A stretch of 54,750 bases of DNA from Sphingomonadaceae bacterium (lineage in GTDB: Bacteria > Pseudomonadota > Alphaproteobacteria > Sphingomonadales > Sphingomonadaceae): positions 1-54,750 of the forward strand of contig JAIOYN010000002.1 in NCBI GenBank assembly GCA_021741065.1, in the 5' to 3' direction. Within the stretch, counting starts at the first letter, position 1; every line of letters begins with the position of its first letter. Below, piece after piece: positions 1 through 54,750 of this stretch. The notes beneath the pieces were generated by a model. It was not told the origin of the DNA. It saw only the letters and a program-made list of their open reading frames with translations, and ran no database searches. A program made the position numbers and the translations under genes.

Positions 1-124
1 GGCCCTTGGTCGCGACCAAGCCGACCGATGCCGCCCTCAAAACCAAGCTGATCGCAAAGGCCCAACCGCGCCATTTGAGAAAGTCGATGTTAGTGTCATC
101 CCGAACGAGTTTGAGCAGTTTCAT
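1..124 (-). CDS. secF: SecF, N-terminal fragment (gene runs off the window)
   Basis: Protein-export membrane subunit that works with SecD to drive late steps of Sec translocation using the proton gradient. Only the first 41 codons lie in the window. They read MKLLKLVRDDTNIDFLKW followed by the start of the first membrane helix, the usual SecF beginning. It lies 10 bases downstream of the secD stop on the same strand, the normal secD-secF order. The identification rests on this start plus the neighbour. Confidence 0.85.
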   Translation of the reverse strand, partial: MKLLKLVRDDTNIDFLKWRGWAFAISLVLRAASVGLVATKG

Positions 125-134
125 GGCAATATCC

Positions 135-1733
135 TCAAATCGTCAGTTCAGTGGGGCGCGTGCGCTTCACCCAGAGCGACACCCACATGCGGGTTATTGT
201 AACGGCGGTGAAAACCGAAGTTACAATCCCGATCATAAGAACGACGGCAAATCCGCGAATGGGTCCGGAACCGAAAATGAAGAGCAGAACGGCCGCGATA
301 ACGTTTGTACTGTTTGCGTCGAAAATCGCGCGGCTCGCTTCCTTGTACCCGAACTCAATGGCCTGCACCACACGGCGGCCACGTTTCAGCTCTTCGCGGA
401 TACGTTCGTTGATCAGCACGTTGGCGTCAACAGCAGCACCAATCGTCAGAACAAAGCCCGCAATCCCGGGCAAGGTCAATGTCGCATTGGCAAAGGACAT
501 GACACCCAAAATCAACAACACGTTAACGATGAGGGCAACATTGGCATACATGCCAAAACGGCCGTAAACGAGGAACATGAGCACAAGAATGGCGGTTGTA
601 CCAATGACCGCAGCCAAAACCCCGCGGCGGATGGAGTCAGCGCCAAGGTCAGGTCCGACCGAGCGCTCCTCCACAATGGTCAAATCCACCGGCAACGCAC
701 CAGAGCGCAGAGAGATAGATAGCGCATTGGCGCTTTCGGTCGTGAAGCTGCCCGAAATCTGAGATACGCCGCCGAAAATCGGTTCCCGAATTTGCGGCGC
801 GGAGATGACTTGGCCATCGAGCACAATCGCGAACAATTTGTTCACATTTTGCTGAGTCATGCGGGCAAATCTTTGCCCTCCTTCGGAGTCAAACTGAATG
901 GTGACAGCAGGCTCATTGGTCTGCGGGTCGAATGTCGGGTCCGCCTTTACCAATTTATCGCCGGATATGCCGCCAAGGCGGCGCACTGCGATATATGGCA
1001 GCCCGGTAGGATTATCGGGATAGGGCAGAACTTGGCTACCAACGCGGGCCTTGCCCTGCGCGGTTTGATCGGGGTCGGCTTGTTCATCGACCAGCTTAAA
1101 TTCAAGCTTAGCTGTCTTACCAATCAACGCCTTCAAGGCCTCTGGATCATCCAATCCGGGAACCTGAACCACAATGCGGTTATCACCCTGACGAATGATA
1201 GTGGGCTCCAGCGTGCCAAGCGCGTTAATCCGGCGGTCAATAACGTCCTTGGCGGTGTCCATCGCTTGGTCAAGCGCCGTTTCGTCGCCAGAGCTTGCTG
1301 GGGACAGAATAATTCGGTTACCGTTGTTGACGGCGATGTTCCAGTCGCGCGTGCCAGTCGCGTTGCTAATCAGCGGCAAGATAACTTCACGCGCCGCATC
1401 CACCTTGGACATGTCGGTGACGTTAAAGCTGAGTTCGCCCCCACTGCGCGAGACATCCGCGATCGCAATTTGCGGCTTGGCTCGGCGCATGGCTGTGCGG
1501 ACGCTGTCCTCCAACGCTTCGAGCCGGGCCTCTGCAAGTTGCGACGTGTCCGCCTCCAGCAAGATATGGCTACCGCCCGCAAGGTCTAGCCCCAGGTTGA
1601 TCGTCGGGGTCGGCACAAATTGGGCAAGCTGCGCGCGCATCGACGTTGGTAGCAGGCTCGGAATAGCAAACGCCATCCCCACGACAATCAACGTGTTGAG
1701 CATCCATATGCGCCAACGGGGAAAATCAAGCAT
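135..1733 (-). CDS. secD: Protein translocase subunit SecD
   Basis: Inner-membrane partner of SecF that assists SecYEG after SecA, using proton-motive force. The 532-residue product has the family's normal length. It shows an N-terminal membrane helix (about 9-28), the GLDLAGG motif (48-54), a large periplasmic part, and a C-terminal block of about five helices (370-520). That block contains TIGAAVDANVLINERIREE, the conserved helix-4 signature of the SecD/SecF RND-type fold. It lies between yajC and secF on the minus strand, the standard alphaproteobacterial cluster. Confidence 0.97.
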   Translation of the reverse strand: MLDFPRWRIWMLNTLIVVGMAFAIPSLLPTSMRAQLAQFVPTPTINLGLDLAGGSHILLEADTSQLAEARLEALEDSVRTAMRRAKPQIAIADVSRSGGELSFNVTDMSKVDAAREVILPLISNATGTRDWNIAVNNGNRIILSPASSGDETALDQAMDTAKDVIDRRINALGTLEPTIIRQGDNRIVVQVPGLDDPEALKALIGKTAKLEFKLVDEQADPDQTAQGKARVGSQVLPYPDNPTGLPYIAVRRLGGISGDKLVKADPTFDPQTNEPAVTIQFDSEGGQRFARMTQQNVNKLFAIVLDGQVISAPQIREPIFGGVSQISGSFTTESANALSISLRSGALPVDLTIVEERSVGPDLGADSIRRGVLAAVIGTTAILVLMFLVYGRFGMYANVALIVNVLLILGVMSFANATLTLPGIAGFVLTIGAAVDANVLINERIREELKRGRRVVQAIEFGYKEASRAIFDANSTNVIAAVLLFIFGSGPIRGFAVVLMIGIVTSVFTAVTITRMWVSLWVKRTRPTELTI

Positions 1734-1800
1734 AGATGGGTTCCGGACGAACTATAAATCAATATCTGGGGTCGGTGGCAAAGCCGTTCAACCCCGACGG

Positions 1801-2127
1801 TTAATCATTCGCAGCTTTGGCGTTCCGCGGCTGTACGTTAGCGATTGTCGATTTAACCGCCTTCACCCGGACATTCGGGGCAATTTCAACTTCAACATAT
1901 TCATCGGCGACCTTAGTCACTTTGCCCATCAGGCCACCTGCAGTTACGACGTCGTCATTCTTCTGCACGGCGGCAATTTTAGCTTCATGCGCCTTGGCAC
2001 GTTTTTGTTGCGGGCGGATAAGGAAGAAATAGAATACAACAAAGATCAGCAGGAGCGGAAACAACTGCACGAAAAATGCAGAACCACCAGCACCACCGGC
2101 GGCCGCGCTCAAGATAACAAACTCCAT
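1801..2127 (-). CDS. yajC: Sec translocon accessory protein YajC
   Basis: Small single-pass membrane protein found in the SecDF-YajC complex. The product is 108 residues from the ATG at 2127, which has GAGG about 10 bases upstream. An in-frame GTG four codons earlier (2139) is possible but overlaps that ribosome site. A hydrophobic helix at about residues 18-37 is followed by the family signature FLIRPQQKRAK and a soluble domain rich in Lys and Val. The gene is 67 bases upstream of secD and probably co-transcribed with it. Confidence 0.95.
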   Translation of the reverse strand: MEFVILSAAAGGAGGSAFFVQLFPLLLIFVVFYFFLIRPQQKRAKAHEAKIAAVQKNDDVVTAGGLMGKVTKVADEYVEVEIAPNVRVKAVKSTIANVQPRNAKAAND

Positions 2128-2307
2128 GGAAGACCTCACATTTCATTAAGTGGAGCGCCAACGGACAGCGCTGCCTGGGACCAATCGGGCGCGATTATCA
2201 CCTGCACCCTGCTGACGCAACGTCAAAGCGCAGACAGCGCGCTTGCTTTTCCAAAACCACCACCATATACGCGCGCTTCCATTGACCTCGGCGAGGTCAA
2301 TGGCGGT

Positions 2308-2384
2308 CGGGACGTAGCGCAGCCTGGTAGCGCATCACACTGGGGGTGTGGGGGTCGCAGGTTCGAATCCTGTCGTCCCGACCA
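2308..2384 (+). tRNA. tRNA-Pro (anticodon GGG)
   Basis: A 77-base cloverleaf. The acceptor stem CGGGACG pairs with CGTCCCG, followed by A and an encoded CCA. The D arm contains AGCCTGGTAGC and the T arm contains GTTCGAATCC. The anticodon stem TCACA/TGTGG (one T-G pair) encloses the seven-base loop CTGGGGG, placing GGG at positions 34-36, which reads proline CCC/CCU. It lies divergent from yajC and just upstream of a phage-type lysis cassette, so it is a possible old integration point, although no flanking repeat was seen. Confidence 0.95.
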
Positions 2385-2509
2385 ATTATCCAAAATAAAA
2401 TTTCAAGGCAAACGGCGCGCAAACGCGCGATGGCCGTGTAACTGGCACATTTTACTTTCCTACAAATAACCTTTTTGGTTATTTTATATGCGAAAGTGAG
2501 GATATGCCG

Positions 2510-3055
2510 ATGCGCTACAATATTGACGAATGGATTGACGACCTGATTGCGCGCGAGGGCGGTTTTGTTGATCACCCTGCCGACAAAGGCGGACCGACGC
2601 GTTGGGGCATTACGCAGGCCGTCGCCCGTCAGCATGGTTATATGGGGCAGATGGAAAACTTGCCGCACAGCGTTGCGGCATTGATTTATAAAAAGCACTA
2701 TTAGCGTGCGCCCACCTTCGATAAAGTAGCCCAGATCGCTCCGATATTAGCAAAAGAGCTATTAGACACGGGCGTCAATATGGGGCCTGGCCCAGCAATC
2801 GGATTTTTGCAACGCGCGTTGAATGCGCTGAACCGCAATGGCGCAGATTACCCAGATATCGCTATAGACCGCACAATCGGCCCCGATACTTTGCGCGCGC
2901 TGGAGGCATTTTTGGCAAAACGCGGGCCGCCAGCCGAGTGCGTTCTGACCAAGGCAATCGATGCGCTGCAAGGGGCGCATTATATCCGCTTGGCCGAAGC
3001 ACGCCCTACGCAAGAGGCATTTCTATATGGCTGGATCACAAGCCGTATTGGTTAA
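2510..3055 (+). pseudogene. GH108-type peptidoglycan endolysin broken by an in-frame amber codon
   Basis: The N-terminal reading frame (to 2701) shows the GH108/ZliS lysozyme start: a catalytic Glu in AREGGF (E16) and DKGGPTRWGIT. It stops at TAG 2702-2704, directly after IYKKHY. The same frame stays open after the stop to 3055. It encodes the expected rest of the family, including a peptidoglycan-binding-like segment (FLQRALNALNR, then TIGPDTLRAL). The family normally has Trp after the Y of this motif, so one TGG-to-TAG change explains the break. The ATG at 2510 has GAGG at a better distance than the ATG at 2504. Without suppression only 64 residues are made, so the gene is probably dead. 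Confidence 0.8.
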
Positions 3056-3074
3056 TTTTAAAAGGGAGCATGCC

Positions 3075-3488
3075 ATGTCACTCATTGAAGGAATTATCGG
3101 CCCGATTGCGAGCCTTATCGACAAAATCATTCCCGACCCGAAAGCCCGGGATGCGGCCAAGCTGGAATTCATCAAATTGCAAGGCAGTCAGGAGATGGAT
3201 GCATTGCGCACACAATTATCCGCCGTCTTGGCGGAGGCGCAATCCGCCGATCCTTGGACGAGTCGCGCACGGCCAAGTTTTCTATATGTCATGTATACCA
3301 TGCTGTTATGGGCGATCCCGATGGGGTTGATTGCCGCCGTGCAGCCAGAGGCCGCGGCCAATATCGCGCGTGGCATGAATGCGTATCTGAACGGACTGCC
3401 AGAGCCTTTATATGCGTTGTTTGGCACGGGCTATCTCGGTTACACTGTCGCCCGCCAATGGGGTATTTCACGCGGACTGGAAAAATAG
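3075..3488 (+). CDS. Holin of the three-helix GTA/prophage type
   Basis: A small membrane protein of 137 residues resembling the holin_3TM family found with gene transfer agents and prophages. Such proteins permeabilise the inner membrane so endolysin can reach peptidoglycan. The start is the ATG at 3075, preceded by AAGGGAG. An amphipathic N-terminus (IIGPIASLIDKIIPD) and a charged linker precede a hydrophobic stretch at about 69-89 (SFLYVMYTMLLWAIPMGLI) and a second at about 112-130. It starts 19 bases after the endolysin pseudogene frame, giving a lysis cassette with no other phage genes nearby. The family call is by similarity of pattern. Confidence 0.75.
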   Translation: MSLIEGIIGPIASLIDKIIPDPKARDAAKLEFIKLQGSQEMDALRTQLSAVLAEAQSADPWTSRARPSFLYVMYTMLLWAIPMGLIAAVQPEAAANIARGMNAYLNGLPEPLYALFGTGYLGYTVARQWGISRGLEK

Positions 3489-3559
3489 TTGCATAAAGCC
3501 AACAACATCCGTTACCCCTATACACCCGTGAGGGATTATAGGGACTTAGGAGAACCAAG

Positions 3560-3823
3560 ATGAAGAAATTAGTCGCAACTGTTGCTGCTCTTGCATTTGC
3601 AGCATCACTCACCGCATGTGGTCAAGCTGGTGAAAAGGCTGCCGAAGAAACCGCCGAAGCCGCCGACGCAACGGGCGAAGCTATGGAAGCGGGTGCTGAG
3701 AACGCAATGACTTCCGCCGAAGGTGCAGCCGACGCAACCGCAGAGGCCGCTGGTGACGCGACAGCCGAAGCCGGCGCTGCTGTTGAAGAAGCTGGCAAGG
3801 AAATGCAAAAAGCTGCCGAATAA
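3560..3823 (+). CDS. Small Ala/Glu-rich lipoprotein of unknown role
   Basis: An 87-residue product with a lipoprotein signal peptide: MKK, a hydrophobic core, then the lipobox LTAC with Cys20 as the acylation site. The mature part is low-complexity, built from Ala, Glu, Asp and Gly with repeated units such as AEAAGDATAEAG and probably extended or helical. AGGAG lies 8 bases before the ATG. It is a single-gene unit followed by a strong terminator. Similar short entericidin-like or Ala-rich lipoproteins occur in sphingomonads; no specific function can be assigned. Confidence 0.75.
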   Translation: MKKLVATVAALAFAASLTACGQAGEKAAEETAEAADATGEAMEAGAENAMTSAEGAADATAEAAGDATAEAGAAVEEAGKEMQKAAE

Positions 3824-3850
3824 TCGGTTTTATATTCGCGTAGAATATCT

Positions 3851-3884
3851 GCCCGCCCTGCGCTTACGCAGCGGCGGGCTTTTT
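3851..3884 (+). terminator. Rho-independent terminator of the lipoprotein gene
   Basis: A hairpin GCCCGCC-CTGCG, loop CTTA, CGCAG-C-GGCGGGC is followed directly by five T residues. It starts 27 bases after the stop codon of the small lipoprotein gene. Confidence 0.9.
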
Positions 3885-3956
3885 CATGTCGGTGTTCGGG
3901 TCCTTGCGGTCATTTGATCATGAAGGAAGCGTTATAACGCGAGCCGAGCAATCGAT

Positions 3957-3981
3957 AAAAAAGGCGGGGTTGCACCCCGCC
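3957..3981 (-). terminator. Rho-independent terminator of the LysM gene
   Basis: The inverted repeat GGCGGGG / CCCCGCC with a five-base loop is preceded on the plus strand by six A residues. Read on the minus strand this is a stem followed by TTTTTT, 47 bases beyond the stop of the LysM protein. Confidence 0.8.
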
Positions 3982-4028
3982 CTTTATTCTCACATGTTCA
4001 GTAGACCGCAATATTGCGCGGCTCCACT

Positions 4029-4844
4029 TTACCCCGCAGGTGACGGTGCCGCTTTTGGCAGATTGACCATATCGCCCGGATATAGCCGCGTAGGGTCAGC
4101 CAGTTGCGGATTTGCTGCAATCATGGCTTCAATGGGAATACCCCTTCTCATTGCTATTCTGGACAGGCTGTCACCTTCGGCAACAATCACCTGCTCCGGC
4201 GCAATGTCAGCGGTTACAGGCGCCTCTGTGGCTACCTTCGCAGTTGGCACCGATTCCGACGCTGGCGCAGCGGCAGGTGCCACGACAGCGACAGGAACGG
4301 CGTTCGGTACTATAGCGGTACTAACGGAACCGAGGGACAGAGCGACTGCGGCAAGCCCCGCAAGTGCCCCGACAACCGCAAAGGCAAGCGCCAGCCTTCC
4401 AAACACTGGGAACACCCCAGTTTGAGCAACCAACAAATCCTTACGCAGGGAGTCGAGTTGGTCGACAAACCGGCCACCCTTATCGTCGATAGTGGTCGCA
4501 AGTCGCCCTTCCGCTTCCGACACCAATTTCAACTGCTCTGCATGGCGTTCGGCCTGCGCACCTGTTACATTTACCGCATCGACAAGCTGGTGATTTATGT
4601 GGGTCGCCACATTGGCCAGCTGATCAAACCGCCTTGAGAAGCTTTGCTCCCAATGAATGAACAGATCGCGCATCGCCTTATGCTCTTGGCTAATCATCGC
4701 ATGAAGTTCTGACGTTTGTTCGGGCGTGAACCCGCCGCGTGGCGCGGCCTCTGAAGCAGTAGCCGGCCAGGCCGCTATCGCAGCACCACCTGCTGGGTAA
4801 AGTTCTTCATTCAAAAATTCACGCACATCGCGGAAAAGACGCAT
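4029..4844 (-). CDS. Membrane-anchored LysM-domain protein
   Basis: A 271-residue product. An N-terminal cytoplasmic, partly coiled-coil region (about 40-140, rich in Glu, Gln and His) is followed by one membrane helix (about 147-172) and a Pro/Ala/Val linker. A C-terminal LysM domain covers about 216-262 (VAEGDSLSRIAMRRGIPIEAMIAANPQ, ending LYPGDMVNLP), the fold that binds peptidoglycan. This suggests an inner-membrane protein touching the cell wall; the exact role is unknown. An IS5-family element ends 9 bases upstream of the ATG, so native promoter and ribosome-site sequences have been replaced or displaced. An in-frame TAG just before the ATG shows that no coding sequence was lost in this frame. 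Confidence 0.8.
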   Translation of the reverse strand: MRLFRDVREFLNEELYPAGGAAIAAWPATASEAAPRGGFTPEQTSELHAMISQEHKAMRDLFIHWEQSFSRRFDQLANVATHINHQLVDAVNVTGAQAERHAEQLKLVSEAEGRLATTIDDKGGRFVDQLDSLRKDLLVAQTGVFPVFGRLALAFAVVGALAGLAAVALSLGSVSTAIVPNAVPVAVVAPAAAPASESVPTAKVATEAPVTADIAPEQVIVAEGDSLSRIAMRRGIPIEAMIAANPQLADPTRLYPGDMVNLPKAAPSPAG

Positions 4845-4853
4845 GACAATCTA

Positions 4854-4870
4854 GGCTCAGGATTCATTAA
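4854..4870 (+). repeat. Left terminal inverted repeat of the IS5-family element
   Basis: GGCTCAGGATTCATTAA at the end of the element nearest the LysM gene. It matches the complement of 5686-5702 at 15 of 17 positions. Confidence 0.85.
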
Positions 4871-5627
4871 TTGATCCAGAAGGCGCAGATAGCGGCGATG
4901 GTGATAGCGGACAGGAAGGTATGTGCGCATCGGTCATAGCGGGTGTGGATGCGCCGCCAGTCTTTGAGTCGCGCGAATAGGTTCTCGACTTTATGCCTTT
5001 GGCGATAGAGGTTTGCATCAAAGTTGGCGGGTATTAACCGCCCCCTTCGCGGCGGGATGCAGGGCATGATATTCTTGGCTTGTAAAGCGGCGCGATACTC
5101 ATCGCTGTCATAGCCTTTATCGCCGATCATGACGCAATTATGGTTTGGAAGCATGGGATAAAGCAGCTTTGCGCCGATATGGTCGCTCATCTGCCCTTCG
5201 GTCAGGCACAACATCAGCGGCCTGCCTTGACCATCGCACACAACATGAAGTTTGGAGTTCAGCCCACCTTTGGTTCGCCCGATACGTCTGGGAGCAGACC
5301 CTTTTTTAAAAGACTGGATGCCGTCCTGTGGGCCTTCAAATGGGTAGCATCAATCATCAACACATCAGGATCGCCTGCTTCTTTCACAAGAGCGGCGAAT
5401 ATCCTGCTGAACACACCCAGCTCACTCCAACGCACAAATCGGCTGTAAAGCGTCTTGTGCGGTCCATAGCCAGGCGGCGCATCACACCAGCGCAAGCCGT
5501 TCTTCAAAACATAGACAATCCCACTTAAGACCCGCCTATCATCAACCCGCGGCACCCCATGAGAAAGCGGAAAATACGGCTCTATCCTGAGCATCTGCGC
5601 AGCACTCAACATCGGTAAGTTACCCAT
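4867..5627 (-). CDS. IS5-family transposase made by -1 frameshifting
   Basis: A DDE transposase that cuts and joins the ends of its own element. The first frame (5259-5627) covers the N-terminal domain and first catalytic Asp in LMIDATHLKAHRTASSLLKKG. The second frame continues with GGLNSKLHVVCDGQGRPLM, then GDKGYDSDEYR with the second Asp, and KVENLFARLKDWRRIHTRYDR with the Glu region. The frames join by a -1 shift at A AAA AAG, giving the bridge GSAPRRIGRTKGGLNSK seen in full-length relatives. The ATG at 5627 has AAGGAGG five bases upstream. Both frames look intact, so the element may still be active. Confidence 0.88.
5301..5307 (-). other. Programmed -1 frameshift heptamer of the transposase
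   Basis: On the minus strand the sequence A AAA AAG sits at the end of the first transposase frame, in phase with the codons TTA AAA AAG. Slipping back one base opens the second frame, which holds the remaining catalytic residues. This is a classical slippery heptamer for IS5/IS427 elements. Confidence 0.75.
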
Positions 5628-5685
5628 CAAATCCTCCTTCATTAGGGAGAGTTTGAATCAGACGTGCCGACACAATGCAACTAAT

Positions 5686-5702
5686 TTAACGCATCCTGAG
5701 CC
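5686..5702 (-). repeat. Right terminal inverted repeat of the IS5-family element
   Basis: On the minus strand it reads GGCTCAGGATGCGTTAA, the partner of the left repeat at 4854-4870. The flanking TA is at 5703-5704. Confidence 0.85.
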
Positions 5703-5890
5703 TAAACAGCGAAACAGGTTGGATCAATAGATGGCCGAATGGTGCCTTCCTCAACGCCCTGCTTCAACCAACGTTCGGCGTCACGCCGAAATATAAGATA
5801 GTTCGGGGCCAATCGAGCCCCAAACCTCAGTGATGCTGCTGATCGACCCAAGCCATGTAATACAAACGATGGTGCGGTTCGTCTAAGGTG
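5702..5890 (-). pseudogene. Possible remnant of a regulator C-terminal part, cut by the IS element
   Basis: A 62-codon minus-strand open stretch with no plausible start. It contains RRDAERWLKQGVEEGTIRPS followed by DP, which resembles the ligand-domain region of TetR-family regulators (WL..GV..GTIRPS.DP). The frame ends at a TAG formed exactly at the IS junction, so it looks truncated. The remaining 5.9-6.14 kb holds no recognisable gene. A 71-codon frame at 5827-6042 on the same strand has no family features. The call rests only on a short motif. Confidence 0.25.
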
Positions 5891-6057
5891 CTACCCTGAA
5901 ATGTGACGAGAAATTTATGGTGTCGGACATGCAAGGAGCCGGACGCATTAAGCCCTCGAAGGCCAGCCAAGCACGCTCCCTTTATAATCGCATCAACCGT
6001 TTGCATCCCGCTATTCTTGCGGGAGCGACACGCTATTCCCAATAACGCATTTCCATT

Positions 6058-6079
6058 TTATCAACATAAACGTTGATAA
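6058..6079. promoter_or_regulatory. Palindromic operator A1 (TCAAC-N6-GTTGA class)
   Basis: A perfect inverted repeat TTATCAAC-ATAAAC-GTTGATAA, 63 bases before the start of the first gene of the left catabolic arm. The same core recurs at the promoters at 10.3, 20.0, 20.2 and 24.4 kb, so it is probably the binding site of a regulator of this arm, most simply the TetR protein at 21779-22432. Confidence 0.7.
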
Positions 6080-6141
6080 TTATTTTGATTGCGATAGTGT
6101 TGCTGATATTGAGCACGAGACTGGAATGAAAGGTAAGGGCT

Positions 6142-7050
6142 ATGAAATTTGAAACTATCATTTATGAAAAAAAGGATCGGATCGCGACGTTGACGCTGAA
6201 CCGTCCGCACACCGGTAATGCGATCTCGAAGCAGCTGCGCGATGAGCTAGACATGGTGATGGACGATCTTGACGATGATGATGAGACGCGGGTCCTGATA
6301 ATCAAAGCGGCGGGCAATCATTTCAGCACCGGCTATGATCTCAAGGAATTCTCATATCTTTGGGATGCCGAGAGCGCACAGAATGAACAGCAGCGCCGCC
6401 CGCATAGCCGCTCTCCAATCTGGTCGCGACACCGTTTCCATCTTTCGCGCGAGCGCTGGATGCGGCTCTTCCATCTGCGTCAGGCGACGATTGCGGTGAT
6501 TCATGGCCACTGTGTAGCAGGCGGGCTTGATCTGGTCGGCGTTTGCGATATTGCATTTGCGGCGGACGATGCGTTGCTGGGGCAGCCGGAGGCTCGCGCG
6601 ATGGGTGAGCTCCATGTCTTTGCCTTCTGGCCAATCCATCTAGGTATGCGCAAAACCAAGGAATGGTTGTTCACTGGCGATAATATGACCGGCACCGAAG
6701 CCGAGGAGCTTGGGCTCGTCAACAAAGCGGTGCCGCACGGCGAGCTCGAGGCCGTGGCGCAGGCATATGCCGAGCGTGTCGCCAATGTACCACTCGACGC
6801 GATCTACAGTCACAAGGAAATTACTAATCGCTGGTTTGAAGCTGCAGGCATGCATGCTGGCATGGCAGCGGCAAACGATCTGGACGCGATGGGCATTGCT
6901 GGCCCTGGCATGGATGATTTCACTAGGGTCTGGCGCGAAGGCGGCGTTCGCCCCGCAGTCCGCATGCGCGATGAACCGTTCAAGCCCCATCGCACCTATC
7001 TGGAGGCCTATGCTGCCAAGCGCGACAGGGATGAGCCAAGCGGGGACTGA
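6142..7050 (+). CDS. Enoyl-CoA hydratase/isomerase (crotonase) family protein
   Basis: A 302-residue crotonase-fold enzyme. These act on acyl-CoA thioesters, usually adding water to a 2-enoyl-CoA or shifting its double bond. The oxyanion-hole segments are visible: FSTGYDLKEF at about 62-71 and HCVAGGLDL at about 121-129. GQPEARAMG near 149 carries the Glu normally used in hydratases, while the other catalytic Glu position reads Asp (GGLDL). It is longer than the usual 255-270 residues because of an Arg/Ser/Trp-rich insert at about 80-107. It heads a three-gene operon with an SDR (3 bases apart) and a hydrolase, under operator A1. Confidence 0.85.
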   Translation: MKFETIIYEKKDRIATLTLNRPHTGNAISKQLRDELDMVMDDLDDDDETRVLIIKAAGNHFSTGYDLKEFSYLWDAESAQNEQQRRPHSRSPIWSRHRFHLSRERWMRLFHLRQATIAVIHGHCVAGGLDLVGVCDIAFAADDALLGQPEARAMGELHVFAFWPIHLGMRKTKEWLFTGDNMTGTEAEELGLVNKAVPHGELEAVAQAYAERVANVPLDAIYSHKEITNRWFEAAGMHAGMAAANDLDAMGIAGPGMDDFTRVWREGGVRPAVRMRDEPFKPHRTYLEAYAAKRDRDEPSGD

Positions 7051-7053
7051 GAG

Positions 7054-7809
7054 ATGACAACGCCCCGCATCGCAATCGTCACTGGCGCCGCGCGCGGAAT
7101 TGGCGCAAGCATTGCTCTACGATTGGCTGAGGATGGTCATGATATAGCCGTACTCGATCTCGACGAATCAACCTGCGCAGCGACGGTGGCAGCAGTTACT
7201 CAGCTTGGACGGCGCGCGGTGGCGATAGGCGCAGATGTCGCCGACGAAGCTGCAATAAGGGCCGCTGTTGCCAAGGTCGTCGGGGCGCTTGGCGGGCCAA
7301 CAATACTCGTCAACAATGCCGGCATAATTCGAGATCGCAGCCTTGCAAAAATGACAATCGACGATTGGGACAGCGTGATTACCGTCAATCTGCGCGGCGC
7401 ATTTCTCATGAGCCGCGAGCTGCAGCCACATATGCGGGCCGCGGGCTGGGGACGGATTGTCAATCTATCGAGCACTGCAGCGTTAGGTAATGTCGGAGAG
7501 GCTAATTACTCGGCAGCGAAGGCCGGTGTGCAGGGCTTTACCAAGTCACTCGCCCTTGAACTTGGGCGCTACGGCATCACCGCGAACGCGGTTGCCCCAG
7601 GGTTTGTCGTAACCGAGATGACCAGAGCCGTTGCCGAACGAACTGGAATGTCGTTTGACGAGATGAAGCAGCAACAGATTGACGCCACCGCTGTTGGCCG
7701 AACCGGACAGCCAGAGGAAATCGCGCACGCTGTTTCCTTTTTCGCCGATGAACGGTCCGGCTTTGTGACTGGACAGATACTCTATGTCGCTGGAGGGCCG
7801 CGCGGATGA
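7054..7809 (+). CDS. SDR-family oxidoreductase, FabG-like
   Basis: A 251-residue short-chain dehydrogenase/reductase that interconverts a hydroxyl and a keto group with NAD(P)H. The cofactor motif TGAARGIG is at 10-17, NNAG at 87-90, and the catalytic Ser140, Tyr152 and Lys156 lie in NLSSTAAL and NYSAAK. FabG-like proteins often reduce 3-ketoacyl substrates, but in this cluster oxidation of an alcohol is equally possible. It starts 3 bases after the crotonase stop and overlaps the next gene by 4 bases, so translation is likely coupled. Confidence 0.9.
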   Translation: MTTPRIAIVTGAARGIGASIALRLAEDGHDIAVLDLDESTCAATVAAVTQLGRRAVAIGADVADEAAIRAAVAKVVGALGGPTILVNNAGIIRDRSLAKMTIDDWDSVITVNLRGAFLMSRELQPHMRAAGWGRIVNLSSTAALGNVGEANYSAAKAGVQGFTKSLALELGRYGITANAVAPGFVVTEMTRAVAERTGMSFDEMKQQQIDATAVGRTGQPEEIAHAVSFFADERSGFVTGQILYVAGGPRG

Positions 7810-8729
7810 CTTTGCACCCCCAACTCCAGACTATGATTGATAGCATGGTCGGAGCGCCACCAATGGATTCTTATGAACCCGAAATGCTGCGCACGATCTA
7901 TGAGGATATGTCGGCCAAAGCCCGGCCGCCTTATGTTGCCTATGTTGAAGACAGGATGATACCCGGCCCACGCGGCGAAATTCGGGTGCGCATCTACCGT
8001 CCGGATCTAGCGCCCAGCCACCCTGTTATTGCTTATTTCCACGGTAGCGCATTTGTAATCTGCAGCGTCAACACCCACGATGTACTGTGCCGCTATTTGT
8101 GCTTGCGGGCGAATGCCGTGGTAGTGTCCGTGGACTATGGTCTTGGCCCGGAAGACAAGTTTCCAGCCGGGCCAGATGACAGCCTCGCTGCGGCACGCTG
8201 GGTCGCGGCAAATGCTTCAGCCTTTGGCGGCGATCCGACGCAGCTTATCATGGCTGGCGACAGTGCGGGAGCGACGATGGCAACCGTTACCTCGATGCGC
8301 ATTCGCGATGAAGGTGGGCCAAAGGTCAAGGCGCAACTCCTAATCTATCCCGTCACCGACTATCCCGATAATGCACCCCCCTCCTATTTTGAGCGTTCCC
8401 AGGGTTGCGGGATGCTGACAGCAGAGGCAATGCGTTGGGGCTGGTCGCATTATCTTAAGGACCCTGCCGATGGAGCTCACCCTCATGCCTCGCCGAATCG
8501 TGCGACCGATCTGGGTAGCTTACCTCCTGCCTATGTCATCACCGCAGAGTATGACATTCTGCGCGATGAAGGCGAAGTCTATGCGAGACAACTGAAGGAA
8601 GCGGGAGTAGATACGACGCTCATCAGATACAGCGACATGAACCACGGCTTCATGGGAATGGTCGGCAGTCTTGATCGTGCTGATGAAGCTTTGGCTGCGG
8701 CTTGCGATTGGCTGGCCACTCGTCTTTAA
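7806..8729 (+). CDS. Alpha/beta hydrolase of the hormone-sensitive-lipase family
   Basis: A 307-residue esterase-type hydrolase, likely cytoplasmic, that would cleave an ester, or a lactone formed by a Baeyer-Villiger step. The nucleophile motif GDSAG (Ser153) and the other triad members Asp250 (AEYDILRDEG) and His280 (DMNHGFMG) are present. The oxyanion motif, normally HGGG, reads HGSA (79-82). It is the last gene of the 6.1-8.7 kb operon and overlaps the SDR by 4 bases. The substrate is unknown. Confidence 0.88.
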   Translation: MTLHPQLQTMIDSMVGAPPMDSYEPEMLRTIYEDMSAKARPPYVAYVEDRMIPGPRGEIRVRIYRPDLAPSHPVIAYFHGSAFVICSVNTHDVLCRYLCLRANAVVVSVDYGLGPEDKFPAGPDDSLAAARWVAANASAFGGDPTQLIMAGDSAGATMATVTSMRIRDEGGPKVKAQLLIYPVTDYPDNAPPSYFERSQGCGMLTAEAMRWGWSHYLKDPADGAHPHASPNRATDLGSLPPAYVITAEYDILRDEGEVYARQLKEAGVDTTLIRYSDMNHGFMGMVGSLDRADEALAAACDWLATRL

Positions 8730-8757
8730 CCCAGAGTGATGCGCGACTGTTGCCGCA

Positions 8758-8775
8758 GGCGGCTTGTGAGCCGCC
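8758..8775 (+). other. Hairpin in the gap between convergent genes
   Basis: A perfect stem GGCGGCT / AGCCGCC with loop TGTG lies 29 bases after the hydrolase stop. It may end the operon, but no T-run follows, so it is not a convincing intrinsic terminator. Confidence 0.35.
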
Positions 8776-8908
8776 AAAACATGATCGCCAAGGGTCTTGA
8801 TATGACCAATGCCGCTATTGGATCGCGTATTGGCGACCTGCGCAGGGGAACAGCTAAATCGATTTCCGTTCTCCAAAATGCGCGCGGTTCGACACCATGT
8901 GGCCAGTG

Positions 8909-10135
8909 TCAACGACCCTCCATCTGCGACCGCGCGCTTAGGCCAAAAGCCACTGCGGCCGATCCCAAGAGCAGCGAGACATTCGCCAGCAAAGCAATGT
9001 CGTAAGATCCGAATTGATCGTGCAGATGCCCCATCAACAATGGCCCTAAGCCAAAGCCGAATGAGAAGAGGCTGTAAGTCCAGCCATAGATCGCGCCGAA
9101 CGCCCGTTGGCCAAACAGCCGAGAAGTGAGATAAGCAAGCAGATCAAGCTCTGCGCCCAACAATAATCCTATCAAGATGACGCCCGGCAATCCAAATCGC
9201 AAGCCCCCGAGCCAGATGAGCGCGATACCCAACGTCCCCAGACAGATCACCAAAACTGTTACAAGTCCAACCGGAAACCGGTCAAGGCTGAACCCGGTAA
9301 GCAACCGGCTGAACGTGCTCGAAATGCCGATCAGAGACGCAAGACCCGCCGCCGTTGCTGCGCTTGCTCCATAGTCTTGAAACAAGGGGTTCAAATGGAC
9401 GACCATACCGCCGATACCGAGCGCCATACTGAACGCTAGGACTGAAACCATTGCGAAAGCTCGCGTGTTGCAGGCTTCGCGAAATGTCATTCCGGTCTTG
9501 GGTGTTCCACTAATGTTGGCTAGTTCATCACGTTTCTCAGAAGGCCGAAATCCAAACCAAACAATTGGTGCAGCCAGCATTGCCGCCGCTGCCACGGCCC
9601 AATAACCGGCCTGCCAGCCGTAGTTTGCGATGACGGCTGTGACCACGTTCGGGACCCAGAATCCAGAGAGGCCTGCGCCGGTCAAAGCGATACCGAGCGC
9701 CAATCCTCGTTGCTTGTCAAAACCCGCAGCTATTGGCCGGAGTAAAACAATAGGAGTGGATCCCACACCACACAATGCGATCATGAAGTAGAAAATCCAA
9801 AGCCCAGGAAGTGTCTGGACAGTGAGCGACATGACTACCACCATTGCAGCATAGCTCACCAAACTGATCGAGCCGACGGCTGCCGCTCCAAATCGGTCGC
9901 CAAGCCGGCCGACAACAGGGCCAAACAGAAAGACGCCAAGCGTCAATATCGTTGAAGCAAGCGAAACGTCACCTCGGCTCCAGCCGAAGGCAGAATTGAG
10001 TGGAACCATAAACGAACCCAAGCCATAAACCATTGTTGCGTTCATGCTGGCAGTAAGGCCCAACGCGGCGCAAAGTAGTAAGAGCTTGCGCCCCTCAAAC
10101 TCGCTGCGAACAATGGTGCCAGCTGTCTCACTCAT
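8909..10135 (-). CDS. MFS transporter (monocarboxylate/oxalate-antiporter-like)
   Basis: A 408-residue carrier with about twelve hydrophobic segments and a loop after helix 6 (about 195-220). The GRLGDRFGAAAVG segment after helix 2 is the major-facilitator signature between helices 2 and 3. Overall pattern is of the monocarboxylate/OxlT branch, members of which move small carboxylates. It is transcribed away from the GST gene; the 350-base gap between them holds operator A2. It could import the substrate or export an acid intermediate. Confidence 0.85.
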   Translation of the reverse strand: MSETAGTIVRSEFEGRKLLLLCAALGLTASMNATMVYGLGSFMVPLNSAFGWSRGDVSLASTILTLGVFLFGPVVGRLGDRFGAAAVGSISLVSYAAMVVVMSLTVQTLPGLWIFYFMIALCGVGSTPIVLLRPIAAGFDKQRGLALGIALTGAGLSGFWVPNVVTAVIANYGWQAGYWAVAAAAMLAAPIVWFGFRPSEKRDELANISGTPKTGMTFREACNTRAFAMVSVLAFSMALGIGGMVVHLNPLFQDYGASAATAAGLASLIGISSTFSRLLTGFSLDRFPVGLVTVLVICLGTLGIALIWLGGLRFGLPGVILIGLLLGAELDLLAYLTSRLFGQRAFGAIYGWTYSLFSFGFGLGPLLMGHLHDQFGSYDIALLANVSLLLGSAAVAFGLSARSQMEGR

Positions 10136-10305
10136 CGTTTAGTTTCCCAGTCGAAGTCGATCCCGTCATCCTGCGCCACGACGCCCGAATGCACTTTTAT
10201 TTCTGAGCCTGGCTCCACCCGAAATACCAAGACCCAAATCACGGCTCATCGTTAGCGCTCCCAAATATGAAATAATCTCAAGTTTGCACTCGACAAACAG
10301 AATAA

Positions 10306-10321
10306 TCAACATATATGTTGA
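10306..10321. promoter_or_regulatory. Palindromic operator A2 between the MFS and GST genes
   Basis: TCAACATATATGTTGA is a perfect 16-base palindrome with the same TCAAC/GTTGA arms and six-base centre as A1. It lies in the divergent intergenic region 10136-10487, so it may control both genes. The rest of that gap shows only a short unassigned open stretch. Confidence 0.7.
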
Positions 10322-10487
10322 ATTAAGGATCGGATCACATTTTTCTGTCGCTAGACCGGAAGTTGAGGATGGTTACACGCATGGGTAGAGAAGACAGCTG
10401 TCGCCGCCATAACCGGCGCACCTGCCGCCATCGATTTTCTGGTCGACCATTCCGGCTGGACTTTTGATGAATTGAAGGAGAAACCCT

Positions 10488-11153
10488 ATGATATTGATCA
10501 GTGCAACCCCCAGCCCCTTCGCTCGCAAAGTGCGCATCTCAATGATCGAAAAGGGGATACCCTTCACGGTTCAGAATGAAGTGCCCTGGCACGCCGACAC
10601 CAAGACACGGCTCTATAATCCGCTTGAGCAACTACCCATATTGATCCGCGATGACGGCGATCCGGTGTTTGAATCGACCTATCTGATGGACTGGCTTGAG
10701 CATCAATATCCTGAGCCCTCCATGCTCCCAGCCGACCGCACGCTCGCGATGGAGGCGAAGCTGGTCCACACCATTGCCGAGGGCGTGGCCGACGCGACGG
10801 TATTGCTCTTCTGGGAAATGCAGCGTGAACATATCAGCGCTGAATGGGCCAGTCGCCAGTTGCGCAAAGTGAAAGGCGGCTTGACCGATCTTGATCGCCG
10901 TGTGGGAGACCAGGAGTTCGTTGTTGGCGATCGGTTCGGGCTGGCGGACATCGCGGTGATTGCGCTGCTGGGCATGCAGGATACCGTGATCGAGTCACAA
11001 TTGATCCCAGCTTGGCAGAACTATGCGCCTGATATGGATGCGTGGAATGTGCTGTATCCGAATTTGAAACGGTTTGAAGCACACCACCGCGACCGCCCCT
11101 CGGTCAAGGATACCGCGCCGTTCATGTTTGATCTGGCGGAAAAAATTGTTTGA
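10488..11153 (+). CDS. Glutathione S-transferase family protein
   Basis: A 221-residue two-domain GST. The N-terminal thioredoxin-like domain begins ILISATPSPFARKVRISM, with the Ser-Pro active-site region (SPFARKVR). The glutathione-binding segment is near DPVFEST (about 63-69). The helical C-terminal domain contains VGDRFGLADIAVIALL, the usual N-capping box. Such enzymes add glutathione to electrophiles or isomerise ring-cleavage products. It stands alone on the plus strand and its stop is 5 bases from the end of the converging cyclase gene. Confidence 0.88.
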   Translation: MILISATPSPFARKVRISMIEKGIPFTVQNEVPWHADTKTRLYNPLEQLPILIRDDGDPVFESTYLMDWLEHQYPEPSMLPADRTLAMEAKLVHTIAEGVADATVLLFWEMQREHISAEWASRQLRKVKGGLTDLDRRVGDQEFVVGDRFGLADIAVIALLGMQDTVIESQLIPAWQNYAPDMDAWNVLYPNLKRFEAHHRDRPSVKDTAPFMFDLAEKIV

Positions 11154-11158
11154 GGGGA

Positions 11159-11935
11159 CTACTCCTCAAATATTGCCACGGCGCGTGTCCACCCTGCGGA
11201 CGCCGCCCGTATCTTCATTGGAAAGCAGGCAATTGTAAAACCCGTCGCTGGGAGCACCTCGAGATTGTGGAGCTTCTCCAGATGGCAATATCCGATATCC
11301 CGCCCAGCCTTATGGCCTTCCCATATGAGCCCGGCATTACCCGTCGCTTCATAGGCTTCACGTGTATGGACGAAGGGTGCGTCCCAGCTCCAGCCATCGG
11401 TGCCGGTCAGCCGCACACCGCGTTCAAGCAGGTATATCGTCGCTTCATAGCCCATGCCGCAGCCCGCGGTCACATAGTCGTCCTGCCCATAGCGCTTGCC
11501 TGCCGCCGTATTGACCACGACGATTTCGAGCGGCGACAGCGTGTGGCCGATGCGCGCGAGCTCGGCCTCGACATCGGCAGCGGACACGACATAGCCATCG
11601 GGCAGCGCTGTGAAATCAAGCTTCACGCCGGGCTGAAAACACCAATCAAGCGGGACTTCATCAATCGTGATTGCGCGCTCGCCCTTATTCATCGTTGACG
11701 CGAAGTGATAGGGCGCGTCGAGGTGCGTGCCATTGTGCGTGATCAGCTCGACCTTCTCAATCGCCCAGGCCTCGCCATCGGGCAGGTCTTCAGGCTTGAG
11801 GCCGGGGAAGAAGTTGATCAGTGACGGGATAGAGGTGTTGTGATCAATATACTCGATCTTGGGCTGATAGGGTGGTGGATCGGAGATCACGTCATTTTCG
11901 AGATAGATGGAAAGATCAACAATCGTCCGTGCCAT
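11159..11935 (-). CDS. Cyclase-family (KynB/isatin-hydrolase-like) hydrolase
   Basis: A 258-residue metal-dependent hydrolase of the cyclase family. Members open amide or ester bonds, as in kynurenine formamidase and isatin hydrolase. The family motif HNGTHLDAPYH (67-77) supplies metal ligands His67, His71 and Asp73. Further conserved parts are TAAGKRYGQDDYV and GTDGWSWDAPF. It is the last gene of the eight-gene operon headed by the first Baeyer-Villiger monooxygenase, 3 bases behind the BKACE gene. A role in opening a lactone or cyclic intermediate is inferred. Confidence 0.85.
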   Translation of the reverse strand: MARTIVDLSIYLENDVISDPPPYQPKIEYIDHNTSIPSLINFFPGLKPEDLPDGEAWAIEKVELITHNGTHLDAPYHFASTMNKGERAITIDEVPLDWCFQPGVKLDFTALPDGYVVSAADVEAELARIGHTLSPLEIVVVNTAAGKRYGQDDYVTAGCGMGYEATIYLLERGVRLTGTDGWSWDAPFVHTREAYEATGNAGLIWEGHKAGRDIGYCHLEKLHNLEVLPATGFTIACFPMKIRAASAGWTRAVAIFEE

Positions 11936-11938
11936 AAC

Positions 11939-12865
11939 CTAAAACTCCACCCTGTCGCCGCCCTTGAGGTTCAACATAGCGCGGGCCTCTGCGGGGTTTG
12001 CGGGCTCATGGCCCATTTCGCGGATGATCCGTACGATCTTCTCAACCTGCTGCGCATTGGAGACAGCAAGCTGCCCGCGTTCGATGAACAGGCTGTCTTC
12101 TAGCCCGACGCGGACATGCCCACCCATCAGGGCGGCTTGCGTCAAGAACGGCATCTGATGTTTCCCCGCCGCGAGCACCGACCATTGGAAGCTATCCTTG
12201 CCAAACAGGCGGTCTGCAGTCGATTTCATGAACATCAGATTTTCAAGATCGGGGCCAATGCCGCCCAATATGCCGAAGATCATCTGGATAAAGAACGGCG
12301 GCTTGACCGCGCCAGAGTCAACGAAATAGGCAAGATTGTAAAGATGCCCGACATCATAGCATTCATGCTCAAACCGTGTGCCGGCCTCGCCCATTGTCTC
12401 TAAGATCGTGGCTATATCGCGGAATGTGTTGCGGAAGATGAAGTCGTCTGACCCAAGGATATAGTCCTTCTCCCACTCGTGCTTCCAGCTGCTGATCCGC
12501 TTGGCGGCGGGGAACATGGCGAAGTTAATCGTGCCCATGTTAAGCGAACACATTTCGGGCTTGAACCGCACGGCGGCTCGCAACCGCTCGACCAGCGGCA
12601 TCGTCGCCGAGCCCCCGGTCGTGATGTTGACGATGGCATCTGTGCGTTGTTTAATGACGGGAAGGAACTGGTTGTAAACCTCCGGATCACCGGTAGGCTT
12701 GCCGTCTTCGGGCATCCGCGCATGGAGATGGAGAATCGCAGCCCCTGCCTCAGCCGCCGAAATGCTCTGTTCTGCAATTTCGGCGGGTGTGCAGGGCAGC
12801 GCGGAGGACATGGTCGGCGTATGCGCACCGCCCGTCACGGCGCAGGTGATGATGATCTTGCTCAT
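11939..12865 (-). CDS. 3-keto acid cleavage enzyme (BKACE, DUF849 family)
   Basis: A 308-residue TIM-barrel enzyme. The family condenses a beta-keto acid with acetyl-CoA, giving acetoacetate and a new acyl-CoA. Zinc ligands are visible as HLHAR (His46, His48) and the Glu of VRVGLEDS (Glu256). Position 14, Glu in the lysine-pathway enzyme Kce, reads Ala here (TGGAHTP), so its substrate is probably not 3-keto-5-aminohexanoate. It overlaps the SnoaL-like gene by 4 bases. It could process a beta-keto acid made from ring cleavage. Confidence 0.87.
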   Translation of the reverse strand: MSKIIITCAVTGGAHTPTMSSALPCTPAEIAEQSISAAEAGAAILHLHARMPEDGKPTGDPEVYNQFLPVIKQRTDAIVNITTGGSATMPLVERLRAAVRFKPEMCSLNMGTINFAMFPAAKRISSWKHEWEKDYILGSDDFIFRNTFRDIATILETMGEAGTRFEHECYDVGHLYNLAYFVDSGAVKPPFFIQMIFGILGGIGPDLENLMFMKSTADRLFGKDSFQWSVLAAGKHQMPFLTQAALMGGHVRVGLEDSLFIERGQLAVSNAQQVEKIVRIIREMGHEPANPAEARAMLNLKGGDRVEF

Positions 12866-13662
12866 TTGGGTCCCATCAAAGAACGGTGAAGGCCCAGCCG
12901 GTCGGCAGTCACCTGAACGCGGGCGACTTTGCCACCCGCAACGTCGAATATCCCTGAGAGGTGGAGGGTGACGATCTGGCCCGTTCGTGCTGGGTCAATA
13001 TCCTCAAAGCCACCAGTGTAGGTTCCGGTGCAGCTGAGGTGGAACGCGCCGCGCTGTCCGGCCGAGAAAAGCTGATTGATCGTAACGGCATCAATCATCA
13101 GGAGCTCGACAAAGCGCGGTCCCTCGGCGCTAATTTCATCAATGCGTGATGTGTCGGTCCAGCTGTCAGGAGTAACGAGCCATTCACGAGCCAGCGCCTC
13201 AACCGCCGTGTCGGGTGCCTCACATGGCGCATCCCAAGGGGCGGGGTGCGGCGACTTCACGACATCGCAGGTTGCGTCAGCCAATTGCCGTTTGCGTGCG
13301 TAATAATCCTCTTCTGCCCAGCCCTTACACAGGCGACCATTCTTGATGCAGAAAAGGGTGACCCCTCCCCATGTTGACAGGCGACCACCATGTCGGTGAG
13401 ACGCACCATGTTCGGTAAAGCGCATCGCAACCGCATCCGGGCCGATAACCGTATCATGGACAGTGACGCACAGGCCGGGAAATTGCTCCAGTTGCGCAGC
13501 AGTTGCAGGAAGGTATTTGTCATCCCGCCCGGCCAGCAGAAACCCGCCGATGCTCAGTGCATAATCGGGTTCCATAATCGTCTCGACTGTCGCAACATTG
13601 TGGCAAGTGAGAAAATCGACTGCAAAGCCGCGCAGCAATTGGGCCGATGCACCGATACTCAT
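12862..13662 (-). CDS. Tandem SnoaL-like (NTF2-fold) protein
   Basis: A 266-residue product with two NTF2-like halves. The first (about 5-130) contains TEHGASHRHGGRLSTWGGVTLF and the second (about 150-262) contains HLSCTGTYTGGF and GKVARVQVTADRLGL. The family includes small hydrolases, isomerases and aldol cyclases, plus proteins with no known activity. The ATG at 13662 overlaps the stop of the upstream ligase (ATGA), deciding this start over the longer frame beginning at 13764. The substrate is unknown, but its place between ligase and BKACE suggests a step on the same intermediate. Confidence 0.7.
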   Translation of the reverse strand: MSIGASAQLLRGFAVDFLTCHNVATVETIMEPDYALSIGGFLLAGRDDKYLPATAAQLEQFPGLCVTVHDTVIGPDAVAMRFTEHGASHRHGGRLSTWGGVTLFCIKNGRLCKGWAEEDYYARKRQLADATCDVVKSPHPAPWDAPCEAPDTAVEALAREWLVTPDSWTDTSRIDEISAEGPRFVELLMIDAVTINQLFSAGQRGAFHLSCTGTYTGGFEDIDPARTGQIVTLHLSGIFDVAGGKVARVQVTADRLGLHRSLMGPK

Positions 13663-15185
13663 ACGTTGTCTTTCAGCCAAAAAGGGTTGCGCATTTCTTT
13701 CTTCAGGATCTTCCCCGCGCCGTTCACTGGCAATGCGGCCACAAAAGCCACCGACGTCGGGCATTTGTAATGCGCCAACCGGTCACGCGTGAATTGGATC
13801 AGTTCGGCCTCGCTAAGCCGCGCACCCTCGCGTGCAACGACGAATGCCTTGGGCGTTTCGCCCCAGCGTTGATGCGCGACACCAATCACCGCGACCTGCG
13901 CGACACCGGGATGTTCAAACAGGGCATTTTCAATTTCGGTGGGATAGATATTCTCGCCGCCAGACACGATCATATCCTTAAACCGATCATGGATGTACAC
14001 ATAGCCATCGGCATCCTGATACGCCGCGTCCCCGGTACAGAGCCAGCCATCGGACGTGATCGTCTTCGCGGTTTCTTCGGGTTTGTTCCAATATCCAAGC
14101 ATGTTGACCGCAGAACGGATACGGATTTCGCCTACATCTCCTGTTGAAACTGCTTCGCCCGTTTCCGGATTGATGAGCGCAAGTTCCGCCCAAGGCATTG
14201 GCAAGCCGCATGAGCGCAGACGGTGCGCGCGTGGTCCACCGGGATCATGATCCTCCGGCACCAGCGTGATCACCGTGCCGGCTGTTTCGGTCATTCCGTA
14301 ACAATGGATAAAGCCACAGCGGAACATTTCCATGGCCCGCTTGAGGACCGCTTCCCCTATCGGCGCGCCGCCATAGAGCATACATTTCAGGCTCGACATG
14401 TTCATTTCCGCGACGCCGGGAACCTCCATCAGCATCTGGATAACAGTGGGAACAAAAAAGCCGTGGGTGACGCGGTGTTGGCGGATCGCTTCGACAATGT
14501 CGACCGGGATGACTTGCTGCATCAAAACCGTGTGTCCGCCCCGACCGAATGCCGACAGTCCATAGCCAATGCCGCCAATATGGAAGAGCGGCATCGCGAC
14601 CAGATTGACGCCATCCGCGGGGAAATCCCACAACTCGCCTGCCATGCGGTTCATGTAAGAAAGGTTGCGATGGCTTAGTACTGCACCCTTCGGACGGCCT
14701 GTTGTGCCTGATGTATAGAGCATCAGCGCGGGTGTGTCGGGTGTAATGGGTTGCTCTGGAGCCTCTGCCGATGCCGCTTCACGCCACGCGGGATAGTCCG
14801 CATGCAAATCCATCGTCTCAATCGGCATCTCAGCCTCAGCGAGCAAGTCGCGAAAATCACCCTCGATGATCAACAGGCTTGGTTCCGCATCGGCCAGTAT
14901 GTCCGCCACTTCGCGGGGCGCGAGCCGCCAGTTCACGGGCAGCAGGATCGCGCCGATAATACCGCAGCCAAAGAGCAATTCATATTGGGCCGGTGAATTG
15001 CGCGCGAGGATGGCGACACGGTCCCCAGCTTTTACGCCCTGTTGGGCCAAAGCTTGGGCGACACGGCGGCACCTTTGGTACATATCACCATAATTGAGCG
15101 TCTCCGTTTCGAACGAAAGGCATGGCGCGCCAGGTGTTTGTGTCGCGTGGTTTCGGACCAAATTGAGGATGCTGTCGCCCATCAT
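13659..15185 (-). CDS. Long/medium-chain acyl-CoA ligase (AMP-forming)
   Basis: A 508-residue ANL-superfamily ligase that activates a carboxylic acid with ATP and CoA. Motifs in order: YTSGTTGRPKGAVLSH (P-loop), CYGMTETAG, then TGDAAY and DRFKDMIVSGGENIYP, and a C-terminal lysine in VNGAGKILKKE. The ATG pair at 15185/15182 follows GAAGAG and starts 1 base after the preceding dehydrogenase stop. Substrate class cannot be told; the operon suggests an acid released by oxidation of a cyclic ketone. Confidence 0.9.
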   Translation of the reverse strand: MMGDSILNLVRNHATQTPGAPCLSFETETLNYGDMYQRCRRVAQALAQQGVKAGDRVAILARNSPAQYELLFGCGIIGAILLPVNWRLAPREVADILADAEPSLLIIEGDFRDLLAEAEMPIETMDLHADYPAWREAASAEAPEQPITPDTPALMLYTSGTTGRPKGAVLSHRNLSYMNRMAGELWDFPADGVNLVAMPLFHIGGIGYGLSAFGRGGHTVLMQQVIPVDIVEAIRQHRVTHGFFVPTVIQMLMEVPGVAEMNMSSLKCMLYGGAPIGEAVLKRAMEMFRCGFIHCYGMTETAGTVITLVPEDHDPGGPRAHRLRSCGLPMPWAELALINPETGEAVSTGDVGEIRIRSAVNMLGYWNKPEETAKTITSDGWLCTGDAAYQDADGYVYIHDRFKDMIVSGGENIYPTEIENALFEHPGVAQVAVIGVAHQRWGETPKAFVVAREGARLSEAELIQFTRDRLAHYKCPTSVAFVAALPVNGAGKILKKEMRNPFWLKDNV

Positions 15186-15186
15186 A

Positions 15187-16365
15187 TCAATAGCTCTTCG
15201 GTAATCCAAGGCTATGCGTCGAGACGTAGTTGAGGATCATCTCGCGGCTCACCGGCGCGGTGCGGTGCAGGCGCGCGATGAACCATAGATCAGACAGACC
15301 ATACTCGTTCGAAAGCCCGTTGCCGCCGTGGACTTGGATCGCCTGATCCAGCGCCTTCAAGGAGGATTCCGCTGCTGCGAACTTGGCCATGTTGGCGGTC
15401 TCGGCGGCATCTTCCCCACCATCGCAGAGTTGCGCGGCGCGCGCATTGAGCAAGCGGGCGGCTTGCACGTTGATATAGGCCTCGGCCAGCGGGTGGGCCA
15501 CGCCCTGATGCGCGCCGATCGGCGTGTTCCACACCGAGCGATCCTTGGCATACTGCGTGGCCTGCGTGATGGCGAAGCGCGAGATACCATTGTTGATCGC
15601 AGCGGCCGCGATACGTTCAGGATTAAGGCCCGAGAACACTTGCTTCAGACCCGCCCCCGGCTCACCGATCAGCGCTTCGTCGGGCACTTCGACATTGTCG
15701 TAGAACACGGAAAACTGCTTTTCGGAGGTGCGCAGGGCAGAATCGATCTGGGTCATGGAAATGCCCGGCGTGTTGGTCGGCACCACGAACAGCGACAGGC
15801 CCTGCCGCGAGCCATCGGTCACCGGCACGCCGTCACGCGCCACGACCATGACCGCGTCCGACTGGTCGATGTCCGAGGTCCAGTACTTCGCACCGTTAAT
15901 CACCCAGCCATTGCCTTTGCGCACCGCGTGGGTGGTGACCTTGTGGGTGTTCGATCCGGCGTTCGGCTCAGTGATGCCGAAGCACATCTTGCGCTTACCG
16001 CTGGCGATGCCAGGCAGCCATTCCTGCTTCATCGCCTCGCTGCCGCAAGCTGCAATGATAGGTGCGGTGATCGAGGAGATGACCATTGAGAGGATCGGGC
16101 AGCCGTGCGCTGCGGTTTCCTCGATGCAGATGTTGAGTTCGGCCAGACCGCCGCCACCGCCGCCGTAGGCCTCAGACACGTGCACACCCAGAAACCCAGC
16201 TTCGCCCAGCGCTGACCACAGAGCGGTCGGCTGCTCGCCCTTGTTGACGACATCCTGAAAATACTTCCGGCCAAACTTACCGACAAGCTTGCTGACCGCA
16301 TCGCGCAAATCACGATGGTGTTCAGAAGTGTCGCAGAGCGAGTTTTGAAAAAGTTCCGACGACAT
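15187..16365 (-). CDS. Acyl-CoA dehydrogenase
   Basis: A 392-residue flavoprotein that introduces the 2,3 double bond in an acyl-CoA and passes electrons to ETF. Recognisable segments are CFGITEPNAGSNTHKV (FAD/substrate contact), IDQSDAVMVVA, and a C-terminal IQVHGGNGLSNEYGLSDL. The region that holds the catalytic Glu in medium-chain enzymes (YEGT) reads APVSRE here, so it belongs to a variant subgroup. ATG 16365 has GGAGAGA upstream and is preferred to 16380. Its neighbours form a beta-oxidation set with ligase, hydratase and HAD. Confidence 0.88.
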   Translation of the reverse strand: MSSELFQNSLCDTSEHHRDLRDAVSKLVGKFGRKYFQDVVNKGEQPTALWSALGEAGFLGVHVSEAYGGGGGGLAELNICIEETAAHGCPILSMVISSITAPIIAACGSEAMKQEWLPGIASGKRKMCFGITEPNAGSNTHKVTTHAVRKGNGWVINGAKYWTSDIDQSDAVMVVARDGVPVTDGSRQGLSLFVVPTNTPGISMTQIDSALRTSEKQFSVFYDNVEVPDEALIGEPGAGLKQVFSGLNPERIAAAAINNGISRFAITQATQYAKDRSVWNTPIGAHQGVAHPLAEAYINVQAARLLNARAAQLCDGGEDAAETANMAKFAAAESSLKALDQAIQVHGGNGLSNEYGLSDLWFIARLHRTAPVSREMILNYVSTHSLGLPKSY

Positions 16366-16380
16366 CAATCTTCTCTCCAT

Positions 16381-17226
16381 TCATTCCGGCCAAGCAAAGA
16401 AGCCTTGGCCGGATTTGACCCCAAGTTTTCCCTTACCGACCATATCGATCAAAATTTGTGGTGCCGCAAACCGGTCACCGTGAGCGGCTTGCAGTGTGCG
16501 CGCTATGTCAAGGCGGACGTCTAGCCCGACAATATCGCTTAACCTGAGTGGCCCGACCGGATGCCGATAAGCAAGCACCGCTGCACGGTCGATATCCTCG
16601 GCACTAGCAACACCGCTTTCAAGCATGCGCATAGCCTCAAGGCCCGCGATCAGATCGAGGCGGCTGGTCGCAAAGCCGGGCACATCGCGCACGGTCAGCG
16701 ATTGCTTGCCAAGCCAGCTGACGAAACCACGCGCGGTTTCGAGCGTCGTTTCGGAGGTCTTCTCGCCTCTGATCAATTCGACCAAGGGAAGCGACCAGAC
16801 AGGGTTGAAAAAGTGCATCCCTAAAAAGGCGGTCGGATCGGGGAGAGCCTCAGCCAGCCGGTCGATCGACATAGCGCTGGTATTGCTGCCGATCATCTTT
16901 GGCCTGCGCGCAGCGATGCGGGACAGGATGTTGAGCTTTAGCTCCAAACGCTCAGGCACAGTCTCGATCGCTACGTCCAAACCCTCGGGAATTTCGTCAA
17001 CATTTCCGATCCGTGTAATGCGCTCGACGAGAGCCTGGCCGCCCGCATCATCAAGCTTGCCGCGCTTGATCGATGACTGGACCGTTTCGGCGACGACCTT
17101 GCTGAATGTTGCGCCACGCGCATCATCGGGCTCCACAACCGTCACTAGGCCGCCAGCCATTGCCGTGACATAAGCAATGCCGACACCCATGGTGCCACCT
17201 CCAATGACTGCGACGTCGCGCGTCAT
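16381..17226 (-). CDS. 3-hydroxyacyl-CoA dehydrogenase, single-domain type
   Basis: A 281-residue NAD-dependent enzyme oxidising 3-hydroxyacyl-CoA to 3-ketoacyl-CoA. The Rossmann motif AVIGGGTMGVGIA starts at about residue 5. The catalytic stretch GMHFFNPVWSLPLVELIRG holds the His-Glu pair, and VRDVPGFATSRL contacts the C-terminal domain. ATG 17226 has GGAAGGG just upstream and overlaps the stop of the preceding crotonase, so it is preferred to the start at 17238. The order hydratase, HAD, ACAD, ligase matches a complete beta-oxidation round. Confidence 0.9.
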   Translation of the reverse strand: MTRDVAVIGGGTMGVGIAYVTAMAGGLVTVVEPDDARGATFSKVVAETVQSSIKRGKLDDAGGQALVERITRIGNVDEIPEGLDVAIETVPERLELKLNILSRIAARRPKMIGSNTSAMSIDRLAEALPDPTAFLGMHFFNPVWSLPLVELIRGEKTSETTLETARGFVSWLGKQSLTVRDVPGFATSRLDLIAGLEAMRMLESGVASAEDIDRAAVLAYRHPVGPLRLSDIVGLDVRLDIARTLQAAHGDRFAAPQILIDMVGKGKLGVKSGQGFFAWPE

Positions 17227-17990
17227 TTGCCCTTCCAAACGGGTGCGCGTTTCTCGGCAAAGGCGCGCGCTCCTTCCCGTGCGTCTTCAGACGAGAGAAC
17301 GAACTCAGTCAACGGGCGCTGCCGATCCCATATTTCATCTTCGGGCCAGCTCGCAGATTCCTGAATGATACGCTTGGTCATCAAGGTTGACAGCGGCGCA
17401 TTGGCGGTGATTTGCGCTGCAAGCGCAAGCGCTTCGGTTAGCGCCTCACCCGAGGACGTTAGGCGATTCACCAGCCCCCAGTGATGCGCGGTCGGCGCAC
17501 TGATGCGTTCGCCAGTCAAAGCATATTCAAGCGCAATCGCCGCTGGAATACGGCGCGGCAAACGCATGAGTCCGCCGGATCCAGCAACAAGCCCGCGCGT
17601 GACTTCGGGTAGGCCAAACCATGCGTTATCAGCTGCAACAATCATGTCGCATGCCAGCGCCAGTTCGCAGCCACCCGCCAGCGAATATCCCTCGACAGCG
17701 GCAATCAGCGGCTTCGTCGGCGGCGCTTCGGTCACTCCACCAAAGCCGCGCCCTTGAAGCTCTGGCCGTTCGCCGTTGAGAAAGGCTTTGAGGTCCATGC
17801 CAGAGCAAAAGGATCCGCCACGGCCCGTGATGATACCAACGCGCAGTCCGGGATCGTTATCAAGCCGGTCAAGCGCACCTGCGATTGCCAGCGATACCGC
17901 CTGATTGACCGCATTGCGCTGCGCAGGGCGATTGATTGCGATTACCAGCGTTGCATTGACCTGGTCGATCTCGACGGGCGCGTCTGTCAT
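17223..17990 (-). CDS. Enoyl-CoA hydratase/isomerase family protein
   Basis: A 255-residue crotonase of typical length. The first oxyanion segment is SFCSGMDLKAFL (about 60-71). The second is GYSLAGGCELALACD (about 99-113), with Glu in GGCEL, and WFGLPEVTRGL carries the second catalytic Glu. Both acidic residues of true hydratases are thus present, favouring hydratase activity. It overlaps the Baeyer-Villiger gene upstream and the HAD gene downstream by 4 bases each, a tightly coupled operon. Confidence 0.92.
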   Translation of the reverse strand: MTDAPVEIDQVNATLVIAINRPAQRNAVNQAVSLAIAGALDRLDNDPGLRVGIITGRGGSFCSGMDLKAFLNGERPELQGRGFGGVTEAPPTKPLIAAVEGYSLAGGCELALACDMIVAADNAWFGLPEVTRGLVAGSGGLMRLPRRIPAAIALEYALTGERISAPTAHHWGLVNRLTSSGEALTEALALAAQITANAPLSTLMTKRIIQESASWPEDEIWDRQRPLTEFVLSSEDAREGARAFAEKRAPVWKGK

Positions 17991-19930
17991 CGCACGGCAG
18001 CCTTCACAAGCGTTTCAACATGAGACGAGCAGTGAAAATCATCTAAATCAGAAACTTGGGTCATCCTCCACACATCGAGTATTCGGAACGGGTTGTTGAT
18101 TACAACGCGGCCCTTACTGTTTTTGTAATAGCTTTCCACGCCGGGGTAGGTCCACACCATTTGTTCGTGCGTGGCATCGACCTTGGCGTTATAGGCATCG
18201 TGAACGTCCTGCCGGACCTCGACGTGCGTGAAGCCTTTCCCAAACATTTGACGCAGCATCGACATGATATAGTGCATTTGCCGTTCGAGCACGGTAATCA
18301 AACTCCCGCCATGACCGAACTGCGTGTTAGGACCGTATAGGCAGAAGAAGTTGGGATAACCTGGCATTACGGTGCCCAGATAGGCGCGGGCATCGTCTCC
18401 GCCCCAATCCTTGTGGAGTTCGCGCCCTCCAAGGCCCACGACCTTCATTGGCGCGAGCAGATTGACGACATCGAACCCTGTCGCCCATATTATCACATCT
18501 GCCTTGTGGACCGCGCCGTCGCTGATGACGACTGCATCAGGCTTCACCTCGGTCACGCCGCCGGTAACCAAGGTCACCTTTTCGCGCGCCAAAGTGCGGA
18601 ACCAGCCATTGTCGAGCAACATGCGCTTGCCGAAGGGCGGGTAATCCGGGATGACTTCGGGCAGCAAATGCTGTGCGTCGCCAAGTTCGGTCTTGGCATA
18701 GGCCGTAAGCACCTTGCGATGCAAATCGTTGATCGCATTGATAGAACGGCCTTGGTCGTCCCAGTCGGGATCTTGGGTCAGCGCCTCGTACAATTTGTCA
18801 TTGAACGCCCAACTCAACCGCAATCGATACCAAAGGCGATATAATGGCACTTTATGGAGCAATAGGCGAAGTGGTTCGGGAATATCCCGACCGAATTTCG
18901 GGAAGGGCGACGCCCATTGCGGTGTGCGCTGGACAATAACGAGTGATGCCACCTCGTCGACGATCGCCGGTGCCACTTGCATCGCGCTTGCACCGTTGCC
19001 TACAAGCACGACCTTGCGTCCGGCAAGGTCCAGTCCGGCATCGGGATATTGCGCGGTGTGCACGCTAGGCCCCTTGAAGCCATCCAGCCCCGCGATGTTT
19101 GGAATGCGCGGCTTGTTGAACGCTCCGACGCAGCTGATTAGCATCGTCGCGCGGTAGGTTTCGCGCGCACCCGCAGCCGAGACGACCTCAGCTTCCCATT
19201 CTCCGTTGGCTTCATTGAAACGCGCCTCGGTCACTTCGCAGCCGAAACGGATATGCTGCCGGACATCATGATCGTCAGCAACCTTATTGAGATAATCGTG
19301 GATCTCGCGGCTGCCAGCGAAGAAACGCGACCAGTCATTCGGCGCAAACGAGAAGGAATAGAGATGACTTGGTACATCGCAGGCCGCGCCGGGGTAGCGG
19401 TTATCAAACCACACCCCGCCTAACTCGTGACGCCGTTCCAATATAATAGAGGGAATGCCGGCTTCCGCCAGTTCGATCGCCGCACATAGTCCTGAAATAC
19501 CGGCACCGATAATAAGCGCCGAGAAGCCTTCTGGCGGCGGAACGTCGCTGCGCAATTCGTCAAGCGTCGGTGAAACAAACAGATCGTTCCAGATCATCGG
19601 AGCGTAGTCTACTGGCACTTGTTCGCCGAGCGACACACTCATCATTTCGACAAGCAGATCGCCCGCCGGATCCGGCAATGCGGGAGGCTGTCCGGCAAAC
19701 CATGCGCGCAAGGCAACTTCGGCCGCGCTGCGGATCTCATCTTGGACCTCATCAGGCAAGCCCCCGCTGTCATTATCGTCCATGCCGCGTAAGCGGGTCG
19801 GCACAAACCGGCCCTCGATCCAGCGACGGTCGCCCGTCAGGTGCACCAATACACATGCTAATGTAGGCACATTTGCCGCAGCTAAGGCGGCCGTCAACCA
19901 GTCAACGTCTGCTAATTTGTTCTCCGACAT
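17987..19930 (-). CDS. Type I Baeyer-Villiger monooxygenase with N-terminal extension (HAPMO-like)
   Basis: A 647-residue FAD/NADPH monooxygenase that inserts oxygen next to a ketone to give an ester or lactone. It has an FAD Rossmann motif IIGAGISG (140-147), the family fingerprint FKGPSVHTAQYP (285-296, Tyr in place of the usual Trp), and the NADPH motif VGNGASA (310-316). A domain of about 130 residues precedes the FAD domain, as in 4-hydroxyacetophenone monooxygenase. It heads the eight-gene minus-strand operon ending at 11159, with operator A3 31 bases upstream. An aryl or cyclic ketone substrate is inferred. Confidence 0.92.
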   Translation of the reverse strand: MSENKLADVDWLTAALAAANVPTLACVLVHLTGDRRWIEGRFVPTRLRGMDDNDSGGLPDEVQDEIRSAAEVALRAWFAGQPPALPDPAGDLLVEMMSVSLGEQVPVDYAPMIWNDLFVSPTLDELRSDVPPPEGFSALIIGAGISGLCAAIELAEAGIPSIILERRHELGGVWFDNRYPGAACDVPSHLYSFSFAPNDWSRFFAGSREIHDYLNKVADDHDVRQHIRFGCEVTEARFNEANGEWEAEVVSAAGARETYRATMLISCVGAFNKPRIPNIAGLDGFKGPSVHTAQYPDAGLDLAGRKVVLVGNGASAMQVAPAIVDEVASLVIVQRTPQWASPFPKFGRDIPEPLRLLLHKVPLYRLWYRLRLSWAFNDKLYEALTQDPDWDDQGRSINAINDLHRKVLTAYAKTELGDAQHLLPEVIPDYPPFGKRMLLDNGWFRTLAREKVTLVTGGVTEVKPDAVVISDGAVHKADVIIWATGFDVVNLLAPMKVVGLGGRELHKDWGGDDARAYLGTVMPGYPNFFCLYGPNTQFGHGGSLITVLERQMHYIMSMLRQMFGKGFTHVEVRQDVHDAYNAKVDATHEQMVWTYPGVESYYKNSKGRVVINNPFRILDVWRMTQVSDLDDFHCSSHVETLVKAAVR

Positions 19931-19960
19931 TCCGGCGCTGTTGCTCAGCTGATTTAAAAT

Positions 19961-19978
19961 GTCAACGTTATTGTTGAC
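19961..19978. promoter_or_regulatory. Palindromic operator A3 upstream of the first BVMO operon
   Basis: A perfect inverted repeat GTCAAC-GTTATT-GTTGAC. Its lower-strand half, read as TTGACA (19965-19960), could serve as a -35 element for the minus-strand operon, so repressor binding would block the polymerase. It shares arms and spacing with A1, A2 and A4. Confidence 0.7.
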
Positions 19979-20167
19979 TAGATATTTGAATTCACCTCAG
20001 CGTTTTGGGTGCAATTGCTAATCAGGTACAGCTGCGCGCCTTTACCTTACGGCTCGCAGCAGCAGTTTTCAGAGAAGAAAGGCGCATTTTTTTACACTGG
20101 TCGCTTTATGCGCAACATCAATGCCAACAGCAGATACATAGACGAGTGAAAGAGCTTTTTCAATTTT

Positions 20168-20183
20168 TCTACATATGTGTTGA
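20168..20183. promoter_or_regulatory. Operator-like site A3b overlapping the aldehyde dehydrogenase promoter
   Basis: TCTAC-ATATGT-GTTGA differs from the consensus arms at one base. Its right half runs into TTGACA, the -35 element of a plus-strand promoter. Confidence 0.55.
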
Positions 20184-20209
20184 CAAATGTCCATACGTGT
20201 TTCTAAATT
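20180..20209 (+). promoter_or_regulatory. Predicted sigma-70 promoter of the aldehyde dehydrogenase gene
   Basis: TTGACA (20180-20185), an 18-base spacer, then TAAATT (20204-20209). It leaves a leader of about 150 bases to the ATG at 20364. The -35 element overlaps operator A3b. The 433-base gap 19931-20363 otherwise shows no gene; the open frame at 20005-20271 has no family features. Confidence 0.5.
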
Positions 20210-20363
20210 TGAGCCCTTGGCGTTCTGACCCGATATGTACCGAATCGTTTCTGATAGAAATTCTAGGCTAGTTAGCAAAGAAGAAGATGCCTGCAGTCGG
20301 TTTGACTACTAGCCTCGTTAAGCGCCATGTCTATTAATTGGCACCGGAATTAGGAGAGCCCAA

Positions 20364-21782
20364 ATGGAAGCGCGTTACGAAATGCTGGTGAACGGTAAGA
20401 TGACAGGCGGCAGCCGTTCGCTTGATGTGATTAATCCAGCAACAGCAGAAGTCTTTGCGACCTGTGCCTGCGCTTCGCGCGAAGAAATGGAAGTTGCGGT
20501 AACGGCTGCTGCTGCAGCATTTCCCGCATGGTCCGCGACCTCGCTCGATGAAAGGCGCGCGGTTCTCATCAAGATGGCAGAAGCAATCGAAACCAATCTC
20601 GATTCTCTCGCTCGCACGTTGACCAGCGAGCAGGGAAAGCCGATCGGCGATGCCCAAGGCGAGGTCGGTGGTGCTGCCTATTTCCTGCGTTATTATGCAG
20701 GGCTCGAAATTCCGGTCGAAACAATTGAGGACAGCGACGCCCGCCGCATCGAACTTCATCGCAGGCCGCTCGGAGTCGTCGCGGCGATCGTGCCGTGGAA
20801 TTTCCCCGTGCTGACCGCCGTCAACAAAATTGGCGCAGCCCTGCTGACTGGCAACACGGCTGTAGTAAAACCAGCCGCAACGACGCCGCTTGCGACGCTG
20901 CAGTTTGCCTCTCTGATCAAAGACTTTGTTCCAGCCGGCGTCGTCAATATTGTGACTGACAACAATGACCTTGGCGACGTACTGACCGGCCATCCGCTAG
21001 TGCGCAAGGTAAGTTTCACGGGATCGACCAACACTGGCATGAAAGTGATGTCGTCGGGCTCAGCAACGCTCAAGCGAATGACGCTCGAACTAGGTGGCAA
21101 TGACTCGGGCATCGTGCTTGATGATTGCGATCCGGAAGTCGTCTCGCAGCAGCTGTTCGATTCCGCATTTGCCAATAATGGCCAAGTCTGCATTGCGCTC
21201 AAGCGGTTATATGTCCATGACAGCCAATATGATGCGATATGCGAAAAGCTTGCTGAAATCGCGAGAGCTGCAATTGTCGGCTCGGGATTGCAGCAGGGAA
21301 CACAGCTCGGTCCGGTGCAGAACCGCACGCAATACAACAAACTCAAATCGCTGATCGAAGAGACGAGAAAAGACGGTAATATTATTGCCGGCGGAGACAG
21401 CCCTGATGGCCCAGGCTATTTCATCAACCCCACCATCGTTCGCGACATCGCCGACGATGCGCGACTGGTTACCGATGAGCAGTTCGGGCCGGTCCTGCCA
21501 GTCATGCGCTACACCGACGTCGGCGATGTGATCGCACGGGCCAACAATACTAGCTATGGCCTCGGCAACTCGGTTTGGTCATCGAGCGTCGAAAAGGCAG
21601 GCGCGGTTGCCAGCCAGCTCGATTCGGGTTCGGTCTGGATAAACAAGCATGGCGACATCGGCCCCGACACGCCATTTGCAGGCGCGAAGATGTCTGGTGT
21701 CGGGATCGAAATGGGAATGCACGGCCTGCTGGAATTCACGCAGGCCAAAGTCGTGAACTACGCCAAGGCAGCAAACGTCTAG
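20364..21782 (+). CDS. NAD(P)-dependent aldehyde dehydrogenase
   Basis: A 472-residue aldehyde dehydrogenase converting an aldehyde to its acid. The catalytic Cys276 is in NNGQVCIALKR and the general-base Glu242 in LELGGND. VPWNFPVL (143-150) and the FTGSTNTG coenzyme loop (219-226) are present. AGGAG is 11 bases upstream of the ATG. It is transcribed away from the BVMO operon, across a region with two class-A operator sites, and converges on the TetR gene with a 4-base overlap. It probably oxidises an aldehyde from the first-arm pathway. Confidence 0.93.
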   Translation: MEARYEMLVNGKMTGGSRSLDVINPATAEVFATCACASREEMEVAVTAAAAAFPAWSATSLDERRAVLIKMAEAIETNLDSLARTLTSEQGKPIGDAQGEVGGAAYFLRYYAGLEIPVETIEDSDARRIELHRRPLGVVAAIVPWNFPVLTAVNKIGAALLTGNTAVVKPAATTPLATLQFASLIKDFVPAGVVNIVTDNNDLGDVLTGHPLVRKVSFTGSTNTGMKVMSSGSATLKRMTLELGGNDSGIVLDDCDPEVVSQQLFDSAFANNGQVCIALKRLYVHDSQYDAICEKLAEIARAAIVGSGLQQGTQLGPVQNRTQYNKLKSLIEETRKDGNIIAGGDSPDGPGYFINPTIVRDIADDARLVTDEQFGPVLPVMRYTDVGDVIARANNTSYGLGNSVWSSSVEKAGAVASQLDSGSVWINKHGDIGPDTPFAGAKMSGVGIEMGMHGLLEFTQAKVVNYAKAANV

Positions 21783-22432
21783 TAAGGATTTTCCAAACCC
21801 GAAACAAGCATCTCGGCATAGGTGTTGCCGATCTCCTCGGCACTGACATCGCTTTTGTCCGGGCGAAACCAGCGGTGAGTCCAGCCGACAATCCCCAGCA
21901 CACCGAAAGCCACAACACTTGGTGCACCGATATTGCGGAAGCTTTTTTCGGCATAGCCCTGCTCGATGATTGCAATCACGGCATCCGAGGTCTCCGCATT
22001 CAATTTGCGCATATAAGCCGACCATTCCGACCTGCTGTCGGACACATGGCTCAAATTCTCGCGAATATAGATGTAAAACAGAGGGTAATGCTCACCATAT
22101 GACGTCATTAGCGCTGTAATAAGGTCGCGCAGTTTAAGGCGCGGACTAAGGTCGCTGGTCTCGATTTGCTTGACGATTTCCAAATTGCGCTCGACGACCG
22201 TACGGACGAGTTCATCGAACAGCTCCTCTTTTGAGGATATGTAGTAATACAGGGACGCACGATCGATTTCGAGTTCTGCTGCTACTGCGCTGAGGCTCGA
22301 ACCCTTAAAGCCCTGCCGGTTAAACACACGGATCGCGGCCTCGGCGATTTCCCTGCGGCGCCGCTGGTAAGAGTCACTCGAATCTTCCTTGGCAACCGAC
22401 CTTCGCTTGCCGATATTACTAACTTTCGTCAT
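21779..22432 (-). CDS. TetR-family regulator 1 (left-arm candidate repressor)
   Basis: A 217-residue TetR protein. The N-terminal DNA-binding domain contains AAIRVFNRQGFKGSSLSAVA and a recognition helix region ELEIDRASLYYYISSKEELF. The C-terminal domain ends GIVGWTHRWFRPDKSDVSAEEIGNTY, a pattern seen in TetR_C_24 regulators such as KstR2, which sense CoA thioesters. It sits in the middle of the genes bearing TCAAC-N6-GTTGA sites and is the natural candidate to bind them. No such site lies directly in front of it (22433-22511). Confidence 0.9.
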   Translation of the reverse strand: MTKVSNIGKRRSVAKEDSSDSYQRRRREIAEAAIRVFNRQGFKGSSLSAVAAELEIDRASLYYYISSKEELFDELVRTVVERNLEIVKQIETSDLSPRLKLRDLITALMTSYGEHYPLFYIYIRENLSHVSDSRSEWSAYMRKLNAETSDAVIAIIEQGYAEKSFRNIGAPSVVAFGVLGIVGWTHRWFRPDKSDVSAEEIGNTYAEMLVSGLENPY

Positions 22433-22511
22433 GCAGGTCCCTATTTATATGGCAGCGTAGCCGACCTATTAGACCAAAATTGGGCGGATGAAAACCCGGC
22501 AACCAATCAAA

Positions 22512-24284
22512 TCAATCCGCCATTTCGAGTGCAGCCGCTGGTGTAAAAGCGTTGGGCGCGCTGCGCAGCAACTTTCCGGGAAGCGCGCCTGTTGAGACAC
22601 CATCTTCAAACGTCACCACGCCACTCACAATTGTTGCGCGATATCCGGTTGCGGTCTGGAGCAACCGCTTGCCGCCTGCTGGCAGATCGGCAACCATTTT
22701 CGGACGAGAGCTTCCAATCTTCTCATAATCAATGATGTTGACATCAGCCTTCATGCCGCGGGCCAGAGTGCCGCGATCATTGAGACCATAAAGCGCAGCC
22801 GTAGCACGCGATTGCTTTTCCACCGCTTTCTCGACCGACAGTGTCGGTCCCGCTTTCCGGTCGCGCGTCCAGTGGCTGAGCATGAAGGTCGGCATTGCTG
22901 CATCGCAAATGGCACCGCAATGCGCACCTGCATCTGATCCAGCCGCAATCACGGTCGGATTGTCCATCAACTCATAGAGGAAATCGAGAGAATAATCACC
23001 GTAGTTAACGAGGATCACATAGATATAACCGTGGCCCTCATTCTCCATCATCATGTCATAAAGGATGGTATCTTCAGAGACGCCCGCGCGCATGGCGATC
23101 TGCTGAACGCTCGATTCAAACGAAGGTTCATAATCCAGAGAGCCGTCAGCCTGTTCAAGGCGGAACATCATTTCGTAACGAAGCGCCGTACCCTCAAACG
23201 GCAGTTTGTCTGATGTCTCAGCGATGATCGCCGCCCGGATTTCGGGTTGCTGCAACTTCTTGACCTGATCTTCAAACGGAAGGTTAGCGAGTGCGTCATA
23301 GGTGGGTCGTCCCATGAACATGTGGAAGCTGCTTTGCAATCCCATTACGATCCCGGTCGGCCGCATGCTGATCTGCGGATAGATTTCCGCTCCCTGCGCT
23401 TGCGCCTTGCTCGTCAGTTCAACGGTAGAACGCCATTTTGTGGTGTTGCCCGGATTCTGGAACAGCAAATAGGTGAATTTGACATTCTTGCGACGCGAGA
23501 CATCGGCCATCCAGTCAATTTCCTCGGCATCGGTCAGGCTTCCGGGGATGCCGTCAAAATTGATATCAGACACCACTTCGAAAATCCCGTGACCCGCCTT
23601 GCTAAGCGCATCGCCAAAGCCTTCCATCTCGTCAATGCTTACCTGCGTGCCTGGCACAACCTTGCCGTCCGCTGTCCTGTGCGCAGTGATGCGTGAAGAG
23701 GTAAAGCCGAACGCCCCAGCGTCAAGCGCTTCGCTAACAAGCGCCGACATCTCTGCAATTTCGTCCGCAGAAGCCGGCTCATTATCTCCGCCCCTTTCGC
23801 CCATTACATAAGTCCGGATAGCGGCGTGGGGCACTTGAGAGCACACATCCATTGCATAGGATTTAGAGGCAAGCGCATCAAGGTACTGCGGATAGGTCTC
23901 CCATTCCCAAGTAATACCTTCGGTCAGCGCAGTGCCAGGAATGTCCTCAACGCCTTCCATGATGTTGATCAACCGGACACGAAAATGCGGCTTCACCGGC
24001 GCAAACCCGACCCCGCAATTGCCCATCACCACCGTCGTCACACCGTGCCAGCACGAGGGCGACAGATAGGGATCCCAGCTGACCTGCCCGTCGTAGTGAG
24101 TATGGATATCAACCCAGCCTGGCGTAACCAGAAAGCCGGCAGCATCAATCTCGCGGCGTCCTTGGCTCTCTACGACACCAACAGTGGTAATGGTTTGCCC
24201 GTCAATTGCCACATCCGCTACGCGCCTTGGCGCACCAGTTCCGTCAACCACCGTCCCCCCACGAATAACCAGATCGTGCATCAT
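22512..24284 (-). CDS. Amidohydrolase, N-acyl-D-amino-acid deacylase-like
   Basis: A 590-residue metal-dependent hydrolase of the amidohydrolase_3 branch. The barrel starts with [11 protein letters not shown] (metal ligands His61, His63). [11 protein letters not shown] near residue 470 supplies the last barrel Asp. The ATG at 24284 has AAGGA eight bases upstream; the longer frame to 24464 would run through operator A4 and is rejected. Members hydrolyse N-acyl amino acids or cyclic amides, but homologues are common in sphingomonad catabolic clusters with no known amide. The role here is unknown. Confidence 0.85.
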
Positions 24285-24399
24285 GACTTCATCCTTTTTC
24301 AGTTCTGCTGCGTGCCAATGAGTAGGGGTCCAAAGTCCCAATTTGTTTGACGCCGAGACCTTCAATTTGCATCGACAACTACCACATAACCATCTGTTG

Positions 24400-24415
24400 T
24401 CAACAGATTTGTTGA
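24400..24415. promoter_or_regulatory. Palindromic operator A4 upstream of the amidohydrolase
   Basis: TCAAC-AGATTT-GTTGA with perfect arms, 116 bases before the start codon. On the minus strand its half reads TTGACA (24404-24399), a good -35 element, so the site likely overlaps the promoter of the amidohydrolase, and perhaps of TetR gene 1. Confidence 0.65.
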
Positions 24416-24529
24416 TAGCGTTAGTGAGATACTCAGTTGCTATAAAAGCTGGTAAGAACGACACTTAAACAGTGCTACTCAGGTCATCGAGCTCACGCCA
24501 ATATTCGGCACCGCCATAGATCGGCCGCC

Positions 24530-25687
24530 TCAGCTCGGGGTGTTGCCGACAAGCGTGCTTATCTGAGCTTCTGAATAGCCCAGTCCGCCCAGTATCTCGC
24601 GCGAATGCTCGCCCAATTTTGGGGGGGGCTTGCGCAAACCGTCGGCGTCGGGGTCGATTGGCAGTCGCACTTGTATTTCTTTAAGCAAACACCGCTCGGC
24701 CACGACGGGCAAGGCGAGCGCCTCTGCCAGATCATTAACGCGGCCGCAGGAAATTCCTGCGCTGCCCAGATGAGCACGCCAATGTTCAACCGTCTGCAAA
24801 CTGATAACCGCAGCAATAGCCAGATCAAGCGGCTCACGGTGCTGCAGCCGGTCCGCCGTCGTCCGGAAGCGAACATCCTCAATCAGCGTATCGAGCTTCA
24901 GCGCTTTACACAGACGCGGGAACTGCTGTTCACTCGCTGTGGCAATAAGTAACTCTCCGTCCGATGCTTTGAACACACCGTAAGGCGCTGCACTGGGCGC
25001 GCCCGATCCAAGCTTCTCTGGCGGCCGACCCGTTGCGAGCATGCCCAGCAGTTGGTGGTTCATCATCGTGAAGGCGCTGTCAATCAAGCTGGGACGGATA
25101 TGTTCTGCCTCGCCGCTGGCATTCCGGCGCAAGATGGCGGCGACGAGACCCATCGCTGCCCACATCCCGGTCGACAGATCGAGTATCGACGGCGCGACTC
25201 GGATGGTTGGGGAACCTGGTGATCCAGTAAAACTCATCATCCCGCTGACCGCTTGCACCAAGGCGTCATAGCCGGGCATAGTTTTGCCAATAGGACCATC
25301 GCCAAAGGCCGAGATTGAAGCCATCAGGATGCGAGGATTGCAGGCCTTGAGCGCGTCAAAGGTGATGCCGAGTTTTTCGCCTAAGCCCGGCGGGAAGCTC
25401 TCGATTATTACATCTGCGGTTTCAATCAGACGGAAGAGCGCGGCCTTGCCTTCGAGCGATTTGATGTCCAGCAAAAGGCTCCGTTTGTTACGGTTCACAG
25501 ACAGAAAAACCGTTGCTTCCCCCTCCCACCGGGGTGGCAGAGCGCGCGTGTCATCGCCGTACGGCGGGCGCTCAATCTTGATCACATCTCCGCCCATATC
25601 CCCAAGGATCATCGCGGCGAATGGTCCGGCAATATTGGTGCTGAGGTCCAGCACTCTTAGGCCGGGAAGGGTTTGGTTAAAGGTCAT
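24530..25687 (-). CDS. Class III CoA-transferase (CaiB/BaiF family)
   Basis: A 385-residue enzyme that moves CoA between carboxylic acids. The family opening LPGLRVLDLSTNIAGPFAAMILGDMGGDVIKIE is seen in part at residues 7-40, followed by NRNKRSLLLDIKS and MPGYDALVQAVSGMMSFTG, where the Asp of GYDAL fits the active-site Asp. The ATG at 25687 lines up with the family start; the longer frame to 25849 has no similarity. It is the last gene of the seven-gene operon running from 31386. It could recycle CoA among pathway acids. Confidence 0.87.
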   Translation of the reverse strand: MTFNQTLPGLRVLDLSTNIAGPFAAMILGDMGGDVIKIERPPYGDDTRALPPRWEGEATVFLSVNRNKRSLLLDIKSLEGKAALFRLIETADVIIESFPPGLGEKLGITFDALKACNPRILMASISAFGDGPIGKTMPGYDALVQAVSGMMSFTGSPGSPTIRVAPSILDLSTGMWAAMGLVAAILRRNASGEAEHIRPSLIDSAFTMMNHQLLGMLATGRPPEKLGSGAPSAAPYGVFKASDGELLIATASEQQFPRLCKALKLDTLIEDVRFRTTADRLQHREPLDLAIAAVISLQTVEHWRAHLGSAGISCGRVNDLAEALALPVVAERCLLKEIQVRLPIDPDADGLRKPPPKLGEHSREILGGLGYSEAQISTLVGNTPS

Positions 25688-25736
25688 ACGACGCGCTGCC
25701 GGCCTGGCATCCACGGATGGATGACAGATCCGACTA

Positions 25737-26543
25737 TCACTCCTTGTCGCCCTTGTTGTAAACCGGCTCGCGCTTCTCCAGCGCTGCAGCCACGCCTTCG
25801 CGCAGATCGTTGCTATAGGTAAGCGCGGCAACTGCCCAAAAACTGGCATTCATTGATCCGGCCAGATCCATATGCCAGCTTTGGCGCAGCTGCTGCTTAG
25901 TTGCCTCTATCGCCAGCCGGGGCCGCTCTGCGATCCGCGCCGCCAGCGCTACAGCTTCTGTAATCAGGGCTTCAGGTTCGGCGATGCTGTTGACCAAACC
26001 GATTGCGAGTGCTCGCTCCGCATCGACCAGATCACCCGTCAGCGCCAGCTCTGCTGCCAAGCCGCTCCCGACCAATCGCGGCAAGAAATATGTGCCGCCA
26101 TTGCCCGGGTTGAGGCCAAGCTTTATATAGGTCTCTCCCATTTTGGCTTTGGTGGAAGCAATGCGGACGTCGCACGCGAGTGCTAGATCAAGCCCCCCCG
26201 CAGTCGCCCCACCATTGATCGCGGCGATCACAGGCAGGCGACAGGACACCAAACGCTGGGTGACAGGCCAAAGCACCCTGGCATTATACGGCTCTTGCTC
26301 ACGAGCATGATCTTCGGCGAGAAATTTTTGGAACTCGACCAAGTCAGCGCCCGCACAAAATTGTTTGCCCGCTCCCGTCATAACAAGCACGCGCACTGAC
26401 TTGTCATCTTCGAGCGCCTCAAGCGCGGCAAGCAGATCACGCGCCATTTCAGGAACCACACCATTGCCGCGATCCGGGCGGTTAAGCGTGATAATTGCTA
26501 CGCCCGGAGCAGGCCGGTCAAGCAGGATGGTTTCGTAAGTCAT
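25737..26543 (-). CDS. Enoyl-CoA hydratase/isomerase family protein
   Basis: A 268-residue crotonase. Oxyanion segments are FCAGADLVEF (about 61-70) and GATAGGLDLALACD (about 109-122). The hydratase Glu position in GGCEL reads Asp, and the second Glu appears shifted (KMGETYIKLGLNPGNGGT), so isomerase or hydrolase activity cannot be excluded. It follows the thiolase by 9 bases. The C-terminal region AALEKREPVYNKG is typical of the family. Confidence 0.88.
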   Translation of the reverse strand: MTYETILLDRPAPGVAIITLNRPDRGNGVVPEMARDLLAALEALEDDKSVRVLVMTGAGKQFCAGADLVEFQKFLAEDHAREQEPYNARVLWPVTQRLVSCRLPVIAAINGGATAGGLDLALACDVRIASTKAKMGETYIKLGLNPGNGGTYFLPRLVGSGLAAELALTGDLVDAERALAIGLVNSIAEPEALITEAVALAARIAERPRLAIEATKQQLRQSWHMDLAGSMNASFWAVAALTYSNDLREGVAAALEKREPVYNKGDKE

Positions 26544-26552
26544 GAGCTATCC

Positions 26553-27719
26553 TTAGCTACGCGCGAGCACAGTGGCTATCGCAAGCGCATATGTTCCGTC
26601 CAGCCAGCCGCCGCCATTGACCGCGAGCGCCAGCCGTGCACCTTCGACCTGACGCGCGCCAGCTGTACCGCGAAGCTGATGAACCAGCTCGACAATTTGT
26701 GCGCATCCGGTCGCGCCAAGCGGATGGCCGCGGCTCAGCAATCCGCCGCTTGTATTCACTGGGGTGGCTCCGCCCAGATCAGTAACACCGTCGCGGATCA
26801 GCCTAAAGCCGTCGCCTTTGGCGCACAGCCCGATCTCATGATACTGCATCAGCTCTGCTGGCGCCGCTGCGTCATGCAGTTCGATCACGTCGAAATCCTG
26901 CGAGCCCACTGATGAATCCGTATAGGCCTTGGCCGCCGCATCGCCGACCGGATTGCCCGATGCGCCCGATGCGACTGCCGAAGCCTTTACCTGGACCACC
27001 GGATGACCAATCGATGCCCCCACCTTGTCCGAACAAACGATAATCGCCGCCGCACCGTCAGTGACAGGCGAGCACATGGGCAGAGAAAGGGGTGCCACAA
27101 TCATCCGACTCGCCAGCACATCTTCGAGAGACTGCGGTGTGCGCAGATGAGCTAGCAGGTTCATCGTCGCATTTTTCCGGTTCTTGACCGCGACACGCGC
27201 GAAATCAGAGAGCTCAGCGCCAGACTCATCGAGATATCTCTGTGCGACCGCCGCATAAAAATCCATCAGCAGCGAATTCGCGCTTATCTGTCCGGGCTCT
27301 GATTCGCCGATCTCTTCAATGTCCGTGGATCCGCGCAGCGCGTTGAACGGGCGGCTGCGGTCAACATGGTTCATCTGTTCCGCGCCCACCACAAGTGCGA
27401 CTTCGACTGCGCCGCTTGCCACCGCTTCACACGCAAGGCTGAATGCCGATCCGCCGGAAGCACAGGCATTTTCGATGTTGAACAAAGGCACTTTTCCAAG
27501 CACCTGATGGCGAAGCGCGACTTGCCCCCGAACCATCTCTTGCTGCGAAATAATCCCAGAAATAGCATTGCCGAAGTAGATGCGATCGATCCGATCCGAG
27601 GCTAGACCGCTATCGGCAATCGCCTCCTCAATCGCGGCGAGCGCCAAGCTGCGCACACCACGCCCTACTTGCTTGCCAAATTGGGTCATACCGATCCCGG
27701 CGATGGCGACACCCTTCAC
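26553..27719 (-). CDS. Thiolase (SCP2/acetyl-CoA acetyltransferase type)
   Basis: A 388-residue thiolase-fold enzyme that splits a 3-ketoacyl-CoA. The nucleophile Cys86 is in NIENACASGGSAF, and the second active-site block is NTSGGLLSRGHPLGATG with the His. The C-terminal Cys of classical thiolases is missing (VNGGGWLDG), which is normal for the SCP2-type group. It starts with GTG at 27719, overlapping the ligase stop by 4 bases. It can provide the thiolytic step lacking in the neighbouring thiolase-like protein at 29692-30918. Confidence 0.9.
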   Translation of the reverse strand: MKGVAIAGIGMTQFGKQVGRGVRSLALAAIEEAIADSGLASDRIDRIYFGNAISGIISQQEMVRGQVALRHQVLGKVPLFNIENACASGGSAFSLACEAVASGAVEVALVVGAEQMNHVDRSRPFNALRGSTDIEEIGESEPGQISANSLLMDFYAAVAQRYLDESGAELSDFARVAVKNRKNATMNLLAHLRTPQSLEDVLASRMIVAPLSLPMCSPVTDGAAAIIVCSDKVGASIGHPVVQVKASAVASGASGNPVGDAAAKAYTDSSVGSQDFDVIELHDAAAPAELMQYHEIGLCAKGDGFRLIRDGVTDLGGATPVNTSGGLLSRGHPLGATGCAQIVELVHQLRGTAGARQVEGARLALAVNGGGWLDGTYALAIATVLARS

Positions 27720-29287
27720 ACTAATGCCCTTGCTGCCGAAGCGCCGCCGCCGATGCGACTCTCATGACCAGCCCAATAGGCCTCGCGCACTTCGCGGCGG
27801 AGGATTTTGCCATAGCCACTCACCGGAAGCTCATCGACAAAATCAACTGCCTTAGGCTTTTTATAGCCCGCCATATGGTCCCCGCAAAACGCGATAATCT
27901 CTTGTGCAGTGAGCATCTCACCGGGCTTTGGAACAACGACAGCATGAACCGCCTCGCCCCAATAGTCATCGGGAATACCGAACACGACACAATTGGCGAC
28001 CTTCTCATGAAGGATGATCACCTCTTCCACCTCGCGGGGGTAAACGTTGTTGCCGCCGCTTATCACCATATCCTTCGCGCGGTCGAGCAGGAAGAGATAG
28101 CCTTGCGCGTCAAAATAGCCGATATCCCCTGTGTGCAGCCAACCGCCGCGCAAAGCTTCAGCACTGGCCTGCGGATCTTTCCAATATCCCGGCATCACAA
28201 CATCACCGCGCGCAACAACTTCTCCCGCTTGTCCGGGTGGCAGCGGATTGTCGTCAGCATCAACGCAGTGCGCTTCCACATCTGTTCGCACTTGCCCTGC
28301 AGAGCCTATGCGAAGGTCGTTCGCGTCGAGCAGTTTCTGATGTGCCGCTGCCGTCAACCCAGTAATCGTGATTGGCGCTTCGCCCTGCCCGTAGAGCTGG
28401 ACAAAAACGGGGCCAAATGTCGCGATCGCCTGTTTGAGTTGTTCAACATAAATCGGCGCTCCGCCATAGCAGATTGCCTTCAGGCTTGAGAGATTATGGC
28501 GAGCGGGCACATGATCTTCGAGCATCTTGATGATCTGGGTTGGCGCCATGAACGCTATGTGCGACACTTTGAGCAGCTCAATAGTGCTCAGCAGTTCCTC
28601 GACATCAAAGCTTGCCGACGTGGTGATCGCGTTTGTTGCCCCGCGCGCAACGGCCGGGAGTGCAACGATCCCGCTACCGTGCGACATGGGCGCGCAATGC
28701 AGCACCATTTCTCCGGGCTGGATGTTATGGAGATCAGCAAGATAGTTCATGATCACCACGCGAATCATACGGTGGTTCCAGATTGCGCCTTTGGGCTTCC
28801 CAGTGGTGCCAGAGGTATAAAACAACCAGCAAATGTCTTCAGGCGCGGCCTCAACCGCACAGGGGAGCCTATTGGCCGGGTTGAGCAGAGTGTTGAATGC
28901 GTCGGTCGAAATCTGGTGAGTCAGACCGCCGAACAGGTCGGCATGCAAAGCGATGCCTTCGGCAAACTCCGGGCCGTGAACCAAGATCTTTGCACCCGAA
29001 TTCTCGACGATATAGGCCATTTCACGAGCGTGGAGCCGCGCGTTAATTGGTACAACAACCAGCCCTGCCGCAAAGCACCCGAAAACGACTTCCAGAATCC
29101 GGGGCGAATTTGCTAGGCAAAAGGCAACCCGATCGCCTGTCTTGCACCCGAGCGCCAGGAGGTTCCCGCCGATTGCAAGCGACCGGTCTCGGAAATGAGC
29201 GTAGGTATGACTCTCCTCGCCCTGCAGCAAGGCCACCGTATCGGGCCATTGTCGCGCTGATTTTTCGAGGAAAGAGAAACTGTTCAT
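27716..29287 (-). CDS. Acyl-CoA ligase (AMP-forming)
   Basis: A 523-residue ANL ligase activating an acid with ATP and CoA. It shows the P-loop YTSGTTGKPKGAIWNH, the A5 region LYGQGEAPIT (most relatives have YGMTE), HTGDIGYFD, then DRAKDMVISGGNNVYPREVE and the catalytic lysine in SGYGKILRREV. The ATG at 29287 sits in TGATG, overlapping the stop of the DUF35 protein, so this start is preferred to 29314. It is the fourth gene of the operon under operator B1. Confidence 0.9.
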   Translation of the reverse strand: MNSFSFLEKSARQWPDTVALLQGEESHTYAHFRDRSLAIGGNLLALGCKTGDRVAFCLANSPRILEVVFGCFAAGLVVVPINARLHAREMAYIVENSGAKILVHGPEFAEGIALHADLFGGLTHQISTDAFNTLLNPANRLPCAVEAAPEDICWLFYTSGTTGKPKGAIWNHRMIRVVIMNYLADLHNIQPGEMVLHCAPMSHGSGIVALPAVARGATNAITTSASFDVEELLSTIELLKVSHIAFMAPTQIIKMLEDHVPARHNLSSLKAICYGGAPIYVEQLKQAIATFGPVFVQLYGQGEAPITITGLTAAAHQKLLDANDLRIGSAGQVRTDVEAHCVDADDNPLPPGQAGEVVARGDVVMPGYWKDPQASAEALRGGWLHTGDIGYFDAQGYLFLLDRAKDMVISGGNNVYPREVEEVIILHEKVANCVVFGIPDDYWGEAVHAVVVPKPGEMLTAQEIIAFCGDHMAGYKKPKAVDFVDELPVSGYGKILRREVREAYWAGHESRIGGGASAARALV

Positions 29288-29688
29288 CAACCTACGCGGC
29301 GGAATGTGGCACATGGACGACGCTCGATCTCGCCGGGGTCGACAGCAACAAACTCAACCTCATCGTCGCACCCATAAGCCGACCAGTCATTCTCCCCAGT
29401 CGCCTCTAGCCGGACAAGTAGTTGAACACCCTCGGGCAGTTTCACCACGCCAATGGCATAAGGCAAATCACCCTCAAACCCTTCGGGCGCACCTTGGCGC
29501 AAGACGCAGAAGCTGTGCAATACGGCCTTGCCCGACGATTTTACCCAGCCGAGATTATCAGACTGGCAATGCGGACAGGCATAGCGCGGCCACATATTGG
29601 GTTTGCCGCAGTCATGACAATTCTGGATCAGCAGGTCTCCGCCAGCAAGGCCTGCACGGAAATCGGATACGATAACAGGTGTTTTCAT
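29287..29688 (-). CDS. DUF35 OB-fold/zinc-ribbon protein (thiolase partner)
   Basis: A 133-residue protein with an N-terminal zinc ribbon (CHDCGKPNMWPRYACPHC, residues about 20-37) and an OB-fold (about 45-130). DUF35 proteins bind thiolase-fold enzymes as accessory subunits. In steroid side-chain breakdown they pair with Ltp2-type aldolases. Here it lies 3 bases behind a thiolase-like gene that lacks the nucleophilic Cys, exactly the setting for such a complex. Confidence 0.88.
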   Translation of the reverse strand: MKTPVIVSDFRAGLAGGDLLIQNCHDCGKPNMWPRYACPHCQSDNLGWVKSSGKAVLHSFCVLRQGAPEGFEGDLPYAIGVVKLPEGVQLLVRLEATGENDWSAYGCDDEVEFVAVDPGEIERRPCATFRRVG

Positions 29689-29691
29689 CGT

Positions 29692-30918
29692 TCAGGCCCC
29701 TAATTTCGTGCGTTCGAGCAAAAGGATCTGCGCATCCATGTAGGAGCCGCCTGTGCCGCCAATGATCGCACGTTCGCAGCCTTCAACCTGACGCTTTGCA
29801 GGCGCACGGTGCAGCAATTGGCGGATACCTTCGACCAGCAAGGCCGTGCCGCCGCCAACGCCCGTATGCCCCGCCGAAAGCAGCCCGCCATTGGTATTCA
29901 TCGGCAACTTACCGCCAGGATCACCATGGCCCGCAGCAAACCAGCGCGCTCCTTCTCCCTTTTCGGCGACGCCGATTCCCTCCAGTGCGATCGCCGTGAC
30001 TGCAGCATAGCTGTCATAGATTTCGCCAATGTCCGCGTCCTTAGGACCCCAGCCCGATTGGTTCCACGCCCGCTCCGCCGCCAAGGGCCAGCCAAGCACA
30101 GCTTGATCAGATTCTTGGCTCAAACAGTAATGGCTGACGCAGCCCCCAGAGCCCGCAACTCTGACGCCGCTGCTGATGCCACGTTTTTTCGCGACACCAG
30201 CGCTCGTCATCACAAAAGCGCAGGCCCCGTCGGCCATTGGCGGGCATTCAAAACTGTGCAGCGGGTCAGCGACCATGCGCGAGGCGAGTATCTGCTCAAC
30301 CGTCAGTGGCTTGGTGTAGAACATCGCATTTTCGTTGAGGTTCGCCCATTTGCGCAATGTGACACAGACCGACGCCAGTTCCTCCGCCGTGCTGCCCGAC
30401 GCGTGCATATAGCGCCGCATTATCATAGCGCCGATGGCATTGAACTGGATGCCCGTCGGCAATTCCCATTCGCCGGGGATGCCGTTTTTCGACAACATGG
30501 TGATCATCTCATTAAGGTCAGCTGAACCCCAGCGTTCACATTGGAGCACTAACACGTTTTTTGCGTGACCTGTTGCGATCAGTCCGTGGGCTGCGCGCAC
30601 CGCGTTGTCGCTGGTCGACCCGCCGGAATGCACCATGAAGCTCGACTTGCATGAGCCGTGGATTCCCAGCTCTTCTGCCATGCGCGAGAAGACCAGATCG
30701 GCCTGATCCGCGCCGCTGTGCAGGCACGGGATCAGCAGGATCGTGTCGATATCCCTTGGCACCATCCCCGCATCCCTGAGTGCCATGACGGCGACGCTTG
30801 TGAGGCCCTCAATGAAGCTGCGATCCGGAAACTTTCCGGTCGGGATTTCTCCAACGCCCACGAACACGGGGTCATTCTCCTGACCCGCGTCGACATGCAA
30901 TTGCCAATTTTCTGTCAT
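29692..30918 (-). CDS. Thiolase-fold protein without nucleophile (Ltp2-like aldolase candidate)
   Basis: A 408-residue thiolase-superfamily (lipid-transfer/SCPx-like) protein. At the nucleophile site, where true thiolases have CASGG, it reads VHSGGS (96-101), so the Cys is Val96. The second block is NTNGGLLSAGHTGVGG, and the C-terminal Cys is also absent. Such proteins in the Ltp2 group do not thiolyse but break a 3-hydroxyacyl-CoA by retro-aldol reaction, with a DUF35 partner. EIYDSYAAV (about 310) offers Tyr residues of the kind used there. The flanking genes are DUF35 and MaoC. Function is inferred from this set. Confidence 0.85.
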   Translation of the reverse strand: MTENWQLHVDAGQENDPVFVGVGEIPTGKFPDRSFIEGLTSVAVMALRDAGMVPRDIDTILLIPCLHSGADQADLVFSRMAEELGIHGSCKSSFMVHSGGSTSDNAVRAAHGLIATGHAKNVLVLQCERWGSADLNEMITMLSKNGIPGEWELPTGIQFNAIGAMIMRRYMHASGSTAEELASVCVTLRKWANLNENAMFYTKPLTVEQILASRMVADPLHSFECPPMADGACAFVMTSAGVAKKRGISSGVRVAGSGGCVSHYCLSQESDQAVLGWPLAAERAWNQSGWGPKDADIGEIYDSYAAVTAIALEGIGVAEKGEGARWFAAGHGDPGGKLPMNTNGGLLSAGHTGVGGGTALLVEGIRQLLHRAPAKRQVEGCERAIIGGTGGSYMDAQILLLERTKLGA

Positions 30919-31386
30919 TCAAACTCTCCGCTTTGCCAGCATGGTCTGGAGAAACGTCATCACCTCGTCTCCCGATTGATTGCGCACTGAATAGGTGACC
31001 GCCAGTATGCCATGTTTTCCGCCCGTCGTTTCATGCCCCGTAACTTCGGCAACGACGTGAAGAGTGTCGCCCGCGAACACCGGCTTAGTCGCCTTGAGGC
31101 CCGTTATTTCGACAAGCGCGGCAATGGCGTCGCCATAAAATCCGCTGCCCCCAATCAAGCCGACTGCGAGCGAGAAAGTCAGCGGACCATGCGCGATGCG
31201 TTGGCCAAAGCGCGAGCCTTCCATGAACGTAGCATCGGTGTGAAGTTGGTAATGATCACCCGTCAGCCCGGCAAAACTGGTTATATCGCCAATATCGACT
31301 GTGCGACCTCGCGTCGTCATCGTGTCGCCAAGTTCGAAATCTTCAAAGCATTTTACCTGCGGATCAGAGAAGGCGCGCCGTGTCAT
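30919..31386 (-). CDS. MaoC-family (R)-specific enoyl-CoA hydratase-like protein
   Basis: A 155-residue single hot-dog domain. The hydratase-2 motif is present: Asp44 and His49 in LTGDHYQLHTD, and GQRIAHGPLTFS. These enzymes hydrate an enoyl-CoA to the 3-hydroxy form, which an Ltp2-like aldolase could then cleave. The gene heads the operon. Its ATG is preceded by GAGG, and operator B1 ends only 10 bases upstream, so transcription must begin very near or within the operator. The stop touches the next ATG (TGAATG). Confidence 0.88.
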   Translation of the reverse strand: MTRRAFSDPQVKCFEDFELGDTMTTRGRTVDIGDITSFAGLTGDHYQLHTDATFMEGSRFGQRIAHGPLTFSLAVGLIGGSGFYGDAIAALVEITGLKATKPVFAGDTLHVVAEVTGHETTGGKHGILAVTYSVRNQSGDEVMTFLQTMLAKRRV

Positions 31387-31396
31387 CTAAACCTCA

Positions 31397-31412
31397 AAAC
31401 AATCATTTGTTT
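31397..31412. promoter_or_regulatory. Palindromic operator B1 (AAACAA-N4-TTGTTT)
   Basis: AAACAA-TCAT-TTGTTT with perfect arms directly in front of the MaoC gene and its seven-gene operon. The same 16-base site is found at four other promoters of the right arm. Confidence 0.75.
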
Positions 31413-31463
31413 TTCGATATGATAGGAACCATTATCTGTCAAGCGCGCGCACAAAAATTCGCT

Positions 31464-32054
31464 TTAACCGCGCAAGCCCATAAATAGAGTGTCCGCGATG
31501 ACCCCGCCAACTTCCTCGGGTGAAAGCGCTCCATTGGGCGTGAGCCATTCCGGGGTCCAGTTTAGCGCGCCGAGTATCGACAGCACAGCGATACGGCGGT
31601 TCAGAGTCGCTCGAAATGTTCCAGATTTGATGCCATCCTCGATCACACCGATGAACGCCTGCTCGTAATCACGGCGTTTGCCAATAGCGGCTTGAATGTT
31701 GTCATCTCCCAAAAAGCGCCATTGATGGAAAACAACGAGTGAGCGTTCGGGATTATCAGCGACGACGGATACATGGGCGATCACCATTGCACGGAGCCTC
31801 TCCGCGGGTGTCGCGCCCGATACAATGTGCGGCCGAACAGCGTCGAGAAACCTGCGAATTCCATCGTCAACAATATCGACGAGCATCGCCTCTTTGCTCG
31901 CGATGTGCGCATAGAGGCTTCCTGGCAGAACCCCGACTGCTTTCGCAATGTCCCGCATCGATGTGCCGCTAAACCCTTGCTTGCCAAACAAGTGCACTGC
32001 CGCGTCCATGATGGCTTCTCGCGGGCCGCTAGCCGGATCGATAACAGTTGCCAC
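31464..32054 (-). CDS. TetR-family regulator 2 (right-arm candidate repressor)
   Basis: A 196-residue TetR protein. The DNA-binding domain contains DAAVHLFGKQGFSGTSMRDIA and VGVLPGSLYAHIASKEAML. The ligand domain has VVFHQWRFLGDDNIQAAI and ends ALNWTPEWLTPNGALSPEEV, a TetR_C_24 pattern as in KstR2, which senses CoA thioesters. It lies 14 bases behind an acyl-CoA dehydrogenase gene whose promoter carries operator B2, so it probably controls its own synthesis together with the AAACAA-N4-TTGTTT regulon. Confidence 0.9.
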   Translation of the reverse strand: MATVIDPASGPREAIMDAAVHLFGKQGFSGTSMRDIAKAVGVLPGSLYAHIASKEAMLVDIVDDGIRRFLDAVRPHIVSGATPAERLRAMVIAHVSVVADNPERSLVVFHQWRFLGDDNIQAAIGKRRDYEQAFIGVIEDGIKSGTFRATLNRRIAVLSILGALNWTPEWLTPNGALSPEEVGGVIADTLFMGLRG

Positions 32055-32068
32055 GCTTAGTCTACTCC

Positions 32069-33217
32069 TTAACCCTCCCGCCCCAGCCCCATCGACTTCG
32101 CGATAATGCTGCGCAAAATTTCATTTGTGCCCCCGCCAACCATGCCATGCTTGGCTTCGCGAAAGTAGCGCTCCATATGATATTCAGGCAGTTGAGCATA
32201 GCCGCCAAGTGCTTGCATTCCGTTGAAGGCAATCTGAAACAGTGTCTTGGCAGTGAACAGTTTGGCTTTGGCCACATCGGCATTGGCGGGTTCGCCGCGT
32301 GCCAGTTTGTCAGCGGCATAATAGACCAACAGCCGCGCCGCCGCGAGTTCGGTTTCGTCGTCAGCCATACGGTGTTTAAGCACCTGATAGGATGAGAGCT
32401 TCTTGCCAAATGCGTCACGTTCGCTCAAATATTTTTTGGTGTCATCCAGCGCTGTGCGCGCATTTCCGACCTGCGAGGCAGCGATGCTCAGTCTCTCTAG
32501 ATCGAGATGCTCGCCGATATAACGCCAGCCCTTGCCAACTTCCCCGAGCAACGCCGACTTCGGGATCCGCATGTCGTCCATAAAGAACTCGGTGGTGCCG
32601 AGACTCTTACGAACAAGAGTATTCATCTTCTTGATATGCAACCCCGGCGTTGTGTTGGGCACCAAAAATAAAGAGAAGCCGTCATAACGCTCTTGGCTTG
32701 TACGCGCCAGAATGGCGATGGTTGCGCCGGGCAACTGGGCACCTGAACACCAGACCTTATTGCCATTGAGCACCCATTCGTCGCCGTCGAGCCGAGCTGT
32801 GGAGCGACCGCCTGCTGCGTCAGATCCCGATTGGGGCTCGCTTATGGAAATTGAAAATTTAGCATCGCCACGCAGGAAGGGTGCAATGTATTGCGCCTGC
32901 TGCTCAGGCGTGCCGTGAGTGCAGATATTCTGAACAGTGAACATCGAGGTCATGATACAGGCGGCGGTATCTAAGCTATATTTACCAATTGCTTCGCAGA
33001 AGATCGCAAACATGACCGGGTCGGTCTGCATGCCGCCAAGTTTCTCCGGCACAAGCAGGCCGAGCCAGCCAAGGTCAGCCATCTTGCGAAATACATCTTC
33101 GGGAAACTCCCGCGACAAATCATGTTGGAGCGTATAATCTTGACCAACCTCGCGGGCCATGAAATCCTGAACGGTGTCGTTCCACATCCGCTGCTCATCA
33201 CTAAAGCGGAAATCCAT
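32069..33217 (-). CDS. Acyl-CoA dehydrogenase
   Basis: A 382-residue acyl-CoA dehydrogenase (MDFRFSDEQRM start, normal for the family). Segments seen are FSISISEPQSGSDAAGGRST, WVLNGNKVWCSGA, and the C-terminal MVGGGTNEILRSIIAKSMGL. The catalytic Glu of YEGT is Gly at this place, so the base must come from elsewhere, as in the isovaleryl-CoA dehydrogenase type. ATG 33217 is chosen because the longer frame to 33292 crosses operator B2. It is divergent from the ligase at 33310 and co-transcribed with TetR gene 2. Confidence 0.9.
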   Translation of the reverse strand: MDFRFSDEQRMWNDTVQDFMAREVGQDYTLQHDLSREFPEDVFRKMADLGWLGLLVPEKLGGMQTDPVMFAIFCEAIGKYSLDTAACIMTSMFTVQNICTHGTPEQQAQYIAPFLRGDAKFSISISEPQSGSDAAGGRSTARLDGDEWVLNGNKVWCSGAQLPGATIAILARTSQERYDGFSLFLVPNTTPGLHIKKMNTLVRKSLGTTEFFMDDMRIPKSALLGEVGKGWRYIGEHLDLERLSIAASQVGNARTALDDTKKYLSERDAFGKKLSSYQVLKHRMADDETELAAARLLVYYAADKLARGEPANADVAKAKLFTAKTLFQIAFNGMQALGGYAQLPEYHMERYFREAKHGMVGGGTNEILRSIIAKSMGLGREG

Positions 33218-33247
33218 CTGCGATCGTCCTATTCCAAGTTTGCTAAT

Positions 33248-33263
33248 AAACAAATGTTTGTTA
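33248..33263. promoter_or_regulatory. Palindromic operator B2 between the ACAD and ligase genes
   Basis: AAACAA-ATGT-TTGTTA, one base off the perfect arms, centred in the 92-base gap between the divergent starts at 33217 and 33310. One bound dimer could block both promoters. Confidence 0.72.
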
Positions 33264-33309
33264 TGACAATTATGCTGTGTAGTCAATCGCACAGAGACGA
33301 GAGGAAAAG

Positions 33310-34965
33310 ATGGCTCCGCAAAAACGCCGTAATCTGCTTGAGGCCCGTTACCCTAAATGGGAGGTGTTGTCCATTTCCTGCAGGCTGGACCGTGCGGCTG
33401 AGTGTTGGGCAGATCGACCCCTGATCATCACTGATGCACGCACATGGAATTATGGTGAGGTGCAGGCCTGGTCGCGACAGATCGCCTCAGGCCTTATCGC
33501 TCACGGCCTTAAGGCTGGCGAACATGTCGCCCTCGATATGGCCAACTACCCTGAATTCACTGCAATCAAGTTCGCCATCGCACGGGCTGGTGCGGTCTGC
33601 ATTCCGGTCAATTTCCTATTGCGCGGGCAAGAACTTGCCTATGTGCTAGATCAGTCTGATGCGGCGATGCTGATCACGATGGAGGAATTCCGTGGGCACG
33701 ATTATCTTGCAGACTTGAACCAAATCAGGCCGGCACTGCCCAAAATTCGTCATGTCTTTTCGCTTGCGGGAATCGATGCCCTGATTGCTAGTGCCACACC
33801 AGACAGCGATGCGGAGCTCAGCGCACGGGAGGCGGCGGCAGATGGCACAGCACTGAGTGATATCCTCTACACTTCGGGAACGACCGGGCGTTCCAAGGGC
33901 GTGATGCTGACCCACGACATGGTTCTCCGCGCGGCCTTTTCGTCGGTGATTGCGGGCGCGTTCGAAGAGAACCGGCGGATGCTGTTTGCCATGCCGATGT
34001 ATCATGTCTTTGGTTATGCCGAGTGCCTCCTCGCGGTGCTTTTCGTCGGCGGTGCGATCATCCCGCACCTTGTTTTCGATGCGGCAGAGATGCTGAATGC
34101 AGCGGAACGCCATCGCGCGACTGAGCTGGTCGCTGTGCCGATGATGACATCGAAATTGATTGAGGTTGCGCGCACGCGCGGCTTCGATTCAACCCATCTA
34201 AAGGTCATGTTCAACAGCGGGGGGGTCAATCCACCGGGGATATGGAGCGATATCCGCGAAGCCCTTCGTCCGCGAGAAATGCGGATGGGCTACGGCATGA
34301 CTGAGACATCAGCGTCGGCGACATCAAATGTGGTCGAGGATGACGATGTAAAGCTGCTGACCACGCATGGCTGCCTCAAACCCGCAAGCGTCGCAGGCGA
34401 TCCTGCGTTGGGCGGGCGCGTTGCGGTCTATAAAACGATTGACCCTGAAACGCTCACCGACCTGCCCCCTGATATGGAGGGCGAGCTTGTTGTGACCGGC
34501 CCCATCGTCACGCGCGGCTATTACAAAAAGCCAGAAGAAACAGCGGCCGCCTTTACTGTGGATGGCTGGCTTCGGACGGGCGACCTCGGACGGGTTAGCA
34601 CAGATAACTATGTGACACTAACCGGACGGATCAAGGAAACCTATCGTTGTAATGGCGAAATGGTGATGCCGCGCGAAATTGAGATGTTGTTCGACGATCA
34701 TCCACAGATTGAGCAAGCGTTGGTCATCGGCGTGCCGGATCCACGAGCGGGTGAAACTGGCTGCCTCTGCATTGTACAGCGCGGGATTGATCGTCCCGAT
34801 GCCGACGCGCTTCTCGCGACATGCGCTGCAAAGCTCGCACGGTTTAAGGTGCCCCGCCATGTGCTGTATTTTGCAGCTAGCGATATTCCCCTGACTGTCA
34901 CAGGTCGCCCGCAGAAATTCAAACTCGCAAAGCTTGCTATTGAGCGCATCCAAGGAGAGACATGA
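33310..34965 (+). CDS. Acyl-CoA ligase (AMP-forming)
   Basis: A 551-residue ANL ligase. P-loop YTSGTTGRSKGVMLTHD, A5 motif GYGMTETSASATSN, A7 LRTGDLGRV, A8 GRIKETYRCNGEMVMPREIE and catalytic lysine in VTGRPQKFKLAK. The A8 hinge ETYRCNGE differs from the common DMIxxGGEN, marking a distinct subgroup. It is transcribed divergently from the dehydrogenase/TetR operon, and its last bases overlap the next gene (ACATGATG). An acid released by ring opening is a plausible substrate. Confidence 0.9.
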   Translation: MAPQKRRNLLEARYPKWEVLSISCRLDRAAECWADRPLIITDARTWNYGEVQAWSRQIASGLIAHGLKAGEHVALDMANYPEFTAIKFAIARAGAVCIPVNFLLRGQELAYVLDQSDAAMLITMEEFRGHDYLADLNQIRPALPKIRHVFSLAGIDALIASATPDSDAELSAREAAADGTALSDILYTSGTTGRSKGVMLTHDMVLRAAFSSVIAGAFEENRRMLFAMPMYHVFGYAECLLAVLFVGGAIIPHLVFDAAEMLNAAERHRATELVAVPMMTSKLIEVARTRGFDSTHLKVMFNSGGVNPPGIWSDIREALRPREMRMGYGMTETSASATSNVVEDDDVKLLTTHGCLKPASVAGDPALGGRVAVYKTIDPETLTDLPPDMEGELVVTGPIVTRGYYKKPEETAAAFTVDGWLRTGDLGRVSTDNYVTLTGRIKETYRCNGEMVMPREIEMLFDDHPQIEQALVIGVPDPRAGETGCLCIVQRGIDRPDADALLATCAAKLARFKVPRHVLYFAASDIPLTVTGRPQKFKLAKLAIERIQGET

Positions 34966-35252
34966 TGTTCATCGAACGTGCTGAAGTGCCCGTGAAAGAA
35001 GGCATGGAAGAAGCCTTTGCCGCTGCAATGGCCGCACGGGGAGGGGCAATCCTCGCTTCAGCTCCCGGCTGCGCATCTGTTCGTGTCGGACGCGGAGTGG
35101 AAAATCCCGGGAAGTTCATCCTGCTATTGGAATGGGATTCGGTCGCGTCGCACGTTGCGCTCACAAAGACCCCTGCATTTGAGGAATTCAAGGCACTTGT
35201 CGGGCCATTCTTCGCTGGGGCAGCGAACATGGAGCATTTTGAAATGGCGTAA
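34962..35252 (+). CDS. Antibiotic-biosynthesis-monooxygenase (ABM) domain protein
   Basis: A 96-residue ferredoxin-like alpha+beta protein. The pattern MFIERAEVPVKEGMEEAFAA, then APGCASVRVGRGVENPGKF and LLLEWDSVASHVALTKTPAFEEF, is typical of ABM/YgiN-like proteins. Some are cofactor-free monooxygenases or heme-degrading enzymes; many are uncharacterised. The start overlaps the ligase stop, so both are made from one message. It converges on the ferredoxin gene, 4 bases away. Confidence 0.8.
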   Translation: MMFIERAEVPVKEGMEEAFAAAMAARGGAILASAPGCASVRVGRGVENPGKFILLLEWDSVASHVALTKTPAFEEFKALVGPFFAGAANMEHFEMA

Positions 35253-35256
35253 AATG

Positions 35257-35457
35257 CTATTCCGCTACCAAAGTAATAGCCCGCTCCGGGCAAGATTTCA
35301 TCCCGCGTTTGGCATTTTCCTCTTCGCCCGCAGGCACGTCGATTTCGTTACTGCGATCGGCATTGTAACCGTCGTCGTCAAGAATGAAGACGTTGGGGGC
35401 ATATTTTGCGCAGCGGCCGTGACCGGTGCAATGTTCACCGTCGATTTTAACACGCAT
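35257..35457 (-). CDS. Ferredoxin with CxxHxxC cluster motif (P450 partner)
   Basis: A 66-residue acidic ferredoxin. The cluster ligands lie in CTGHGRC (C-x2-H-x2-C near the N-terminus) and a later SCPE. Replacement of the second Cys by His is typical of ferredoxins that carry a 3Fe-4S cluster, or a His-ligated 4Fe-4S cluster, and feed electrons to bacterial P450s. It is the third gene after the P450 and the hydrolase on the minus strand. No ferredoxin reductase gene is present in the window, so a general reductase must serve. Confidence 0.93.
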   Translation of the reverse strand: MRVKIDGEHCTGHGRCAKYAPNVFILDDDGYNADRSNEIDVPAGEEENAKRGMKSCPERAITLVAE

Positions 35458-35479
35458 CCTATATTCTCCTTGTCGGCGC

Positions 35480-36286
35480 TTATTGCGCGTCTTTCATACG
35501 GCCTTCGGTGGGCAAAGCATCGGTCGCTGCCAAAGCTTCAAGTCCTAGGCCAAGGCTCAGCCCTTCGTGCATCAAGCGCTTGTACCGCTGGGTGAGCGCA
35601 ACGCGGGTATAGCGCCGTGTCAAGATCGGCTTAGCTGCGATCATATTCGCGATCTCCATCGTCCGGGCTTTCAATTGGTCCGCGGTGACGACTTCGTTGA
35701 CCACCCCCCAATCGAGTGCCTTTGCCGCGTCGATCTCTTGCCCCATGATCAGGAAATATCGACCCCGATTTGGCCCGAGCAGGTGCGGCCAAACTACATG
35801 TGCCCCGTCACCAGGAACAATCCCGGACATGAAATGGGGCGCATCCTGAAACAACGCAGTATCGCTGGCGATTACAATGTCAGACATCACCGGGATTTCC
35901 GGATGGATGCGTGCAGGGCCGTTGATAGCGCTAATCACGGGCACTTCTATGTCGAGCAGGTTATTAAGCAACCGCCGTCCATCATAGAAGGTTAGATCCC
36001 ATTCGCCGGCAGTACTAAGCTTGAAGCTGCCTGCATTGATATCGGCGCACCAGTTCGCGCCCGTGCCGGTCATCACCACGACCTTGTTCTCGCGATCTGC
36101 GCCGACATCGGTGAAGCAATAGCCGAGCTCTTCATGCGCAAGCGCGCTCCACACCAGTGGCCCACCATCGGTATGGAACCTCATCACGAGCACGCCCTCA
36201 TCGGTACGGTATAGCTCGATATTCTCATACCGATCCTTATACTGCTCGAGGCGCGGGGCCGGACCATGATGTACCTTGGCGCTCAT
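35480..36286 (-). CDS. 6-Oxocamphor hydrolase-like retro-Claisen C-C hydrolase
   Basis: A 268-residue crotonase-fold protein that would hydrolyse the C-C bond between two carbonyls of a cyclic beta-diketone. It is unusually like 6-oxocamphor hydrolase: the segments HPEIPVMSDIV and HFMSGIVPGDGAHVVWPH match that enzyme as I recall it. Its known catalytic residues His122, His145, Asp154 and Glu244 appear at 128, 151, 160 and 250, a constant shift of six; pocket Trp40 matches Trp46. The CoA-type GG oxyanion motif is missing (NGPARIHPE). ATG 36286 overlaps the P450 stop (ATGA) and is preferred to GTG 36295. The beta-diketone is probably made by the neighbouring P450 and a dehydrogenase. Confidence 0.87.
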   Translation of the reverse strand: MSAKVHHGPAPRLEQYKDRYENIELYRTDEGVLVMRFHTDGGPLVWSALAHEELGYCFTDVGADRENKVVVMTGTGANWCADINAGSFKLSTAGEWDLTFYDGRRLLNNLLDIEVPVISAINGPARIHPEIPVMSDIVIASDTALFQDAPHFMSGIVPGDGAHVVWPHLLGPNRGRYFLIMGQEIDAAKALDWGVVNEVVTADQLKARTMEIANMIAAKPILTRRYTRVALTQRYKRLMHEGLSLGLGLEALAATDALPTEGRMKDAQ

Positions 36287-37530
36287 TTCGGCCACACCAG
36301 TTGAAGTTCACGCATTGAGCGCAGAAAGCCGGTGACATAGACCGGCGCAGTACCTTCCCGCACTGAGAATTCGGGGATGCGCCGGAGCCATTCTTCTATA
36401 GTCGCAGTCAGTTCGAGCCGGGCGAGGTTCGAGCCAATACACCGGTGCGGACCAACGCCAAAGGTCGAATGAAGGATTGTCTCGCGCTTGATATCAATCT
36501 TTTCAGGCTCTTCCATCGCACGCGGATCACGTGAGGCTGCACCCCAGGTGAGCATCACGAAATCACCCTCCTTCATTTCGGTACCCGCCACTTCCACGTC
36601 GCGGGTGCAGGTCCGACCAAGTGCAATCACCGGCGGGAAGACGCGGCTGAATTCTTCAATCGCATTCTCAATGAGCGAAGGATCATCAATTAGCTGCTGG
36701 CGCACCTCAGGATGCATCGCAAGATAATGAATGGCAGAGGACATGACGAAGGTGGTTGTCGCAATGCCGCCAAAGGTCAGATCGACAAGAATGCTTACTT
36801 TATGATCCCAGGGCGCTTCGGTGCCATCATCATAAATGACGCCTTCAAGGATGGTGTCGATGACGTCGCCGCGTTTCGGCTGGGTCGCGCGCCACCTAAG
36901 ATGCGTATCGAGATAGGTAAACACGCGCGCCATGTGCGCTGGGCGCTCTTCTGCGGGCAGCGCAAACGTGCCTTGTTCCACGCCTTCAACGAGCATCGCA
37001 AGATCGTCGATCGGCACACCGAGCACGTTCTTGAAAAAAGCCCAACCAGGCAGAAGCGCACCGAACTCGCTTATAAACTCGCACTCACCCTTTTCGATGA
37101 AGGTATCTATCAAGACATTGCAATCCTTGCGGATGACGTCCTCATAGGTGGCGATAACCTTCGGGCTCATATGCGGATTGAGCTTGTGCCGCCAGTTAGT
37201 GTGCATCGGCGGGTCAGACTCTTCAGGCATCAGATAAGGAAGGCCCTCTGGCCGATTGGGCATATAGCCCTTGGCGCTACTGAATGTACGCCAATCCTGT
37301 GCGACGCGCCGCACTTGTTCATTGGTGTTGACCAAGTGATAGCCGGTACCAGCCTTGCTGTAAGAGATAGGGCATTTATTGACCATGAAAGTGAGCACTT
37401 CATCAAATCGGTCGTTAAACATCGGATCATCAAGATCAAAGTCGCGCGCTATGTCCCGCCCGAACCGAGCTTTCAACACTTCTGGGGCGACCTCGGGATC
37501 AGCCTCCATATCGGCACGGGTCTCATTCAT
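36283..37530 (-). CDS. Cytochrome P450
   Basis: A 415-residue soluble class I P450 for hydroxylation with O2. Heme loop FGVGPHRCIG (357-366) with Cys364; ExxR at 293-296 (EFSR). In the I-helix, normally GGxDT, it reads GGIATTT, so the acidic residue is Ala257 while the oxygen-activating Thr258 remains. The size and the linked ferredoxin fit the P450cam-type arrangement. It heads the three-gene operon with the retro-Claisen hydrolase and ferredoxin, 32 bases downstream of operator B3. The substrate is likely a cyclic hydrocarbon or ketone. Confidence 0.94.
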   Translation of the reverse strand: MNETRADMEADPEVAPEVLKARFGRDIARDFDLDDPMFNDRFDEVLTFMVNKCPISYSKAGTGYHLVNTNEQVRRVAQDWRTFSSAKGYMPNRPEGLPYLMPEESDPPMHTNWRHKLNPHMSPKVIATYEDVIRKDCNVLIDTFIEKGECEFISEFGALLPGWAFFKNVLGVPIDDLAMLVEGVEQGTFALPAEERPAHMARVFTYLDTHLRWRATQPKRGDVIDTILEGVIYDDGTEAPWDHKVSILVDLTFGGIATTTFVMSSAIHYLAMHPEVRQQLIDDPSLIENAIEEFSRVFPPVIALGRTCTRDVEVAGTEMKEGDFVMLTWGAASRDPRAMEEPEKIDIKRETILHSTFGVGPHRCIGSNLARLELTATIEEWLRRIPEFSVREGTAPVYVTGFLRSMRELQLVWPK

Positions 37531-37555
37531 GGCAGCGCATCCTTTTCCATCTGAG

Positions 37556-37583
37556 TTGACAAAAACAATCGTTTGTTTAAATC
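37556..37583 (+). promoter_or_regulatory. Predicted promoter of the second BVMO operon
   Basis: TTGACA (37556-37561), a 16-base spacer, then TAAATC (37578-37583). Operator B3 lies between the two elements. Confidence 0.5.
37563..37578. promoter_or_regulatory. Palindromic operator B3 between the P450 and second BVMO operons
   Basis: AAACAA-TCGT-TTGTTT with perfect arms in the divergent gap 37531-37692. It fills the spacer of a plus-strand promoter (TTGACA at 37556-37561, TAAATC at 37578-37583), so binding should repress that direction and probably both. Confidence 0.77.
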
Positions 37584-37629
37584 ATTTTGAGATGTTAAGT
37601 CAAGAGACTGAATGACACGAGCGGCGAAG

Positions 37630-37663
37630 GAAGATAGCGCCGACCTGAAGATAGCGCCGACCT
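37630..37663 (+). repeat. Tandem 17-base duplication in the BVMO leader
   Basis: GAAGATAGCGCCGACCT occurs twice without a gap (37630-37646 and 37647-37663), between the promoter and the start of the second BVMO gene. Confidence 0.9.
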
Positions 37664-37692
37664 TCCGTGTGAGATAAGCAAAAGGAGCCTTA

Positions 37693-39330
37693 ATGACAAC
37701 CGAACTTGACTTTGACGCCGTTGTGATTGGCGCAGGACTGACGGGTCTTTACCAAGCCTACCGGCTCCGCGAGATGGGTTATCGGGTGCTTGGCGTCGAA
37801 GCCGCGGAAGATATCGGAGGTGTTTGGCATCACAATCGCTACCCGGGCTGCCGCATCGACTCTGAAAGCGAAGTCTACGGCTACTTCTGGAACGAACAAC
37901 TAATGCAGGAATGGAGCTGGTCCGAGCGGTTCGCTGCTCAGCCTGAAGTTCTCCGGTACATACACCGTGCAGCCGAGATTATGGATATTCGAAAGGACTT
38001 CATCTTTAACGCTAAAGTGCACAAGGCGACTTTTGACGATGTTTCAAATGCATGGTTGCTTGAATTCCAGCAGGGGCACCGGGCACCCGTGACCGCACGC
38101 TTCGTTTTCTCGGCACTAGGGCCTTTGTCTGCAACACAGATGCCTCGTATTTCTGGCATCAACACCTTTAAAGGCGAAAGCTATCATACTGCTGCATGGC
38201 CGCGAGACCCAATTGGTTTTGGGCCCGCCAAGCTCGACTTCTCTAACAAGCGCGTCGCAGTGATCGGTACAGGTTCGACCGGCGTTCAATTAATCCAGGA
38301 AATGGCCAAGGTGGCGAAGCACCTCACCGTGTTTCTGCTCGAACCGAATTGGTGCACGCCCTTGGGCAATGGGCCGATGACGCAGGAGCGGATGGATTAT
38401 ATCAAGTCGCACTACAACGAATTCACTGCTAAATGTGACGCATCGATCGCAGGCTTTCCGCATGAATTTGATCCTCGAAACCTTTTCGAGGTTCCTAAAG
38501 AGGAACGCGACGCAAAATTGGAAGAATTGTACAAGGGGCCTGGTTTCTCACTTTGGCTAGGTACTTTTCAGGATGGGCTTTCAGACCCTGAAGCAAATCA
38601 ATATCTTTCAGACTTCGTTGCAAAAAAAATTCGTCAGCGTGTGAAAAATCAACATATCGCTGAGTTGCTGATCCCCAAAGACCACGGGTTCGGAACGCGC
38701 CGCGTACCTTTGGAGACCAATTATTATGAGGTCTACAATCAGGACAATGTGTCAGTTGTCGATTTAAACACAACACCCATCACACGGATCACGCCCGACG
38801 GCATCCAGACCACTGACGCTTTGCATGAGCTTGATGCTATTCTCTATGCGACGGGCTTTGATGCAGTGAAAGGCGCATGGAACCGTATCGACATACGCGG
38901 CACTGGAGGCGTTGCACTCAAGGACGAATGGGCGAAGGGCATCAAAACCTACATGGGCATGCAGTGCCCCGGATTTCCAAATTTCTTCATGTTGGTGGGC
39001 CCACATAGTGGAGCAACCTTCTGCAACATTCCGCGATGTTCAGCTCTCGCCGTGGATTGGTTAAGTGACATGATCGCTGAGGCGAAAAATGGCGGCGTTC
39101 AGCGCATCGAACCGGAAATCGCCGCCGCGGAGAGTTATAGCGAGTATTGCGCCAAATTGATGGGCAAGATGCTGTTAGGTCAGACAAATTCCTGGTTCAC
39201 TGGGATCAACAAGAACATTGAGGGCCGCGACAAACGCGAAGCGCTGTTGTTCGTCGGCGGCAACCCCAAGTTTCGGGAATACTGTGACGATGTGCGAGAA
39301 AACGGCTATAAGGGATACATCATGACATGA
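37693..39330 (+). CDS. Type I Baeyer-Villiger monooxygenase (cyclohexanone-monooxygenase size)
   Basis: A 545-residue FAD/NADPH enzyme converting a ketone to an ester or lactone. FAD motif VIGAGLTG (11-18), the exact fingerprint FKGESYHTAAWP (159-170), and the NADPH motif IGTGSTG (191-197). Its length equals the classical cyclohexanone and cyclopentanone monooxygenases, without the N-terminal domain of the other BVMO in this window. AAAAGGAG precedes the ATG. It is followed by an SDR and an SMP-30 lactonase on the same strand: alcohol oxidation, ring expansion to a lactone, and lactone opening in one operon. Confidence 0.94.
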   Translation: MTTELDFDAVVIGAGLTGLYQAYRLREMGYRVLGVEAAEDIGGVWHHNRYPGCRIDSESEVYGYFWNEQLMQEWSWSERFAAQPEVLRYIHRAAEIMDIRKDFIFNAKVHKATFDDVSNAWLLEFQQGHRAPVTARFVFSALGPLSATQMPRISGINTFKGESYHTAAWPRDPIGFGPAKLDFSNKRVAVIGTGSTGVQLIQEMAKVAKHLTVFLLEPNWCTPLGNGPMTQERMDYIKSHYNEFTAKCDASIAGFPHEFDPRNLFEVPKEERDAKLEELYKGPGFSLWLGTFQDGLSDPEANQYLSDFVAKKIRQRVKNQHIAELLIPKDHGFGTRRVPLETNYYEVYNQDNVSVVDLNTTPITRITPDGIQTTDALHELDAILYATGFDAVKGAWNRIDIRGTGGVALKDEWAKGIKTYMGMQCPGFPNFFMLVGPHSGATFCNIPRCSALAVDWLSDMIAEAKNGGVQRIEPEIAAAESYSEYCAKLMGKMLLGQTNSWFTGINKNIEGRDKREALLFVGGNPKFREYCDDVRENGYKGYIMT

Positions 39331-39403
39331 TCGCGCCCTGTCTTGCCTTCCTGGCGAGGCAAATAGGCTGCATGTGCTACTTTAATGCAAGGGAAGAAAA
39401 AGG

Positions 39404-40147
39404 ATGGCTCTACTTGAGGGCAAAACGGCGGTCATCACGGGCGGGGCGCGGGGCTTGGGTTCGGCGATCGCAACTGCCATGGCAGCCGAAGGCGCGCATG
39501 CGGTTGTAGTAGATCGAAACAGTGAAGCAGCATCTGAGCTTGTGGCGCAAATCAACGCGTCTGGTGGTTCGGCCACGTCCGAGGTTCTGGACATCGGTGA
39601 TCGCGAAGCCGTCAAGGCGTTCGGCGAGCGTATGATAGATCAGTTTGAACGGATCGATGTTCTTGTGAATAACGCGGGCATTGCGCCCCGCATCCGTCCA
39701 CAAGATCCCGACCAGATGCAAAAATGGGATCAGGTGGTCAGCATAAACCTGACCGCTCAGTGGGACATCACCGTCGCTCTCCTGCCTGGCTTGAAGCACC
39801 CCGGAGCGAGCGTGATCTTTCTCTCTTCGATTGCCGGATTCTCTGCGCCGAGATCAAGCGCAGCTTACGGTGCGACGAAGGCCGCCATCCGCTCTCTGGT
39901 GCAATATTTTGCACGAGACCTTGGGCCGACCGGTGGCCGCGCCAACGGACTGGCACCTGGCCGGATGAAAAGCGACCTCATGACCGTGACAGGTGAAGCA
40001 GGCGACAAGTTTATTCAGCGTCTGCCGCTCGGGCGCGTTGGCGAGACTGAGGAGATCGTCGGCCCCGCCGTCTTTCTCGCCTCCAACATGTCCTCATATG
40101 TGACAGGTGTGACGATTCCCGTCGACGGCGGCTATCTGGCGCTGTGA
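39404..40147 (+). CDS. SDR-family oxidoreductase
   Basis: A 247-residue short-chain dehydrogenase. Cofactor motif TGGARGLG (12-19), NNAG (89-92), and catalytic Ser142, Tyr155 and Lys159 in FLSSIAGF and AAYGATK. In this operon (BVMO, SDR, lactonase) the simplest role is oxidising a cyclic alcohol to the ketone used by the BVMO. The ATG at 39404 is preceded by AAAAGG. It ends 25 bases before the lactonase start. Confidence 0.92.
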   Translation: MALLEGKTAVITGGARGLGSAIATAMAAEGAHAVVVDRNSEAASELVAQINASGGSATSEVLDIGDREAVKAFGERMIDQFERIDVLVNNAGIAPRIRPQDPDQMQKWDQVVSINLTAQWDITVALLPGLKHPGASVIFLSSIAGFSAPRSSAAYGATKAAIRSLVQYFARDLGPTGGRANGLAPGRMKSDLMTVTGEAGDKFIQRLPLGRVGETEEIVGPAVFLASNMSSYVTGVTIPVDGGYLAL

Positions 40148-40172
40148 TGAGCCGAAAATTGAGCGCGCATCC

Positions 40173-41129
40173 ATGACTAAGATAGAGCCATTTTCAATTG
40201 CCGACCTGTCGGAGATCGGAAGCGGTTTGAACCGGCCGGAATGCGTATTGGCCGCGCCAGATGGATCGCTCTACACAGGCGACTGGACGCTTGGCATTGC
40301 CCGGATTGCGCCAAACGGAACTACCGGTCCAGCAGTCGAGGTGGATTTAATCGCGCAAGGCTTCCGACCCAATGGTATTGCCCTCTTGCCTGACGGCGAT
40401 TTTCTGATCACGAATATGGCTCGTGCAGGCGGCGTCTGGCGAGTTAGTCCGCGCGGGCACGTTAGTCCTTTTGCGACTGAAGTTGCAGGTCAACCAATTC
40501 CGCCGACAAACTTTGTGCTTGTTGACGGCGAGCGAACCTGGATCACGATCAGCTCGACCGAGCGCAAGCATGAACATTTCACCTCTGCTGCAAACACGGG
40601 CAAAATATTGCTGTTGAAGGACGGCCATTTATCCGTTGCAGTAGATGGACTGAACTGGACCAACGAAGTGCGTGTCTCACCTGGGAGCGAGTACCTCTTC
40701 GTCAATGAAACTTTCGCCTGCCGGACCACCAGATATGACATTGCGTTGGACGGCACGTTGAGCAGTCCAGTTCAGCTTAGCTTCCCGCAAGACATTTATC
40801 CCGATGGCATGGCTTTCGATTCGGAAGGGGGTCTATGGATTACCTGCGTGATCTCGAACCGCCTGATCCGGGTCGCTCGAGATCTGACTTGGACCATCTT
40901 GCTGGAAGATCCTGATCCGGCACTGGCCGACATCGCGTCATCCTATGCCAAAGGGAAGCTGACTTGGGATCAAATCTCCCGGAGCCGGGGATCCCAGCTT
41001 GCAAACCTGTCCAGCATCGCTTTCGGCGGGCCAGATTTGAAATCAGTCTATCTGGGAGGCTTGGGACATGACAGCGTGCGGGTTTTACGCTCGCCGGTGC
41101 CGGGCGTGCCAATGTGCCATTGGGAATAG
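40173..41129 (+). CDS. SMP-30/gluconolactonase-family protein (lactonase candidate)
   Basis: A 318-residue six-bladed beta-propeller. Typical blade segments are RPECVLAAPDGSLYTGDW, FRPNGIALLPDGDFLI, NEVRVSPGSEYLFVNE and YPDGMAFDSEGGLWITC, where the Asn and Asp residues bind the metal (Ca or Zn). Members hydrolyse lactones such as gluconolactone. Being directly behind a BVMO and an SDR makes opening of the BVMO lactone product the likely job. It converges on the MDR oxidoreductase gene with 81 bases between. Confidence 0.85.
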   Translation: MTKIEPFSIADLSEIGSGLNRPECVLAAPDGSLYTGDWTLGIARIAPNGTTGPAVEVDLIAQGFRPNGIALLPDGDFLITNMARAGGVWRVSPRGHVSPFATEVAGQPIPPTNFVLVDGERTWITISSTERKHEHFTSAANTGKILLLKDGHLSVAVDGLNWTNEVRVSPGSEYLFVNETFACRTTRYDIALDGTLSSPVQLSFPQDIYPDGMAFDSEGGLWITCVISNRLIRVARDLTWTILLEDPDPALADIASSYAKGKLTWDQISRSRGSQLANLSSIAFGGPDLKSVYLGGLGHDSVRVLRSPVPGVPMCHWE

Positions 41130-41210
41130 ACCGATTGGCGGACTTCCAAGCCCGTGGGTGCGCTGTAAACCTTCCGTCGCCCAAAGGTCGCTTCTCCAAA
41201 TGCGATTGTG

Positions 41211-42218
41211 TCAGGCGATTGATAACACCAGCTTACCAAAATGATTGCCCGCGCCAAGCTCGACCAATGCTTCGGGCAACTGGTCAAAGGCGAAAAGTTT
41301 ATCGACCACCGGCCTGATCTTCGAATGTGAAAGTGAGCGGTTCATCGCGGCGAACATCACGCGTGATCCGACTTCCTTGCCCCGCAGCGTGACGCCGGTC
41401 TGCAAGATGTGGACCGGGTCAATCTCGCCGGGCGCGATGAGGCCGATAATGTGTATCCAGCCGCCGCGCTTGGTGCTCTTTATTGAGCGAAGCAGCGTCG
41501 CGCCGCCGCCATTTTCAATGACATGGTCAACACCCCGCCCACCGGTAATCTCGCGCACGGCGACATCCCAATCAGGCGTCGTAACATAGTTGATAACATG
41601 GTCCGCACCAAGCGCTTTGGCGCGCGCCAACTTTTCGTCACTTGAAGAAGTGACGATCACTTCAGCTCCTGCCGCTCGGGCCATTTGCAACGCGTGGATC
41701 GAAACGCCACCCGTTCCGAGCGTTAAAAGGGTGTCTCCGGCTGAGAGCGGACACGGCCCGTGAAGGCTATTCCAAACGGTGAGGCCTGCGCAGGGCAAAG
41801 TCGCCGCCTCTTCATAACTCAAATGATCGGGGAATTTGAGAACGCCCATCTCGTCAAACGTGAGATACTCAGCCGCGACGCCGTCAATGCAGCCGCCGAG
41901 CGACCAGGCCGTATCGCTGTCCTGCATCTCGCCCGCCATCCAGCTCTGGCAGTAAAGCGGCGTCACTCGGTCACCGCGCTTGAGTGTCGTAACGCGGCTA
42001 CCAACTTCGACCACTTCACCAGCACCATCGGACAGCGGAATGATCACTTCCTGCTGAACGCGCGGGAACTGCCCCGTCACGACCAACAGATCACGAAAGT
42101 TGAGCGATGCCGCATGCATCTTTATCAGCACTTGCCCTGGCCCAAAGCTCGGCATCGGGAGATCGACGATCTGCAGCGCGGCAATCGGCTCGCCCATGCG
42201 GTATTGATAGGCCTTCAT
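41211..42218 (-). CDS. Medium-chain dehydrogenase/reductase, zinc-independent type
   Basis: A 335-residue MDR protein with a GroES-like N-terminal half and a nucleotide-binding half (TLGTGGVSIHALQMARAAGAEV). The zinc ligands of alcohol dehydrogenases are absent: the usual Cys-x-x-Asp/His region reads SLNFRDLLV and GHE reads SDGAG. This favours a quinone-oxidoreductase or enone-reductase role over alcohol oxidation. It is the second gene behind the SDR at 42230-42976, 11 bases apart, under operator B4. Confidence 0.88.
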   Translation of the reverse strand: MKAYQYRMGEPIAALQIVDLPMPSFGPGQVLIKMHAASLNFRDLLVVTGQFPRVQQEVIIPLSDGAGEVVEVGSRVTTLKRGDRVTPLYCQSWMAGEMQDSDTAWSLGGCIDGVAAEYLTFDEMGVLKFPDHLSYEEAATLPCAGLTVWNSLHGPCPLSAGDTLLTLGTGGVSIHALQMARAAGAEVIVTSSSDEKLARAKALGADHVINYVTTPDWDVAVREITGGRGVDHVIENGGGATLLRSIKSTKRGGWIHIIGLIAPGEIDPVHILQTGVTLRGKEVGSRVMFAAMNRSLSHSKIRPVVDKLFAFDQLPEALVELGAGNHFGKLVLSIA

Positions 42219-42229
42219 CGCGGGCTGCC

Positions 42230-42976
42230 TTAGCAGGCGGTCATACCACCGTCGATGACATGTTCCATGCCGGTAATGAACGAAGATTCGTCAGAAGCTA
42301 GGAACAGAACCAGCTGGGACACTTCACTCGGCTTGGCCATCCTCTTGAGCGGTATCACATCGCCCGCGCCGCCGCCATTTTCATCCGTAGCCGCGACCAT
42401 CATCGGGGTCAGGATATAACCGGGATGAACTGAATTGCAGCGAACGTTGTTTGGGCCATATTCAGCGGCGACCTGCTTGGTCATCCCGCGCACGGCGAAC
42501 TTGCTGCCGACATAAGCCAAATTGGGCGACCCCATGCACGCAATCATCCCGGCAATAGACGAAATATTCACAATGGCTCCGCCACCAGCTTTGATCATCG
42601 AAGGGATAACCGCCTGCATCCCAAGATAGACGCCCAGTTGGTTTATGTCGCATACCAGCTGATAGTCGGCCTGTGAGAAATCGACCGTATGGGCAATGGT
42701 ACCAATGATGCCAGCATTGTTAATGAGCACGTTGATGGTGCCGAACTTTGCTTCACCCTGGTCGACAACAGCCTTCCATTCAGGCGCGAACCGAACGTCC
42801 TGCTTGATAAACATCGCATTCTCGCCAAGGCTGTCGGCCAGCGCCTGCCCATCTTTTTCGTTGACGTCGGTCAGGATCACCTTCGCCCCTTCAGCGACGA
42901 ACATCTTAGCATGCGCTTCGCCCATACCCTGCGATGCACCAGTTATGATGGCTACCTTGCCTGAAAGTCTTCCCAC
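42230..42976 (-). CDS. SDR-family oxidoreductase (GTG start)
   Basis: A 248-residue short-chain dehydrogenase. TGASQGMG (12-19), NNAG (86-89), catalytic Ser140, Tyr155 and Lys159 in NISSIAGM and AYVGSK. The GTG at 42976 has GGGAG eight bases upstream and begins at the family start (MGRLSGKVAIITGA). The longer TTG-started frame to 43030 reaches almost to operator B4 and is rejected. Likely oxidises a secondary alcohol. It forms an operon with the MDR gene. Confidence 0.9.
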   Translation of the reverse strand: MGRLSGKVAIITGASQGMGEAHAKMFVAEGAKVILTDVNEKDGQALADSLGENAMFIKQDVRFAPEWKAVVDQGEAKFGTINVLINNAGIIGTIAHTVDFSQADYQLVCDINQLGVYLGMQAVIPSMIKAGGGAIVNISSIAGMIACMGSPNLAYVGSKFAVRGMTKQVAAEYGPNNVRCNSVHPGYILTPMMVAATDENGGGAGDVIPLKRMAKPSEVSQLVLFLASDESSFITGMEHVIDGGMTAC

Positions 42977-43031
42977 GTCTGCTCTCCCGTTGCACTTCTC
43001 AAACTCCGATTTAGACCGTAGTTGAGTCAAA

Positions 43032-43047
43032 AAACAAGTGTTTGTTT
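43032..43047. promoter_or_regulatory. Palindromic operator B4 upstream of the SDR/MDR operon
   Basis: AAACAA-GTGT-TTGTTT with perfect arms, 55 bases before the GTG start of the SDR gene on the minus strand. Confidence 0.75.
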
Positions 43048-43131
43048 ATTCAAATTGGCGCGCGCTCGCTGATGAGATCATTTACCAGCCGAACGACTGA
43101 TAACACTCCCCTCATAGCTCTTCCCAGAACA

Positions 43132-44304
43132 CTATTTCTTGGGAGCGGATGCAGCGTGCTTGGACGCGAACGCGCCGATCGCATCGGACTGTGCCTTGGC
43201 TAGTTCGTCGCGCACGGCGCGAGCATAGAGTTCACTGGATTTAAGACGGCGATTGGTCTTCTTGAAATGCGGGATCACATATTCACCAAACAAATGATAA
43301 TGGTGCTTTTTAGCATTCCAGTTGGCCCAGTTGTGATCGAAGAGCAGAAAAGCGCCGAAGCCGCCATTAGACAAATCTTGCAGATTCTCGATCTGCTCAA
43401 TGGCATCCTCGTAGGTACCTATGACCGCTGATCCAGACGATAAGGCCCATTCTATGTAATCATCGAGCGAGCTTCCTGTCGGCACCATCTGGGGTGTCGG
43501 GGTGGTGTGTTGCAAATAGTCACAGAACTCGCGCAGACCAAAGGCGACATCTTTGAGCGCTTGATCTCTGGTCTCGGCGAGGTGCATCAGCCCGACCAGC
43601 CGCCATTTGTCACGATCCACTGTCTTGTTGCATTCCTTCGCCCGCGCTTCTGCAACATCCCAATGCATCGCGAGTACATCGACGCCCGCTTTCATCGTCG
43701 CGCCGATTGAGATCAATCCGATGCCATGCTGACCGGCCAGGCGCGGCCCCGAAGGTGACACGATCGCAGCGGCAAGCACTTCTGGATGGGGGTCCTGATA
43801 GAAATCAAGCTGAATTCGGGCGTTTACCAGTTTATAACGCTTGGTTTCGATCGAGATCGGCTCATCGCTGGTGAGCAGGTGCATGAGAACTGCTGTATCC
43901 TCTTCCAGCGCATCACGCTGCTCCGACGGATGAATACCAAGCATGGCAGCATCCGTGGCCAGCGCCCCTGGCCCCAAGCCAAGCATAACCCGACCACGTG
44001 TAAGATGATCCAGCATCGCAAGGCGATCTGCGATCCAGAGTGGATTGTGATAAGGCAGCGAAACAACGCCTGTGCCAAGCCGGATGTGTTTTGTCTGCGC
44101 CGCGACATGCGCAATGAACATCATCGGATCACCAATCGGCTCTGCACCGCCCGAGTGATGCTCACCAATCCATGCTTCATCAAACCCGATACTGTCCATC
44201 AACTGCACAATCTCGGTGTCGCGCTGCAGCGCATAGGTCGGATTGTAATTCACCGGTAAATGATGTGGCGGCACAAATGCACCAAAACGAAGCCGATCAG
44301 ACAT
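43132..44304 (-). CDS. Luciferase-like flavin monooxygenase (LimB-like group)
   Basis: A 390-residue TIM-barrel monooxygenase using reduced FMN supplied by a separate reductase, or possibly F420. Signature segments are FDEAWIGEHHSGG, IRLGTGVVSLPYHNPL and GRVMLGLGPGALATDA. This combination is shared with limonene 1,2-monooxygenase-like enzymes as I recall them. It is probably the last gene of the operon starting at 48224. Terpene or ketone oxygenation is possible, but no flavin reductase gene is present in the window. Confidence 0.85.
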   Translation of the reverse strand: MSDRLRFGAFVPPHHLPVNYNPTYALQRDTEIVQLMDSIGFDEAWIGEHHSGGAEPIGDPMMFIAHVAAQTKHIRLGTGVVSLPYHNPLWIADRLAMLDHLTRGRVMLGLGPGALATDAAMLGIHPSEQRDALEEDTAVLMHLLTSDEPISIETKRYKLVNARIQLDFYQDPHPEVLAAAIVSPSGPRLAGQHGIGLISIGATMKAGVDVLAMHWDVAEARAKECNKTVDRDKWRLVGLMHLAETRDQALKDVAFGLREFCDYLQHTTPTPQMVPTGSSLDDYIEWALSSGSAVIGTYEDAIEQIENLQDLSNGGFGAFLLFDHNWANWNAKKHHYHLFGEYVIPHFKKTNRRLKSSELYARAVRDELAKAQSDAIGAFASKHAASAPKK

Positions 44305-44347
44305 AAAAAATCTCCCTTACCAGGCCCGATCGGCCCATATCGTTATC

Positions 44348-46729
44348 TTAAAACTTATACTTCGCTTCGATTAGGAATGTCCGCGGCTCACCCGGTACAA
44401 CGGTATTCAGCGAGAACAGGCTGTAGAAGGCAATGCCACCCACATAATATGTCTTTTTAAAGGCGTTCTTCACTATCCCGGCAAGTGACCAGCCAGCATC
44501 CATGCTTTCAATCCCTAAACGGAAGTTGGCGAGCGTATAGCCCGAGATGTCACTGAAAGGGTTGATTGTATCGTTCGTCGAGCCAAAAAATGTCTTAGTC
44601 TGGTGATAGACATCACCTCGAATTGACGCCTCAATGCTATCGCTCAACGGTACAGTCACTTCGGCATAGGCCGAGGCGCTCCATCTGGGCGTATCGGGAT
44701 AAGGCCCGAAATTGACGAGCGGGTTGGCAAAAACCTTGACACGCCCGTCAGTAAACCGCGCTTTGGTGTAGTTGAGACTGCCGCCCATGTTGAGCCACGA
44801 CGCCGGATTGATCGACCCGTCTAATTCAAACCCACTTACTTTCGATTCCGGCACATTAACTGTCAAACCAGCGAGTGAGCCATTGATTGAAACATAGTTA
44901 GCGCGCTGAATGTCTTCTATCTTCATTGTGTAAAGGGCAAGGTTCAGACGCGTTGGTGCCGTGCCGAGATCGCCCTTAAGTTTTAGTCCAAGTTCAAAAT
45001 CCTGGGCGGATTCTTGACCATATGCAGCGCCGGCATTATTGCCAGTACCTGCCAACGGCGGCGCATAGAAGTTGAAACCACCGCTCCGAAAGCCCTTCCT
45101 CGTCTTGAAATAGGCTAGGACATTGCTGTTAAACTGTTGTTCAATGCCCAGCGACCAGCTGAAGTTTTTGAACGTCTCCTCCTGCGCTCCCTTAACATAT
45201 TCTGGCCTAGGGTTGGTGATGAAAAAGTCATCTCGCGTATGTTCAAACGTCACTTTTTCAGAGGAATAGCGCGCACCAGCAGTCAAGCTAAGGCCATCTA
45301 GTCCCGTCATTTCACTCAGATCGAGCGTGCCTTGGCCATAGCCTGCAAATGTCTTGTTTGTCGTCCGGCCAGAATTGTACTGGTTCGTGCATGGGATAAA
45401 AGGTTCCAGACAAACAATCTTACTGAGCGACCGGCTATTATCGCTCTCATCGGAGAAATAGATACCAACCACATAGGTCAGTGCCTTGTTGAATGCTTTG
45501 CCATTCAACTGGAGTTCCTCGCTGAATTGCCTAATTGTTCCCCCGCGTCCGATATCATCATTGTTCTGACCAAAAACGCCGTTGCTGTCGATCGTCAGGT
45601 TGGAGCCATCAAATTCGCCACCTTCTAGGGACTTTTGGCGTACATAACCGAGGACGTTCTTAATTTGTGTATCATCGCCAATATCGAAGGTCGTGATGTT
45701 CGACATCACCACTGAGTTAGCTCGGATGAAGTTGGCCCCATCCTGATCAACAATATAAGGACCACGAGCGTTTTGCTTTGCAGCGGCCCCAGCAAGGCCC
45801 AAAGGATCAGCCTTTGGGTGGAGGGCGAGATAGGAGTTCCACGCACCAGGAACGCCGCCAAGCGCCGCACCCAAGTTCGGGCTATAAAGCAGCGCAGCCG
45901 GCACGAACGATGTCGCGGGATTTGGATTTACATTCCGAATTACGCCTGTCGTGCTGCCGCCACCGGTATGGCTGTAGGCGACGACGAGATTATTCTCGAT
46001 AGTATCATTCGGCTTGATTGTCAGGCTACCCCGGACGTTTTCCCGCTTTACATCGCCAACCCTCTGTTGGTTATACAGATTAAACTGAAAGCCATCGCGA
46101 CGCTGGAGATAGCCTGCGACGCGCAGCAATACTTTTTCGTCGACGATCGGCACATTGATCGCGCCTTCGGCCTGAAAATGAGAAAAATTGCCCGCGCGGA
46201 CCGATATGTAGCCGCCCATTTCATTCGTCGGTTTCGCCGACGTGAAGAGAACGGCACCACCAGTCGAGTTGCGGCCAAACAATGTCCCTTGAGGACCCTT
46301 CAAGACCTGAATTGAATCCAGGTCATAGAAGGACGATGCGCCAACACTGCCGACCTGCACCTCGTTAAAGTAGGGAAGCACCGACGGTCTTGAACTGGTG
46401 AAAGCGTCGACGGTCTGACCTCGAATGGAGTAATTCAACTGATTTCCGCTTTGCCCTGCCTTGATCGTCAGTCCGGGCGTTGCAATCTGGAGGTCTGCTT
46501 CAGAAACGATGGCCTGCTTTGACAGGAGTTCGCCGCTGACCACCGAAATCGCAACCGGCGTCCGCTCGAGTGATTCCGAGCGCCGCTGCGCGGTCACGAT
46601 TATATCGCCATCATTATAGGCCTCATCTGAATTAGCCGACTGAGGCGCGCTTTGCGCAATTGCAGTTGAACATTGGAATGCGGCAAAAGCGGCAGCCACA
46701 TAGGCAAATTTTGATTTCTGTATTGTCAT
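44348..46729 (-). CDS. TonB-dependent outer-membrane receptor
   Basis: A 793-residue receptor that imports a substrate across the outer membrane with TonB energy. It has a signal peptide (about 1-25, ending FQCSTAIAQ), a TonB-box/plug start IIVTAQRRSESLERTPVAISVV, plug motifs LKGPQGTLFGRNSTGGAV, and a 22-strand barrel ending in the C-terminal Phe (AKYKF). Sphingomonad receptors of this type sit with catabolic genes and take up hydrophobic compounds. It lies 39 bases behind the DUF59 gene in the operon from 48224, giving the uptake component for the cluster. Confidence 0.95.
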   Translation of the reverse strand: MTIQKSKFAYVAAAFAAFQCSTAIAQSAPQSANSDEAYNDGDIIVTAQRRSESLERTPVAISVVSGELLSKQAIVSEADLQIATPGLTIKAGQSGNQLNYSIRGQTVDAFTSSRPSVLPYFNEVQVGSVGASSFYDLDSIQVLKGPQGTLFGRNSTGGAVLFTSAKPTNEMGGYISVRAGNFSHFQAEGAINVPIVDEKVLLRVAGYLQRRDGFQFNLYNQQRVGDVKRENVRGSLTIKPNDTIENNLVVAYSHTGGGSTTGVIRNVNPNPATSFVPAALLYSPNLGAALGGVPGAWNSYLALHPKADPLGLAGAAAKQNARGPYIVDQDGANFIRANSVVMSNITTFDIGDDTQIKNVLGYVRQKSLEGGEFDGSNLTIDSNGVFGQNNDDIGRGGTIRQFSEELQLNGKAFNKALTYVVGIYFSDESDNSRSLSKIVCLEPFIPCTNQYNSGRTTNKTFAGYGQGTLDLSEMTGLDGLSLTAGARYSSEKVTFEHTRDDFFITNPRPEYVKGAQEETFKNFSWSLGIEQQFNSNVLAYFKTRKGFRSGGFNFYAPPLAGTGNNAGAAYGQESAQDFELGLKLKGDLGTAPTRLNLALYTMKIEDIQRANYVSINGSLAGLTVNVPESKVSGFELDGSINPASWLNMGGSLNYTKARFTDGRVKVFANPLVNFGPYPDTPRWSASAYAEVTVPLSDSIEASIRGDVYHQTKTFFGSTNDTINPFSDISGYTLANFRLGIESMDAGWSLAGIVKNAFKKTYYVGGIAFYSLFSLNTVVPGEPRTFLIEAKYKF

Positions 46730-46768
46730 AACACTACCTCCCTATTTTTCTTTTACAAATTATCGCAT

Positions 46769-47116
46769 CTAACTGGTTGAATATCGGCTTTGGAGCATGG
46801 CAGAGCGTCGCTCCTTTGAGGCGCTACTGATCATTTCAGGTGTCCAATCCAAGCCGTTGTCGGCACTCAAGGACACGCTGGTGACGCCTGGCAACGCCAT
46901 GAGCCGAGCATGCGCTTCCGTTTTAAAGAAGCCTATCATGTGACAAAAAGGCGAGGTCAGCCGCAACTCGATAGAGACGGCGCCAAGGTCGCTTACCTCA
47001 AGCGCGCCGATCAGCCCCATTTCACCGAGCCCCATAGGTACACCGCTGGCCACGCTGCATGGGTCCTTGATCTCGTCAAGCGCAGCGATGATGGCAGAGT
47101 ACTTCGCGTCAAGCAT
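46769..47116 (-). CDS. DUF59/MIP18-family protein (PaaD-like)
   Basis: A 115-residue single-domain protein. The order AALDEIKDPCSVASGVPMGLGEMGLI, LRLTSPFCHMIGFFKTEAHARLMALPGV and ADNGLDWTPEMIS is that of DUF59 proteins, which help assemble or load Fe-S or other metal centres. The conserved Cys (SPFCHM) is present. The ATG at 47116 overlaps the amidohydrolase stop by 8 bases, which decides against the longer start at 47239. Its coupling to a metallohydrolase suggests it matures that enzyme or a partner; this is inference. Confidence 0.85.
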   Translation of the reverse strand: MLDAKYSAIIAALDEIKDPCSVASGVPMGLGEMGLIGALEVSDLGAVSIELRLTSPFCHMIGFFKTEAHARLMALPGVTSVSLSADNGLDWTPEMISSASKERRSAMLQSRYSTS

Positions 47117-48224
47117 TTTCGAGCCTCGCGTCAGCAGGCGAGGACATTGTAATTGTCGAATATGGCTTTGGTAACGCAGCGTCCGCCGGGCGACTGAATT
47201 CATCACCTGCAATCGCCCGCTTGCACGCATCAAGATCAATCCCGTGCAGTCGCGCGAACGTACCGCTCAGCATATTCTCCTTATTCGCCCGCGTAATCTG
47301 TTTCATGGGCATAAACAGACCGGCACTATCGAGGCTCTCTTCAGAGAATGCAAACTTGGCAAAGGCCTCAAGCCCGGCTTGGGGATGATGGAGCGTTCCG
47401 CCTGAACCCCAGAACATCCGGTCCAGAACACTAGTGCCGCCCACTTTGCATAGACCAAGCAAAATCTGTTCAAACACCTTCGGGCGGCGCTCGACGATGA
47501 TATTGTGGATTTCCATGTTAATATAAACATTGGCAAAGCGGCCGAGCAACCAAGCAGTCTCGTCCAGAAATGCCAAGCCGCCATGTACGATCTCAAACGT
47601 GAGGTCAGGGAAATCGGTCGCCGCATTCTCAAGATCGCTGGGATTGTAAGCGTCGCCCACGGCGAAGGGTCCGATTGGCACTGCTTTGTGTATAGCAACA
47701 TGTTTTAAGCCAAGTTTGGCCGCACGCTCGTAGAGCGGATAGATTAATTTGGGGTCATCCATCCGCCACGAAATCGGCCCCCTTCCATCCCAGCTGGTGG
47801 GATACAACTTCAGACCGAGTGGCTTGAACAGATCAGTCTGTTCATCCAGCGCCCGAATTGCCTCCGCCCCTTTGAGCGGATCAACACAGGCATAGGCACC
47901 GATGAAACGCGAGGGATAGCGGCTAATCGCCTCAGCTGCTTTGGGCACCGACGAATAGCCGTCTTTGAACGATGAAATGGCGAGCGGATGGACGACTGCA
48001 ACATCCGTGTTACTTTCACCAAATAACAGATTTGCGGCATCCTCTACTGTCCAGTCACGAAGATAATTTTCACGGCTCATAGCATATTGAGGATCAGGCG
48101 GATCAGCTGCAAGTGCATAAGCGAGATCAACCATCGCCTTCCCCAGCACCGGATCCTCCCAATTTTCGGGGAGATGATTATAGGCGTGCGCGACAGCATC
48201 AAGCACAAACATATCGTCTATCAT
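47109..48224 (-). CDS. Amidohydrolase-related (amidohydrolase_2) protein
   Basis: A 371-residue TIM-barrel hydrolase or decarboxylase of the ACMSD/amidohydrolase_2 group. The usual N-terminal DxHxH metal motif is replaced by DAVAHAYNH (9-17), a pattern of a particular subgroup. Later ligands may come from HKAVP and FEIVHGGLAF, and WGSGG closes the barrel. It heads the operon amidohydrolase, DUF59, TonB receptor, luciferase-like enzyme. The promoter region carries operators of both classes. The substrate is unknown. Confidence 0.87.
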   Translation of the reverse strand: MIDDMFVLDAVAHAYNHLPENWEDPVLGKAMVDLAYALAADPPDPQYAMSRENYLRDWTVEDAANLLFGESNTDVAVVHPLAISSFKDGYSSVPKAAEAISRYPSRFIGAYACVDPLKGAEAIRALDEQTDLFKPLGLKLYPTSWDGRGPISWRMDDPKLIYPLYERAAKLGLKHVAIHKAVPIGPFAVGDAYNPSDLENAATDFPDLTFEIVHGGLAFLDETAWLLGRFANVYINMEIHNIIVERRPKVFEQILLGLCKVGGTSVLDRMFWGSGGTLHHPQAGLEAFAKFAFSEESLDSAGLFMPMKQITRANKENMLSGTFARLHGIDLDACKRAIAGDEFSRPADAALPKPYSTITMSSPADARLENA

Positions 48225-48274
48225 AGCACCACTCCTCGATTAGCCGAATGTCCCCGAACCATAACACTTTCTCT

Positions 48275-48303
48275 ATAATGCAACGCCTATGTTGATTAGT
48301 CAA
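48275..48303 (-). promoter_or_regulatory. Predicted promoter of the amidohydrolase/TonB-receptor operon
   Basis: On the minus strand TTGACT (48303-48298), a 17-base spacer, then CATTAT (48280-48275). It is about 50 bases before the start codon at 48224. The -35 element overlaps operator A5, and operator B5 lies just upstream. Confidence 0.55.
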
Positions 48304-48315
48304 CACTAGTATTGA
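48300..48315. promoter_or_regulatory. Operator A5, class-A site in a right-arm promoter
   Basis: TCAAC-ACTAGT-ATTGA, one base off the perfect class-A arms. It overlaps the -35 element. A second overlapping palindrome GTTGA-TTAG-TCAAC covers 48291-48304. Confidence 0.55.
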
Positions 48316-48322
48316 TTATTTT

Positions 48323-48338
48323 AAACAATCGTTTGTTT
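48323..48338. promoter_or_regulatory. Palindromic operator B5 (AAACAA-N4-TTGTTT)
   Basis: AAACAA-TCGT-TTGTTT with perfect arms, 7 bases from operator A5 and identical to B3 in all 16 positions. Confidence 0.75.
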
Positions 48339-48462
48339 TATTACAGCCGACGATATTAAGGAATTGGATACAACGCAAGCGAATTGCGTGTGTCCCGTTT
48401 GACGTACTCTTCTGGAATGTGACCCGAAATGATTAGAGCCCGGCACGCAAGGTGTCGGGCTC

Positions 48463-48564
48463 ATGAAGCGCAGCAGGTTCAGTGAAGGGCAGAATATAGT
48501 GGTATTGAAGGTGCAGGAGGCGGACATGGTTGCGCGGCATCACGATATGTTGTTGCCAGAATAG
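48463..48564 (+). pseudogene. Remnant of an IS3-family orfA
   Basis: A 33-codon frame starting MKRSRFSEGQNIVVLKVQEADM, clearly related to the opening of IS3-family OrfA proteins (MKRSRFTEEQII.ILKEQEAG). The following ARHHDM resembles the degraded CRRHGI helix. It then hits a stop, and no further transposase part follows. This marks decayed mobile DNA at the right end of the catabolic block. The surrounding 48.34-48.69 kb holds no other recognisable gene. Confidence 0.6.
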
Positions 48565-48693
48565 AGCCTGAGCGGGCAACGACAACAAACCGTTTAGCCA
48601 ATGAAGGCGGTTCCAAATCTTCTCAAGGCTACGCTTGTCGCAAAACCCCCCACAACAATCCTTAGGTTATGCCGATGACCTGATATTTGGCAT

Positions 48694-49068
48694 GTGCGAC
48701 ATTCGCGTATGTTTAACAAAAATACCAAAAAGCCGGTGCGTGTGCCTGCCGCTTCAACATTGGATAGCAGCCAAGACCTGCCATCGTGGGTATACGCAAA
48801 GCCTGAGCCTATGGCTCACGCAGCAACGCCACAAGTGTCGGCGGAAAACTCGGGCGACGGACAAGGCGATATCCACGCCCGTAAAGCTTACCTGCGCGCA
48901 GTCATATCCCGCCTCGAAGTGGGTGATGAAAACATCCGCATTATCGGAGAGAAGACCAGCCTTGAGAAGGCTGTTGGTACCGCACTAACCGGGAAAATCC
49001 CTGTTAGTGGTTTGGTACGTAAGTGGTGCACCCGGAGCGATTCGAACGCCCGGCCCTCAGATTCGTAG
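48694..49068 (+). pseudogene. C-terminal remnant of a serine recombinase
   Basis: A 124-codon frame whose second half (ARKAYLRAVISRLEVGDENIRIIGEKTSLEKAV, given here in two parts: ARKAYLRAVISRLEVGDENI and RIIGEKTSLEKAV) resembles the C-terminal tail of large recombinase-family proteins. No N-terminal catalytic domain is present upstream. The last 15 codons read antisense through the tRNA-Arg gene. The real start is uncertain (ATG at 48694 or 48709), and the product is probably not functional. Confidence 0.55.
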
Positions 49069-49100
49069 TCTGATGCTCTATCCAGCTGAGCTACGGGTGC
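49024..49100 (-). tRNA. tRNA-Arg (anticodon ACG)
   Basis: A 77-base cloverleaf on the minus strand. The acceptor stem GCACCCG pairs with CGGGTGC, followed by A and an encoded CCA. The D arm has AGCTCAGCTGGATAGAGC and the T arm GTTCGAATC. The anticodon stem TCAGA/TCTGA encloses loop CTACGAA, giving ACG (read as ICG), which decodes CGU/CGC/CGA. Its 3' end faces the recombinase remnant, a usual place for island insertion. Confidence 0.95.
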
Positions 49101-49156
49101 ACTGGAGCGCCGCTATTAGGGACGGCTGCAAAGTTGTGCAAGACCTAATTTGACGT

Positions 49157-49678
49157 TTAAACCTGCTTGCACGTCGATTTCCGGCGGATTGCGTCCACGG
49201 CCGGAAATTCAGATGGATTGGCAAGCAATATGCGCACCAGTGCAAGGCCCCGGTCATAACCCAAAAGCACAGGTTCATATCCCGCTGGCGCTATTTGCCC
49301 CTGCTTGATCAATGCCAGACGGGCGGGTTCGCCTTTGGTATCGCGATCGCTCCGCACGGCGGCAACATCCGTTCGCGCATCGAAGATGCTGACGGACCAA
49401 TAGCGCCCGGGAACAGGTGAGACATCTATCAAAACCGGCCCCTTCGACAGGTCAAACACACAAGTCGAGTAAGATAAATCCGGGCTTGGCCGGACGATCG
49501 GTTGATTGTCGGCAGTCGCCATTTTTGAAAAGACAAAACGGTTCGACGCACCGTCACCACCGATCTTTTGAAGCGCCGCATACATCAACGCATAAGGCGT
49601 TGCTAATAAGGTCGCTTGATATGCACCCAAAGCGACAAGGCCGCCCGCCAATATCGGAAAAATCCAGCGCCGCATCAT
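49157..49678 (-). CDS. DUF1254-domain membrane-anchored protein
   Basis: A 173-residue protein with one N-terminal helix (RRWIFPILAGGLVALGAYQ) and a periplasmic domain containing LSYSTCVFDLSKGPVLIDV and RYWSVSIFDARTDV, as in DUF1254 proteins. The ATG at 49678 overlaps the stop of the DUF1214 gene and has AAGGA upstream. DUF1254 and DUF1214 are often one protein or neighbouring genes, here split in two coupled genes. The function is unknown. Confidence 0.8.
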   Translation of the reverse strand: MMRRWIFPILAGGLVALGAYQATLLATPYALMYAALQKIGGDGASNRFVFSKMATADNQPIVRPSPDLSYSTCVFDLSKGPVLIDVSPVPGRYWSVSIFDARTDVAAVRSDRDTKGEPARLALIKQGQIAPAGYEPVLLGYDRGLALVRILLANPSEFPAVDAIRRKSTCKQV

Positions 49679-50250
49679 GCACATCCTTTACGTTCAATGA
49701 CGGGGAGTTTTGCTTTTTCAGGACTATCGATGACCTCCGGCGAGGGATGATATAGCCGCAGGGTGAGGTTAAAAGCCTTTGCTGATCCCGTTGGCAGCCA
49801 ATTGCCAGCCTGCGCATCCGGCGATACCGCGAACGCCCATCGCCCTTGTGCGTCTGCGGTCACTGCGCTTGCTGCAACCGACCAACGGTTGGCGGCATTT
49901 TTAACAAGCCAACCTTCACCTTCATACAAGGTAACGCTCCACCAGCGGCCATCCAGCTTTCCGCCGCGCACATCATAACTGCAGCGGCCGTCCAGCTTGC
50001 GGCCATTGCTGTCGCGGCTGGCGGTGAAATACATCGCCTCTTTGGCAGGCAGGGCCATCAGGCCTGATAAAGCGACCTTGGCGCGGGTGAGCGTGCTTGC
50101 CTCCAATGTGCCGAAGCTTTTTCCTGTCTCCCAAGGTCCGTTGAGGACGAGGCCATCGTTTAAGCCGCCGCGCACCTGATGTACCGCAAAGGCGGTGCCA
50201 CCGACGAGCCCGAGTGCCATAACAATGACATATCTTTGCCAAGCCTTCAT
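49675..50250 (-). CDS. DUF1214-domain membrane-anchored protein
   Basis: A 191-residue protein: a short N-terminal membrane anchor (RYVIVMALGLVGGTAFAV), then a domain with YDVRGGKLDGRWWSVTLY and a C-terminal LTLRLYHPSPEVI typical of DUF1214. GAGAGGG precedes the ATG at 50250, which decides against 50265. It is coupled to the DUF1254 gene and lies 37 bases behind ppdK. Envelope location is inferred from the anchor; the role is unknown. Confidence 0.82.
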   Translation of the reverse strand: MKAWQRYVIVMALGLVGGTAFAVHQVRGGLNDGLVLNGPWETGKSFGTLEASTLTRAKVALSGLMALPAKEAMYFTASRDSNGRKLDGRCSYDVRGGKLDGRWWSVTLYEGEGWLVKNAANRWSVAASAVTADAQGRWAFAVSPDAQAGNWLPTGSAKAFNLTLRLYHPSPEVIDSPEKAKLPVIERKGCA

Positions 50251-50287
50251 AATCCCTCTCCTCAAGATCGAATGCTAGCCAGTTACC

Positions 50288-52948
50288 TTACCCATTGGCA
50301 AGTGCCGCTTGCGCCGCAGCAAGCCGTGCGATGGGTACGCGATAGGGCGAGGCGCTGACATAATCGAGGCCAACTTTTTCACAGAAGGTGATCGATGCCG
50401 GATCGCCGCCATGTTCGCCGCAAATGCCAAGCTTGATATCACGGCGGGTGGCGCGGCCTTTATTGGCGGCAATCTCGATCAATTGACCAACGCCTTCGAC
50501 ATCCAGGCTGACGAAGGGATCGCGGGCGTAGATGCCCTTGTCGACATAATGCGTCAGGAAGCGGGCGGCGTCATCGCGGCTGACGCCCAAAGTCGTTTGC
50601 GTCAGGTCGTTGGTGCCAAAGCTGAAGAAGCTACCGACTTCGGCAATTTCATCGGCCATCAACGCCGCACGGGGCAGCTCGATCATGGTGCCGACAAGAT
50701 AGTCAATCCTCTTGCCCTGTTCGGCAAAGACGGCTTCGGCGGCCTTGTCGACCACGTCCTTCATCAATTCCAGCTCGCGGCGCGTGCCGACAAGTGGGAT
50801 CATGATTTCGGGCACGGGTGCGACGGCAAGGCTGCACGCGGCTTCAAATATCGCGCGCGCCTGCATCTCGTAGATTTCGGGATAAGTTACGCCCAAGCGG
50901 CATCCGCGATGGCCCAGCATGGGATTAAATTCGTGCAGTTCGGACGCACGTTGTTTCAACACCTCAATGCCTACGCCCGCTGCTGCCGCAACCTCGGCAA
51001 ATTCGCTTTCCTGATGCGGTAGGAATTCATGCAAGGGCGGGTCAAGCAAACGAATGGTAACGGGAAGACCGGCCATGACTTCGAAAATCGCGGCAAAATC
51101 CTTGCGCTGTTCAGGCAATAATTTGTCGAGCGCGACCCGGCGGCCCTTTTCATCATCCGCAAGGATCATCTGACGCACGGCGGTAATGCGTGCGGCGTCA
51201 AAGAACATATGCTCGGTCCGGCACAGGCCAATGCCCTCCGCACCAAAATCGCGCGCGGTTTGCGCGTCGGTCGGGGTTTCGGCATTGGCGCGAACCTTCA
51301 TCCGGCGCCCTGCATCGGCCCAGACCATCAATGTACCGAAATCGCCCACCAATTCGGGCTGAATCGTCGGCACTTCGCCCGCCATCACTTCGCCGGTCGA
51401 ACCATCCAAGGTGATGATATCGCCCTCGTTCAGAGTGCGCCCAGATATGCGCAAAACTTTCGCAGCAGCATTGATTTGCAAGCTACCTGCGCCCGATACG
51501 CAAGGGCGACCCATGCCACGTGCCACAACGGCAGCATGGCTGGTCATTCCGCCGCGCGCGGTCAATATGCCCTTGGCGGCGTGCATGCCGTGAATATCTT
51601 CGGGGCTGGTTTCAATACGGACCAATATGACCGCCTTGCCCAATTCGTTGAACCGTTCGGCGGTGTCGGCATCAAAGACAATCTCCCCAGATGCCGCGCC
51701 AGGCGACGCCGGCAAGCCAGAGGTCAGCACATCGCGCGGTGCTTGCGGATCCAGCGTCGGGTGCAGCAACTGATCGAGCGCCATCGGATCAATGCGCAAA
51801 ACGGCCTCATCGGTCGTAATCATACCTGCTTGCGCCATATCGACGGCAATTTTCAAGGCTGCCTTCGCGGTGCGCTTGCCCGAACGGGTTTGCAGCATCC
51901 ACAATTTCTCCCGCTCAACGGTGAATTCAATATCCTGCATATCGCGATAATGCGTTTCCAGAATTTCAAACACGCGCGCTAGCTCTGCATATACCGTCGG
52001 CATCGCCTCTTCCATCGACAACGGCTTTGCGCCGGCGCGTTCGCGGGCGGCCTTGGTCAGATATTGCGGGGTACGTATCCCTGCGACAACATCCTCACCC
52101 TGCGCATTGATCAGATATTCGCCGTAAAAGGCGTTCTCGCCCGTTGCCGGGTCACGGGTGAAGGCAACACCCGTCGCCGATGTCTCACCCATATTGCCAA
52201 AGACCATTGCCTGCACATTGACCGCAGTGCCCCAGTTGCCCGGAATATTGTTCAGGCGGCGATAGACTTTTGCTCGGTCCGATTCCCATGATCCAAACAC
52301 CGCGCCGACAGCGCCCCATAATTGGTCATACACATCTTGCGGAAATTGCTTGCCCCATTCGGCAGCCACAAGGCGCTTATATTCGGCAACCAAAGCCTTC
52401 AAATCATCGGCGGACAATTCGGTATCGAGATAGAAGCCCCGATCTTCCTTGGCGATTTCCAGCGCCTCTTCAAACGCACCGTGATCGAGTTCCAAGACCA
52501 CATCGGCATACATTTGGATGAAGCGGCGATAGCTATCCCACGCAAAGCGCGCATCGCCCGACGAAGCGGCAAGCCCTTCTACAGTTTGGTCATTAAGACC
52601 GAGGTTCAACACCGTATCCATCATCCCCGGCATCGACACCCGCGCGCCAGAACGCACCGATACCAACAAGGGATTGGCAGAATCGCCAAAGGATTTGCCC
52701 GTTACCTGCTCAATATGCGCGAGGCCATTGGCGACTTCGGCCCGAACGCTGTCGGGGAAGCTTTGGCCATTGGCATAATAAGCTGTGCACATTTCGGTCG
52801 TAATCGTGAATCCCGGCGGGACAGGCAGGCCAATCGACGCCATGCCATCCAAATTCGCGCCCTTGCCGCCCAAGATGTTTTTATTGCCGCGAACGGTTTC
52901 GTCACCATCCGAAACGCCACCACCGAACCGATACACATATTGGGTCAT
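50288..52948 (-). CDS. ppdK: Pyruvate, phosphate dikinase
   Basis: An 886-residue cytoplasmic enzyme interconverting pyruvate + ATP + phosphate with phosphoenolpyruvate + AMP + pyrophosphate. The ATP-grasp start is GGKGANLDGMASIGLPVPPG. The phosphohistidine domain motif GGMTSHAAVVARGMGRPCV holds the catalytic His. The C-terminal PEP barrel contains GTNDLTQTTLGVSRDDA and ICGEHGGDP with the catalytic Cys. Length and domain order are those of bacterial PPDK. Confidence 0.98.
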   Translation of the reverse strand: MTQYVYRFGGGVSDGDETVRGNKNILGGKGANLDGMASIGLPVPPGFTITTEMCTAYYANGQSFPDSVRAEVANGLAHIEQVTGKSFGDSANPLLVSVRSGARVSMPGMMDTVLNLGLNDQTVEGLAASSGDARFAWDSYRRFIQMYADVVLELDHGAFEEALEIAKEDRGFYLDTELSADDLKALVAEYKRLVAAEWGKQFPQDVYDQLWGAVGAVFGSWESDRAKVYRRLNNIPGNWGTAVNVQAMVFGNMGETSATGVAFTRDPATGENAFYGEYLINAQGEDVVAGIRTPQYLTKAARERAGAKPLSMEEAMPTVYAELARVFEILETHYRDMQDIEFTVEREKLWMLQTRSGKRTAKAALKIAVDMAQAGMITTDEAVLRIDPMALDQLLHPTLDPQAPRDVLTSGLPASPGAASGEIVFDADTAERFNELGKAVILVRIETSPEDIHGMHAAKGILTARGGMTSHAAVVARGMGRPCVSGAGSLQINAAAKVLRISGRTLNEGDIITLDGSTGEVMAGEVPTIQPELVGDFGTLMVWADAGRRMKVRANAETPTDAQTARDFGAEGIGLCRTEHMFFDAARITAVRQMILADDEKGRRVALDKLLPEQRKDFAAIFEVMAGLPVTIRLLDPPLHEFLPHQESEFAEVAAAAGVGIEVLKQRASELHEFNPMLGHRGCRLGVTYPEIYEMQARAIFEAACSLAVAPVPEIMIPLVGTRRELELMKDVVDKAAEAVFAEQGKRIDYLVGTMIELPRAALMADEIAEVGSFFSFGTNDLTQTTLGVSRDDAARFLTHYVDKGIYARDPFVSLDVEGVGQLIEIAANKGRATRRDIKLGICGEHGGDPASITFCEKVGLDYVSASPYRVPIARLAAAQAALANG

Positions 52949-53037
52949 CCCGCAGCCATTCCTTTTACTTGGCTTTATTACTTGGACGCCGTTGTGCAGT
53001 GCAGCGCATCGGAGTCAAGTCTGGATGGCGGTTATTT

Positions 53038-53559
53038 TCAGGTTTTGTTGGCGAATAACATAAAGCGCGCCAAGGGCCATTTGAATGATAGCAGATACAA
53101 GACATGGAGCACGACCATGGCAATCGCCAGATTTGCGAGATATTCATGCGCTTCTTCGTACATTTCGCCGGATTCATCTTCGCGGCCAGCGCTTTCATGC
53201 TCGCCCGAGAGGGACAAGGAACTAAGCGCGCTGGGCTGCAACGCCCGCCCCTTTTCCATCATGATACCCGTGCCCGTGGCACCAATCACCGAAAGGGCGA
53301 TTCCCGCCAACAGGACTTGGCTGATGGCCGGATGGGTCATGATACCCTTTAGATGCAAATCCTTGAACGAGGGGTAGAAACGCGCAAGCCCCAATTGTGG
53401 CGCGCCGCTCAAGGCCCAAATCAGCCGGAGCAATATGAGGGCAGCCACGCCATAACCAAGCCAGGCGTGAACAAGACCCATTTCCGCCGAAAAATAAGCG
53501 GCCAATACGGTCAGTGCGAGAAAGCTATGAAAAATACGGATGCGGTGCATGACGGCCAT
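53038..53559 (-). CDS. Cytochrome b561-type membrane protein
   Basis: A 173-residue four-helix cytochrome b domain for membrane electron transfer. Candidate heme-ligand His residues are in HRIRIFHSFL, VHAWLGYGVAALI, THPAISQVLLAG and MVVLHVLYLL, the family pattern. A charged loop (GEHESAGREDESGEMYEEAHEY) separates helices 3 and 4; it is listed as two parts GEHESAGRED and ESGEMYEEAHEY. The ATG at 53559 has AAAGGAA upstream and is preferred to the frame start at 53586. Confidence 0.85.
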   Translation of the reverse strand: MAVMHRIRIFHSFLALTVLAAYFSAEMGLVHAWLGYGVAALILLRLIWALSGAPQLGLARFYPSFKDLHLKGIMTHPAISQVLLAGIALSVIGATGTGIMMEKGRALQPSALSSLSLSGEHESAGREDESGEMYEEAHEYLANLAIAMVVLHVLYLLSFKWPLARFMLFANKT

Positions 53560-53638
53560 GGGGATGTTCCTTTGAACAGGAAACAACCCAAATGCCTATT
53601 CGGCCCCGATGGCATTGATTTAGATCATACGCCGCCAT

Positions 53639-53654
53639 GCTGAACTTGTTCAGC
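53639..53654. repeat. Short dispersed hairpin repeat
   Basis: GCTGAAC-TT-GTTCAGC is a perfect hairpin between glyS and the cytochrome b gene, 14 bases from the glyS stop. The sequence around it resembles an intergenic repeat common in sphingomonads; it may also help to end glyS transcription. Confidence 0.5.
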
Positions 53655-53667
53655 GCGACGTCCGACC

Positions 53668-54750
53668 CTATCCCTCAATCTTCGAAAAATCGGCCACTTG
53701 TGTGACTGCAACGCGGAACCGCGCGAGTAAGCCCAAACGAAACGCCCGCTTGGCTGGATCCGGATCGTTGACCATCACAGCTTCAAAAAAGGCATCAATG
53801 GGTGCTCGCAAAGTCGCCAACGCGGCCATTGCGCCTTCAAAATCTTCAACCGATAAGGCGGCCGTGGCCTTAGGTTCAGCGGCGTCGAGCGCGTTGCGGA
53901 GGGCACTTTCCTCGCTACCCAAATCCGCGTCGCTCCAGCGTAGGCTGGAGCCTATCTCGTCTGTCGTTTCAGATTGAGACACGTGATGGGCCCCAGCCTG
54001 CGCTGGGGCGACGGACGTTTTTTCTGCACCGTCGGCCTGCTTAAATATATTCGCCGCACGCTTATACGCCGCCAATAGGTTCGCACCCTCAGCGGTCGTG
54101 ATATAGGCCTGCAAAGCCTTCACCCGCGCCAGCAGCCGGACAAGATCATCCTCACCGCCAAGGCTAAACACCGCATCGATGAGGTCGTGCCGCACGCCCG
54201 CTTCGCGTTGTTGGACTTTCAGTCGGTCGATCAAAAATTCTTCAAGTGTATCGAAGCTGCCTCCTGCTTCGCTCGCAACAAGCATGTCCTTTAGTGAACA
54301 GCGTAAATCGTTCTGAAGTAGCAAAGATAGGAACCCTATCGCAGCGCGGCGTAACGCAAACGGATCCTTCGAACCTGTGGGCGGCATTCCGGCCGCGAAA
54401 AACTGGGCCAACGTATCCAGCTTATCCGCCAAACTCACCGCCACCGTTACCGCCGCATTGGGGACATCGTCGCCCTGCCCGACGGGTTTATAATGGTCGC
54501 GAATGGCGTCGGCGACGGCGTCGCTCTCACCTTGCGCACGGGCGTAATAGCCGCCCATGATACCCTGCAATTCGGGGAATTCACCGACCATGCCGGTGAC
54601 GAGATCCGCCTTGCACAAACGCGCTGCGCGTTCGGCGGCGTCTGCAGTCGCGCCCTTGACGATACCCTCGTCCACCAACCAACGGGCAAGCTTCTCCACG
54701 CGTTCAACCTTATTGGCAACGCTGCCCAATTTTTCATGGAATGTAATTTG
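53668..54750 (-). CDS. glyS: Glycyl-tRNA synthetase beta subunit, C-terminal part (runs off the window)
   Basis: The beta chain of the two-subunit bacterial glycyl-tRNA synthetase. The fragment begins FHEKLGSVANKVERVE and continues with ADLVTGMVGEFPELQGIMGGYYA, DHYKPVGQGDDVP and LADKLDTLAQFFAAG, all typical of GlyS, then the helical anticodon-binding C-terminus. The gene continues beyond position 54750. A segment of about 30 residues at VAPAQAGAHH...SSLRWSDADL is not part of the family and comes from a repeat inserted in frame. Confidence 0.96.
   Translation of the reverse strand, partial: QITFHEKLGSVANKVERVEKLARWLVDEGIVKGATADAAERAARLCKADLVTGMVGEFPELQGIMGGYYARAQGESDAVADAIRDHYKPVGQGDDVPNAAVTVAVSLADKLDTLAQFFAAGMPPTGSKDPFALRRAAIGFLSLLLQNDLRCSLKDMLVASEAGGSFDTLEEFLIDRLKVQQREAGVRHDLIDAVFSLGGEDDLVRLLARVKALQAYITTAEGANLLAAYKRAANIFKQADGAEKTSVAPAQAGAHHVSQSETTDEIGSSLRWSDADLGSEESALRNALDAAEPKATAALSVEDFEGAMAALATLRAPIDAFFEAVMVNDPDPAKRAFRLGLLARFRVAVTQVADFSKIEG
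53936..54017. repeat. REP-like palindromic repeat inserted inside glyS
   Basis: Two inverted units, CCAGCGTAGGCTGG and CCCCAGCCTGCGCTGGGG, are separated by about 45 bases. Translated on the minus strand they give the VAPAQAGAH...SSLRWSD sequence seen where this repeat enters coding DNA. The insert keeps the glyS frame open. Exact ends are approximate. Confidence 0.75.

Follow-up and report, generated by a model that had tools for sequence, protein, structure and literature searches.

The window, that is, the whole stretch of 54,750 nucleotides analysed here, carries on its minus strand a cytochrome P450, a crotonase and a ferredoxin gene in close succession, all three at the place (35257–37530) where a preliminary description had put them.

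36283..37530, minus strand: cytochrome P450, CYP101-like, candidate ring hydroxylase (Pfam PF00067; best PDB matches 4dxy/3nv5)
35480..36286, minus strand: crotonase of the 6-oxocamphor hydrolase (OCH) type, 268 aa, candidate CoA-independent beta-diketone hydrolase (identity, residues, tree, AF2/Foldseek/VIA-align)
35257..35457, minus strand: single-cluster ferredoxin (CxxHxxC...CP), 66 aa, candidate P450 electron donor (Pfam Fer4_15/Fer4_13; best PDB match 4id8)

The P450 and crotonase genes overlap by four bases (ATGA), and 22 bases separate the crotonase stop codon from the ferredoxin ATG. The crotonase is 60% identical (146/242) to Rhodococcus OCH (1o8u/1szo), an enzyme known as a biocatalyst, which hydrolyses 6-oxocamphor with prochiral selectivity and the gene of which is named CamK. 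In a phmmer search of the PDB, OCH scored 329 bits (E 1.8e-97), the Anabaena beta-diketone hydrolase (ABDH; 2j5g/2j5s) 257 bits, and the best chain named enoyl-CoA hydratase 75 bits. The AF2 model likewise returned 1o8u/1szo as the top Foldseek matches (rmsd 0.8 Å over 249 residues), with a VIA-align Z of 40.9 to OCH against 31.1 to the best enoyl-CoA hydratase entry. In a tree, the crotonase and OCH fell within one clade of 36 rows (support 100/99), with eight CoA-type crotonases outside it and ABDH in a separate clade, while no NCBIfam family passed its own cutoff among the best 25 of 65.

The residues point the same way. We take His45/His122/His145/Asp154/Glu244 and Trp40, with their roles, as the reference set of OCH; numbered from the ATG at 36286, the crotonase has W46, H51, H128, H151, D160 and E250, of which all but H51, the counterpart of His45 and fifth residue of the set, had been listed exactly in the preliminary description. 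The loss of the acyl-CoA oxyanion motif claimed there is also evident: GGGxEL forms the oxyanion loop of CoA hydratases, A-R-I-H-P-E-I stands in its place here, and the column of H128 holds Gly in 8/8 aligned CoA-type crotonases of the same genome. The Pfam ECH_1 match and the position of the gene amid beta-oxidation genes might be read as signs of a plain CoA-dependent enzyme of beta-oxidation, an enoyl-CoA hydratase or isomerase, but this is scarcely credible given the Gly replacement and the difference in scores. The class was rejected on the tree, residues and scores together, the tree having grouped the crotonase with OCH where it might have grouped it with CoA-dependent hydratases.

ABDH, a CoA-independent crotonase that has the His/His/Asp/Glu set in common and is 46–47% identical, raises the further reading that the enzyme is a generic beta-diketone hydrolase and that the P450 acts on something unrelated. 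This is very improbable in view of the separate clade, and of Trp46/Phe88/Leu90/Phe152, which are Phe/Leu/Val/Leu in ABDH and form another pocket there; residues and tree rule out the Anabaena type as the closer class. The gene overlap also opposes it, as does the recurrence of contiguous P450, OCH and ferredoxin genes in 10/18 other proteobacterial loci and of a palindrome, described below, upstream of the P450 in 8/16. The pocket columns of W46, H51, F88, L90 and F152 are those of OCH, and the F88 and L90 columns vary in other clades. Judged by its sequence, the crotonase is of OCH type and not an enoyl-CoA hydratase, and the earlier assignment as an OCH-like hydrolase is borne out by the clade that it joins, by its fold and residues, and by the linkage of the genes. 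Retro-Claisen crotonases had additionally been called rare, which applies only to characterised enzymes: a genome scan for OCH relatives gave at least 594 pattern matches, at least 516 of which encode relatives.

CYP101D2, CYP101D1 and P450cam are camphor hydroxylases, and they are the solved P450s nearest in sequence to that of the cluster. Among the solved P450s compared, the best match (CYP101D2) is 36% identical, below the conventional family line of 40% identity with respect to solved CYP101 members. The heme Cys motif FGVGPHRCIG is present. In contrast to these enzymes, the I-helix (GGIATT) has Ala for Asp, as in 13/13 rows comprising the window and 12 relatives, and Pro occupies the column of P450cam Tyr96, which we assume as the reference site. 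Whereas the ferredoxin partner of CYP101 enzymes is of the [2Fe-2S] type, the candidate partner here is the single-cluster CxxHxxC protein.

The remaining genes that bear on the function of this trio are given below.

24530..25849, minus strand: family III CoA-transferase (sequence)
25737..26543, minus strand: conventional enoyl-CoA hydratase (sequence)
26553..27719, minus strand: thiolase with CASGG (sequence)
27716..29314, minus strand: second acyl-CoA ligase (Pfam)
29287..29688, minus strand: DUF35 partner (zf-ChsH2 + OB_ChsH2_C; domain match, neighbour of aldolase)
29692..30918, minus strand: thiolase-like candidate retro-aldolase (YDSY at 301–304; VHSGG replaces thiolase CASGG)
30919..31386, minus strand: MaoC hydratase (Pfam)
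31464..32054, minus strand: TetR-family regulator (TetR_C_24), candidate palindrome reader (Pfam; linkage)
32069..33217, minus strand: acyl-CoA dehydrogenase (ACAD), start codon at residue 26 of the longest reading frame (Pfam)
33310..34965, plus strand: acyl-CoA ligase, proposed to activate the OCH product (Pfam; palindrome at 33248)
34962..35252, plus strand: ABM-domain small protein, overlapping the preceding ligase (Pfam PF03992)
37693..39330, plus strand: Baeyer-Villiger monooxygenase (BVMO), OTEMO-like (51% identity to OTEMO)
39404..40147, plus strand: short-chain dehydrogenase (SDR), 3' of the BVMO (Pfam)
40173..41129, plus strand: SMP-30/gluconolactonase-like protein, candidate lactonase (Pfam PF08450)
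41211..42218, minus strand: zinc-type alcohol dehydrogenase/quinone reductase, 3' of the next SDR (Pfam)
42230..43030, minus strand: SDR with uncertain start, proposed to oxidise the hydroxy-ketone ahead of OCH (NCBIfam; operator; linkage)
47109..48224, minus strand: Amidohydro_2 protein with its own palindrome (sequence)

The preliminary description had envisaged hydroxylation of a ring, oxidation to a beta-diketone and CoA-free opening. Clade, fold, residues and gene linkage support these steps, but the dehydrogenase that they require had been left unnamed. The SDR at 42230–43030 fits this part, as it shares the operator described below and has relatives beside P450-OCH-ferredoxin genes: a 70–72% identical protein is encoded directly before these genes in loci L047 and L051, whereas in L046 of Novosphingobium naphthalenivorans NBRC 102051 some 2 kb lie between. 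Its best NCBIfam model is trans-4-hydroxycyclohexanecarboxylate dehydrogenase (245 bits, below the cutoff of 400), and the broad ‘glucose 1-dehydrogenase’ subfamily is the one model among the best 25 of 230 whose cutoff it exceeds. For the acyl-CoA ligase at 33310–34965, the best NCBIfam match is the FadD3 family, below cutoff.

FxGxxxHxxxW is the fingerprint of type I BVMOs, and the BVMO of the window carries it as FKGESYHTAAWP. Among solved BVMOs it comes closest to OTEMO (3uov), with which Pseudomonas putida degrades camphor and which takes an oxocyclopentenylacetic acid as CoA ester; OTEMO scores 623 bits and the runner-up 457. According to PMC6027186, the substrate of OTEMO is 2-oxo-trimethylcyclopentenylacetic acid, its product is a CoA lactone, and P. 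putida reaches this substrate by way of diketocamphane monooxygenases and no retro-Claisen hydrolase, whereas such a hydrolase is proposed for the present cluster. The luciferase-like protein at 43132–44304 has no diketocamphane monooxygenase name among its three PDB matches at E ≤1e-15. OTEMO-like BVMOs are found in 5/17 proteobacterial and 0/13 actinobacterial OCH loci, and so do not belong to the core of the gene set.

The thiolase-like protein at 29692–30918 is a candidate retro-aldolase on the basis of its motif, its missing Cys and its DUF35 neighbour, and not of its fold: the model (pLDDT 71) has a thiolase as its best structural match, Sal ranking fifth and Ltp2 ninth. In its alignment, YDSY at 301–304 is present in 20/20 rows, and residues 95–98 are free of Cys in 20/20. 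The steroid aldolase pairs Ltp2-ChsH2(DUF35) and Sal-Shy(DUF35) (6ok1, 9myr) share the Y-D-x-F/Y motif and the lack of the thiolase Cys, and, as in the window, a DUF35 gene lies alongside with MaoC hydratase and ACAD genes near. YDSY matches the YDHF/YDCY motif of known side-chain aldolases, for which PMC12329534 gives Tyr344 in TcLtp2 and Cys304 in CtSal as the second catalytic residue, the latter being essential, as C304S had no detectable activity. The candidate, 24–28% identical to these proteins, differs in having Ser in the third motif position, that of CtSal Cys304, and its proposed substrate is a ring with an acetyl arm in place of a steroid side chain. Relatives of the aldolase and DUF35 genes lie near OCH in 10/17 proteobacterial and 12/13 actinobacterial loci, and near other OCH-like genes in 0/49; locus L062, which joins the OCH clade weakly (99/67), is without this module.

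A palindrome, AAACAA-N4-TTGTTT, precedes five gene units of the window.

31397..31412, no strand: palindrome AAACAATCATTTGTTT, upstream of the MaoC-aldolase-DUF35 genes
33248..33263, no strand: palindrome AAACAAATGTTTGTTA, one mismatch, between the ACAD and CoA ligase genes
37563..37578, no strand: operator-like palindrome AAACAATCGTTTGTTT, between P450-OCH-ferredoxin and BVMO-SDR-SMP30
43032..43047, no strand: palindrome AAACAAGTGTTTGTTT, upstream of the SDR at 42230–43030
48323..48338, no strand: palindrome AAACAATCGTTTGTTT, upstream of the amidohydrolase gene

Its arms are of six bases; it was first spotted by eye at 37563 and then searched for as a pattern, and inverted repeats with arms of at least 8 were not found in the four stretches searched. 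The pattern taken from the 37563 site, which is itself not independent evidence, had 12 matches in the window (both strands, up to three mismatches) against 1.37 expected, a count reached in 0/100 shuffles. One scan pattern was fitted to the five sites, and the counts in the window's own genome and in 99 related genomes use the plain 16-mer. In the 1.9-Mb genome sequence the exact 16-mer is present at four places, all within the window; with one mismatch allowed there are 7 places, 5 of them in the window (control, 6), leaving two one-mismatch sites elsewhere in the genome. At up to two mismatches, 53 sites were counted in 17 proteobacterial OCH loci (6.0 expected), 50 in 13 actinobacterial loci (0.6 expected) and 31 in 49 other OCH-like loci (21.4 expected). 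Five of the 99 related genomes have at least three exact palindromes, and in each of the five there is a gene with 71% or higher identity to the crotonase; a sixth with such a gene has one exact palindrome, and the remaining 93 have at most two. The palindrome would be read at all five units by a TetR protein, probably that at 31464–32054, a regulator–operator pairing that we infer.

Together, these features suggest that a bicyclic ketone, most likely a bornane such as camphor, is degraded by a pathway under operator control; we infer all of its reactions and the substrate. With the 66-aa ferredoxin as electron donor, the P450 would hydroxylate a second ring carbon of the ketone, and the SDR at 42230–43030 would oxidise the alcohol to a non-enolisable bicyclic beta-diketone resembling 6-oxocamphor. 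Through His151/Asp160, His128, Glu250 and Trp46, the crotonase could then add water and cleave the C–C bond without CoA, and the ligase at 33310 would convert the resulting oxo-cycloalkyl-acetic acid to its CoA ester. As the carbon bearing the arm would be a tertiary alcohol, blocking 3-hydroxyacyl-CoA dehydrogenase and thiolase, a retro-aldol route is proposed, in which the ACAD, the MaoC hydratase and, together with its DUF35 partner, the YDSY aldolase would split off acetyl-CoA and leave a ketone, in the case of camphor trimethylcyclopentane-1,3-dione. The OTEMO-like BVMO, the lactonase-like protein and an SDR may turn the ring that is left into a lactone and open it, before or after the retro-aldol step. 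Several of the features described above speak against this pathway: the 36% identity, the Pro and the Ala of the P450, the Ser of the aldolase and its thiolase-like model, the patchy distribution of the BVMO, the module-free locus L062, and the two one-mismatch palindromes elsewhere in the genome. So do two given below, the actinobacterial loci that lack a P450 relative and the divergent SDR of pR8L1.

The same chemistry might serve another substrate, such as a steroid fragment or a bicyclic or polycyclic terpenoid outside the bornanes, as the likeness of the aldolase/DUF35 pair to steroid side-chain machinery and the absence of the P450cam Tyr would allow. This is unlikely, though less so than the readings dismissed above, given the identity of the checked pocket columns with OCH, the position of OTEMO as nearest solved BVMO, and the 35.7 bits that the KstR model gives the TetR protein, far below its cutoff of 280. 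For the bornane-type pathway, we tentatively consider a wider role, at somewhat less than even confidence: a cross-phylum regulon, with its own operator code, that couples CoA-free retro-Claisen opening to steroid-type retro-aldol loss of acetyl-CoA, yielding a second, monocyclic 1,3-diketone, and that serves Sphingomonadales and Actinobacteria as a general module for bicyclic terpenoid ketones.

The preliminary description knew of no retro-Claisen crotonase from a sphingomonad cluster with this layout, and no such cluster was described among the papers listed in open-licence PMC, although the layout itself is not unique, given the 10/18 loci above. Nor did the papers listed there show a route downstream of OCH, and no record of a known camphor degrader carrying the cluster was found. 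The cluster offers a candidate gene set and control element downstream of OCH that make it possible to test the fate of its product. With the palindrome as a guide, the pathway may be easier to find in other genomes, along with the P450s and dehydrogenases that supply the hydrolase, and the retro-aldol idea, if true, would explain Ltp2-like and DUF35 proteins beside OCH in two phyla.

Much of the gene set recurs beside OCH, as does the operator, both in further Proteobacteria and in Actinobacteria. Compared with Rhodococcus OCH, all checked catalytic and pocket residues of which are retained, the sphingomonad gene is distinguished by its overlap with the P450 gene, the ferredoxin gene that follows, and a palindrome shared with the CoA/retro-aldol module. 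A P450 relative at 45% identity or more is absent from the examined stretch in 11/13 actinobacterial loci. Rhodococcus plasmid pR8L1 carries adjoining SDR, P450 (65%) and ferredoxin (52%) genes, together with OCH (55%) and the aldolase/DUF35 module; the SDR adjoining its P450 is 43% identical to that at 42230–43030, and a closer SDR (58%) lies about 9 kb off.

The window crotonase is a new member of the class typified by the 6-oxocamphor hydrolase (OCH) of Rhodococcus (PDB 1o8u/1szo), and is a predicted hydrolase. It lies on the minus strand, within 37530 to 35257, as the second of three genes:

36283-37530, minus strand: cytochrome P450, 415 aa
35480-36286, minus strand: OCH-type crotonase, 268 aa from ATG
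35257-35457, minus strand: ferredoxin, 66 aa

The P450 and crotonase genes overlap in ATGA, and the ferredoxin starts 22 bases further on. The source assembly comprises 1.9 Mb and is 84% complete. The window shares 99.7% identity with a 3.2-kb contig from an uncultured Sphingomonadales MAG over the matching stretch, and 95% over 9.5 kb with a Sphingorhabdus MAG.

Among solved structures, the crotonase matches OCH at 329 bits (146 of 242 aligned residues identical) and the Anabaena β-diketone hydrolase (ABDH) at 257 bits, followed by an enoyl-CoA hydratase at 75 bits. Its AlphaFold model (pLDDT 92.1) superposes on 1o8u/1szo at 0.8 Å, and the catalytic and pocket residues assigned to it in the preliminary description all occupy the positions claimed. 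In a 98-row crotonase-family tree, the window protein and its relatives, taken from named loci (thinned) and other genomes, were placed alongside OCH, ABDH, a copy from a Rhodococcus plasmid and eight of the genome's own CoA-type crotonases. OCH and the window protein fall into one 36-row clade (support 100/99), within which OCH groups with actinobacterial sequences (14 rows, 100/93) and the window crotonase with proteobacterial ones (21 rows, 100/98); ABDH belongs to a separate clade, together with cyanobacterial sequences and three rows from the sphingomonad family. Ten columns (W46, H51, F88, L90, H128, E130, H151, F152, D160 and E250) agree with OCH in the aligned members of the 36-row clade, save for Val at 90 in locus L062 and Leu at 152 in L082, and the F88 and L90 columns are widely variable beyond it. 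OCH-type sequences are common, a genome scan returning at least 594 pattern matches and at least 516 confirmed relatives, and 27 of 397 family genomes have a hit with E no higher than 1e-40. Three loci (L074, L092 and L104; Porticoccaceae, Pseudomonadales and an alphaproteobacterial MAG) hold two adjacent OCH-like genes. The PDB matches also include 3q1t of Mycobacterium avium, named an enoyl-CoA hydratase; PMC3584854 proposes, on the basis of its local site, that it is a β-diketone hydrolase. Some crotonases annotated as hydratases may thus be CoA-independent.

The genes surrounding OCH of this clade include, with varying completeness, those for a CoA ligase, an acyl-CoA dehydrogenase (ACAD), MaoC, a thiolase-like protein and a DUF35 protein, as well as a thiolase, enoyl-CoA hydratase, CoA transferase and TetR. 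At the thresholds applied, the thiolase-like and DUF35 genes (29692-30918 and 29287-29688 in the window) lie near OCH in 10 of 17 loci from proteobacteria and 12 of 13 from actinobacteria, and in none of the 49 loci with other OCH-like proteins; contig ends truncate several of the loci counted. On Rhodococcus sp. 008 plasmid pR8L1, counterparts of the window SDR (43% identity), P450 (65%) and ferredoxin (52%) are adjacent, with OCH (55%), ACAD (64%), MaoC (53%), thiolase-like (63%), DUF35 (47%) and ligase (46%) genes close by and a second SDR (58%) further away. The DUF35 neighbor is of the ChsH2 type by Pfam, and all 20 aligned thiolase-like proteins lack the nucleophile-site Cys and keep a YDSY motif. 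In PMC12329534 the side-chain aldolase motif, which has an essential Tyr, reads YDHF in TcLtp2 and YDCY in CtSal; activity of CtSal C304S was undetectable, which argues against carrying the mechanism over unchanged to the window protein.

Together, the gene set most likely encodes a bicyclic-ketone route. The ketone would be hydroxylated and then oxidized, the product opened by CoA-free retro-Claisen cleavage, and the opened product activated as a CoA ester before its acetate arm is shortened. After opening, the CH2-COOH arm would sit on a ring carbon, where hydration would yield a tertiary alcohol; as this cannot be oxidized, a retro-aldolase would be needed. We infer that this need explains why ACAD, MaoC, aldolase and DUF35 occur with OCH across two phyla.

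Divergent from the P450 lies a Baeyer-Villiger monooxygenase (BVMO; 37693-39330), followed by genes for an SDR and an SMP-30 protein. The BVMO is 51% identical (272/532) to OTEMO of the P. putida camphor pathway, at 623 bits versus 457 for the next solved BVMO. Campholinic acid is an oxo-trimethylcyclopentylacetic acid related to the OTEMO substrate. A PDB entry title gives campholinic acid as the OCH product, and P. putida OTEMO is described in PMC6027186 as converting 2-oxo-4,5,5-trimethylcyclopentenylacetic acid to the CoA lactone. A luciferase-like monooxygenase (43132-44304), possibly a flavin-dependent ketone oxygenase, has homologues of 44-45% identity near OCH in L063, L082 and L098 (Pseudonocardia, Frankia).

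The best solved match of the P450 is CYP101D2 (36% identity, 125/346), and the ferredoxin is a single-cluster CxxHxxC protein. The P450 I-helix reads GGIATT (GGIATS in one), with Ala rather than an acid before the Thr in all 13 rows (the window and 12 relatives). Since Ala replaces the usual acid of the Asp/Glu-Thr pair, oxygen activation may differ from that of P450cam. Camphor is the leading substrate candidate, because OCH, OTEMO and CYP101 are camphor enzymes and P450camr reportedly (in work ascribed to Grogan in 2002) produces 6-endo-hydroxycamphor; the divergence of the window P450 leaves room for another terpenoid.

A 16-base palindrome, AAACAA-N4-TTGTTT, precedes five gene units (31397, 33248, 37563, 43032 and 48323), with a single mismatch at one site. 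When a 15-base version based on the 37563 site is searched on both strands of the window, allowing up to three mismatches, it matches 12 times against 1.37 expected, a count reached in 0 of 100 shuffles. In the whole genome the exact 16-mer is present four times, always within the window; with one mismatch there are seven places, five in the window and two elsewhere (reversed control, six). A stricter pattern, derived from the five sites, returns exactly these five (control, 1). The proposed palindrome-defined pathway, with its retro-aldol module and optional OTEMO-like branch, constitutes a variant of which no description was found among the open-licence PMC papers listed.

Among 99 related genomes, five hold the exact palindrome at least three times (3 to 5 sites each), and all five encode OCH at 71% identity or more. 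A sixth, fragmented OCH-bearing genome has one, and the remaining 93 at most two each; it is absent from one genome with a 48% homologue. Around OCH relatives in named records, counted with up to two mismatches against Markov-resampled sequence, 17 proteobacterial loci have 53 sites versus 6.0 expected, 13 actinobacterial loci 50 versus 0.6, and 49 loci of other OCH-like proteins 31 versus 21.4. The palindrome precedes the P450 in 8 of 16 proteobacterial loci, MaoC in 7 of them and, in 4, a relative (70-87%) of the SDR at 42230-43030; ACAD and CoA ligase genes there are also preceded by it. In actinobacteria it stands before OCH in 12 of 13 loci (L083 being the exception), at 1-14 bases in nine and 67-148 bases in three, and before TetR in 11, ACAD in 5 and an amidohydrolase in 3 of the 13. 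The window's Amidohydro_2 gene (47109-48224) is likewise preceded by the palindrome, as are 35-36% homologues in actinobacterial loci L056, L057 and L060.

A second catabolic run (11159-19930), without the palindrome, encodes a putative cyclase, BKACE, SnoaL, CoA ligase, ACAD, 3-hydroxyacyl-CoA dehydrogenase, ECH and a 647-aa BVMO extended at its N terminus by ~130 aa. DUF1254 and DUF1214 occur as two overlapping ORFs (49157-50265), and on the left side, ahead of the catabolic genes, 2961-4844 encodes a gene-transfer-agent type holin and a LysM protein.
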